A DNA stretch of 64,000 bases from Salvelinus alpinus (lineage: Eukaryota > Chordata > Actinopteri > Salmoniformes > Salmonidae): contig NC_092091.1 in NCBI RefSeq assembly GCF_045679555.1, forward strand, positions 19,626,572 through 19,690,571. The letters are read 5' to 3'. The notes under the pieces were generated by a model that was not told where the DNA came from, searched no databases, and worked only from the letters and a program-made list of their open reading frames with translations. The translations under genes and the position numbers were made by a program. Position 1 is the stretch's first letter. Each line of letters starts with the position of its first letter. This document shows positions 1 through 64,000 of this stretch, one piece after another.

Positions 1-28
1 TACAGTAAAATAGAACAAAAAGCATAAC

Positions 29-121
29 CCTGGGCACAGATGTCAATTCAACATCTATTCCAAGTTGGTTCAGCATAATTTTGTTGAAACGACGTGGAAA
101 CAATGTTGATTCAACCAGTCC
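29..121. mobile_element. Fragment of a short palindromic MITE-like repeat
   Basis: The stretch starts with CCTGGGCACA and continues with text such as CAATTCAACATCTATTCC, ending near TTGATTCAACCAGT. I recognise this as one end of an abundant salmonid short repeat whose copies normally close with TGTGCCCAGTGGG. That closing motif is missing here but appears at 3449-3460, beside related sequence (CACGTTGAAATGACAT). No coding capacity. Family recognition is from memory and was not searched. Confidence 0.4.
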
Positions 122-465
122 ATCGAGTCCTTTGGCTATACCTGTAGCTGATGACAATGTCTTGACAACATACTGTACATGAGTCATTCCACCTCAAAAA
201 CTCAGATCTCAGATTTTTCCCAGCCCAACAAAGTGTATACAGTATCGGTTCCCTATGTTTGACAAGTAGTATGCAGCTGCTGCTTAGAGTATTGCTTCTT
301 CATACTTTAATGTATTCTCTGTGAATCTGGTGATGTTTTTGTTTCCCTGTTTAGAGAAATTAGCCATTGAAGTCACTTGCATTCTTTACCCAAATTAGTG
401 TGCATTTGCGAAAGTATCAAGCTTTGCCCACTAGATGCCGCTATTCCTGCTACTGCCACCACACC

Positions 466-1655
466 TTTTTTAATCAATTTTACTGGTCTCTTGTGGGTTT
501 TAAATGGATCACAAAAATGTATTTACAACTTTGGGTAGAAAACCAATAGCTTCTGCTCATGATGAAAATAAATTGTGTCGTCATCCTCATAACTCAAGCT
601 AGTCCTCCATGAAAGCAATTCAGTTTGTCCTTCTCTTAGGCTCAAATTGTGTCCAGGAAATTGATCCTCTATGTGTGGTTGATTCCCTTAAAAAAAAGGT
701 CTGGATTGGTCAGACCACTCCTGGTGAACAAGCAATCCATTTGGCTACAGCGTTCTAGTGGTTTCAGTGTTACGATCTCTAATGCTCTTCAATGGTAAAA
801 GTCCCAAACACATACGTTGGTTTTAATGGTTAATGTCACTAATCACACTACATATGGGGATGTAATAATAATTTATTACATAATAATAACATATGACTAT
901 GTTGCATGCAATGGTTTATAATTTTATTAGGGTTGTCACGACATTTTAGTGACTAGCCCATTTCTCCATCAAACTAAACAGTTTGGTACTACAATTTTGC
1001 TATGTTTGGTACTTCTGTCAAATGTGTCTCACGTGATTGAGAGGAACAAGCCTGTCTATCAGCGCAGCACCTTTATAGTGCTAAGAGCAAACTGCCTGCT
1101 CCGCTTACTCATTCATTGCTAGAGCTTTCTGGGCTGCATTGTTAGCTCCCCACTCATGCTGCACAGAAATTAACACATTTGAATAACGCAATACGGCATG
1201 TAGAGATGTTGAAACTGTTCATTACCTTTCTCGAAACAATGTCCATACAGGCTAGAACACTTACAATTGAAGATGATACCGGAAGCTTCCAGCTTTAATT
1301 GTAGGCTAACATTCCATGCTAGCTTACAGCTGAAGTAATATCAATTCACTACGCTTGTACTTGTGTTTGTGATAATATGCTAATCATAATGCAAAATATG
1401 CTGATTTCAAAGCTGATTGCCATCTAAAATTCTCAGAGCTGCCATTTGTTGGACTATTCAAGGAGCGTTGTGTTGAAGCATTAGGTTGCTAAGAGAAGGA
1501 CAAACGGAATTGCTTTCTTGGAGGACTGACTTGACCACACAATTTATTTTCATGATGAGCAAAAGCTATTGGTTTTCTAACCAAAGTTGCAAAGAAAATG
1601 TTGTGAATCATTTAATATACACAAGAGACCAGCAAAATGTAAAAAAAGACAAAAC
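466..1655. repeat. Long inverted repeat (arms 466-640 and 1488-1655)
   Basis: Bases 466-640 read in reverse complement match 1488-1655 over about 170 bases with scattered differences. Both arms contain AGAGAAGGACAAAC, CACAATTTATTTTCAT and AGCTATTGGTTTTCTA when oriented alike. The spacer is about 850 bases and shows no protein signal. The layout suggests a decayed DNA element with long terminal inverted repeats or an inverted duplication; no target duplication was found. Confidence 0.55.
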
Positions 1656-3480
1656 AAATGGAAAATTAAAAGTGGATCGGCGATGGCTAGAAGGCCGGTG
1701 ATGTCGAACGCCGAACACCACCCGTACAAGGAGAGGCATCAACTTCGGCCGAAGTCGTGACAATTTATTGAATATTATGTGAATCCTATAAATTAAAATG
1801 GGCCAATTTGGGTTGCAATCAATTTGCTTAATTTCTCAGATATCAAATTAAATTTCCACAAAATAAAGTTTGAGGAATGCTAATCTTATCTGTTTCAAAC
1901 TAAAGAAATTATTTCATTACAATCTTAGATAATGACTTGCTGAAACGATATGGAATGACCCACATGTATTGCCTCTGCGAAAAAGGAACATGACTGTTGA
2001 GGTTGACTATGATCCCACTAGACACAAACTGGTTGAATCAATGTTTCAATGCAATTTGTCAATGTATTATGATGTGGAATCTATGTGATAAATATATAGG
2101 ATTTGAAAAAAGTCCTTAAGGTTGTTTTGAGAGTGAAATCTCAACCACATGATTGTCATCATTCTAACCAAATTTCAACAGACAAACCTTGTATAAAATA
2201 TTTGGAATTTGTACCTTTAAAACAACATTAGATTTTCAAAGTTATATCGACTGTCAGAAAAAAAACAATAGGCTGGGCACCTCCTACTGGAGAATTGATC
2301 TACTGTATCTACAGCTACCCTTTGGTCTCCCATCCAAGGTTTTAACCAAGCCCAGCTTAGATGGGCTTGTCACTGACTAAACCAAATAGATTCACTGTTG
2401 CTATCGAAGTCATTCTAAAGGGTAGGTTTAAGAGAGCAAATGAAATGTGACCATACTTTATCACTCATATGTCATCAACGATGCTATTTAGGCCTACAGC
2501 ATTTGCAAAGTCATCAACAGCAATTGTTTCAATTCAACCCCCGAATTTAACTAACAATAGACAATACATACAGGCCTAGGGTTTCGAGCCCTGGTTGATT
2601 TAAAATGGAATGATATTTTGTGATATTGAATTGTGTTTGTCCACGCAAATATCTCCACATTTGAAGGAGTTGTATCTTCTGCTTTGATAGTTCCATCTGT
2701 GCCACTAATTAGTCTGGCTTTAAGTTCAGTTTGTCTACAAATGAACAAATGATATATTGGATTCACGTCTCCATCTCAACCAAATTAAAGAAAAGCACTA
2801 AATCAAATCCAACTTAATTGACATTTTAAATTTTAATCTTTCAGCAGATGTTCTTATCCAGAGCGATTAACGTTAGTGCAAACATCTTAAGATAACTAGG
2901 TGAGACAACCACATATCAAGTCGTAGTAGGTACATTTTTCCTCAATAAAGAAGTTATAATTTAATAACCTGCCAAGGGACTGCGGTTGAAAATTAGACGG
3001 CTGGCTAAAACCGGCACTTTTACTGAAACGTTGATTAATGTGCACTGTCCCTGTAAAAATAAATAAACTAAACTAAATAAGCAAAGACAGTGCTAGTAGG
3101 AAAATACATGTTTTTTTTAAAGGGGGGGTGGGTGTAAGACTGAGATGTCTTATTTAAAATACTCAGAAGTTTTCAAACTGGAATTAAAGCCAGACTAAGT
3201 CAATGGCGCAGATGGAACTATTCAAGCAGAAGATAAATCTCCTTCAAATGTTGATTCACTTTTGCAATACAACAAATAGCTTATTAACTTGTTGACAAGT
3301 TAACACATATGTTGGATTCTTGTCTCCAACTCAACCAAAAATAAAAGTTAAACAATGGGATTAAGCCAGTGAATATAGGTTGTAAAATCATTGATCAGTG
3401 TCTCAACCAAATATGACCCAATTATCCACGTTGAAATGACATAGTGTGCCCAGTGGGATGTCGCCTTAGATCAGAGGTGT
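1656..3480. other. Gene-free repeat mosaic with a second inverted repeat
   Basis: No coding region or RNA gene is visible. Bases 2660-2723 are the reverse complement of 3184-3250 with some mismatches (shared words include AGCCAGACTAA and GAAGGAG-type text). Phrases after the outer side of each arm (GGATTC..GTCTCCA..CTCAACCAAA) occur as direct repeats at about 2758 and 3313. The composition is AT-rich, and the stretch reads as layers of decayed interspersed repeats. Confidence 0.4.
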
Positions 3481-3550
3481 CAAACTCATTTTGCCCCGGG
3501 GGCCACATTCGGTCTTCAACGAGGTCCGGAGGGCCGCACTGAAAATTGGT

Positions 3551-4738
3551 TATACATTATATACAAAAGTATGTAGACACCCCTTAAAATTTGTGGATTC
3601 GGCTATTTCAGCCACACCTGTTCCTGACAGGTGTATAAAATCGAGCACACAGCCAAGCAATCTCCATAGACAAACATTGGCAGTACAATGGCCTTACTGA
3701 AAAGCTCAGTGACTTTCAAAGTGGCACCGTCATAGGATGCCACCATTCCAACAAGTCAGTTAGTCAAATGTTTTGCCCTGCTAGAACTACCCTGGTCAAC
3801 TGTAAGTGTTGTTATTGTGAAGTGGAAATGTCTAGGAGCAACAACGGCTCAGCAGTGAAGTAGTAGGGCAAACAAGCTCACAGAACGGGACCGCCGAGAG
3901 CTGACTACCGAGTTCCAAACTACATCTGGAAGCAACGTCAGCACAAGAACTGTTCGTCGGGAGCTTCATGAAATGGGTTTCCATGGCTGAGCAGCCACAC
4001 ACAAGCCTAAGATCACCATGCGCAATGACAAGCGTCGGCTGGAGTGGTGTAAGTCTTGCTGCCATTGGACTCTGGAACAGTGGAAATGCGTTCTCTGGAG
4101 TGATGAATCACGCTTCATCATCTGGCAGTCCGAAGGATGAATCATGGGTTTGGCAGATGCCAGGAGAATGCTACCTAACCCAATGAGTAGTGCCAACTGT
4201 AAAGTTTGGTGGAGGAGGAATAATGGTCTGGGGCTGTTTTTCATGGTTCGGGCTAGGCCCCTTAGATCCAGTGAAGGGAAATCTTAATGCTACAGCATAC
4301 AATTACATTCTAGATGATTTTGTGCTTCCAACTTTGGGGAAGGGGAAGGCCCTTTCCTGTTTCAGCATGACAATGCCCCCGTGCACAAAGCGAGGTCTGA
4401 GAAGAGATGGTTTGTCAAGATCGGTGCGGAAGAATTTGACTGGCCTGCACAGAACCTTGACCTCAACCCCATCAAACACCTTTGGGATGAATTGGAACAC
4501 CGAAAGCGAGCCAGGCCTAATCGCCCAACATCAGTGCCCGACCTCACAAATGCTCTTGTGGCTGAATGGAAGCAAGTCCCCGCAGCAATGTTCCAACATC
4601 TAGTGGAAAGCCTTCCCATCAGAGTGGAGGCTGTTATAGTAGCAAAGGGCGGACCAACCTTATATTAATGCCCATGATTTTGGAATGAGATGTTTGACAA
4701 CCAGGTGTCCACATACTTTTGATAATGTAGTGTGTATA
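3551..4738 (+). mobile_element. Degenerate Tc1-like transposon with transposase pseudogene
   Basis: The element is bounded by imperfect inverted ends, each containing CAAAAGTATGT.GACACC when oriented alike. Transposase similarity runs left to right but is broken. A piece near 4190-4360 contains [16 protein letters not shown] frame shift near 4360 then leads into [11 protein letters not shown], the second catalytic Asp block, and SPxxxNPI.HLWDEL-type text around 4440-4500. The third catalytic acid is changed: the block reads [10 protein letters not shown] where Tc1 family members have NPIEHLWDEL. A segment near 3895 is also missing relative to the family. It cannot encode active enzyme. The family (Tc1/mariner, DD34E) is clear; the subfamily name is not asserted. 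Confidence 0.85.
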
Positions 4739-4739
4739 G

Positions 4740-5754
4740 AGATGGGCAATGAAGAGGATTTTTTTAGGTGTCATTGGACTCAGTCAAAGGTTTACAGTTT
4801 CTGCAGGAGAAGAAAAAAGAGAGCGGTAGTATAAATAAAAACAGTGGAGGAATCCTGGTGTCTTTGGTGACAGCATGGGGCAGACGCGGGAGGCCTTTTT
4901 CCACCTCCGTAACCTGCTAATGTAGGAAATACAAGTCATTATTTGGAGAGGTCTGTGGTTAGAAGGTTCAATGATAAAACACAAGAATACGCTAGAGTTG
5001 GAAATATTCAACAACAAAAAAACATTTATACAAAAAAATGTACATTTACTGGTTCAGGTAACCCATAAACAAGGCAAAACACTTTGAAAGCTCGTAACGT
5101 GTGGTATATACCAAGGTCAATCATTTTGGGGGGAATGGGTGAAGCCTTTAAGAGCAAATTGTCTATCATTTCCGAGGGGAAAGAGTGTTGTCAGCCAACA
5201 AACTACTTTGTAATGACTTCTATCTGTCTCACTATTCAGCCTGCCCTAGAGTGTAGATGTGGGGGAGGGGGATCAGGAGAGGTTGGGAGTGGAAAGCACA
5301 AACATGTTCTAGCAAGGCAATAAAATCTTTTTTTCAACCCAAGACACATTTTTCTTGTATCATCACAATCTATCACACCAGCCCATGCAAAATATTATTT
5401 TTTGCATGACCTAATGAAAGGAAGTGCAATGCAGGCAAAGTACTTTTTGTGGTTAGATGACAGTTGAAAGATTAGGGAAGCTTTGGTGTTCATCTGTCTG
5501 CATAACGTTACACACACATTGGCTTATCCTCACACACACCTCCTACCTCAGGGCCCCCCGGAGCTTACTGGCTCCTGACTCACCTGCACTGCAGATGCAC
5601 AGGTAGTGTCAGGGTCAAAGGTGAGATCCTCTTACTGTGGTTGTCCAAACCAGGCTGAACTCTCTCCCTTTGGGCAAGGATCAGAGTTCCCTCTGTATTC
5701 TGCACTTCAATTATTTGACTTATCATCCCTCATCACATAAAACCCTCACAAACT
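4740..5754. other. Gene-free stretch, nothing recognised
   Basis: I see no coding frame with family similarity, RNA gene or recognisable transposon here. There are short purine-rich patches (for example around 5260-5290) only. Confidence 0.4.
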
Positions 5755-6665
5755 TTTACAGATGCACAATTGAGAGCATCCTGTCGGGCTGTATCACCGC
5801 CTGGTAAGGCAACTGCACCGCCCTCAACCGCAAGGCTCTCCAGAGGGTGGTGCGGTCTGCACAGCACATCACCGGGGGCAAATGACCTGCCACCCAAGAC
5901 ACCTACAGCACCCGATGTCACAGGAAGGCCAAAAAGATCATCAAGGACAACAACCACCTGAGCCACTGTCTGTTCACCCCGCTACCATCCAGAAGGCGAG
6001 GTCAGTACAGGTGCATCAAAGCTGGGACAGAGAGACTAAAAAACAGCTTCTATCTCAAGGAGTTCACACTTAAACAGCAATCACTAACACAGAGGCTGCT
6101 GCCTACATACAGATTCATCATTAGCCACTTTAATAAATGGATCACTAGTCACTTTAAAAAATGCCACTTTAATAATATTTACATATCTTACATTACTCAT
6201 CTCATATATACAGTATATACTGTATTGTATACCATCTATTGCATCTTGCCTATGCCACTCGGCCATCGCTCATCCATAAATGTATGGATATATTTACAGG
6301 GCGGCAGGTAGCCTAATGGTTAGAGTATTGGGCCAGTAACCAAAAGGTTGCTAGATTGAATCCCTGAGCTGACAAGGTAAAACATTGGTTGTTCTGCACC
6401 TGAACAAGGCAGTTAACCCACTGTTCCTAGGCCGTCACTGTAAATAAGAATTTGTTCTTAACTGACTTGCCTAGTTAAATAAAAAAAAACATGTACATAT
6501 TCTAATTCCATCCCTTTACATTTGTGTGTATTAGGTAGTTGTTGGAAAATTGTTAGATTACTTGTTAGATATTACTGCACTGTTTGAACTAGAAGCACAA
6601 GTATTTCGCTACACTCGCATTAACATCTGCTAACCATGTGTATGTGACAAATAAAATTTGATTTG
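5755..6665 (+). mobile_element. 3' end of an L2/CR1-like LINE, split by a SINE
   Basis: Translating with frame shifts gives a LINE ORF2 C-terminus: ESILSGCITAW, then ALNRKALQRVV, a block with TYSTRCHRKAKKIIKDN, SRRRGQYRCIKAGTE and LKNSFYLK. This resembles the C-terminal part of fish L2-like reverse transcriptase proteins and is also seen at 15.5-16.9 kb. It is followed by a 3' UTR ending near 6665 in GACAAATAAAATTTGATTTG, the usual salmonid LINE tail. The UTR is interrupted by a SINE at 6298-6490. The 5' part is absent, the usual 5' truncation. Confidence 0.75.
6298..6490 (+). mobile_element. HpaI-type tRNA-derived SINE
   Basis: Starts GGGCGGCAGGTAGCCTAATG, with tRNA-like A-box (TAGCCTAATGGTTAGAG) and B-box-like (GGTTGCTAGATTGAATCC) text. 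It then has the salmonid SINE body with the diagnostic GTTAAC (HpaI) site, and ends TTGCCTAGTTAAAT plus an A tract. It lies inside the 3' UTR of the LINE above, so it is younger than that LINE. Confidence 0.85.
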
Positions 6666-6929
6666 GATTTCATCAGTGCAGGAAGACCCCCTGACCCAAA
6701 ATCTAAGGTTACCTGTTAGTTGACTGTCTATTGAAATGCACTGAGCTTGACGCTATGTCAACAACATTTGTTCTGTTGGGGAGGGGAGGGGGGGCTTATT
6801 GTTAGGGTGAGCGATGAACAGAAAATCCAGTGATATTTTCTTTTTAGATTAGGATTAGGTTAAGGGTTTATAGACAGAATTTATATATGTTTTTATTGTA
6901 TGCCCCTAGTCAAGATAATACAGTTATGA

Positions 6930-7265
6930 ACAATGTTTGATTCATTGAACACTGGTCACTTAAATAATGTTTACATACTGTTTTACCCACTTAATTTCCT
7001 AGTCAAGACTCATCCTATATAACTACTGCTGTACACACCTTTTCTATTCATATACTGTCTATACGCACCATCATATACATATATATATTTATATTCCGGA
7101 CTCTGACATGGCTTCTTCTGATATATTTCTTAATTCCTTTCTTTGACTTTTTTTGATTTATGTGTTGTTTTGTATTGTTCGGTATTACTTCACTGTTGGC
7201 GTCAGATACGTAAGCATTTCGCTGCATCTGCAATGTGTACGCAACCAATAACAATTGATTTGATG
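6930..7265 (+). mobile_element. LINE 3'-UTR tail fragment
   Basis: Text such as TAGTCAAGACTCATCCTATA, the CACCATCATATACATATAT run, and the ending AGCATTTCGCTGCATCTGC...AACAATTGATTTGATG correspond to the 3' tail of L2-like salmonid LINEs; compare the tail at 6600-6665. No ORF remains. Confidence 0.6.
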
Positions 7266-7457
7266 TTTTATCTACTCTCTTGATCAACAGTTAGTCTATG
7301 CAAACTTCATTTGTTCAGATAGGAGATCTGAAATGGTGACCTCATGACAGAACCGCCTTCACATGACCCACAAATTTTCTGGCGATCCCAGTATGCATTT
7401 AAAAAATTCTTTGCTAATAAAAATCAGTGACCACATAACTTGTTCTAAAAGCATAGC

Positions 7458-7796
7458 CCTCCTGGGCGGCGCAGCGGTCTAAGGTACTGCATCTCAGTGC
7501 TTGAGGCGTCACAACAGACCCAGGTTTTATCCTTGGCTGTGTCACAGCAGGCCGTGACCGGGAGACCAATGAGGCGGCGCACAATTGGCCCAGTGTTAGG
7601 GGAGGATTTGGCTGGCCGGGATTTCCTTGTACAATCGCACTCTAGCAACTCCTTGTGGCGGGCCGGGTCAAGCAGTGCTGCTTGGCAGGGTCGTGTTTTG
7701 ACCCTGCCAAGCCTCTCCTGAGTCCGTAGGGGAGACTGTAACTACCAATTGGATATCACTAAATTAGGGAGAAAAAGGGGTCAAAAAAAAAAAAAA
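7458..7796 (+). mobile_element. tRNA-derived SINE (second salmonid type)
   Basis: Begins CCTGGGCGGCGCAGCGGTCT with a tRNA-like A-box, then a degraded B-box (CCAGGTTTTATCC). The body contains GGCGGCGCACAATTGGCCCA and the copy ends in GGGAGAAAAAGGGGTC plus an A run. The head is shared with the inverted SINE at 20.2 kb, but the 3' half is a different tail module, so these are two subfamilies. Confidence 0.75.
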
Positions 7797-7891
7797 AGCT
7801 AAAAGTAGATATACAGCTCCTTGATAATAACTTATGTTGACTCAGGCGCAGATGCATGCATGGCCTCCTACAGAGAGGGCTGCAAAGCAGC

Positions 7892-7953
7892 TATAAAAAC
7901 ACTGTGAGGATCCCCCTCTGTGCTCTGTCAGGTATCAATCATGGCCCGTAAGT
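7892..7953 (+). promoter_or_regulatory. Possible TATA box, start codon and splice donor (orphan first exon)
   Basis: TATAAAA at 7892-7898 is followed 43 bases later by ATG (7941) and, after only seven coding bases, by a consensus donor GTAAGT (7948). This spacing resembles vertebrate genes with a tiny first coding exon, such as crystallins or small secreted hormones. I found no matching second exon, so it may be chance or a relic. Confidence 0.15.
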
Positions 7954-8214
7954 GGGATCCTTGAGAGGAGATGTTATCAGGGCAGCCCCGTACACACTCA
8001 CACCACTGGATCTATTATCTGCCTCCAGATAACAATCCCTTTGCTGTGAGTGGCCTACCCTGGTGCCATGTAGCCACACGCTCCCTACTGCTGCTCACTC
8101 ATACAAACAAGGTACTAGGGTAACTAGGCCACTTCACCCCAGATAGGAGCACTTGATAAGCAAAGGTGCCCACTTTCCACATTAGGCTTTAATCTTATCC
8201 ATCATATTACAGTT

Positions 8215-8315
8215 GTGTATGTCATGTTTCATGTTTTGTGTGGACCTCAGGAAGAGTAGCTGATGCTTTCGAAACAGCTAATGGGAATCCTAGTAAAATA
8301 CCAAAATACCAAATA
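8215..8315 (+). mobile_element. LINE 3' tail fragment related to the element at 61-63.9 kb
   Basis: Contains CAGGAAGAGTAGCTGATGC followed by AGCTAATGGGAATCC and a short ACCAAATA-type tail. The phrase CAGGAAGAGTAGCTGCTGCC recurs at the 3' end of the LINE at 63.8 kb, so both are tails of related elements. Confidence 0.55.
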
Positions 8316-8359
8316 AAGCATTTATCTAGATTCTGTTTTCAGATTTAATCCCAAAACAT

Positions 8360-8720
8360 CAAGTTCAAGTTAAGTTAATTTGTCATATGCACAGGAACAC
8401 ATGGTGAACACAGTACAATGACATGCTTACTTGCAGGTTCACCTCTCGACAATGCAAAAACAATAAGAATAGAAAAATAATAAAGTAATAAAATCAAATA
8501 AATTGCAGCTCAATGGAATAACACAATAGGATTACATTTTTTGGGGCAGATGTATAAATACAAGGAAGGCACTCAAACAATTTACATTACAATATTTAGA
8601 CGTGTGCCGGGGAAGGGGGATATGGAGAGCAAAGAGTTTTGTGTAATATTTGGCAATAATAAATAGAAGTCAGGAGGCTACATCTGGATTTCAGTGGACA
8701 AATTAGTGTGAAATAAAACA
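8360..8720 (-). mobile_element. Inverted LINE 3'-UTR fragment (tentative)
   Basis: TTAATTTGTCATATGCACAG with ATGCTTACTTGCAGGTTC and the A-rich tract that follows resemble, in reverse orientation, the 3' UTR of the LINE also seen at 55.36 kb (CACATGCATCTACAGG, AATGCTTACTTAAAGG). Right boundary uncertain. Confidence 0.4.
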
Positions 8721-8788
8721 AAAAACACGGTTTATTTAAGATCCTAATCTTTCAGAAGAGGATTGCTCTAAACAAGGGGTGTATACTA

Positions 8789-9575
8789 CACTGAACACAA
8801 ATATAAACACAACATGTAAAGTGTTGGTTCCATGTTTCATGAGCTGAAATTAAAGACTCTAGAAATGTTCCATACGCACAAAAAACATATTTCTCTAAAT
8901 TTTTGGGCACAAATTTGTTTATATCCCTGTGAGCATATCTCCTTTGCCAAGATAATCCATCCACCTGACAGGTGTGGCATATCAATAAGGTGCACCTTGT
9001 GCTGGGGACAATAAAAGGCTACTCTAAAATGTGCAGTTTTTTTCACAAAACAGAATCACACAGCTGTCTCAAGTTTTGAGGGATCATACAATTGGCATGC
9101 TGACTGCAGGAATGTCCACCAGAGCTGTTTCCAGATATTTGAATGTTCATTCCTCTACCATAAGCCACCTCCAACGTCATTTTAGAGAATTTGTCAGTAC
9201 GTGCAACCGGCCTCCCAAACGCAGACCATGTGTAACCACGCTAGCCCAGGACCTCCACATTCGGCTTCCTCACCTGTGGAATCGTCTGAGGGAGGGAGGG
9301 GTGGTGGGTGCTGAGGAGTATTTCTGTCTGTAATTAAGCACTTTTGTGTGGAAAAACCCATTCTGATTGGTTGGGCCTTGTTTCCCAGTCGGTGGGTCTG
9401 GCTCCCCAGTGGGTGGGCTTATACATCCCAGGCCCACCCAAGGATGTGCCACTGCCTAGTAATGTGAAATCGTTATATTCGGGCCATTTCATCTATTTCA
9501 ATTGACTGATTTCCTTTTATGAACTGTAACTCAGTAAAATCATTGAAATTGTTGTGATTATATTTTTGTTCACTA
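8789..9575 (+). mobile_element. Deletion derivative of a Tc1-like element (DNA-binding domain only)
   Basis: Inverted ends CACTGAACACAAATATAAAC and its partner TATATTTTTGTTCACTA are flanked by TA (8787-8788, 9576-9577). The remaining frame (9031-9333) keeps the N-terminal helix-turn-helix region of the transposase: QNRITQLSQVLRDHTIGMLT, then GMSTRAVSRYLNVHSSTISH and LQRHFREF. The catalytic DDE part is gone. The segment at about 9290-9480 is not transposase-like. It would need a related transposase in trans to move. Confidence 0.75.
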
Positions 9576-9577
9576 TA

Positions 9578-10316
9578 GTTTGCAAAGGTTTTCAGGAGAG
9601 AGGAGACTGTCTATAGCACTGGCCCAGTTTAGATTTCTACTAGACCACAGCACGTTGGGCCTAATAACAAAACAGGCCTAGTTGGTCTCCCAGTGTTAGG
9701 ACCTTAATGAGGAACATGTGGAGCTGCCCAGACACAGAGGAAATCCAATCCTTCTCCTTTTCTTCCCCCTCTCCTCCCCCTCTCCTGCTGCTACACACTC
9801 CTCCTCACAGTCTCCAACATAGCTGCCTTCTCATTTCACTCTTCTTCTCTTCTAAGCTACAATTGCCAGATTCCTGGGGATCTTTCTCTCTGTCTGACTC
9901 TCAAAACCCTTTCACTCTTCTTTACTTCTAGTTTCCTTACCCACAACTCATTCTCTTCCAACCCCATGTTTTTGTCAGTTAGGCAACTCTTCCCTTATTC
10001 CTTTTTTTCTATGGGCACATTTTTTTTTATTGTTTCCACGTTTTCCAAAATATCTGCTCCGAATTTAGATTCAACAATGTCTGCAGAAAGAATGGGGTGT
10101 CAGCTATGACATGACAAATTGACTTTGAAAAATCTATTTTAATTATTGAACTAGAGTAAGTTAAGTGGATTTACTAGCCCCGTAACGGAATTGTGGTAAC
10201 AGAATTTCATCATGAGTCCCTGATCTGTACGACACAGAAATGCATAATTATGGATACGAATGTGTCATTCTCTTCTTCATGGTGATGTATCCTAAATAGG
10301 TACACAAAAGGTCGAA
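9578..10316. other. Gene-free stretch, pyrimidine-rich patch
   Basis: Bases 9745-9960 are strongly CT-rich (CTCC/CTTC runs). No coding frame with recognisable similarity and no transposon ends were found. Confidence 0.4.
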
Positions 10317-10321
10317 ATATG

Positions 10322-10710
10322 TGTCACGCCCTGACCTTAGATATCTCTGTTTTTCTATATATTTTGGTTAGGTCAGGGTGTGACTAGGGTGGGTATGCTA
10401 GTTTGTATGTCTAGTGTTTTTGTATGTCTAGGGGTGTTGTATGTCTAGGGGTTTTGTATGTCTATGTTGGCCTGATATGGTTCCCAATCAGAGACAGCTG
10501 TTTATCGTTGTCTCTGATTGGGGATCATATTTAGGTAGCCATTTTCATCGTTTGTGTTGTGGGAGCTTGTCTACAGTAAGTTGCCTTTGTGCACTCCAGT
10601 AGCTTCATGTTTCGTTTGTTCTTTATTGTTTTGTGAGTTTCTCTTTATTAAAATTATGTGGAACTCTATGTACGCTGCGCCTTGGTCTCATCATTACGAC
10701 GAGCGTGACA
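10322..10710 (+). mobile_element. Solo LTR with 5-bp target duplication
   Basis: The 389-bp unit starts TGTCACG and ends CGTGACA and is flanked on both sides by ATATG (10317-10321 and 10711-10715), as expected for integrase-mediated insertion followed by LTR recombination. Near its middle is a hairpin, CCAATCAGAGACAGC paired with GTTGTCTCTGATTGG. Near the 3' end there is a TATTAAAA-type polyadenylation signal. A sister copy lies at 27186-27526. No internal gag/pol is present here. Confidence 0.75.
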
Positions 10711-10897
10711 ATATGCAATATCTTAATTTGCATTATTCTACACACTGGCTATTATTTTAATGTGCTCTGCCTCCAAACAAGACAAAATTTGGTTGGTCCA
10801 GGCCGGACCAAATCTGAACCAATCATAGACGTCTATGTTTCACAAGTTTGGACATCAAAGTAAAGCTCAGAGTACAGTAGAGCACAGTACAATACAG

Positions 10898-12260
10898 AAG
10901 CTTGACACTACAAGCTTGGCACACCTGTATTTGGGGAGTTTCTCCCATTTTTCTCTGCAGATCCTCTCAAGCTCTGTCAGTTTGGATGGGGAGCGTAGCC
11001 GCACAGCTATTTTCAGGTCTCGCCAGAGATGTTAGATGGAGTATGAGTCCGGACTCTGGCTGGGCCACTCAAGGACATGTAGAGACTTGTCCCTGAAGCC
11101 ACTCCTGCATTGTCATGGCTGTGTGCTTAGGGTCGTTGTCCTGTTGGAAGGTGAACTTTCGCCCCGGTCTGAGGTCCTGAGTGCTCTGGAGCAGGTTTCC
11201 ATCAAGGATCTCCCTGTACTTTGCTCTGTTCATCTTTCTCTCCATCCTGACCAGTCTCCCAGTCCCTGTTGCTGACAAATATCCCCAAAGCATGATGCTG
11301 ACACCACCATACCTCACCGTATGGATGGTATTGCCAGGTGATGAGTGGTGCCAGGTTTCCACCAGACGTGATGCTTGGCATTCAGGCCAAAAAGTTCAAT
11401 CTTGGTTTCATCAGACCATAGAATCTTGTTTCTCATGGTCTGAGAGTCCTTTAGGTGCCTTTGGCAAACTCCAAGCGGGCTGTCGTGTGCCTTTTACTGA
11501 GGAGTGACTTCTGTCTGGCCACTCAACCATAAAGGCCTGATTGGTGGAGTGCTGCAGAGATGGTTGTCCTACTGGAAGGTTTTGCAATCTCCACAGAGGA
11601 ACTCTGGAGCTCTGTCAGAGTGACCATCGGGTTCTTGGTCACCTCCCTGACCAAGGCCCTTCTGCCCCGATTGCTCAGGTTGGCCGGGCGGCCAAATAGC
11701 TAGTTGGCGGGCTTCCTCTTCTAGCAAGAGTCTTGGTGGTTCCAAAGTCTTCAATTTAAGAATGATGGAGGCCACTGTGTTCTTGTGGACCTTCAACGCG
11801 GCAGTCATTTTATGGTACCCTTCCCCAGATCTGTGCCTCGACACAATCCTGTCTCAGAGCTCTACGGACAATTCCTTCAACCTCATGGCTTGGTTATTGC
11901 TCTGACATGAACAGTCAACTGTGGGACCTTATATAGGCAGGTGTGTGCCTTTCAAATCATGTCCAATCAATATAATTTACCACAGGTAGACTCCAATCAA
12001 GTTGTAAAAACATCTCAAGGATGATCAATGGAAACACGATGCACCTGAGCTCAATTTCGAGTCTCATAGCAAAGGATCTGAATACTTATGTAAATAAGGT
12101 ATTTCTGTTTTTGTTGCAAAAAGTTGCAAAAATATCTAAAAACCTGTTTTTCCTTTTCATTATGAGGTATTGTGTGTAGCTTGATGACCAAAAATGTTAA
12201 TTTAATCCATTTTAGAATAAGGCTGTAGTAAAGAGGTCTGAATACTTTCCGAATGCACTG
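10898..12260 (-). mobile_element. Degenerate Tc1-like transposon (left end lost)
   Basis: The right end, CTGAATACTTTCCGAATGCA, is the terminal repeat of the same Tc1 family as the copy at 15.3-18.9 kb. The transposase is on the minus strand and broken: 11844-11569 holds the N-terminal helix-turn-helix part (RHRSGEGYHKMTAALKVHKN, then TVASIIL), and 11362-11069 holds the catalytic part with a GGVSIMLWGYLSATGTG block and QQDNDPKHTA, which contains the second catalytic Asp. The left terminal repeat expected near 10.8 kb is missing. Pseudogene. Confidence 0.85.
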
Positions 12261-12491
12261 TACGTGGGTTTTTGTTAATATCATTTCAAAGCAATGTTTC
12301 TTAAACCTACAGTACAGAAGGCAGGAAAATGTATCCAAAACAAAATACTTCAATATTATTGTTTTTTGATGTATTTCTAATACCTTTTAAGGCTTTTTTA
12401 AGTAGATGTTTTCTAGACCTCTTTTCCATCTGTTTGACCAGAAATCAAAGCCTTTGCTAATTCCACATTTTTAGGGTGGAAAATGTATATA

Positions 12492-14083
<1,592 letters not shown>

Positions 14084-14085
14084 TA

Positions 14086-14940
14086 TGCCTTAATAAAAAA
14101 TAAAAATATATACTCTTAGCTTTCATTTGAAATCCAATTTGACTCGCTCCTATGAAAGGGAAAGGGGGATAGTAAATTGTCCAACTGAATGTATTCAACT
14201 GAAACGTGTCTTCCGCATTTAACCCAACCACTTTACATGTTGGTGCTCATGGGTCCTTTTACATGGAAATTACCCTATATACTATCACTCTTCCAATACC
14301 TATCTTTGCTTCATGCCAAAATACCTCTGATTTCCCTTTTTCCCCTTTATTTCTCTAATTTCTCCAACTCACAAATGGAGCTCAACTGTTCCTTCTCACT
14401 GGCCTGGCATTCAGGCTTGCAGTGAAGCGGATGGCTAATTTTACCAGACTGACTTCATTTTTATATTGTATTAGAACAAGTGATCCAGTGTCAGTAGAAA
14501 TGCACTGGCTTCAGATAAATATTTTTACATGATCACCCCCCCTCCTTATTTTGAGAGGAAGAATATGCATATTTGCTGGGACATGCAATGCCATATACTC
14601 AGGGGGTCTTTTTCATGTGAAGAATGAATCTGGTCACCTGGATTAATTAACTGTTTGCTTCACTGAGCGGTGTTTGAATGATGCCAAAGTCCTATCAATT
14701 CTTCAAAGACAAACAGAGAGTCAAAATTAATTTAGAGAGGATCCATTCACAATTCAGGGTAAAGCTGGAGAATTGTTATAATTTACAACTGGCGTCTTTC
14801 AGTTATTGTTTGGATTCAGTTACTAAAGTAGGCTAAAGAGATAACATAAACAGTGAAAAATGTAGCTCTGAGCATCGGATTGGTTTATTTTTCCTAAAAC
14901 CACATTCAACAATAATTGTGTTCAATAAAACATTTCACTT
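14086..14940. other. Gene-free stretch
   Basis: AT-rich sequence with no recognisable gene, transposon end or tandem array. It runs up to the splice-acceptor-like tract before 14953. Confidence 0.35.
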
Positions 14941-14952
14941 ATTTTCTTGCAG

Positions 14953-14987
14953 GAAATGATGTCTCCGGATCCTGAAGATGTTGACAG
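14953..14987 (+). other. Candidate orphan micro-exon
   Basis: A strong acceptor (ATTTTCTTGCAG, ending 14952) and a consensus donor (GTGAGA from 14988) bracket 35 bases that translate in one frame as EMMSPDPEDVD plus two bases. The signals are good for such a short interval, but I cannot assign the peptide to a family, and no partner exon is visible nearby. It could be a lone exon of an unseen gene or a chance match. Confidence 0.2.
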
Positions 14988-15000
14988 GTGAGAGACAACT

Positions 15001-15507
15001 TGACAACCTTTGTTATAAATAAATCCACATCCGTTGCTACAGTATTTCATGTCTTATAGACCTAATGAATATCTGAAAACATGTGCAGCAGGGGGTTTGA
15101 AATGTGTCCATTGAACCAGCCATAAAGCAGATCAAGACCAAAATTAGCTGAACAAACATGGTAAAGTTGACCCTCAGGGGACAGACTTGGCAGAACAGAA
15201 CAATCCAAAATTCCACTTGGGTTGAGATGTCTTCATTTCCCCCTCCACTATATACAGTGCCTTCGGAAAGTACTCAGACCACTTGACTTTTTCCACATTT
15301 TGTTACGTTACAGCCTTATTCTAAAATGTATTAATTTTCAATCTAAAAAACGTGTTTTTTTCAGCTAATTTTGGTCTTGATCTATGGCTGGTTTGTAAAC
15401 AGACACATTTCAAACCCCCTGCTGCACAAGTTTTAGATATTCATTAGGTCTATAAGACATTAAATATTGTAGCAACGCATGTGGATTTATTCATAACAAA
15501 GATTGTC
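15001..15507. repeat. Local inverted duplication (arms about 15001-15153 and 15361-15507)
   Basis: The right arm is the reverse complement of the left over about 147 bases with few differences. Shared words include AATAAATCCACAT, GTCTTATAGACCTAATGAAT and GCAGCAGGGGGTTTGAAATG when oriented alike. The 207-base spacer contains the left terminal repeat of the Tc1 element starting at 15255. The right arm abuts the 5' truncation point of the LINE at 15508. Confidence 0.85.
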
Positions 15508-16890
15508 ACAGACTGGAATATGTTCCGGGATTCTTCGAGGACGTTGTCCCCACAGTGACTGTATGTACATATCCCAACCAGAAGCCATTGATTACAGGCA
15601 ATATTCGCACTGAGATAAAGGGTAGAGCTGCCGCTTTCAAGGTGCGGGAATCTAACCCGGAAGCTTATAAGAAATCCTGCTATGCCCTCCAACGAACCAT
15701 CAAACAGCAAAGCGCAAATACAGGACTAAGATTGAATCGTACTACACTGGCTCTGACGCTCGTCGGATGTGGCAGGGCCTGCAAACTACTACAGACTACA
15801 AAGGGAAGCACAGCCATGAGCTGCCCAATGACACGAGTCTAGCAGACGAGCTAAATCACTTTTATGCTCGCTTCGAGGCAAGCAACACTGAAGCATGCAT
15901 GAGAGCATCAGCTGTTCCGGACGACTGTGTGATCACTCTCTCCGTAGCCGACGAAAGTAAGACCTTTAAACAGATCGACATTCACAAGGCCGCTGGGCCA
16001 GACGGATTACCAGGACATGTGCTCCGGGCATGTGCTGACTAACTGGCAGGTGTCTTTACTATCATTTTCAACATGTCCCTGATTGATTCTGTAAAACGAA
16101 CATACTTCAAGCAGACCACCATAGTCCCTGTGCCCAAGAGCACCAAGGTAACCTGCCTAACTCCAACATCATCATTAAGTTTGCAGATGACACAACAGTG
16201 GTAAGTCTGATTACCGACGACGAGACAGCCAATAGGGAGGAGGTTAGAGACCTGGCCGGGTGGTGCCAGAATAACAACGTATCCCTCAACGTCATCAAGA
16301 CAAAGGAGATTATTGTGGACTACAGGAAAAGGAGGACCGAGCACGCCCCCATTCTCATCGATGGGGCTGTAGTGGAGCAGGTTTAGAGCTTAGAGCACAT
16401 CACCAAGGAACTTGAATGGTCCAAACACACCAATACAGTTGTGAAGAGGGCACGACAAAACCTATTGCCCCTCAGGAGACTGAAAAGATTTGGCATGGGT
16501 CCTCAGATCCTCAAAAGGTTCTACAGTTGCAACATCGAGAGCATACTGACTGGTGGCATCACTGCCTGGTATGGCAACTGCTCGGCCTCCGACCGCAAGG
16601 CACTACAGAGGGTAGTGCGTACGGCCCAGAACATCACTGTGGCAAAGCTGCCTGCCATCCAGGACCTCTACACCAGGCGCTGTCAGAGAAAAGCCCTAAA
16701 AACTGTCAAAGACCCCAGCAACCCAAGTCATAGACTGTTCTCTCTGCTACCGCATGGCAAGCGGTACCGGAGCGCCAAGTCTATGACCAAAAGGCTTCTC
16801 AACAGCTTTTACCCCCAAGCCATAAGACTCCTGAACAGGTAATCAAATGGCTACCCGGACTATTTGCATTGTGTCCCGCCTGATTTGATT
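15508..16890 (+). mobile_element. L2/CR1-like LINE with internally deleted reverse transcriptase
   Basis: Fragments of a LINE ORF2 read in order with frame shifts. First is a pre-RT linker (PNQKPLITGNIRTEIK, then SLADELNHFYARFEASN). The RT entry block follows (DIHKAAGPDGLPGHVLRAC). After about 16150 there is a jump straight to FADDTTVVSLITDDE, the F/YADD palm motif. Next come LAGWCQNNNVSLNV and TKEIIVDYRKRRTEHAP, and then a C-terminal domain (RARQNLLPLRRLKRFGMGP and later KRLLNSFYPQAIRLLNR). The central palm and fingers between AAGPDG and FADD are deleted, so the copy is inactive. It inserted into the Tc1 element around it. Confidence 0.85.
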
Positions 16891-17262
16891 TGAATACCCT
16901 ATGATGACGAAGCAAAAACAGGTTTTAGAAATGTTTGCTAATTTATTTTAAAAAATGTAAACTGAAATGTACATAAGTATTCAGACCCTTTACTCAGTAC
17001 TTTGGCAGCGACTACAGCATCGCGTCTTTTTGGGTATGATGCTAAAAGTTTGGAACACCTGTATATGGGGATTTTCTCCCTTTCTTCTCCACAGATCTTC
17101 TCAAGTTCTGTCAGGTTGGGTGGGGAGCGTTGCTGCACAGCTATTTTAAGGTCTCTCCAGAGATGTTCGATCGGGTTCAAGTCCGGGCTCTGGCTGGGCC
17201 ACTCAAGGACATTCAGAGACTTGTCCCGAAGCCACTCCTGTGTGGTCTTGGCTGTGTGCTTA

Positions 17263-17498
17263 TGTAACGGATGTGAAATGGCTAGCTAGTTAGCGGGTAC
17301 GCGCTAATAGCGTTTCAATCGGTTACGTCACTTGCTCTGAGACTTGAAGTAGGGTTTCCCCTTGCTCTGCAAGGGCCGCGGCTTTTGTGGGGCGATGGGT
17401 AACGATGCTTCGTGGGTGACTGTTGTTGATGTGTGCAGAGGGTCCCTGGTTCGCGCCCGGGTATGGGCGAGGGGACGCACTAAAGTTATACTGTTACA
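17263..17498 (+). repeat. 5' terminal repeat of the miniature element
   Basis: 236 bp, with short inverted tips TGTAAC/GTTACA. It holds CTAGCTAGTTAGCGG near the start, a CRE-like TTACGTCA, and the Pol III B-box-like CTGGTTCGCGCCCGGG near position 210 of the repeat. Confidence 0.75.
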
Positions 17499-17561
17499 TT
17501 GATGCTGTTGACCCGGATCACTGGTTGCTGCGGAAAAGGAGGAGGTCGAAAGGGGGGTGAG

Positions 17562-17797
17562 TGTAACGGATGTGAAATGGCTAGCTAGTTAGCGGGTACG
17601 CGCTAATAGCGTTTCAATCGGTTACGTCACTTGCTCTGAGACTTGAAGTAGGGTTTCCCCTTGCTCTGCAAGGGCCGCGGCTTTTGTGGGGCGATGGGTA
17701 ACGATGCTTCGTGGGTGACTGTTGTTGATGTGTGCAGAGGGTCCCTGGTTCGCGCCCGGGTCGGGGCGAGGGGACGCACTAAAGTTATACTGTTACA
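17562..17797 (+). repeat. 3' terminal repeat of the miniature element
   Basis: The same 236 bp as the 5' repeat apart from two adjacent substitutions. Immediately preceded by the purine-rich tract of the core and immediately followed by the CTTA target duplication. Confidence 0.75.
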
Positions 17798-18865
17798 CTT
17801 AGAGTCGTTGTCCTGTTGGAAGGTGAACTTTCGCACCAATCTGAGGTCCTGAGTGCTCCGGAGCGGGTTTTCATCAAGGACCTCTCTGTACTTTGCTCCG
17901 TCCCTGCCGTTGAAAAAGATCCCTACAGCATGATGCTGCCACCACCATGCTTCACCGTATGGACGGTGCCAGGTGTCCTCCAGATGTATCGCTTGGCATT
18001 CAGGCCAAAGAGTTCATTCTTGGTTTCATCAACCAGAGAATCTTGTTTCTCATGGTCTGAGAGTATTTTGGTGCCTTTTGGAAAACTCCAAGCGGGCTGT
18101 CATGTGCCTTTATACTGAGGAGTGGCTTCCATCTGGCCACTCCACCATAAAGGCCTGATTGGTGGAGTGATGCAGATATAGTTGTCCTTCTGGAAGGTTC
18201 TCATCTCCACAGAGGAACTCTACAGCTCTGTCAGTGTGACCATCAGGTTCTTAGTCACCTCCCTGACCAAGGCCCTTCCCCGATTGCTTAGTTTGGCCGG
18301 GCGGCCAGCTCTAGGAAGAGTCTTGGTGGTTCCAAACATCTTTCATTTAAGAATGATGGAGGCCACTGTGTTCTTCGGGACCTTCAATGCTGCAGAAATG
18401 TTTTGGTACCCTTTCCCAGATCTGTGCCTCGACACAATCCTGTCTCTGAGCTCTATGGACAATTCCTTCGACCTCATGGCTTGGTTTTTGCTCTGACATG
18501 CACTGTCAACTGTGGGACCTTATATCGACAGGTGCTTGCCTTTCCAAATCATGTCCAATCATTTGAATTTACCACAGGTGAACTCCAATCAAGTTTTAGA
18601 ATTATCTCAAGGATGATTAATGGAAAACAGGATGCACCTGAGCTCAATTTTGATTCTCATCGCAAAGGGGCTGAATACTTATGTAAATAAGATTTTTTTT
18701 TAATGTGCAAACATTTCTAAAAACCTGTTTTGGCTTTGTCATTATGGGATATTGTGTGTAGATTGCGGAGGGATTTTTTTTCTTTCACCCATTTTCGAAT
18801 AAATCTGTAATGCAACAAAATGTGGAAAAAGTCAAGCAGTCTGAATACTTTGCGAAGGCACTGTA

Positions 18866-19689
18866 TATCAACCCCACATCGACAAGGACTGTGAGGACCT
18901 TTCACAAGACTGACACAGCACCTGAATCACACAATTGTGTGGGCCAGAGGAGCCATCATGTGTAAAGATAAACCAGTGATCCAATACCTGTCTAAGTTCA
19001 GTTGCTTCTAATAAAGTCAGAAGAGGTATGTCGCCGATGCACAGAATGTACAAATTGTCCGAGTTAATTCCGTTTTAAACCCAATTAAGAAATTATGCAG
19101 AGTATGATTGTTGATCTTCTTTACACCAATATTTGATTGGGTAATTGGTTGTCCATAAAAAAATGTACAATCACATGACACGAGAACCACAGAAACACTG
19201 TGGTGGTCATGCATCAAAACCCACTGATTCTTTAAGCGCTGCTCTGTACAGGTGGCCCGGCTTTGCAGCTGTGCAAATGAAAGACGCAGTGTCGTTCGAG
19301 GCAAGGGATGGAAAGTTGGCCACAAATGGAGGAGTAACATACAAGTTGCTAACTGAAAATGTAATGGAAAAAATAATAGCAGAGGTTAGCTGAGAGAAAA
19401 TAATTAATGGAAAAGTTTCTCTCCTGTATTGTGTGTGTTCAAATGACAAGCTGTTCATCTTTATAGAGATGTAATACTAAGGGGGAAATGCCACATATTG
19501 ACCAGATTTACCATCTCTGGCAATGCTTAGTGACCTCCGGTATGAAACAACATCCAGGGTAACATATGAGCAATTCCATAATAACAGAGTGATGCTGAGA
19601 CTTCTCAATTTAAAATGTATGCCAAACAAAAACCAAGGACAGCAAAGTTAAACAAACCAAGTCTATGCACAAAGATGACTATTTCCACT
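18866..19689. other. Gene-free stretch with an unassigned 82-codon frame
   Basis: A frame at 19145-19393 (+) is open for 82 codons and includes RWPGFAAVQMKDAVSFEARD. I do not recognise a family, see no splice sites that would make it an exon, and consider it likely noncoding. Confidence 0.3.
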
Positions 19690-20502
19690 GAAAATGTTAC
19701 AGATTCGTCCGTCTAACTGCCAGAAGGTGAAGCGTGATTCATCAATCCAGAGAACGCGTTTGCACTGCTCCAGAGTCCAATTGAGTCGAGCTATACACCA
19801 CTCCAGCCGATGCTTGGCATTGCGCATGGTGATCTTAGGCTTGTGCGCGGCTGCTCGGCCATGGAAACCCATTTCATTAAGCTCTCGACAAACAGTTCTT
19901 GTGCTGATGTTGCTTCCAGAGGCAGTTTGGAAATCGGTAGCGAGTGTTGCAACGAAGGACAGTTTGTACGCACTACATGCTTCAGCACTCGGTCCCGTTC
20001 TGTGAGCTTGTGTGGCTAGCATGGCTAGTGGCTAACATTAGCCAGCTTGAGCTAGCTAACGAGCTAGCATTCGAACTCGGTAGCACAGAGTAGATTCTCC
20101 ATATAACGTTGAGAAATAGTGCATTGTGGGTAATTTAGAAGATATCTGGAAATTAGTTAATAAATATTTAAAAACAGAACTATGTTTTTACTTACAAGTA
20201 TTTTTTAAATGTTTACTAGGCAAGTCAGTTAAGAACAAATTCTTATTTACAATGACAGCCTACACTGGCCAAACCCCGACAACGCTGGGCCAATTGTGCG
20301 CCGCCCTATGGGACTCCCAATCCCGTCCGGTTGTGATACAGCCTGGATTTGAACGAGGGTGTCTGTAGTGATGCCTCTAGCACTGGGGTGCAGTGCCTTA
20401 GACAGCTGTGCCACTCGGGAGCCCGTCAGCAACAGGTGTGGCTGAAGTAACCAAATCCACTAAATTGAAGGGGTGTTCACATACTTTTGGCCATGTAGTG
20501 TA
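19690..20502 (-). mobile_element. Truncated Tc1-like transposon
   Basis: The right terminal repeat (TTCACATACTTTTGGCCATG) and a minus-strand transposase fragment (FQTASGSNISTRTVCRELNE, then KRVLWIDESRFTFW) match the family of the 3.55-kb copy. W.DESRF contains the first catalytic Asp. The fragment ends abruptly near 19690, so the left part is lost. An inverted SINE (20213-20425) and about 180 bases of other sequence separate the transposase piece from its terminal repeat. Confidence 0.8.
20213..20425 (-). mobile_element. tRNA-derived SINE, inverted
   Basis: Read on the minus strand it starts with the head GGCTCCCGAGTGGCACAGCT. It continues with the GGCGGCGCACAATTGGCCCA body and ends TTGCCTAGTAAACATT, the common salmonid SINE tail. 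It lies inside the Tc1 remnant and so is younger than it. Confidence 0.8.
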
Positions 20503-20522
20503 CATTTCAGCATCATTGTTAC

Positions 20523-20946
20523 TGTAACGGATGTGAAATGGCTAGCTAGTTAGCGGTGGTGCGCGCTAATAGCCTTTCAATCGGTGACGTCACTTGTTCT
20601 GAGACCTTGAAGTAGTGGTTCCCCTTGCTCTGCAAGAGCCGCGGCCTTTGTGGAGTGATGGGTAACGATGCATAACGACGCCATAAAAGTTAAACTGTTA
20701 CATTGATGCTGTTGCAATGTAACAGTTTAACTTTAGTCCGTCCCCTCGGGCGCGAACCAGGGACCCTCTGCACACATCAACAACAGTCACCCACGAAGCA
20801 TCGTTACCCATCGCTCCACAAAGGCCGCGGCTCTTGCAGAGCAAGGGGAACCACTACTTCAAGGTCTCAGAGCAAGTGACGTCACCGATTGAAAGGCTAT
20901 TAGCGCGCACCACCGCTAACTAGCTAGCCATTTCACATCCGTTACA
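20523..20946. mobile_element. Head-to-head (fold-back) pair of the miniature element's terminal repeat
   Basis: Arm 1 (20523-20702, 180 bp) is the same TGTAAC...GTTACA repeat as at 17.26 kb, lacking about 57 internal bases. Arm 2 (20718-20946, 229 bp) is a near-complete copy in the opposite orientation. Only 15 bases, TTGATGCTGTTGCAA, lie between them. The first 12 equal the start of the 17-kb element's core. The flanks TTAC and CTAC could be a mutated 4-bp target duplication. Both arms contain a perfect CRE palindrome, TGACGTCA. The structure would form a long hairpin. Confidence 0.75.
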
Positions 20947-20950
20947 CTAC

Positions 20951-21800
20951 CTTAGAATTTTCCACATGCAAATCCATATGTGTGCATACATTAACACAGG
21001 TCACCTCTGGACGTGTATGACGTGACCTGCCTCTCCTTACAAAGCTTCAGCGTGACAAAAGTATCTTGAAGCTCACTCCCTTTGTGCATTCATGCTGATA
21101 TATGTGACACATCTGTATTCAAACCTAGGGTCGTTTACTACCATGTAACACCTAGCATGAATAGCAAAGCTAGACATTAATGACACCATTGTCATCCTGG
21201 GTGAGAATTTTCTTCAGCGGGTGGAGAAAGTAATGTAATGCTTAGAGCAGAGAAACAACACGATTGTTTGCATTGGGCAATTTGCTCCGCAGCTCTGTTG
21301 AGACCCAGGGAGCTCAAACAGGACAACTGCCACAGCTGAATGCGTTATAGTGCAGAGGGGCATGCTATGTGGACATAGCTACAACTCCTATCTCAAACCA
21401 TCCACAGAAAGAGGTTCACTATTTCAGGCTTGAGAGAAATCACGTTGGCTGCAAAAAAATCATGCTATATTTAGATGTGAGAAAAACTATAATTTTCATC
21501 ATCACACTTTCCTGACCGGCTACATATTATTTTAACTCCCTCCCAAATACTACACAACAAATATTTTGCACCGCCTTCATTGTCTTTAGAAACACTTTCC
21601 ATTGGCTTGGTCCCAATGTTCCATGATTGCCACAAACCGCTTATGTAAATATCAAGTGGTTAACGAATAATTAGTGTTTCATTGGCGAACAACCACCTCT
21701 GATCCCCGTCTACTCTGTTAGACCCCTCCCACGTAGAGCCGCCCTGACGACTAGACCCCTTTTGAAAGACAGCGCAGGGGAAAGATACGAATTTTTGTCT
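20951..21800. other. Upstream region of the RGM gene
   Basis: Mostly non-repetitive sequence with no coding frame. No TATA box is obvious near the predicted 5' end. The immediate 5' flank (21700-21800) has higher GC (CCACGTAGAGCCGCCCTGACG). Confidence 0.3.
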
Positions 21801-21823
21801 AATTTCCCGCAGCTACAGCGTCG

Positions 21824-21899
21824 ATGAGCAGCAGTCGAAGAACTCCATTCTAACTGAATGGATTGGCATGGGGAGAAGCGGACCTCAAAACTTGGCTAA
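21824..21899 (+). promoter_or_regulatory. Two upstream ORFs in the RGM 5' leader
   Basis: An upstream ATG at 21824 opens a 9-codon frame ending at TAA 21851-21853. A second at 21858 opens a frame that overlaps the RGM start out of frame and ends at TAA 21897-21899. If the transcript includes these, initiation at the RGM ATG would need leaky scanning or reinitiation. The true transcription start was not determined. Confidence 0.4.
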
Positions 21900-21961
21900 G
21901 CGGCAGCTTTGGAATTATATTACTTTTACGATGGCTTTACTTTCGCTGCTGCTCAGACCAG
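21868..21961 (+). CDS. rgmd: RGM coding exon 1 (signal peptide)
   Basis: The ATG at 21868 opens [20 protein letters not shown], followed by the hydrophobic [11 protein letters not shown], a signal peptide. The exon ends after one base of codon 32, at donor GTAAGG (21962). This start is chosen because upstream ATGs are out of frame. Confidence 0.85.
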
Positions 21962-24900
21962 GTAAGGCAACATTCATATACGTTCTCCTGTGTGCATGCA
22001 AAACATTTTCCCCGCACCCCGAATGGATGATGGAAAACTTTCTTGGCTGTGCTAAATGGTGCGAGATGAGCCAGACTTGTTCACAAAAACTCGCTTTCTT
22101 AAATATTTATGAACTAAAATATGGCAGTGTGTTTTGTAAATAGCTACAAGTTAAATCGGTCATCAGCGGTCTTTTGCTGTGTGCCTAGACCTTCAAATAT
22201 AGCGGTAGTCATTGGCCTATACCAGGCTAGCTAGCAGCCATCGTCGCGAACCAACAGGCTGCTGTCGCTAGTTAGCTGGCTAGCTAGACAACACGAGCTA
22301 CTTCGGTCGAACTTTTAGCTACATTCGCTAAATCCGTCAAGTAACATGAATCACGAACAGTCTTCATTTATGTATTTTTTTTCACGATCGTAGTACTTTA
22401 TCGATACTATATTCACACACAAAGTCTTGAATAAAGTTCGAGCTTGTAGAAGTCCTCTAATAAAGATCGTTAGCATTTGGCTTGATAACCTATTCACGTT
22501 GTATTCAAACATGTTTTTTGTACAAAGTAGCAACACATTGCTAATACGTTTTAACACGTAACACGCTAACCAACTGTTAATGCCGTGACTAGTTTACCTT
22601 GTAAAATTAAACGTTAGATGGTGTTTTGTTCATGCTTAATTTGTTACCATGCATGGCATGATGTCAGACTTCTCGGCCTCTGAATGTGTCCATCGTACAG
22701 TAACTAGACTTTTTTTTTTGCCTGAGCTTTGTTGTGTGCATGCGCGATACATCGTCAGACGTTTGGGTGCTTTGTTACCAAAACATGCATCTAACTAACG
22801 AAACAAAGTGTGTATGTGGGGTGATTTGCTTTTTGACTTTAAATTACATTTGAACGTCTTTGAAAACTCGCATAATATTACCTACACAAGTTTCACTCAC
22901 AAAAGAGTGGTAGAAATGGGAAGGTCAACAAATCAATGGGGCGTTGAGACGTGAATGTGTAACGTGTTGATGCTTTTCTCCATAGATCATTAGATACACT
23001 TCACATAAAGTTGGGCGCCATGAATTCTAATTTAATGGATATCAATTAGCGACGTTTACGCATTGCAAAACAGTAGCCTATGTTGTTAGTGATAGTTGAA
23101 TCATTTTCAATGTAGTTCAGCATAATAATCATGGAATATTCATTGTCCATTAATCATGTCCAGTTAACTTATTACTTCCCCATAATGTGGTAGACTGCTA
23201 TGACAAGGTTATTGTGCATTTTGGGTGTATACATGTACATAGCAGGATGATGATCATTCTTATAAAACTGGATATGCCATGCTTGCCTTGTTTACATACT
23301 AAAGCCATTCTCTATTCCACAGATTATTTCAGTTTATTTTGTTTCCCTTAAATTGTTCTCAAGCCTATTGAAATATGTTGTTATAAATGCAAATTCGTCC
23401 TATTCTCTTCTTAATCCTTTCCCATGTTTTCCGCACATGGTTGTCACGTTGCCTCTTGTCAAAGGCTGGCCATAAAGAGCCTTTAAAGATAGATATGGTT
23501 GTTTATAGCTCTATCTGCCGTGATTGTCAAAAATGAACAATCATAACCGAGTTTGGTGACCCCAGTGCTTGCAGGGAGATCATTGGCGGAAATCAGACGA
23601 GGGATGGTAGAATGCTTCTGAGTTGACCTCTCACACTCATCTCAGTTTTGATTAACAGTTGCCAAGACCCATGTGGGCTTCAGTTACTAGAGAATGTATG
23701 CACACAGTTTGCAACCAAGGATCTTTTCGAACTGTCTGGGGAAAAATATTTCAATGTTTTTATTATTGGCAAGTTCATTATGCCCGTTGGATTTAAAACA
23801 GTTTGGAGGACTTGTTGATTAGCCTATGTCAGATCTTCTTTCAATGTTGATAAAAAATATTGTTTATATTTATGTTTTCAGTCTTATTGAGGCTGTTTAT
23901 TTAAGTGTGTGTTATGTCTGTGACATCTTATGACACTTGCACAGGCAATAAGTTGATGTAATGCAAATGCACCTGGCATCTAGAGCTTCAAGATAAGACT
24001 ATAATATTCTCAAAACATCAAACATTGGAATACATAGTCTCCTTGTCGCCCCCAACATATTCACTGACAGATGCACAGTACTGAGTAATAACTTCACACA
24101 GGAAGTGCCAAATGTATACACTCCCAACATCTTTGGCCAGCTGTTGCTCAATGCTGAACAAGCATGGCTCTTTGTGCAGTTCCTCTTGGGTCTGAATTCA
24201 GCCTCGTATACAGTGGTCATGTGCCATGCTCCTTAATGCCCCCCATATTGACCCAGCAACAGCCAAACCATATTCAACACCCTTAAGCAAACTACACAGA
24301 TTGGCTTCCTCCAGCAGTGAAGCACTGTGTTATTTCAGTGAGGGTGAGTTGAGGGAAATATGTTTTGACTGACCATTCCCGTGTGGGCTGGTGTAGTTGG
24401 GTTTTAATGAGCTCTTTATTGACGTAAACTCCATAGGTGGAAAAGTTTGGCTGTCCTGCTGCACGTAGCTAGGCTGTACAGCTAACGTGTTTAGACCCTG
24501 AAAATGCACTATAACAAAGTTATTAGGCAGTGAACAAACTAATAAGAGTGATTTCTATTGGACTTTTTAAAATTTTATTATATGGTCGTTACAGTTGTGT
24601 TACGCAGTTTTTTCATTATCAATGTTCATTCTTACAATGAGTTGAGACACAAAACACATTCGTATACACTACCATGAACTAGGCCTAGCTATATCTTCGC
24701 TTTGACTTACACATGAATGGTTCAAATTCTAAATAAAATACTTTCCCTCTAATGTTTCTGGTCACCTGTTATTGGGGGGGTTGTTGGCAACTTTAGCGAT
24801 GATCAACATGTAACACCTGCCTACCGTTTCCTCTCCCCACAGCACACTGCCAGCAGTGTCGTATCCAGCGCTGCAATGCGGAGTACGTGGCCTCTACCTC

Positions 24901-27900
24901 GCCCTCTAGTGGTCTCCAAGAGGACTCCCTGTCCGATGTGGACTACTGCATCGCCCTGCGCGCCTACGCCCTGTGTACCCGACGCACGGCGCGCAGCTGC
25001 AGGGGCGACCTGGTCTACCACTCAGCTGTGTTCCGCATCAAGGAGCTCTTCTCCCAGCAAAACTGCTCCAGCGACGGGCCCACCTCCTCGGCCAAGGCCA
25101 CCAGCACCTCCAGGCCGGCCGTGTCCGAGCTATGCGACTACGAGAGCCGTGTGCTGGCCTTGGGCCCCGCAGGCCAGGGGGAAAAGTACGCCCACTGTGG
25201 ATTATTCGGGGACCCACACCTGCGGACGTTCCGCGACGAGTTCCAGACGTGCAAGGTGGAGGGGGCATGGCCTCTCATCGATAACCGCTACCTGTCAGTG
25301 CAGGTGACTAACGTGCCTGTTGTCCTGGGCTCCAGTGCCACCGCCACCAGCAAGGTAAGCTGTGCTATGGGTTCACATCTGGTCATGTTGCTGACAGTAA
25401 TGTCATTAAAACACTGAAAAACTTAGGGCTCAATCATAACAAAGATACTTGAACTTTTAATGTACAGTACCAGTCAAACGTTTGGACATACGTACTCATT
25501 CAAGGGTTTTTCTTTATTTTTACTATTTCCTACGTTGTAGAATAATTGTGAAGACATTAAAACTATGAAATAATACATATGGAATCATGTAGTAACCAAA
25601 AAAGAGTTAAACAGATCAAAATATATTTTATATTTAAGTTTCTTCAAAGTAACCATCCTTTTCCTTGATGACAGCTTTGCACAGTCTTGGCATTCTCTCA
25701 ACCAGCTTCATGAGGTAGTCACCTGGAATGGATTTCAATTAACAGGTGTGCCTTGTTAAAAGGTAATTTGTGGAATTCTTTTTTTTTTTTATGCGTTTGA
25801 GCCAATCAGTTGTGTTGTGACAAGGTTGGGGTGGTATACAGAAGATTGCCTTAATAGGTAAAAGACCAAGTCCATATTATGGCAAGAACAGCTCAAATAA
25901 GCAAAGAGAAACTACAGTCCATCATTACTTTAAGACATGAAGGTCAGTAAATCCAGAAAATGTCAATAACTTTGAGTGCAGTTGCAAAAACCATAAAGCG
26001 CTATGATGAAACTGGCTCTCATGAGGACCGCCACAGGAAGGAAAACCGAGTTACCTCTGCTGCAGAGGAAAGGTTCATTAGAGTTAACTGCACCTCAGAT
26101 TGCAGCCCAAATAAATGCTTCACAGAGCTCAAGTAACAGACACATCTCAACATCAACTGTTAAGAGGAGATGGCGTGAATCAGGCCTTTATGGCTGAATT
26201 GCTGCAAAGAAACCACTACTAAAGGACACCAATAATAAGAAGAGACTTGCTTGGGCCAAGAAACACAAGTAATGAACATTAGACCGGTGGAAATCTGTCC
26301 TTTGGGCTGATGATTCCAAATTTGAGATTTTTGGTTCCAAGCACCATGTCTTTGTGAGACGCAGAATTGGTGCACGGATGATCTCCGCATGTGTGGTTCC
26401 AACCATGAAGCATGGAGGAGGCGGTGTGGGGGTGTTTTGCTGGTGACACTGTCTGTGATTTATTTAGAATTCAAGGCACACTTAACCGGCATGGCTACTA
26501 CAGCATTCTGCAGCGATACTCTATCCCATCTGGTTTGCGCTTAGTAGGACTATCATTTGTTTTTCTCCGGGACAATGACCCAACACATCTACAGGCTGTG
26601 TAAGGGCTATTTGTCCAAGAAGTACAGTGATATAGTGCTGCATCAGATGACCTGGCCTCCACAATCACCCGACCTCGACCCAATTGAGATGGTTTGGGAT
26701 GAGTTGGACCGCGGAGTGAAGGAAAAGTAGCCAACAAGTGCTCAGTATATGTGGGAACTCCTTCAAGACTGTTGGAAAAGCATTCCTCATGAAGCTGGTT
26801 GAGAGAATGCCAAGAGTGTGCAAAGCTGTCATCAAGGCAAAGGGTGGCTACTTTGAAGAATATAAAATGTACATAATATTTTGATTTGTTTAACACTTTT
26901 TTGGTTAATACATGATTCCATATGTGTTATTTCATTGTTTTTGATGTCTTCACTATTATGCTACAATGTAGAAAATAGTAAAAATAAAGATATCTCTTGA
27001 ATGAGTAGGTATGTCCAAACCTTTGACTGGTACTGTATGTCATACATTGAAGTCAAAGGGAGATGGTTCAATATATAGAAATATTATCTCAAGTTAGGAT
27101 TCAATCTGTCTCTACTGCCTCCAGGGACCCTACCTCTGACCTTCCTCTTCCAGACACTAGTGGAAAGACTGGGTCATTCAGTGGGTGTCACACCCTGACC
27201 ATAGAGAGCTTTTTATTCTCTATGTTGGTTAGGTCGGGGTGTGACTAGGGTGGGTCATCTAGAAAATTATATTTCTATGTTGGCCTGGTATGGTTCCCAA
27301 TCAGAGGCAGCTGTTTATCGTTGTCTCTGATTGGGGATCATATTTAGGCAGCCATTTCCCCTTTGTGGGATCTTGTTTTTGTGTAGTGCCTGTGAGCACT
27401 GCATTCTTCTTCACGTTTCATTTATTCATTTATTGTTTTGTTTTGCTTTGAGTTTCACATAGAAATAAAAGATGTGGAACCCAGATCACGCTGCGCTTTG
27501 GTTCAGTTATTATGACTATCGTGACAGTGGGGTTGGATCAGGGACATGCTTGAGCGCTTTATCTCTAACACATGGGTAGTCATATGGTAGTGATTAACGC
27601 TTGCTCAAACATTTTCCTCTCCCACAATTGGACAACCTTTTTCAGCTCTCTAGTCAAATAATTAACAGATCTTTTTGTGTAAATATGGAATTATTTGGAT
27701 AAATAACTACGTTTTTTGGTAGAAGCATCATATTTTTGATTCTACTGAATGAGTTTGGCTTTTCATAATATAATCTGATCCCTGAAATCTGAATTTAAGT
27801 CTGGTTCTTTGGCTATATTTATACTGAAGACCATACTTGGAGCTCAATGTATTATTTGTAGATATGCACTAGATGAATACAACACTTGGTAGACACAAAA

Positions 27901-30900
27901 AAGTAGGCCTATCAATTTTACTAGTGCTAGCCGACCTTGCCACATTTGCTTTTTTTCTAAGATAATCTATTTTTATCAGTACTGTTATTTTCAGCTCCAT
28001 GTGAATTACAAGCAACAGCACCAACGATTTGGTTTTGGACTAGCCAGACTATGAGAAGACCAATAGAAATTGGCCTAGGCCAAATCATATAGGCTAGATT
28101 CTATAAAAACAAAGTTATACTAACTGTGGTCTGCAACTTTCTTTCATATCAGAGTTTGTTGAAATCCATGAACCTCAAGGATTTTAGTAAATAACCTTCG
28201 CTAGATTGCATATGCGTTTTCAAAGTAATCCAAAGACTACTAAAAAGAGAACTGTTTGAACAGATTTCAGACCCAATTATTTAAAATAGTTTTGAGTGCA
28301 TATGAGGGGAAAAATACAAAGCTGTAAGTCAGGGCGCCGGTGCCAACACCCGCATGCCCTCACCGTCCGCTTGAAATGGGGTCATTTTCAACTGTTACAG
28401 TAGAGAAAGGAAATCGTTCATCAAAAACGGTATCCCCGTAACTGTAAAGTTAACCATAGCCACCTCTTTTACGAACAGCTTTGATGAAATGTCGGCCTAC
28501 TACAAAAAATCTAGACATGACTCCAGAGTTGTCCAGACCCTGTGGCAGTTGTAGTGGAAGGTATTTCTGATTTATGGGTCTATCAGACAGCTGGGTTTGT
28601 TTGATCCTGCACTCTCTCAAGAAAAAGTATGGAGCCATACATATGCAATGGTTTATGACATTTACATTGATATTTGTTTTAGAAGGCACATATTGAGAAG
28701 GCCTAGTTGTTTCTTTGGGGTTGATTATCTCTAAATTGGTGGGCCAAGACATCATCTATGTGTTAGTGATGTTTTCTAGTCCATATTTACTGTAAAATAA
28801 AGAGCATAATGAATATTTCTGCTCACGGTGCTTTCCTTCCTTCAGATTACACAATAGTTTTATACCTTTTCCAAGTAAAGACAGGAATTTGAGTTTTCAA
28901 ACTTTGAAATGAACTGTTCCCCATGTCATAAAAAGTGAAGGTCCTGCTGACATACTGTGGCTCAACATGGTATTACACCTTTTGAATGCTTCTGATGGTT
29001 CTGCTGCTTAGTAGACCTATTAGTAATCTGTGTACCGGTATACAGAACACAACTTTCAAAAGATTTTACCTTCATGCAGTACTATTGAAAGAGTAGAAGG
29101 GTAGATGTTAATTGAATTTCCTCCAATTAATAACTTCTTATGGCTGAGATCCCGTTAACGGGATCAACTTGACAACAGCCAGTGAAAGTGCAGGGCGCCA
29201 AATTCAAAACAGAAATCTCATAATTAAAATTCCTCAAACATACAAGTATTTTACACCATTTTAAAGATAAACTTGTTGTTAATCCCACCACAGTGTACGA
29301 TTTCAAATAGCCTATACGACGAAAGCACACCATCTGATTGTTAGGTCAGTACCTAGTCACAGAAAAACACAGCCATTTTTCCAGCCAAAGAGAGGAGTCA
29401 CAAAAAGCAGAAATAGAGATAAAATGAATCACTAACCTTTGATCTTCATCAGATGACACTCATAGGACTTCATGTTACACAATACATGTATGTTTTGTTC
29501 GATAAAGTTCATATTTATATCCAAAAATCTTAGTTTACATTGGCGCGTTATGTTCAGTAATGTTTTGCCTCCAAAACATCTGGTGATTTTGCAGAGAGCC
29601 ACATCAATTTACAGAAATACTCATAATAAACATTGATAAAAGATACAAGTATTATACATGGAACTTAGGGATAGGGGGCAGAATTTTCACTTTGGATGAA
29701 TAGCGTGCCCAAAGTGAACTGCCTCCTACTCTGTCCCAGATGCTAATATATGCATAGTATTATTACTATTGGATAGAAAACACTCTGACTTTTCTAAAAC
29801 TGTTTGAATGATGTCTGTGAGTATAACAGAACTCATATGGCAGGCAAAAACCCAAACAGGAAGTGGGAATTCCGAGGCTGGTCGATTTTCAACTCATCGC
29901 CTATTGAAATCCCAGTGGGATATGGATCTGTTTGCACTTCCTACGCCTTCCACTAGATGTCAACAGTCTGTAGAGCGTTGAATGAAGCTTCTACTGTGAT
30001 GTTGAGCCGGATGGGAGCTGTTTTAGTCAGTGGTCTGGCAGAGTGCCAGGTCCTAGTCACGCGCATTCCAAATTATATCCACTTGTGTTCCATTACTTCT
30101 ACAGACACAAAGGAATTCTCCGGTTGGAACGTTATTGAATATTTAAGATAACAACATCCTAAAGATTGATTCTATAGTTAGTTTGACAAGTTTATTCAAA
30201 CTGTAATATAACTTTTTTAAGTTTTCGTCCGACGTTCACCTGGACCTGCACGAGCGTTTGGATGTGTGTACTAAACGCGCTAACAAAGTCGCTACTTGGA
30301 CATAAATAATGGACATTATCGAACAAAACAACAAGTTATTGTGGAACTAGGATTCCTGGGAGTGCATTCTGATGAAGATCATCAAAGGTAGGAAGTGCAA
30401 TATGACCCCATAGACACTGTATATTGGATAGGCAAACCTAAAAACCTCAGATTTCCCACTTCCTGGTTAGATTTTTTTCTCAGGTTTTTGCCTGCTATAT
30501 GAGTTCTGTTATACTCACAGACATCATTCAAACAGTTTTAGAAACTTCAGAGTGTTTTCTATCCAAATCTACTAATAATATGCATATCTTAGCTTCTGGG
30601 CCTGAGTAGCAGGCAGTTTACTCTGGGCACCTTATTCATCCAAGCTACTCAATACTACCCCCAGCCATAAGAAGTTTTAAATCAGGAATGGACTTTCATT
30701 CACTGGCATCTCTTTGTTTGTGTCTTCCAGATAACGGTGATCTTCAAGTCGTACCATGGCTGTACGGAGCAGAAGGTGTACCAGGCCACCACAGAGGACC
30801 TACCCTCTGCCTTCCAGGATGGCACACGGAGTGGCGGGGAGGGCGGCAGTCTGTGGATCGTAGAGAAGGGCGACTCCGGGGGTCGCCTGGTGAAGATCCA

Positions 30901-31429
30901 GGCCCGCTACATCGGGACGTCCATCATAGTGCGCCGGGTGGGCCGCTACCTTACCTTTGCCATCCGCATGCCGGAGGACACCCTTGACTTTTCTGAGGAG
31001 AACAGTGGGCTGCAGCTCTGTCTGCATGGATGCCCGCGCAACGAGCTCATCAAGGAGCACATGCTGGGGCGCCAGCCTCTTCACCCCCGCCTCCCAGGCT
31101 CCGGGTCTAACCCCGAGCTGGGGCCCCTCCTGCCCCCACACCAGATCTACACAGTGGAGCATGCCACAGCCAAGTGCAGGGAGACCCTGCAGGTGGAGGA
31201 CGTGTACTTCCAGTCCTGTGTGTTTGACCTGCTCACCACGGGGGACCCTGAGTTCTCCATGGCAGCCTACGGGGCACTGGAGGATCTGAAGGCCCTTCCT
31301 CCCAGCAAACTGAAGCAGAACTCTCCGAGGACTCCTCGTGTCCAACTCAACAGAGGGGGGCCACACATGCTGGCTACAGCCACCCCCAGTCTGGTCACAT
31401 TCCTGCTCCTGGTTCTGCTGCTTTTGTAA
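21868..31429 (+). CDS. rgmd: Repulsive guidance molecule family protein, RGMb/RGMd-type (3 coding exons)
   Basis: GPI-anchored surface protein that binds neogenin and acts as a BMP co-receptor. Exons 21868-21961, 24843-25354 and 30731-31429 join in phase (1, then 0) to give 434 aa, the usual RGM length. Order: N-terminal hydrophobic signal (TMALLSLLL); Cys-rich RGM N-domain with [16 protein letters not shown] (RGD, residues 85-87); FGDPHLRTF, the partial von Willebrand D-like segment whose GDPH (154-157) is the family's autocleavage site; a conserved C-domain with [13 protein letters not shown]; and a hydrophobic tail ([13 protein letters not shown]) typical of GPI addition. No disruption is seen. 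Closest remembered relative is RGMb ([21 protein letters not shown]), but ALCTRRTAR and RGD recall RGMa/hemojuvelin. Linkage to a celf5-like gene favours rgmd, the fish fourth paralogue; rgmb is the alternative. Family certain, paralogue about 0.6. Confidence 0.93.
21962..24842 (+). other. RGM intron 1
   Basis: A 2881-bp intron with GTAAGG and CAG boundaries. I see no recognisable transposon or exon inside. The relative lack of repeats contrasts with intron 2 and with the 5' flank. Confidence 0.6.
24843..25354 (+). CDS. rgmd: RGM coding exon 2 (N-domain, RGD and GDPH site)
   Basis: The acceptor is CTCTCCCCACAG (ending 24842) and the donor GTAAGC (25355). The exon encodes residues 32-202 from [11 protein letters not shown] through [15 protein letters not shown], an N-glycosylation site (NCSS) and [12 protein letters not shown] to SSATATSK. 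The autocleavage bond of the family, Asp-Pro in GDPH, lies at 25213/25214. GC-rich codon usage stands out from the AT-rich flanks. Confidence 0.95.
25465..27035 (+). mobile_element. Tc1-like transposon in RGM intron 2, transposase degraded
   Basis: The inverted ends CAGTACCAGTCAAACGTTTG and CCTTTGACTGGTACTG (as read at the right end) are flanked by TA (25463-25464 and 27036-27037). Transposase fragments run left to right: ITSAAEER-type linker, [11 protein letters not shown] (first Asp region) near 26305, KHGGGGV near 26410, [11 protein letters not shown] (second Asp region) near 26570 and [10 protein letters not shown] (Glu) near 26680. Stops and frame shifts make it a pseudogene. It lies in the same orientation as the host gene. 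Confidence 0.88.
27186..27526 (+). mobile_element. Solo LTR with 5-bp target duplication (sister of the 10.3-kb copy)
   Basis: The 341-bp unit starts TGTCACACC and ends TCGTGACA. It is flanked by GTGGG on both sides (27181-27185 and 27527-27531). It shares the internal hairpin (CCAATCAGAGGCAGC with GTTGTCTCTGATTGG) and an AATAAA signal near the 3' end. It lies in RGM intron 2 in sense orientation, so it contributes a potential cryptic polyadenylation signal. Confidence 0.78.
27532..29130 (+). other. RGM intron 2, unassigned part
   Basis: AT-rich intron sequence with no recognised exon, RNA gene or transposon end. Confidence 0.4.
29131..30676. mobile_element. Inverted-repeat element ending 54 bp before RGM exon 3
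   Basis: The outer tips AACTTCTTATGGCTG (29132 on) and CAGCCATAAGAAGTT (to 30676) are inverted copies. Inside, 29660-29870 matches the reverse complement of about 30440-30665 (TTGGATAGAAAACACTCTGA, CTGTTTGAATGATGTCTGTG, TATAACAGAACTCATAT). No ORF of note. The block around GGATAGAAAACACTCT is also present in the element at 36.2 kb, so the two belong to related families. Class is uncertain: a non-autonomous DNA transposon is likely. Confidence 0.6.
30731..31429 (+). CDS. rgmd: RGM coding exon 3 (C-domain and GPI signal)
   Basis: The acceptor TTGTGTCTTCCAG ends at 30730. The exon encodes residues 203-434, starting [20 protein letters not shown], through [20 protein letters not shown] and IRMPED to [13 protein letters not shown], and ends in the hydrophobic tail [12 protein letters not shown] and TAA at 31427-31429. 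No frame break. Confidence 0.95.
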   Translation: MTVIFKSYHGCTEQKVYQATTEDLPSAFQDGTRSGGEGGSLWIVEKGDSGGRLVKIQARYIGTSIIVRRVGRYLTFAIRMPEDTLDFSEENSGLQLCLHGCPRNELIKEHMLGRQPLHPRLPGSGSNPELGPLLPPHQIYTVEHATAKCRETLQVEDVYFQSCVFDLLTTGDPEFSMAAYGALEDLKALPPSKLKQNSPRTPRVQLNRGGPHMLATATPSLVTFLLLVLLLL

Positions 31430-32600
31430 TGGGAAAATAGGACTCAAAGTTGAAGTGACCCCAGCTTGAGGACAGAGTGCCTAGAAGTCAGAGATGTTTC
31501 TCTTTTGCATTTGTGAATGTTGTGGTTCTTTTCCTGTCACTGAACCATTTTGAAGGATTTAACACTCAAAAAGGATCCCAATGCTTCTTGTCCCCCATAT
31601 ACATGATGGCTGCCAGCATCTGCCACTTAATTGAGTATGAATCTGAATGCACGCAATCATGTGGGATCTGTCGATGGTTAAGTGCGTATTGCTCTTTCCA
31701 TTTTCACACTGTTTGTAAATTGGATTAAGACAGTTACAGGATGCTTGAAATGTGAAATTCATCATAACACTGTTGTTGTCGTCTGTGAGCCTGGATGTAA
31801 GGCAGCTTATCAAAAATAATCTTTGTAAATATTTAATGTTTGTTGGGAATACGTCACGATGCACACAACCCTGCCAGACATCGTAATCATAGAAAGTAGG
31901 CCTATCAGGCTTAAGATTGTGAAAATGGTCTATTATAGTTTCGAGACCTTTGTGGAAATTTAAGACACAATATCTTTACAGTATCATCATTTGGCACCTA
32001 ACAGTTAACACTCCACTTTTAGTTCCTCTGTGTTGCCATATTTACTGAAAATATGTATGTTTCTTAAATGGGATGATCCAACAACTAAATGAAAACACTA
32101 CCTATCCATATGTATTTGGTTTCAGTGTGATATTCTCAGTACTTTTCACTGCATCCAAGTGTGATAGTTATCAGTTAGGTGAAACACTCCCTCTTCAAGC
32201 TGCTTGGCTTCCAGTTTTTAAAGGTAAAGAAACAAAATCTCTATATAATAATATATTGAAAGAGTGTATATATATGTTTTATATTGTGTACATTTGCCTG
32301 TGTATAGATGTTTTAACTGTAATATGTTTTATTGTTGTGATTAGTTAGGTATTTTTAAATTCTTGTATGAAATGTTAACTAATATGTGTTTTACCTTATC
32401 TGTCATCTTCCATATTAAAAAGTGTTGGACACCACGGCTTAGTTTGTTTGGTATTTTTCCATCCACCTTTCAATGCTGTACTGCACTAGATGGGTTTTGC
32501 TAGTGCAAATCTGTCCATTTTCTGAGTTTTCCTAAATGGTTGTATTTTGGATTTAGCATAGGCCATTGACTGTTTCTGAGTGAAACGAATAAAAATGCCT
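31430..32600 (+). other. Probable RGM 3' UTR with polyadenylation signals
   Basis: After the stop codon the sequence is AT-rich and repeat-free. Candidate poly(A) signals are ATTAAA at 32413-32418 and AATAAA at 32588-32593. The transcript end is inferred, not shown. Confidence 0.5.
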
Positions 32601-35600
32601 ATAATTGGTGGGATAAAACACATAAGAAATTGTCACTGCCACAGCCTTTGCACCACTGATGGATAAGACCCAGTTCTCAGTTTCGGATAAAGTGAAACAC
32701 TTTCGAAAAACACCCTGGATATATTTAAAATGAAGGCATTAGGTGTTCAGGTTGTGTTGAACGAGGGGAACATTTGTGTCGTGGACCGTGTTGAAGGGAT
32801 TTACTTGCCAACTGAACAAGCCAGAGATATTGATGGCTTTCCCTCTAGGCCGTCCAGCCCACTTTCCTGTTGATTAAATGGAGATCTACATTTAAGCAGT
32901 TCTGAAATTAATTTAGATTAAGCCAATAGGGTAACTAGTATTTATTTTATTTTTTTAAATGCCAAGATCTATGCCAAATAATTTTGAATTTGACAAATAG
33001 TGAGAGACACTGTTTTCTCTCCAAGCGAGGAGAGAACCTCATTTTGTTTTTGTTAGGGGCTTATAGGCTATTCCTGAACTGGCAACTACAAAATATGGTT
33101 AACAGAAGGGTGTGTGTATAGCACTCTGAAAGTACCATTCATAGAAGCATAGTCAATGGTTATATTATGGTAATAATCCAGGTTTTCCAAGTCTGTAGGC
33201 TATAGGTGCCCTCTTCCTGCATACAGAACCTGCCATGGTTATTATCCCACCGATTCCCTGCCGGGTTCCTCAAGAGTCCCCAAACTAACTGCTTCTATCT
33301 GGCTCTACTTTCTTTGTGTGTGTGTGTGTGTGTGTGTGTGCAGTGGTAGGGGGTGTTTATGTGTGGTCTCTGTGTAAATGGTAGCTTACTGCTGAGCTGG
33401 CTAGTGAATCTGATCTCGTTTGCCAGACTAGGCTTCAAACAAGGTTTGGCCTGTGCTTGACAGTATTTTAAAAACAATAAATACACCACAGACAGCACAG
33501 GACATTGTTAGATACATAAATGTTCCCAGTTAGCTAGTCAGCATGCCCTGGCTGTATTTTATTCCAGTATTTATTCATTTTGCAATGTAGGCTAAGCCAT
33601 ATTCTCACATTATTTGTTGTATACTAGTATGCACATTTCAGATGATACTCCAATGAGTCACAAGGGTATGGAGACGGGCAGGGAAATTATGAAATGCGTC
33701 ACCATTTTATCATTATACTCTTAGCACACTACAGATGCCCTAAATAATTTTGTTTTTGGGGTGCCTGCTTCATCACCCTTATTTTTTATATCATCTGAGG
33801 GGAAAAAATATGAAGAGAGTCAATTGTGTCGGGTTGTAAAACCTGTCACAAGATATGTTGTCTTGGCAGCCGAGCAGGCAGAGCACTAGTTAACATGCTG
33901 ACGGCTATATGGGTCCAATTGACGCTTTAATGGTTCTTTTTCTGCACTATACAGCCCTTTCTGTTTTTATGACGTTTGTCAACCCTCCCACTTCAGTTGC
34001 CTTATCATTTTTCATTCCATAAATAGATGCGTTAAGACTGTCCATGTTGTTCTTTGATTGTGAACATGGTGGGGGAGATGAAATTTCAATTTTCCTAGCG
34101 GTGTTAAACATTCTCAAGATTCAGTCCTGATTCGTATCTGGGAGAACTAGTGACAGCATGACTACTGCCACTAAAACTGACATGCGGGCTCAGAATAGTG
34201 AAAACTTGAAACATTTAAACATCTGACAAGCCAGTACACAAATTAGGTTAGAAGATAAAAAATAAATAAATACGTTTACAAAATATTTTTTCTGTAAAAA
34301 AGATGTTCCTTTAGAATAGATGTCTTGCATGCTCAGAATGGTACACACATGTAGACTTACGTTATGTAAAGGATTGACATAAGTGGGTTTCTACATTTCA
34401 GCCATATAGATTGGCCATCACCCTACAACAGTCTCCCTTCATTCCCCCTGTAAACAAGGACAATTAAAATGCTAATGAGTTGAGAACAAACCCTTGAGTG
34501 ATTGATACTCTCGACGGAGAAATTAATTTGATTTTAACAGAGCAGTTGGCAAGATAAATAGATAGTGCTATGTGAGTCCTCTCCTTGATTGATAAATAGT
34601 TAGATTGATGACTGTTTTTATACAAAGTTGAAAATGACTTGGCCTTGATAAGGACATAGAGTTCTGTATTATACAAGGTCAACAGAATGTTCTATGTCAA
34701 GTCGCTTTGCATTGTAGTGCTATTTAAATATTAGACTGGTGAAGTTATTGTTGGTAAAGTGATATTATCTTCAGTCAAGATTATACTGAAAAACATGGTG
34801 CAAGACTCTCAATGTATGCAATTTATTCCAAGCAATTTCTAAAGGCAAAAATGCTGAGATTCACTGTGGACACTGAGAATCTTTTTTAAAAGCACTTTCT
34901 CTTCAATCATTTTACATTTAGGGAGTAAATAATTAATTATATGAGAGTGTGGAACTCCTGTTTCATAGCTCAGCTACCTTTATGGACGGCAGCAAGTATC
35001 GGCAGTTCTCAAGTTTGTATTATTTTTTACATGTTTTTCATGGCCTATTAAATCACAACTCGTCCTGTTTTCCCATGAATCAGTGGCAGGTAGCTAGTGT
35101 GCTGTGCATAATGGTAAAAGAGTTATGCATTCAGGCCCTGGTTTGTGGGCCTAGTTTGTGGCCCTACCTTTGTGCTTGTGTAAGATACAGCAATTTGTAA
35201 TTCAGCACATAGACACCACTCACACACTGTTGCATAGATCTCAGCAACAGAACAACATAACTTAACATAAGCCAACATGTTAGCAGTTGCTGTAGGTGGA
35301 TGGTGTGTATGGGGAGGGGGATTCTGGATGATCCCAGCTATCTCAAAACACAGGCTTTCATACTTGAACAAGCCAATGTTTCTCTGTCTCTTCAATAATC
35401 AGGCTGACAGGAGGAACCCGAACATGTCTCTGATACAGACAACCTGATGCACGCATGGCCACTGACCTACATATCAAACTACTCTGGTATGAGAGACAAT
35501 AATAGTATAAAGGAGGGCTGACATTTCTACTTAAGTAAATACATACCCTCACGCCTGGCCCTAGCCTCTTGTGTTCCCTACGTGAGATTTGGCTAGGGGG

Positions 35601-35753
35601 CCCCCAACCTCGTGGCATAACATTTTAGTGGCCCTCTCTTGAAAGCGGAGAGAAAATATTAAGCTTAAAGTAAATTTCCTGCTATTCTAGATATTTTGCC
35701 ATGGGGTAGAGAGACATTATCCTGCAATTCTACACATTTTGCAATGTCATGCC
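32601..35753. other. Intergenic stretch with a short (TG)n
   Basis: No gene recognised. A (TG)n run of about 13 units lies at 33314-33340. The rest is AT-rich with no recognisable transposon ends. Confidence 0.4.
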
Positions 35754-38081
35754 CAGGGTTGGTAGGTTACTTTCTAAATGTAATCTGTTTCAGTTACTAA
35801 TTATCTGTCCAAAATGTTAATCAGTAACATCATTTTTGGATTACCCAAACTCAGTATCGTAATCTGATTACATGTATTCTTTTGGATTACTTTCCATTTA
35901 AGAGGCATTAGAAGAAGACAAAAAAAGATCCATCAAACGCATTTGGTGTCATCATAGTGGTCTCTGACTTGTGGTCAGACTCACTCAGGTGGAAAAATCT
36001 TCAAACTGCGCCTTTTTGCTGAAATGAATGTCATTGAGAAAACAGAAAGGTGTCATAATGTATTTTTTCTCAGACATCATTTCTGAATTTAAAAGTAATC
36101 CAAGAAGTAATGCAGTTTTCCAAAAGTATCTGTAATCCGATAACAATATTTTTACTGGTAATGTAACTGATTACTGTTCCATGTTTTTTTGTAATCAGAT
36201 TAAAACCTTTTGTCAATAGGGGGAGCTGTTAGCACTTTTTGTTTTTTGACGTTGCCTAATTAAACTGCCTAGTACTCAATTCTTGCTCGTACAATATGCA
36301 TATTATTGTTATTATTGGATAGAAAACACTCTCTAGTTTCTATAACCGTTGGAATTATGTCTCTGAGTGGAACAGAACTCATTCTACAGCACTTTTCCTG
36401 ACAGGGAGTGAGATTTCAGAAATTTTGGCCTCTGGTGCCAGGTCAGTTTTAATGTCCCTGTGAATGCTATGAGGATACAAACACTGCCTACGCCTTCCTC
36501 TAGATGTCAGTAAGTGGTGACAATTTGAATGGAGTCGATTGCGCAATCAGGGCCTGTATAAAACACCAAAGACCGGAAGGAGCTTTCTTTTGGACCCTGC
36601 GCTCGACGCACGATGGACGTCGGACTGGCCTCTTTCCAAGCCTTGGTTTAGCCAGTAATATATCGCCGGTCATGTTTTTACTCGTTATAGGTGTTAAAAA
36701 CATCATAAGGTAGTTAATTTAAACCGTTTTATAGCAATTTATATCCGTTTAGTGCGATTTTGAGGCATTTATTTGTGACGTCCTTCCATGAGCTGGGCAC
36801 TTTTCCTGTACATACCGAACGTTAGTGGCCATTTCGACGGGACAAGAGGACATCTTTCGACCAAAAGACGATTAGACCGGAGAAAGGATACATTGCCCAA
36901 GATTCTGATGGAAGAACAGCTCATAGTAAGAACTATTTATGATGATAAATCGCTGTTCTGTTGAAAAATGTTAAACGCATATATCGCCATTTTGTTTTGT
37001 GTAGCTTCGCTTTGGCGGACCCGGTATTGCACAGTAAGGATAATTTTAGAAATGTAATTCAGCGATTGCATTAAGAACTAATTTGTCTTTCGATTCCTGT
37101 CAACCCTGTATTTTTTAGTCAAGTTTATGATTAGTTATCGATTAGACTAGATCACTCTCAAAGATGGCGCCCGACATTTTCAGGCCAGTTTTGCTACTAT
37201 TCTCATTGTATAACCACGTTTTTTTGTGGCTAAATATGCACATATTCGAACAAACTCTATATGTATGTTGTAATATGATGTTACAGGAGTGTCATCGGAA
37301 GAATTCTGAGAAGGTTAGTGAAAAGATTAATATATTTTGGTGATGATAACGTTATCGCTCCCTTTGCCTTGAATTCATGCTGGGGTAACGTTTGCACATG
37401 TGGTATGCTAATATAACAATTTATTGTGTTTTCGCTGTAAAACGCTTAGAAAATCTGAAATATTGTCTGAATTCACAAGATCTGTGTCTTTCCATTGCTA
37501 TGCTTTGTCTATTTTTATGAAATGTTTTATGATGAGTAAATTGGTAATACACGTTGCTCTCTGTAGTAATTCTAGTCGCTTTGGGGAGATTTGTGATGGT
37601 GGCTGCAATGGCAAACTATGATTTATACCTGAAATATGCACATTTTTCTAACAAAACCTATGCTATACAATAAATATGTTATCAGACTGTCATCTGATGA
37701 GGTTTTTTCTTGGTTAGTGGCTATTTATTTCTTTATTTGGTCGAATTGGTGATAGCTAGTGATGGAGTGGAAAAATAGTGGAGTAAAAAAAATGGTGTCT
37801 TTTGCTAACGTGGTTAGCTAATAGATTTACATATTGTGTCTTCCCTGTAAAACATTTTAAAAATCAGAAATGGTGGCTAGATTCACAAGAAGTGTATCTT
37901 TCATCTGGTGTCTTGGACTTGTGATTTAATGATATTTAGATGCTACAATTTACTTGTGACGCTATGCTAGCTATGCTAGTCAGGGGGGGGGGGGGGGGGG
38001 GTGCTCCCGGATCCGGGTTTCTGAGGCAGTAAAAGTTAAGTGCAACTGTCAGTACCTGTAATCAGTTACTCCCCAACCCTG
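35754..38081. mobile_element. hAT-like non-autonomous DNA element, interrupted by another repeat
   Basis: The ends CAGGGTTGGTAGGTTAC (35754) and GTTACTCCCCAACCCTG (to 38081) are inverted repeats of the kind seen in fish hAT-type elements. The flanking eight bases, GTCATGCC (35746-35753) and CTAATGCC (38082-38089), agree at six positions, consistent with an aged 8-bp hAT target duplication. Internal text repeatedly reads GTAATC.GATTAC. It is split at about 36213-38040 by a separate element. Confidence 0.6.
36213..38040. mobile_element. Unclassified salmonid interspersed element inside the hAT-like copy
   Basis: The hAT-like text stops near 36212 and resumes near 38041. The insert carries the block TTGGATAGAAAACACTCTCT (36318), as in the 29.1-kb element. 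It also has two partial internal repeats (CTGTAAAAC..TT..AAA.TC.GAAAT text at about 37435 and 37850) and ends with a 20-base G run (37982-38001) followed by GCTCCCGGATCCGGG. No protein domain recognised. Confidence 0.5.
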
Positions 38082-38727
38082 CTAATGCCATGTTAATATG
38101 ATATTTGAGTGACAATGACCAACAAAATCAATATGGGCCCCCTGGAGGTCAGGGCCTTTGGACACATGCCCTGCATGACCGGTTGGTATTCGGCCATGAT
38201 TTCTACAAGTTTAGATAACTGGCTAGACTAAATACCAATCAAAAAATTGTTACCTGACATGACTAATTGAGTGTCTGTCAGTAGCTTGGTTTCCATCCAA
38301 TTGGCGACAGATTTTATTGCCATTGTTATAAAATCCGCAAAAAGAAAATATGTGAATTTTCCCACCAGTGGTATGTTTCCACCAAACTGAATTGCTGCGG
38401 ATTAAAATAAATCACATTTTCAACTCTACCAATAGCTTTGTCAAAAAGCTTTATGAATACATTTAATTGATAATGGCAGGACCACAGAGCATATCATCAC
38501 GTGACTCCAAGTTTACTTCGATATGTTGGTTATTATATCAACATTTGTGCAAAAGGCATTCCCACCGCCATTTCCTCTCATAATACATTTTAAATACACA
38601 AAAAGTTCCCACCATGTTGAAGGAAAAAATGATCTGTCGCCATTTATAAAATTGTACCGAAACTTGCTGTTTCCATCACAGCTGTCGTGATTGTTTTTAA
38701 TACGGTGTGACTTTACTCGTATAAAAA

Positions 38728-39085
38728 CTGTGGATGGAAACCTGGTTAGTGACTGACAAAGCAAGAGAAAAACTGTGGATGGAAACCTGGTTAGTGACTG
38801 ACAAAGCAAGAGAAAAACTGTGGATGGAAACCTGGTTAGTGACTGACAAAGCAAGAGAAAAACTGGATGGAAACCTGGTTAGTGACTGACATAGCAAGAG
38901 AAAAACTGTGGATGGAAACCTGGTTAGTGACTGACATAACTAGAGAAAAAGTGTGGATGGAAACCCGGTTAGTGACTGACATAGCAAGAGAAAAACTGTG
39001 GATGGAAACCTGGTTAGTGACTGACATAGCAAGAGAAAACGTGTGGATGGAAACCTGATTAGTGACTGACATAGCAAGAGAAAAA
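38728..39085 (+). repeat. 45-bp minisatellite, about 8 copies
   Basis: The unit begins CTGTGGATGGAAACCTGGTT and continues AGTGACTGACATAGCAAGAG plus five As. Starts fall at 38728, 38773, 38818, 38863, 38906, 38951, 38996 and 39041; one unit is 43 bp through a 2-bp deletion. The first three units share ACAAAGCAAG while later ones have ACATAGCAAG, so the array grew from two variants. Each full unit is 15 codons, hence spurious open frames. Confidence 0.9.
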
Positions 39086-42000
39086 CTGCTGATGTACAAC
39101 TCTAAGCAGCCGCTTATGTTGCTGTATACCCTCCCCTGGGTTGTGTCTTTCAGCAGGCCTGTTGTGCATTCTATTCACTGTATTGTGTAAAATAAAAAGG
39201 ATGTTCCTTCATCCTATGCAATAGGTAATTCATGCCATTGCAGTGGTAGTTGCACTGCTGTACAGTAAGGCAATACACAGTAGAGATTACCTGGACAGTT
39301 GTGTATAGTTCTGTTATGAGGCTGTGTCACTAAACTTTTAACAAATGGCACCTCTGCATCCCAGTGCCTGGAAAAAACCCACTCGGCATCTGCATCATAA
39401 ATCTTGGAAAGTTACAATAATTTGCAATTCACTCCCTCATCAAAGGCAATATTACCCTAATTTATTATGTCCCTGCACACGGGGTGCGCAAAGGCTGTGG
39501 AGATAAGAGTTTATCAGGAGGGGGATTGATTTTCATTAACTTGATTGTAATAAAGATGAACTGCCGGGCTTGCACACTGACCAAGAGCCACACTTTATTA
39601 TAATTGGGCCAATTTATTTCATGAGCCAGTGGCTCTACTTTTTTTGTCCTCCCTTTTCCCACTGCTCTTTAAAATGTTCTTCCTCCATTCATTACTGTAG
39701 TGTCACAGCCATACTGTTTCTGTCACTAAATAGCCTATCTTTAGATTTTTACTACACAGGCCAATTTGTCAAGTCAGTGATAACATATTTGTTTGTTTTC
39801 CTGTGTCTACCTAAGACATGGTATATTTTCATGGATATACTGTACTTTTTGTCAGTATTGCATGAAGGTGCTATCTGTTCGTGCAGCTGCCATGATTTAT
39901 ATTCATTGCACTGATAGCATAATGTGTGTACAGTATTTATGTTTTCTGAGTTTCTTTATTTGTAACGCAATCATTTCGACGGTTCCTGCCCAATATCCCT
40001 CCATAAATATACGTGGTCGATGAAAATGTAGCATCATTCCCTCTGGTTTTTGTTACCCATCAAAATTGGCCTTAAAATATATAATTTCCAATAACCATAC
40101 CATCAGAGGTAACCTATTAAATAGCAGAGCACTGGGCCCTCAGTCTTTAGGATGACAGGTCATTTCAATCACTCTACACCTTGCCTCATTAGGTTTCTAT
40201 AGGAGTATAAAATGGATACATTTCCCCTACTGCCTGGCTCTATGCTACACTGTGAATTCTAGAACAGACTCCTATCAGATATTTTCCAATGAATTATCAC
40301 GAGTTTGTTTACGGAAGGTCTTGGAGGTGTTGCCCTAGAGATTGCATGTGATTGGTACTGCTGGTAATGTGCTGAAAGGGCATAAGGCAATCAGTGATAA
40401 TGGCCATTTCAGCACACTCAATTACCCTATACCCATAGACATACACAGGGATGGACACCTGAAATGGCTGTTTGTGCAACGACTCCCCTTTTCTGTGGTG
40501 TAGTTATGCATTTATTACACATCTGAGAATGCAACATCCAGTTTGAAATTTTATTGTAAAATTGAAAAAAAGGAGAGAAAGAGAAAAGCCCCAATAAGCA
40601 TTTCCTTTTATACATACTTTATCGTAACAGAACAATAAAAGAAATACATTAAATAAATTATGAATTAAATAAATACATCAGTAAATAAACAATTAAAGAA
40701 ATAGATTAATAAATACATTTACATATCAAGTTTCTTACCTGATCAAATAAATAATTATAAAACCATTAAATCCTTAATAATTAATATGAAATAATCTAAG
40801 CAGCAAGTATTCAAGAAATGTCAACAAGGGGAAAAACGTTTGGTTTCTCAGGCTATTAAAGAACACATATTTTAATTGATTTATTATTTATAAAAAGGTA
40901 CTGCTTTCCATTTCAGTTAACCATGCTGTACTGAGCCCATCATTCAGATAGGTGGTGCTCTCCTCTTGAATTTTTTAAAAACTGTAAACAGCATTGTTCT
41001 GGTCCAGGTTAAGAGAATAGCACTGAAATGTTTCCCTTGCCCTATAACATGTCAATAAAGTCTACTAAACAGATTCAATACTTTTGTCATATAGTTTTGT
41101 ATGCTTTGTGCTGAGAAACCAGAGGTTTAACATCTTTATGAAGCAAAAACCCTCCCCTCCCTCCCCATTCCACCCATTCAACCCACCCAAAGAAAGGACC
41201 TGTGCTGATTTTCCATAATATACAGATTTCATATTAATAATAAGCTACTATCCTTAGCATTCAAACCATAGGTAAATAATAATATTGTTAAAGCAAGTAG
41301 CTAGTACCATTATTATAATCTTTAACCCCCCAGCCCCCCTATTGAGCATGCTCAGATATTGAGTGAGCATCATGGTTGGAGAGATGGAATGACAAAGTTT
41401 GAACATGGCAGAATGTTGCGAGAATGAAAACAGTGTAAAACATTTCACTGGCTCAAGCACGTCGTTTCAATTTTAGTTAGTGCAATGAGAATTACTAGTG
41501 TTGCCTCCAAATCAGATAGGACAGCACCTGTAAACTCGCGCACAATGGGCAAATAATACTGGAATTGATATAAACAGTCTCCATCCACACGCCTCCATCG
41601 CAATTATTGTACTCTTTAAACTTTTCCCCCTCCACAAAAATAACCTCACATTTCTCAAACTAATTACATTTCAGCCACAGTTGCCATCTTTAATTTGTAT
41701 TACCCAAGCTGTTGAATTTAATTCGATTTTAATAATGTAAAAATCCCTCCAGTAGCTACCCTTGGGGCACATGTCTGTATATAACAGCTTCCTAAGGTGC
41801 CAAGTACAGACAGGGGAGGGAAAATGGAGGGAACCAACACAGTAACTCATGAAAAGACTGTGTTCAAATACCTACCTTGTCATTATGTTCTTAATCTATC
41901 TTGTTCTATAATTTGCGACTATTTCACCTACTAAAACATCATCAAACATTTAATCTACTACTATTTACTACTACCAATTGCACTGCTGCATATGAATATT

Positions 42001-45000
42001 GTTCATCTTTCATCCGCTTCTCCCTTTTTTGGATATAGAATCTGCACATTTTAATGTCTGATGGAGGAATTAAATAGATGTTTTCCCTTTATAAATGCAT
42101 TCGACTGAGATTTGGCAACTCCGATGTTGATAAAGGCATTACAACACCGTGACAGCATACAAGAACTCTAGCCTGTTGTTGCTGTCAGTGGGCAAGTTCA
42201 GTATGCATTGTCCATTTGGTTTCAATGCTGAGGCTTACATTCAGCACTCTTCAGAGAGCACTAAATATATATGCTGGTAGGGAATACTTGCTCAGTCAAA
42301 TTGTCATTCTGGTTTGTTGCTCAGTTATTCAAACCCAAGAGATGCCATTTGCCAGTCATCAGGCAGACAGACAGACGGGATGTGTGGTGGAACAAAACAG
42401 TGACTAAATAGGCAGAATGAGCAGAGAGAAGCTAGGCTGGACTCTGTCAACCTACAGGAGAGATAGAGAGAGAGAGAGAGGGAGAGAGCGAGAGAGCAAG
42501 AGAGAGAGAGAGAGAGGGGGGGGGGGAGAGGGGGGGAGAGAGAGAGGGAAAGAGAGAGGAAAAGAGAGAGAGGGAGGGAGATGCCTCTCAGTGGGAGATG
42601 GATAGGCATCAGAGGAGAATGAGTATGATAATAGAATAGCTTTGCGATGGAAATTAGAAAAGGGAATAGAATTGAGTAGAACTACTACTACACCGAAGAG
42701 ACACATCTTCAAACCAATTTCATCCCAGACATATCATTAGTGTAAACCATGTTCATATTTAATTGGAATTGTAACTTCTACTGCTTTAACAGTTCACTTT
42801 TTCTAATCAATCTGGCCATATGTGTTGCCAACTACTAGAAAACACAGTATTGGTTGTTCAGGCTAATAGTCTGCTTTGGTGTTGTCCCTCTGTGGCAGAG
42901 TTTGTGTTCCTGGTTTTGACTCCCCTTCCGAGCAGCTGCAGTAACTACATTTAAAGTCAAGCCTGCTGCAGTCTAATTGATGGATCATTTTGCTATTAAT
43001 TTGACCTCCTAAGGCTGCTAAAGCCAAGCTGTTCCTCATGGTAAAAGAGCTCTCCTCTCAGTGTGCTATTGTGCCCAATGGAAAGACTGCATCTGCTCTT
43101 TAGTTAAGTCCCATCTACAGCAAACAGGCAGGCCTCCGTTTGACCTCATTGTTTGCTGCTATGCTACATAGAACCATTTGTTTCCATTCCAGGAATGTAT
43201 TAGATATATGTCATGTGTGTTAATTGATTGTGCATCTTTTGCCCTGCAGTGTTGCTCTCCATCTGATCAATATTAGCATTACCCTAATTATGATGCGCGT
43301 TAGCTCTCAGGTCCCCGTAAACTGATGGTCCCTATAAAAAGAGATGTGCTTGAGCGGGGAGGGCCCCCCCTGCAGAGAGCAGCTGGAGAAGGTTGACAGC
43401 GGAAGGGGGCAAGACCCGGCAAGCCCTGCGCAGCTTGGATAGCAATTTTATAACCATTGTCAGGCTAATTTGTATATTTTATTAACCAGTTAAAGGTGTT
43501 GCACTTCTTTACTACTACATATCCACACTACTGGGTGGCACTTTTACCGCTGTTCTTAGTGGTCAGATTAACTGTATTGTCAGTGCTTTAATGATGCTGC
43601 CTGGCTTTTTCCTGACACGGAATGCCTTTTTCTGCAATGAAAAAGATGGGGGTCCACAATGACAATACATCACGATGGAATGCAGTGCACTGACAGAGGA
43701 CTACAACAGCAGATGATTGAAGACATTGCTCAATACACTGTATGTCTTGAATGTTTGGTTTGACACAATTTACAGGATATCTTTTGGCACTACTGTGTTG
43801 AGCTTCATGTGCAACTACTCAGAGTTGCCTTATTGCTCCAACCAGAGAAGTTACTAGAGAGAGATATGTCGAAAATGAAAAGTGCAAAATTGGAATGTAA
43901 GGGTGAAGGATGACTGCTAAAAGCAAATCTGAACATGCCCGAAAAAATCTCTAATCCACATATTCTACGTCCACTAAAATAGTATAGCTTTTAAAATATT
44001 TTTATATTTTTTATATTTTGTTTAAATATTCTCAAACCCAGTAACTATAAATGTAAAAGGAAAATAAACCAAACCCTTTTTCCTCCTTCAACCGGAAGCT
44101 AGTAAGTTTCTTCTTAAGTTTTAACTTGTAACATTATTAATTGTAGTTTGCAGTATTAGAATCAATATAGTATATATTACCGTTTAGAACAATACAAATG
44201 TTTGGTCCTTTGGTCCCTTAGGGGTGAAATATTTTCAGATGTACTGTAGCTAATGGAAACCTCAGTGACCCGAGAAAGCCATAGTTCTGCGCTTGCTTAA
44301 AGATGGTGAGAGAATTAGAGAAAGAGGGAAAGAGTAAGAAAGTCCATCAGTGGGACAGAATAGCTTCTTTTACCACTTTTTCTTGATCTTCAAGTGTTAA
44401 CCCTCATTTGTCCAGTATAGTAAAAGCCACAAGCGCCTTTTTCTTTATATATATGTGTATATAATACGTATATAGAAATCTATTTGTTGTTGCTGCTTTT
44501 TGTTTGTTTGTTGCTTAATTAACAATTCAAGTCTCAACGAGAAAAGTTCTGTTGTTAAGAGTTTCACATCTTTTTTCCATTTTTTACTTCTCTAGTCTGT
44601 CTTGCACTGTGCCGTTTGTTGCGTTGTTGTTGAAGTCCTTCTGTGTAGTTTCTGCTAACTCCACACCTCCTCCTATAGCCTTCTGTGTAGTTTCTGCTAA
44701 CTCCACACCTCCGCAGTACCCTATGTCTTCTTCATAAGTAAATGCTGATATGTCTTCAAAAATTCCTCGTGTTGATGTTTTTTAAAACATTTTTTTTTGT
44801 TTTCAAAGAAAAAAGTTGAACTCCAAGATATCTTCAGTTTTCTCAAAACCTAGAAAACAAATATCAAAGCATGTTTAGATCTAGCTTACTTTCTTTTGAA
44901 GTTATTTAGATATGTAGATTACATTTCTTGAGGTATAGATTTTACAGTTATTTGTAATTATTCAATTCTGCCCATGATATCAGTGTGATGGTTTGGAGAA

Positions 45001-45157
45001 AGCCAGCCCACATTTGCAATTCAGTCAATCTGTGTCTATCATGATGATGATAGATTTTCCCATTTCTAGTTGACAGGCATTCTATCAGTCTGAGTCTATA
45101 AGAAAGTCCACTGGGCTTACCTGTGCTGTTGCAGTGAATACTGAGGGCTAGGCTGTG
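39086..45157. other. Gap between convergent genes; probable celf5 3' UTR at its right end
   Basis: No coding exon recognised. The part just left of 45158 is downstream of the celf5 stop on the minus strand and likely includes its 3' UTR; its end was not located. A 42-base tandem duplication (CCTTCTGTGTAGTTTCTGCT twice) lies at 44638-44714. A GA-rich simple repeat lies at 42455-42580. AT-rich sequence with AAATAAAT-type runs occupies 40630-40760. Confidence 0.4.
42455..42580 (+). repeat. (GA)n/(GGGA)n purine simple repeat
   Basis: About 125 bases of nearly pure purine (GAGAGAGA, GGGGGGGGG, GGGAGAGAG). It gives long open frames of no biological meaning and is a possible triplex/H-DNA former. 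Confidence 0.9.
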
Positions 45158-48584
<3,427 letters not shown>

Positions 48585-48971
48585 CTGAGACAAGGACATT
48601 TATACTTTTTCAGACTACCCCCCACACACATATATATACCCACACATACACACATACACAATTTTGCTCACTACACCTCCTTTCCCTCCATCACAAGGAC
48701 TGTTACATAGCAGGCGCTGGTGGTGAGACATCCCGCTGGAAAACTGGGACCCTGTAAAAAAATGAGCCTGTCTGTTGTGTTTCCGAGATACCCTGCTGGC
48801 TCTGAGTATGAACAGGATGAGGAAACCATTATGCAACTCCAGTAAAATCCTGAGAGATAGAGGAGATTACAGTGAAAGATTTGCTCAGAGTGGACAGGGA
48901 GAGCAAAACATAGACTCCTACCCTCTTTAAACATCATGAAAAATATCCAATAGTTTGACACACCATGAATA

Positions 48972-49125
<154 letters not shown>

Positions 49126-49334
49126 GTTGCAGGATGTTTCACGGTTCGAATAGAATTGGATGATCCTTTAAAACCAGCCTCTTGTTGAAAATGTGCAATC
49201 TTGGGTGTAATGTGAATGAGTCTATTTGAGGAGGATCTCAATATGGATGGTGGCTACTTTGAAAGTAAGCTCCATGGTGGAGCATCAGCCCTCGCTGAGA
49301 AACGGCCCCTGGGGACCACCTCGGTAAAGACAGA

Positions 49335-52300
49335 GTAGTAAAGAGCCTCTATAGAGAAGTAAATAGTTTCTATAGAGAAGTAAAGAGCCTATATAGAGAA
49401 GTAAAGAGCCTCTATAGAGAAGTAACGAGCCTCTATAGAGAAGTAAATAGTTTCTATAGAGAAGTAAAGAGCCTCTATAGAGAAGTAAAGAGCCTCTATA
49501 GAGAAGTAAATAGTTTCTATAGAGAAGTAAAGAGCCTCTATAGAGAAGTAAAGAGCCTCTATAGAGAAGTAAAGAGCCTCTATAGAGAAGTAAATAGTTT
49601 CTATAGAGAAGTAAAGAGCCTCTATAGAGAAGTAAAGAGCCTCTATAGAGAAGTAAAGAGTCTCTATAGAGAAGTAAAGAGCCTCTATAGAGAAGTAAAG
49701 AGCCTCTATAGAGAAGTAATGAGCCTCTATAGAGAAGTAAAGAGCCTCTATAGAGAAGTAATGAGCCTCTATAGAGAAGTAAAGAGCCTCTATAGAGAAG
49801 TAAATAGCCTCTATAGAGAAGTAAATAGCCTCTATAGAGAAGTAAAGAGCCTCTATAGAGAAGTAAATAGCCTCTATAGAGAAGTAAATAGCCTCTATAG
49901 AGAAGTAAAGAGCCTCTATAGAGAAGTAAAGAGCCTCTATAGAGAAGTAAAGAGCTTCTATAGAGAAGTAAAGAGCCTCTATAGAGAAGTAAATAGCCTC
50001 TATAGAGAAGTAAAGAGCCTCTATAGAGAAGTAAAGAGCCTCTATAGAGAAGTAAATCTTTTCTATAGAGAAGTAAAGAGCCTCTATAGAGAAGTAAAGA
50101 GCCTCTATAGAGAAGTAAAGAGCTTCTATAGAGAAGTAAAGAGCCTCTATAGAGAAGTAAAGAGCCTCTATAGAGAAGTAAAGAGCCTCTACAGAGAAGT
50201 AAAGAGCCTCTATAGAGAAGTAATGAGCCTCTATAGAGAAGTAAAGAGCCTCTATAGAGAAGTAAATAGCTTCTAAAGAGAAGTAAATAGCTTCTATAGA
50301 GAGGTAAAGAGCCTCTAAAGAGAAGTAAAGAGCTTCTATAGAGAAGTAAAGAGCCTCTATGGAGAAGTAAAGAGCCTCTATAGAGAAGCAAAGAGCTTCT
50401 ATAGAGAAGTAAAGAGCCTCTATAGAGAAGTAAAGAGTCTCTACAGAGAAGTAAAGAGCTTCTATAGAGAAGTAAAGAGCCTCTACAGAGAAGTAAAGAG
50501 CTTCTATAGAGAAGTAAAGAGCCTCTATAGACAAGTAAAGAGTCTCTATAGAGAAGTAAAGAGCCTCTATAGAGAAGTAAATCTTTTCTATAGAGAAGTA
50601 AAGAGCCTCTACAGAGAAGTAAAGAGCTTCTATAGAGAAGTAAAGAGTCTCTATAGAGAAGTAAAGAGCCTCTATAGAGAAGTAAATATTTTCTATAGAG
50701 AAGTAAAGAGCCTCTACAGAGAAGTAAAGAGTTTCTATAGAGAAGTAAAGAGCCTCTATAGAGAAGTAAAGAGCCTCTATAGAGAAGTAAAGACCCTCTA
50801 TAGAGAAGTAAAGAGCCTCTACAGAGAAGTAAAGAGCCTCTATAGAGAAGTAATGAGCCTCTATAGAGAAGTAAAGAGCCTCTATAGAGAAGTAAATAGC
50901 TTCTAAAGAGAAGTAAATAGCTTCTATAGAGAGGTAAAGAGCCTCTAAAGAGAAGTAAAGAGCTTCTATAGAGAAGTAAAGAGCCTCTATGGAGAAGTAA
51001 AGAGCCTCTATAGAGAAGCAAAGAGCTTCTATAGAGAAGTAAAGAGCCTCTATAGAGAAGTAAAGAGTCTCTACAGAGAAGTAAAGAGCTTCTATAGAGA
51101 AGTAAAGAGCCTCTACAGAGAAGTAAAGAGCTTCTATAGAGAAGTAAAGAGCCTCTATAGACAAGTAAAGAGTCTCTATAGAGAAGTAAAGAGCCTCTAT
51201 AGAGAAGTAAATCTTTTCTATAGAGAAGTAAAGAGCCTCTACAGAGAAGTAAAGAGCTTCTATAGAGAAGTAAAGAGTCTCTATAGAGAAGTAAAGAGCC
51301 TCTATAGAGAAGTAAATCTTTTCTATAGAGAAGTAAAGAGCCTCTACAGAGAAGTAAAGAGCTTCTATAGAGAAGTAAAGAGCCTCTATAGAGAAGTAAA
51401 GAGCTTCTATAGAGAAGTAAAGAGCCTCTATAGAGAAGTAAAGAGTCTCTACAGAGAAGTAAAGAGCTTCTATAGAGAAGTAAAGAGCCTCTACAGAGAA
51501 GTAAAGAGCTTCTATAGAGAAGTAAAGAGCCTCTATAGAGAAGTAAAGAGCCTCTATAGAGAAGTAAAGAGCCTCTATAGAGAAGTAATGAGCCTCTATA
51601 GAGAAGTAAAGAGCCTCTATAGAGAAGTAAATAGCTTCTAAAGAGAAGTAAATAGCTTCTATAGAGAAGTAAAGAGCCTCTACAGAGAAGTAAAGAGCTT
51701 CTATAGAGAAGTAAAGAGCCTCTATAGAGAAGTAAAGAGCCTCTATAGAGAAGCAAAGAGCTTCTATAGAGAAGTAAAGAGCCTCTATAGAGAAGTAAAG
51801 TGTCTCTACAGAGAAGTAAAGAGCTTCTATAGAGAAGTAAAGAGCCTCTACAGAGAAGTAAAGAGCCTCTATAGAGAAGTAAAGAGCCTCTATAGAGAAG
51901 TAAAGAGCCTCTATAGAGAAGTAAAGAGCCTCTACAGAGAAGTAAAGAGCCTCTATAGAGAAGTAATGAGCCTCTATAGAGAAGTAAAGAGCCTCTATAG
52001 AGAAGTAAAGAGCCTCTACAGAGAAGTAAAGAGCCTCTATAGAGAACTAATGAGCCTCTATAGAGAAGTAAAGAGCCTCTATAGAGAAGTAAATAGCTTC
52101 TAAAGAGAAGTAAATAGCTTCTATAGAGAAGTAAAGAGCCTCTACAGAGAAGTAAAGAGCTTCTATAGAGAAGTAAAGAGCCTCTATAGAGCAGTAAAGA
52201 GCCTCTATAGAGAAGCAAAGAGCTTCTATAGAGAAGTAAAGAGCCTCTATAGAGAAGTAAAGAGTCTCTACAGAGAAGTAAAGAGCTTCTATAGAGAAGT

Positions 52301-54262
52301 AAAGAGCCTCTACAGAGAAGTAAAGAGCTTCTATAGAGAAGTAAAGAGCCTCTATAGAGAAGTAAAGAGTCTCTATAGAGAAGTAAAGAGCTTCTATAGA
52401 GAAGTAAATATTTTCTATAGAGAAGTAAAGAGCCTCTACAGAGAAGTAAAGAGCTTCTATAGAGAAGTACAGAGCCTCTACAGAGAAGTAAAGAGCTTCT
52501 ATAGAGAAGTAAAGAGCCTCTATAGAGAAGTAAAGAGTCTCTACAGAGAAGTAAAGAGCTTCTATAGAGAAGTAAAGAGCCTCTACAGAGAAGTAAAGAG
52601 CTTCTATAGAGAAGTAAATATCCTCTATAGAGAAGTAAAGAGCCTCTATAGAGAAGTAAAGAGCCTCTACAGAGAAGTAAAGAGCCTCTATAGAGAAGTA
52701 ATGAGCCTCTATAGAGAAGTAAAGAGCCTCTATAGAGAAGTAAATAGCTTCTAAAGAGAAGTAAATAGCTTCTATAGAGAAGTAAAGAGCCTCTACAGAG
52801 AAGTAAAGAGCTTCTATAGAGAAGTAAATAGCTTCTATAGAGAAGTAAATAGCTTATATAGAGAAGTAAAGAGCCTCTATAGAGAAGTAAAGAGTCTCTA
52901 TAGAGAAGCAAAGAGCCTCTATAGAGAAGTAAAGAGCCTCTATAGGGAAGTAAATAGCTTCTATAGAGAAGTAAAGAGCCTCTATAGAGAAGTAAAGAGC
53001 CTCTATAGAGAAGTAAAGAGCCTCTATAGAGAAGTAAAGAGCCTCTATAGAGAAGTAAAGAGTCTCTATAGAGAAGTAAAGAGCCTCTATAGAGAAGTAA
53101 AGAGCCACTATAGAGAAGTAAAGAGCCTCTATAGAGAAGTAAAGATCCTCTATAGAGAAGTAAAGATCCTCTGTAGAGAAGTAAAGAGCCTCTATAGAGA
53201 AGTAAAGAGCCACTATAGAGAAGTAAAGAGCCTCTATAGAGAAGTAAAGAGCTTCTATAGAGAAGGGAAGATCCTCTATAGAGAAGTAAAGATCCTCTAT
53301 AGAGAAGTAAAGAGCCTCTATAGAGAAGTAAAGAGCCTCTATAGAGAAGTAAAGAGCCACTATAGAGAAGTAAAGAGCCTCTATAGAGAAGTAAAGAGCT
53401 TCTATAGAGAAGGGAAGATCCTCTATAGAGAAGTAAAGATCCTCTATAGAGAAGTAAAGAGCCTCTATAGAGAAGTAAAGAGCCACTATAGAGAAGTAAA
53501 GAGCCTCTATAGAGAAGTAAATCGTTTCTATAGAGAAGTAAAGAGCCTCTATAGAGAAGTAAAGAGCCTCTATAGAGAAGTAAAGAGCCTCTATAGAGAA
53601 GTAAAGAGCCACTATAGAGAAGTAAAGAGCCTCTATAGAGAAGTAAAGATCCTCTATAGAGAAGTAAAGATCCTCTATAGAGAAGTAAAGAGCCTCTATA
53701 GAGAAGTAAAGAGCCACTATAGAGAAGTAAAGAGCCTCTATAGAGAAGTAAATCGTTTCTATAGAGAAGTAATGAGCCTCTATAGAGAAGTAAAGAGCCA
53801 CTATAGAGAAGTAAAGAGCCTCTATAGAGAAGTAAAGAGCTTCTATAGAGAAGTAAAGAGCCTCTATCGAGAAGCAAAGAGCCTCTATAGAGAAGTAAAG
53901 AGCTTCTATAGAGAAGTAAAGAGCCTCTATAGAGAAGCAAAGAGCCTCTCTAGAGAAGTAAAGTACCTCTATAGAGAAATAAAGAGCCTCTCTAGAGAAG
54001 TAAAGTACCTCTATAGAGAAATAAAGAGCCTCTATAGAGAAGTAAAGTACCTCTATAGAGAAATAAAGAGCCTCTCTAGAGAAGTAAAGTACCTCTATAG
54101 AGAAATAAAGAGCCTCTATAGAGAAGTAAAGTACCTCTATAGAGAAATAAAGAGCCTCTCTAGAGAAGTAAAGTACCTCTATAGAGAAATAAAGAGCCTC
54201 TCTAGAGAAGTAAAGTACCTCTATAGAGAAATAAAGAGCCTCTATAGAGAAACAAAGAAGTA
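49335..54262. repeat. Giant 21-bp minisatellite, about 235 copies over 4.9 kb
   Basis: The unit is GAAGTAAAGAGCCTCTATAGA with point variants (AGCTTC, CTACAG, AATAG, ATCTTTTC, GAAGCAAAG, GATCCT). Phase is kept almost throughout, so frames stay open for up to 1551 codons on the minus strand (LLLYRGS heptads), 591 codons in another minus frame (FSIEALY), and 185 codons on the plus strand (SLYREVK). Each consensus unit contains the 10-base palindrome CTCTATAGAG. Blocks of variants recur at multiples of 21 (630, 735 and 462 bp), showing larger-scale duplication. The right end (53940-54250) alternates two unit types (GAAGTAAAGTACCT and GAAATAAAGAGCCT). I regard the frames as by-products of period 21, not as genes. 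Confidence 0.95.
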
Positions 54263-54396
54263 AAGTAAAAACAAAAGTAATATGAGGCTAAATTAAATTG
54301 TGTTCTCAGTATATTCTTCATAATCCCACTAGTGCAATTGAAAGTATCTATATCAAATGTTGAGCAGTTTCACCCCCTTTTCTCTCTCAGAGATAT

Positions 54397-54800
54397 ACAC
54401 TGAGTGTGCAAAACATTAAGAAAACCTTCCCAATATTGCGTTGCAATCCCCCACCCCTCACCTCTTTTGCCCTCAGAAGAGCCTCATTTGGTCAGGGTAT
54501 GGACTCTACAGGTGTCGAAAACGTTCCACAGGGATGCTGGCCCATGTTGACTCCAATGCTTCCCACAGTTGTGTCAAGTTGGCTAGATGTCCTTTGGGTG
54601 GTGGACCATTCTTGATACACACGGGAAACTGTTGAGCGTGAAAAACCCAGCACGTTGCAGTTCTTGTTACACTCAAATTGGTGAGCTTGGCACCCACTAC
54701 CATACCTCGTTCAAAGGCAGTTAAATCGTTTGTCTTGCCCATTCACTCTCTGAATGGCACACATACACAATTCATTGTCTCAAGGCTTAAAAATCCTTCT
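54397..54800 (-). mobile_element. Tc1-derived non-autonomous element, one end only
   Basis: Begins CACTGAGTGTGCAAAACATT, the terminal repeat seen at both ends of the element at 56.6 kb. The body shares GGTATGGACTCTACAGGTGT, TGGACCATTCTTGATACACA and CCATTCACTCTCTGAATGGC-type text with it. The far terminal repeat is missing. No transposase catalytic block. Confidence 0.65.
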
Positions 54801-55354
54801 TTAACCTGACACTCATGCAGCCAACCGCTGTGACCAGGGGAATTGCCTGGGTCCCGGTGAGAGCTTTTGTGTCTTTTGCACCATTTCTTTGTTTAAGCTC
54901 CCTGCAATTGCTTGTTTTCTGCCGACCTGTGATGAATTAGTCTGCAGCTCTGGCCCATTCTCTTGCGGGGCCCCAGGAGACTGCTGCTCCCCGTTCTGAG
55001 GGCTCAGACAGCCAGTCTGGCAGACCACACGCACTCTACTGTACAGCGCCATAATGCAGCCTCTCCATCATCAGGCAAATTCATTTTCCAAGGCTTAGCA
55101 GTGGGTGGCGGCCGCCGTGTGCCTCAGGGTCAGCAGGCAGATGCAGTGTGGGATAAGAGCCCAGAGAAAGGAGATTATAGAAGTCACAGGTTGGGAGATT
55201 GTGCTGGTTGGGCGGCACTGGTGGACCTTGGGGCCAGGGAGAGCCCAGTGTATCATGGAGGAGAGACAGCAGCAGGTAGCCATGTCCACCACGTGTAATG
55301 TGAGAGAGTACAGATATAAATAGAGAAATAAATAGCTTTAAATAATTAACACTA
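54801..55354. other. Apparently unique stretch, moderately GC-rich
   Basis: No gene family recognised on either strand despite open frames. It contains GGTGGCGGCCGCCGTGTGCC and lacks transposon signatures. It may be celf5 intron or a conserved noncoding block. Confidence 0.3.
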
Positions 55355-55356
55355 CT

Positions 55357-56545
55357 CAGCTTAAATCAAAGTTAATTCGTCACATGCATCTACAGGTGTG
55401 GACTAACAGTGAAATGCTTACTTAAAGGTCCCTTCCCAACAATGCAGAGAGAAAGAAAATAGAGAAATAATAGAAAAGTAAAACACGTAGTAATAAAAGT
55501 AGTAATAGATACACAATGAGTAACGATAACTTGGCTTTATACAAGGAGGACCAGTACTGAGTCAATGATAACTTGACTATATACAAGGGGTACCAGTACT
55601 GAGTCAATGTGCAGGGGTACGAGGTAATAACTTGTCTATATACAAGGAGGACCAGTACTGAGTCAATGTGCAGGGGTACGAGGTAATAACTTGTCTATAT
55701 ACAAGGAGGACCAGTACTGAGTCAATGTGCAGGGGTACGAGGTAATAACTTGTCTATATACAAGGAGGTCCAGTACTGAGTCAATGTCCAGGGGTACGAG
55801 GTAATAACTTGTCTATATACAAGGAGGACCAGTACTGAGTCAATGTCCAGGGGTACGAGGTAATAACTTGTCTATATACAAGGAGGTCCAGTACTGAGTC
55901 AATGTCCAGGGGTACGAGGTAATAACTTGTCTATATACAAGGAGGACCAGTACTGAGTCAATGTCCAGGGGTACGAGGTAATAACTTGTCTATATACAAG
56001 GAGGTCCAGTACTGAGTCAATGATAACTTGACTATATACAAGGGGTACCAGTACTGAGTCAATGTGCAGGGGTACGAGGTAATAACTTGTCTATATACAA
56101 GGAGGACCAGTACTGAGTCAATGTCCAGGGGTACGAGGTAATAACTTGTCTATATACAAGGAGGACCAGTACTGAGTCAATGTGCAGGGGTACGAGGTAA
56201 TAACTTGTCTATATACAAGGAGGTCCAGTACTGAGTCAATGTGCAGGGGTACGAGGTAGTTGAGGTAGATATATACACATAACTAGGAATAAAGTGACAT
56301 AGTGAAGAGTAGCAGCAATGTATGTGATGAATAAAAAAAGTTTGTGCAAAAAGAGTCAAGGCAGATAGTCCTGGTAGCTACAGTATTTGGTTAACTATTT
56401 AACTAACTATTTAGCAGTCCTATGGCTTGGGGGTAGAAGATGTTCAGGGTCCTCTTGGTTCCAGACTTGGTGCATCGGCACCACTTGCCGTGCAGCAGCA
56501 GAGAGAACAGTCTATGACTTGGGTGGCTGGAGTCTTTGACAATCT
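55357..56545 (-). mobile_element. Inverted LINE 3' end with an expanded tandem array in its UTR
   Basis: On the minus strand, 56545-56405 encodes an L2-like ORF2 C-terminus: KIVKDSSHPSHRLFSLLLHG, then WCRCTKSGTKRTLNIFYPQ and AIGLLN. Its 3' UTR follows down to 55357, where it ends in the family's tail (AGTAAGCATTTCACTG). Within the UTR sits the 59-bp array described separately. The 5' part is absent. Confidence 0.75.
55525..56265. repeat. 59-bp minisatellite within the LINE UTR, about 12 copies
   Basis: The unit reads TACGAGGTAATAACTTGTCT, then ATATACAAGGAGGACCAGTA and CTGAGTCAATGTGCAGGGG; starts are spaced 59 bases (for example 55621, 55680, 55739). Variants include GGAGGTCC and TGTCCAGG, plus shorter units with ATAACTTGACTATATACAAG at both 55565 and 56022, suggesting block duplication. 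Confidence 0.9.
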
Positions 56546-56645
56546 TTTGGGCCTTTCATAAACACCAGTATATATCTCTGAGAGAGATAACACCTATATT
56601 GACACCAATATATTGACACCTATTGACACCTATATTGACACCAAT

Positions 56646-57603
56646 GCACTGAGTGTACAAAACATCTTTCAATGACATAAACTGACCAGGTGAATCCAGG
56701 TGAAAGCTATGATCCCTTATTGATGTCACATGTTACCCACTTCAATCAGTGTAGACGAAGGGGAGGAGACAGGTTAAATAATAATTTCTAAGCCTTGAGA
56801 CAATGGATTGTGCATGTGTGCCATTCAGAGGGTGAATGGACAAGACAAAATATTTAAGTGCCTTTGAACAGGGTATGGTAGTAGGTGCCAGGTGCACCGG
56901 TCCATGTCAAGAACTGCAACACTGCTGGGTTTTTCATTCTCAACAGTTTCCCGTGTGTATCAAGAATGGTCCACCACCCAAACGATATCCAGCCAACTTG
57001 ACACAACTGTGGGAAGCTTTTTTTTTTTTTACCTTTATTTAACCAGGTAGGCCATCTGAGAACAAGTTCTCATTTTACAACTGCGACCTGGCCAAGATAA
57101 AGCAAAGCAGTTCAACAAAAACAACACAGAGTTACACATGGGACAAAAAATTGTACAGTCGATAACAGAATAGAAAAATCTGTATACAGTGTGTGCAAAT
57201 GAAGTAAGGAGGTAAGGCAATAAATAGGCCAATAGTGGCAAAGTAATTACAATTTAGCAATTTACACTGGAGTGATATATGTGCAGATGAGGATGTGCAA
57301 GTAGAAATACTGGTGTGCAAAAGAGCAGAAAAACAAATATGGGGATGAGGTAGGTAGTTGGTTGGATGGGCTATTTACAGATGGGCTGTGTACAGCTGCA
57401 GCGATCGGTAAGCTGCTCTGACAGCTGACGAGTCAACATGGGCCAGCATCCTTGTGGAACGCTTTCGACACCTGTAGAGTCCATACCCTGACAAATTGTA
57501 GCTGTTCTGAGGGCAAAAGGGGTGTGTGTGGAGGGGGGGGGGGGGGGGGGGGTAAAACTCAATATTAGGAAGATGTTCCAAATGTTTTGTACACTCAGTG
57601 TAT
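56646..57603. mobile_element. Tc1-derived MITE-like element, split by a LINE tail
   Basis: The ends CACTGAGTGTACAAAACATC and AAATGTTTTGTACACTCAGT are inverted repeats. The internal frame at 56836 (MDKTKYLSAFEQGMVVGARC) preserves a short N-terminal remnant only. A run of 20 Gs lies at about 57532-57551. It is interrupted at 57017-57420. Confidence 0.75.
57017..57420 (-). mobile_element. LINE 3' tail inserted in the Tc1-derived element
   Basis: Starts on the plus strand with T(12), ACCTTTATTTAACCAGGTAG and AACTGCGACCTGGCCAAGAT: the reverse complement of a poly(A)-tailed salmonid LINE 3' end. AAGCT at the two junctions (57013-57019 and near 57411) may be the target duplication. Confidence 0.65.
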
Positions 57604-59540
57604 ATCTCTGGGGGGTGAAACTGCTCAAACCTTTGGTATACAATAAGTACTTCGCTATGGACAGGTGGGATTGTGAAGAATATACTGAGAACATGATTTC
57701 ATTTAGCCTCATATTCCTTTTGTTCACACACCCATAACATCACATAACCTACTGCTCAGATATTAGGAGCAGGCCTCAGTAAATGTCTTTCTAGCTTGAG
57801 CATGACAAAGATTGTTCTCCATATGGTGCCATACATAACAAAACATTTCATTTTATACTCCAGTGTACATATAGCCTCGCATTGTGAAAATCATATTCAT
57901 TTGCAAAGCACACACAAGCATGTGAATATACATATGCCTGTTTACTGAAGGCATTGGCCCAAAATAATGACATGTTGTTTTGTACTCCAGAATGTGTAAT
58001 AGGATGCTATGGGTCAAGAGATTGCTTATATTACACAACTCTGTCTTATCTGTCAGCTTTCTACAGTTATTATGCCATGAAGTGACTCTACTACATAGTC
58101 CACTTGGTTTTATGCTATGAAAGCGTAATTACATTTACATTATTGCAGTCTATTCTTTGGGAAAATTGTGGATTTACACCCTATTATGATTGCACTGAGA
58201 AAGAGGCCAGCCATATGCAAAATAAGTATGTATTATGCTAATTATGCAATCAAATCAACAAGGAGCACTGGACCCATATTGGAGAGGACCACAGTCATTA
58301 TGTACACAAGGACAGTCTCTTAGTGAAGCAAGAAATAAGCATTCATAACTGATGTTTTCATTTCGTTGATTTAAAAAACTAGGTGCAATCGTATATAATC
58401 GTATATAATCTAGTTGTTCAAATGTGAAGGTAAAACGGTCTTGGTGTAGATTAAGTTAGCAAGAAATCTACAAAATGTTGCTACTGAACATTACAATCCT
58501 ATCCATTGTAATGTGATGAAGTCCAGCCTAAAAAAAGGAGCTCTATTTTAGATGATGGTGAGTCTTTATATGGTAGATATTTTATAAAATGTGATTCAGT
58601 GTCGTGGTCTGTATGCAGCAACCCTGGGAGGACAAATGGGGCTTGTGCCAAAGGGGGGATTCTGTCTGAGCTGGAATCCCATGGCTAATGTGACACACAG
58701 CAACCCAAGGTGAAGCAGCCCTGAGCCCAGGCAGGCAGGCAGGCAGCCCAGTCAGTCAGACAGGCAGGCAGCCCAGTCAGGCAGCCAGGCAGCCATTCCC
58801 ACTGAGGTGTAGTGCTGCACGGAGTCCTTCAGGTGGTCACAAACACTATGTCAAACAGCTCATTAGCTTCAGCTGTGGCATTAATCACTTTGTGGAATTG
58901 TCCTGCATCATGTTTTTGACCCCAATCTAAACCCACTTTCATCAATGACACAGTCAGGGCTGAATTGAATGGGAGTGCGGTTAGGCAGGGCCCTACATGG
59001 AACATATGCATTCAGCCCATGTAGTGCAGCGCTCTGGAACATAACATTATGTGACTTTGATTATACACTTCCTGCTCATGTGATTGACCTAACAAAGCAC
59101 TCTTGACTGCCATTTTCCTTTCACACCCCTCCCCCTATCTGTCCCCTGGGATCGGTACATCTTTTTTTACCGTTTCATTTTGATTTCTTTTGTAGCTCAG
59201 GAAGTGCACCTGCTGAACATTATTTTCAATAAGCATCATCATGTATCATTGTAAGGACACATGCTCTAATCAAGTCAACCATCTGGCCGGCTGCTTATGC
59301 GCCATCAAGCTGAAATGCTTTACATCTGTTGATCAAATGGATGTTTCATTGTTTTCAGAGAACTCCCCGTGGCCCTTTCCTGCAGTCAATGACCAAAAGC
59401 ACCCTCTTTGGCCTCATGGGTGGAATGTTATTCATATTTTTCATATTTTCATAATTAATAAAGATGATATAAAATAACATAAAGCAAAAATCCGGTGTTT
59501 CTTTGTCAAACAGTTTTGCTTACATTTCAGTCTTCTGTGA
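57604..59540. other. Gene-free stretch with possible conserved noncoding sequence
   Basis: No exon or transposon recognised. A homeodomain/POU-like AT block (TATGCTAATTATGCAATCAA) lies at about 58234-58253. A GGCA-rich short tandem region lies at 58731-58795. Could be intronic to celf5. Confidence 0.35.
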
Positions 59541-59544
59541 TGTA

Positions 59545-61088
59545 CACTACCGTTCAAAAGTTAGGGTCACTTAGAAATGTCCTTGTTTTGAAAGAAAAGC
59601 AAATTTTTTGTCCATTAAAATAACATCAAACTGATCAGAAATACAGTGTAGACGTTGTTAATGTTGTAAATGACTATTGAAGCTGGAAATGGCAGATTTC
59701 TTATGGAATATCTACATAGGCGTACAGAGACCCATTATCAGCAACCATCACTCCTGTGTTCCAATCGCACGTTGTGCTAGCTAATCCAAGTTTAACATTT
59801 TAAAAGGCTAATTGATCATTAGAAAACCCTTTTGCAATTATGTTAGCACAGCTGAAAATTGTTGTTCTGATTAAAGAAGCAATAAAACTAGCCTTCTTTA
59901 GACTAGTTGAGTATCTGGAGCATCAGCATTTATGGGTTCGAATACAGGCTCAAAATGGGCAGAAACAAAGACCTTTCTTCTGAAACTCATCAGTCTATTC
60001 TTGAGAAATTAAGGCTATTCCATGCACGAAATTGCCAAGAAACTGAAGATCTCATACAACGCTGTGCACTACTCCCTTCACAGAACAGTGCAAACTGGCT
60101 CTAATCAGAATAGAAAGAGGAGTGGGAGGCCCCGGTGCACAGCTGAGCAAGAGTATAAGTACATTAGAGTGTCTAGTTTGAGAAACAGACGCCTCACAAG
60201 ACCTCAACTGGCAGCTTCATTAAATAATACCCGCAAAACACCAGTCTCAACGTCAACAGATTTGAGATGCAGAGTTGCAAAGAAAAAGCCACATCTCAGA
60301 CTGGCCAATAAAAATAAAAGATTAAGATGGGCAAAAGAACACAGACACTGGACAGAGGAAGATTGTAAAAAAGTGTTAAGGACAGACTCATCTAAGTTTG
60401 AGGTGTTCTGATCACAAAGAAGAACATTCGTGAGACACAGAAAAAATGAAAAGATGCTGGAGGATTGCTTGACGCCATCTGTCAAGCATGGTGGAGGCAA
60501 TGTGATGTTTTCGGGGTGCTTTGGTGGTGGTCAAGTGGGAGATTTGTACAGGGTAAAAGGGATCTTGAAGAAGGAAGGCTATCACTCCATTTTGCAATGC
60601 CATGCCATACCCTGTGGACGGTGCTTAATTGGAGCCAATTTCCTCCTACAACAGGACAATGACCCAAAGCACAGCTCCAAACTATGCAATAACTATATAG
60701 GGAAGAAGCATTCAGCTGGTATTCTATCTATAATGGAGTGGCCAGCACAGTCACCGGATCTCAACCCTATTTAGCTGTTGTGGGAGAACCTTGACCGTAA
60801 GGTACATAAGAAGTGCCTATTAAGTCAATCCAACTTGTGGGAGGTGCTTCAGGAAGTATGGGGTGAAATCTCTTCAGATTACCTCAACAAACTGACAACT
60901 AGAATGCCAAAGGTCTGCCAAAGGCTGTAATTGCTGCAAATGGAGTATTCTTTGACGAAAGCAAAGTTTGAAGGACACAATTACTATTTCAATTAAAAAT
61001 CATTATTTATAACCTTGTCAACGTCTTGACTATATTTCATGGAAAACAAGGACATTTCTAAGTGACCCCAAACTTTTGAACGGTATTG
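59545..61088 (+). mobile_element. Tc1-like transposon, nearly full length, transposase inactivated
   Basis: Ends CACTACCGTTCAAAAGTTAG and AAACTTTTGAACGGTATTG are flanked by TA (59543-59544, 61089-61090). Transposase runs left to right: MGRNKDLSSETHQSILEKL (start 59956), helix-turn-helix EIAKKLKISYNAVHYSLHRT, RTDSSKFEVF (first Asp region), GNVMFSGCFGGGQVG, QQDNDPKHSSKLCNNY (second Asp) and SPDLNPI. The codon after NPI is TAG (60773-60775), exactly where the catalytic Glu stands in relatives. There is also a frame shift near 60020 and a TGA at 60410. Inactive. Confidence 0.9.
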
Positions 61089-61090
61089 TA

Positions 61091-63870
61091 TATAAAGACT
61101 AAATCTGACATATATAGACCACCAAATGCTAACAGTCAGTATCTGGATAACAACTGTGAAATGGTTGATAACGTATGTGATATCAACAGAGAGGTATATT
61201 TTCTGGGTGATTTAAATATTGACTGGCTTTCATCAAGCTGCCCACTCAAGAAAAAGCTTTAAACTGTAACCAGTGCCTGCAACCTTGTTCAGGTTATCAG
61301 TCAACCTACCAGGGTAGTTACAAACAGCACAGGAATGAAATCATCAATATATATTGATCACATCTTCGCTTATGCTGCAGAATTGTGCTCTAAAGCGTTA
61401 TCCAGATCCATCGGATGTAGTGATCACAATATAATAGCCAATAGCCATCTAGGAAAACCAAACTTCCAAAGGCTGGGCCTAATATACTGTATAAGAGGTC
61501 ATACAATAAGTTTTGTAGTGATTCCTATGTTATTGATGTAAAGAATATCTGTTGGTCCATGGTGTGTAATGAGGAGCAAACAGAAACTGAAATTGCTTAT
61601 TCCAGTGGCTAATAAGCATGCACCCATTAAGAAAATGACTGTAAAAAATGTTAAATCCCCGTGGATTGATGAGGAATTGAACAATTGTATGGTTGAGAGG
61701 GGTGAGGCAAAAGGAATGGCAAATAAGTCTGGCTGCTCAACCGATTGGCAAACTTATTGCAAATTGAGAAATCATGTGACTAAATTGAATAAAAATAAGA
61801 AGAAACTACACTATGAAACCAAGATAAATGAAATAAAGAATGATAGTAAAAAGCTTTGTAGCACCTTAAATTAAATTCTGGGAAAAAAGGCAAACTCAGC
61901 TCCATCATTCAATGAAACAGATGGCTCATTCATCACAAAACCAACTGATATTGCCAACTACTTTAATGATTTTTTTCATTGGCAAGACTAGCAAACTTAG
62001 GCATAACATGCCAGCAACAAATGCTGCCACTACACATCCAAGTATATCTGACCAAATTATGAAAGACAAGCATCGTAATTTTAAATTCCGTAAAGTTACT
62101 GTGGAAGAGGTGAAAAAAGTATTGTTGTCTATCAACAATGACAAGCCACCGGGGTCTGACAACTTGGATGGAAAATTACTGAGGATAATAGCATTCGATA
62201 TTGCCACTCCTATTTGCCACATCTTCAATTTAAGACTAGAAGGTGTGTGCCCTCAGGCTTGGAGGGAAGCAAAAGTCATTCCGCTACCTAAGAATAGTAA
62301 AGCCCCCTTTAATGGCTCAAATAGCTGACCAATCAGCCTGTTACCAATCCTTAGTAAACCTCTGGTAAAAATTGTGTTTGACCAGATACAACACTATTTT
62401 ACAGTAAATAAATTGACAACAAACTTTCAGTACGCTTATAGAGATGGACATTCAACAAGCACAGCACTTACACAAATGACTGATGATTGGCTGAGAGAAA
62501 TTGATGATAAATAAATTGTGGCGGCTGTTTTGTTAGACTTGAGTGCGGCCTTTGACATTATCGATCATAGTCTGCTGCTGGCAAAACTTATGTGTTATGG
62601 CTTTACACACCCTGCTATATCGTGGATGAAGAGTTACCTGTCTAACAGAACAAAGAAGGTGTTCTTTAATTGAAGACTTTCCAACATAATCCAGGTAGAA
62701 TCAGGAATTCCCCAGGGTAGCTGTCTAGGCCCATTACTTTTTTCAATCTTTACTAATGACATGCCACTGGCTTTGAGGAAAGCCAGAGTGTCTATGTATG
62801 CGGATGACTCAGCACTATACATGTCAGCTACTACAGCAGCTGAAATTACTGCAACACTTAACAAAGAGTTGCAGTTCATATCAGAGTGGGTGGCAAGGAA
62901 TAAGTTAGTCCTAAATATTTCAAAAACTAAAATAATTGTATTTGGTACAAATCATTCACTAAACCCTAAACCTCAACAAAATATTGTAATAAATAATGTG
63001 GAAATTGAGCAAGTTAAGGTGACTAAACTGCTGGGAGTTACCCTGGATTGTAAACTGTCCTGGTAAAAACATATTGATACAACAGTAGCTAAGATGGGGA
63101 GAAGTCTGTCCATGATAAGGCGCTGCTCTACCTTCTTGACAGCACTGTCAACAAGGCAGGTCCTGCAGGCCCTAGTTTTGTTGCACCTGGACTACTGTTC
63201 TGTCATGTGGTCAGGAGCCACAAAAAATTACTTAGGAGAATTGCAATTGGTTCAGAATAGGGCAGCACGGCTGGCCCTTGGATGTACACAGACAGCTAAT
63301 ATTAATAATATGTATGTCAATCTCTCCTGGCTCAAAGTGGAGGAGAGATTGACTTCATCACTACTTGTATTTGTGAGAGGTATTGACATGTTGTGATGCA
63401 CCGAGCTGTCTGTTTGAACTACTGACACACAGCTCGGACACCCATGCATACCCCACGAGACATGCCACCAGAGGTCTCTTCACAGTCCCCAAGTCCAGAA
63501 CAGACTTTGGCATGCACACAGTACTAAATAGAGCCATGACTACATGGAACTCTATTCCACATCAAGTAACTCATGCAAGCAATACAATTATATTTAAAAA
63601 ACAGATAAAAAAAACACCTTATGGAACAGCGGGTACTGTAAAGCAACACAAACATAGGCACAGATACATGCATACACACACACACAATATTATACGCACT
63701 ATACACACACAAACACATGGATTTTTGTACTGTATATATGTGGTAGTGGTGGAGTAGGGGGCAGAGGGCACACAGTATGTTTTTTAAATTTTATAAACTT
63801 CCTTAATTTTGCTGCACCCCAGGAAGAGTAGCTGCTGCCTCCATAATAAATACAAATACAAATGGTACAG
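61091..63870 (+). mobile_element. LINE with endonuclease and reverse transcriptase remnants (jockey superfamily)
   Basis: The copy is 5'-truncated. Near 61110 it reads IYRPPNANSQYLDNN, then VYFLGDLNIDWL and later IDHIFAY and GCSDHN, the C-terminal motifs of an APE-type endonuclease. From 62090 RT motifs follow in order: SINNDKPPGSDNLDGKLLR, PISLLPILSKPLVK, VAAVLLDLSAAFDIIDHSLL, GIPQGSCLGPLLFSIFTNDM, YADDSALYMSAT (catalytic YADD), KTKIIVFG, and a C-terminal domain (LDYCSVMWSGATKNYLGELQ). Stops at about 61260, 62326, 62512, 62671 and 63064 and frame shifts break it. The 3' end carries CAGGAAGAGTAGCTGCTGCC and short AATAAATAC repeats. Confidence 0.88.
62080..63400 (+). pseudogene. LINE reverse transcriptase pseudogene
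   Basis: The RT domain of the element above, with fingers, palm (LDLSAAFD and YADD both intact as motifs) and thumb regions still recognisable, but interrupted by at least four in-frame stops (for example TGA at 62326-62328, TAA at 62512-62514, TGA at 62671-62673 and TAA at 63064-63066). Target-primed reverse transcription is the family's mobilisation mechanism. This copy is dead but less decayed than the L2-like LINE at 15.5 kb. Confidence 0.85.
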
Positions 63871-64000
63871 GTGTTTTCTTTTTTAAAGCCCATAACCATG
63901 TGTGTGAGGTGTATACTTTTATTTCAAAGTAGATTTGTTTAAGACTACCAATAATCACTTTGTGTGACACTGATTTAGCCCACAGCTGTAAAAAGGTTTT

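Follow-up and report, generated by a model that had tools for sequence, protein, structure and literature searches.

Helenus (TRIMp3) is the name given by Kojima in 2024 to terminal-repeat retrotransposons in miniature (TRIMs) that carry a tRNA-like stretch in their LTRs (PMC10886601). The elements described there are 311-1263 bp long, those of animals are flanked by 4-bp duplications, and those of vertebrates use tRNA-His, Leu or Lys as primers. Fish families such as the zebrafish LTR-11_DR are aligned with tRNA-Val in a figure of that paper, and a Selaginella element is singled out for its short core of 85 bp. The chordate hosts in its Table 1 are coelacanth, sterlet, paddlefish and Ostariophysi, with no Salmoniformes in that table. 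The same paper proposes, but does not demonstrate, transcription of Helenus by RNA polymerase III. In the plant TRIM Cassandra, another miniature LTR element, the LTR likewise carries a promoter sequence like that of a small-RNA gene, in this case 5S rRNA (PMC10886601), and retrozymes are small non-autonomous LTR-type retroelements that carry hammerhead ribozymes (PMC4918200; PMC10886601).

The window analysed here, a 64-kb stretch of salmonid DNA, contains at 17263-17797 a 535-bp unit that is a real and complete miniature LTR retrotransposon and probably a new member of the Helenus type. We put the probability that it is a complete TRIM, most likely of the Helenus type with tRNA-like sequence in the LTR, at about 0.8. 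Like the described Helenus elements, it is shorter than 1000 bp and has two LTRs with a GGTTC-bearing tRNA-like stretch, a primer site, a purine tract and a 4-bp duplication, and the best of 29 tRNAs for its primer site is tRNA-His, with an imperfect match. The likeness to families such as LTR-11_DR lies in these described features. The element differs from the published account in that its box A is weak; its LTR matches tRNA-Phe best (tRNA-Val for the inverted LTR of a second locus), whereas the fish figure has tRNA-Val; its tRNA-His complementarity has a second block past the 3' end; and the order of its host, Salmoniformes, is absent from the published host table. The TRIM layout proposed in the original prediction stands, with the correction that fish TRIMs with tRNA-like LTRs are already published (PMC10886601). 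Unlike Cassandra, the element has no 5S match: an Rfam search returned none for 5S rRNA, the mark of Cassandra and Ajax, at E-values up to 5 in 17000-18100 or up to 10 in the 3' LTR. The hammerhead ribozymes that mark retrozymes are likewise unmatched in the same two regions at the same thresholds.

The anatomy had been predicted as two 236-bp repeats with two adjacent differences, a 63-bp core and a CTTA duplication, and all of it is confirmed to the base. The 5' LTR (17263-17498) and the 3' LTR (17562-17797), both on the plus strand, are identical at 234 of 236 positions, and a direct repeat of this length at 99% identity is beyond chance. The differences fall at repeat positions 201-202, which read AT in the 5' copy and CG in the 3' copy, and both LTRs have TGTAAC...GTTACA ends. 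The plus-strand core lies at 17499-17561, and the longest ATG ORF in the whole element is 43 amino acids. There is no tail at the 3' end. The element combines, in less than 1000 bp, two LTRs, a short non-coding core, a short terminal target duplication, an imperfect primer site just internal to the 5' LTR and a purine tract just internal to the 3' LTR. These features, together with the empty site described below, bear out the earlier reading as a very small non-autonomous LTR element.

The target-site duplication CTTA is present on both outer ends, at 17259-17262 on the left and 17798-17801 on the right. The element splits a transposon copy that has terminal inverted repeats and that we take to be a Tc1, from these repeats and a transposase motif in the translated frame; a Pfam search with one ORF of the split copy gave no family. 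Removing the element and one CTTA in silico and aligning the joined flanks with an uninterrupted relative of the host transposon about 6 kb away (10908-11226) gives 87.5% identity over 319 columns. The join itself has no alignment gap; a gap of one base is present some 35 bases away. The relative has a single CTTA and reads ...GTGTGCTTAGGGTCG... at the join, and so represents the empty site. The gapless junction and the single CTTA indicate that the element was inserted in one piece, with a stagger of 4 bp, in line with the predicted precise splitting of a Tc1 copy. Integrase-type insertion gives a stagger of this kind. The Tc1-like copies in the window are DNA transposons, and their part here is that of a landing site only, with one copy split by the element. 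The relative of the split transposon extends over 10908-12098 in pieces of 82-87% identity, and a Sleeping Beauty-type HTH domain is found by Pfam among the ORFs of the window.

The core begins with what appears to be a primer-binding site for tRNA-His. None of the 29 tRNA sequences used in the comparisons was taken from a database. Core bases 2-35 (34 bases) resemble the reverse complement of the 3' half of tRNA-His, starting from the CCA end. Of the 33 aligned columns 29 match; the core has one additional base and skips five tRNA bases, which lie in and beside the T loop. The putative primer-binding site proper (17500-17518, plus strand) starts one base from the 5' LTR and matches 15 of the first 18 tRNA bases, with one inserted core base. 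It is followed at 17523-17533 on the plus strand by an exact 11-base block, GGTTGCTGCGG, that is complementary to the variable loop and anticodon arm of tRNA-His and collinear with the first block. This second block presumably ends at tRNA-His nucleotide 38. The mismatches within the first 12 core bases are a trait of the family and not decay of this copy, because the second locus shares these 12 bases exactly.

With the comparison anchored at the CCA end and a core offset of 0-3, tRNA-His scores 15 and the next of the 29 tRNAs scores 9. A score of 15 was reached by 1 of 4000 shuffled cores, in which base content only was preserved, and by none of 4000 63-mers from the window; a smaller anchored run gave none of 240 shuffled cores and none of 240 window segments. 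Unanchored comparisons of the core with tRNA-His at three gap costs were equalled by 18, 10 and 53 of 3000 shuffles and by 27, 18 and 56 of 3000 window segments, respectively. Many of the top window segments fall in the second locus of the family or in 20328-20380. The latter lies within 20193-20490, which scores as an antisense tRNA, has relatives at 6428-6495, 7459-7597 and 3564-3628, and which looks like a tRNA-derived SINE. When the whole core was compared with whole tRNAs, 2 of 500 shuffles were as good under gapped scoring and 13 of 500 under strict scoring. When only core bases 1-25 and the 20 bases at the tRNA 3' end were compared, 12 of 500 shuffles did as well under gapped scoring and 179 of 500 under strict scoring, and an ungapped 16-base comparison of the core with the 3' ends of the 29 tRNAs gave at best 10 of 16 matches. 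An imperfect primer-binding site just inside the 5' LTR is thus supported by the anchored comparison and more weakly by the unanchored ones.

The original prediction had named TGGTTGCTGCGG, 23 bases into the core, as a candidate primer site, and had asked for a core segment complementary to a tRNA 3' end. The named sequence does exist but does not correspond to a tRNA 3' end; the site proposed here is core 2-20, and it is this segment that supplies the imperfect tRNA-His complement. As a stand-alone primer site TGGTTGCTGCGG was rejected: what it matches, at 11 of 12 bases, is the anticodon arm and variable loop of tRNA-His and not a 3' end. Self-priming by pairing of core bases 1-25 with the LTR was also rejected; the longest helix is 10, a length equalled in 74 of 200 shuffled cores.

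The rest of the core is a purine tract that abuts the 3' LTR (17534-17561, plus strand; 25 of 28 purines by hand count), as had been predicted. The last 30 core bases contain 27 purines; across the window, 165 of 63970 plus-strand positions, the element's own included, are at least as purine-rich. The core ends directly before the 3' LTR as ...AAAGGGGGGTGAG. The 63 bases are therefore made up of 34 that are imperfectly complementary to tRNA-His, 28 of purine tract and one other. The core, which looks like a copied half of tRNA-His joined to a purine tract, is the most interesting part of the element. The gap in its tRNA copy at the T loop presumably covers the region of m1A58, and the end of the GGTTGCTGCGG block at nucleotide 38 adjoins G37, which we take to be m1G in eukaryotic tRNA-His. 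A T-loop gap together with a stop beside G37 is the pattern that would be left if plus-strand synthesis had read through the tRNA primer past its usual stop. In the endogenous retroviruses studied in PMC7472051, as described there, mutations of the primer site do not match modified tRNA positions, which counts against read-through. Tentatively, and as a doubtful proposal, we read the core as a minimal two-primer cassette that belongs to a Helenus lineage from a fish order missing from the published host table; the long complement would then be either a fossil of primer read-through or a selected extended primer contact.

The LTRs contain a stretch similar to the T arm and B box of a tRNA. At LTR positions 179-200, 20 of 22 bases agree with the T arm of tRNA-Phe in both LTRs of the element (17441-17462 and 17740-17761, plus strand), and the letters of the two stretches are identical. 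Against dinucleotide-preserving shuffles, the strict T-arm score was reached by none of 1000 for each of these LTRs, whereas 9 of 1000 equalled that of the inverted second-locus LTR. With another scoring the 3' LTR was equalled by 2 of 1000, the 5' LTR by none and the inverted LTR by 1, while the antisense strand of the 3' LTR, used as a control, gave 278 of 1000 (strict) and 92 of 1000 (second scoring). Under loose gapped scoring, 7 of 300 shuffles were as good. The best tRNA is Phe for the element and Val for the inverted LTR, where it ties with Phe under strict scoring. Against the consensus used, box B shows a single mismatch, and 17 of 1000 shuffles were as good. Helenus elements also have a box A (TRGCY...YGG), for which the best site here is a weak stretch at LTR 126-137 (17388-17399 in the 5' LTR, plus strand) with two mismatches to the consensus. 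It is not significant, since 461 and 495 of 500 shuffles were as good or better for the two consensus forms used. Searches for a whole tRNA with ARAGORN, across the 64-kb window, and with Rfam, in the 3' LTR, found none.

Among other transcription signals, neither TATAWA nor AATAAA/ATTAAA occurs in the element. The only T4 run is at LTR 121, one per LTR, and is missing from both second-locus LTRs. Over 226 aligned columns, 10 substitutions separate the 3' LTR from the inverted LTR of that locus, and none of these substitutions falls in LTR 130-215, the region with the tRNA-like part, but this region has a 10-base gap. The lack of substitutions there may hint at constraint, a pattern noticed after the fact. 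The predicted RNA fold of the 3' LTR has a z-score of -3.65 (1 of 200 shuffles as good), and that of the whole element, whose two LTRs are mutual copies, has a z-score of -6.04 (0 of 100). Rfam gave four weak matches in the inverted LTR, all under the gathering score, and one weak match in 17000-18100 that lies outside the element.

The family has two loci in the 64-kb window. The second, at 20523-20946, has two LTRs of a slightly different subfamily arranged head to head. The left LTR (20523-20702, plus strand) has most of LTR 147-215, the tRNA-like part, missing or replaced. It is followed by a plus-strand spacer of 15 bp (20703-20717), the first 12 bases of which are the first 12 of the 63-bp core, and by the inverted LTR (20718-20946, minus strand), which keeps the B box but lacks 10 bp beside it. 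The outer flanks read TTAC and CTAC, agreeing at three of four bases. It is possible that this locus arose from two plus-strand strong-stop DNAs, each an LTR with its primer site, that were end-joined before integration. Alternatively, a nested insertion in the opposite direction followed by a deletion is possible. At the deletion in the left arm (20672-20682) a short filler, ATAACGACGCC, resembles the adjoining TAACGATGC, and from its letters the filler may be the product of templated end-joining repair.

An RGM-family gene has exons at 24803-25417 and 30671-31429; the first, whose best solved-structure relative is RGM domain family member B, has the second locus about 4 kb upstream. These exons mark the DNA as that of a vertebrate, and its repeat types, with the Sleeping Beauty-type HTH domain in agreement, suggest a fish and a salmonid. 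Elsewhere in the window, 49285-54287 is a tandem repeat of about 5 kb in which both strands have long open frames, of 1554 aa stop-to-stop on the minus strand, and is probably a minisatellite. The region 61542-63757 has an RVT_1 domain in 62674-63063 and no Pfam match in 61870-62325, and probably represents pieces of a LINE-like element.

The LTR patterns had no match in viral and prokaryote contigs, and the whole element had none in phages and plasmids, as would be expected of fish DNA; these are not fish-genome collections, and the results have no bearing on copy number. Among the matches listed in literature searches, no title or abstract opening names this element, and sequence words from the LTR led to no paper in the collection searched. 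A 1988 paper reportedly describes a salmonid repeat resembling a retroviral LTR. This could be the same family, in which case the 535-bp element would be less novel.

The layout and the purine tract would fit any LTR element, including one that is simply an internally deleted descendant of an autonomous Gypsy or retrovirus-like element and in which the tRNA-like LTR stretch is chance, or an old SINE remnant, with no promoter role. The non-significant box A and the failure of whole-tRNA models also agree with such an origin. However, the T-arm match is hard to reach by chance under strict scoring, the core holds little besides the primer site and the purine tract, and the TATAWA and AATAAA/ATTAAA signals are missing from the element. 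We regard this derivation as unlikely.

The tRNA-like B box is also typical of SINEs, so the unit might be a SINE dimer, or another non-LTR repeat, in which two copies are joined by a linker. SINEs have a tail, duplications of variable length and no LTRs, whereas here each repeat has TGTAAC/GTTACA ends, the 4-bp duplication stands at the exact outer ends, a 3' tail is lacking, and a purine tract and a tRNA-complementary site lie inside; a dimer is thus very unlikely. The 99% identity of the repeats could also come from local tandem duplication of a solo LTR or from an assembly artefact. This seems extremely improbable, as CTTA flanks the whole unit, the relative at 10908-11226 has a clean empty site, and the first 12 core bases recur at 20703 beside an LTR of a different subfamily.

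If the element is a Helenus-type TRIM, a short RNA would be made from its LTR, possibly by RNA polymerase III, and an autonomous Gypsy-type element would provide the enzymes in trans. A tRNA-His primer would start the minus strand of DNA and the purine tract of the core the plus strand, and the helper integrase would insert the product with a 4-bp stagger.

With 63 bp, the core falls below the 85 bp of the Selaginella element described in PMC10886601, although at 535 bp the whole element is not the shortest in that account. Since the core is roughly one tRNA site and one purine tract, the element would be well suited as a natural test of the cis signals that suffice for mobilisation in trans. 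A comparison of copies at the long complement to tRNA-His would allow primer read-through, or an extended primer contact, to be tested. If the family is confirmed genome-wide in the salmonid host, a teleost lineage outside Ostariophysi would join those with Helenus elements.
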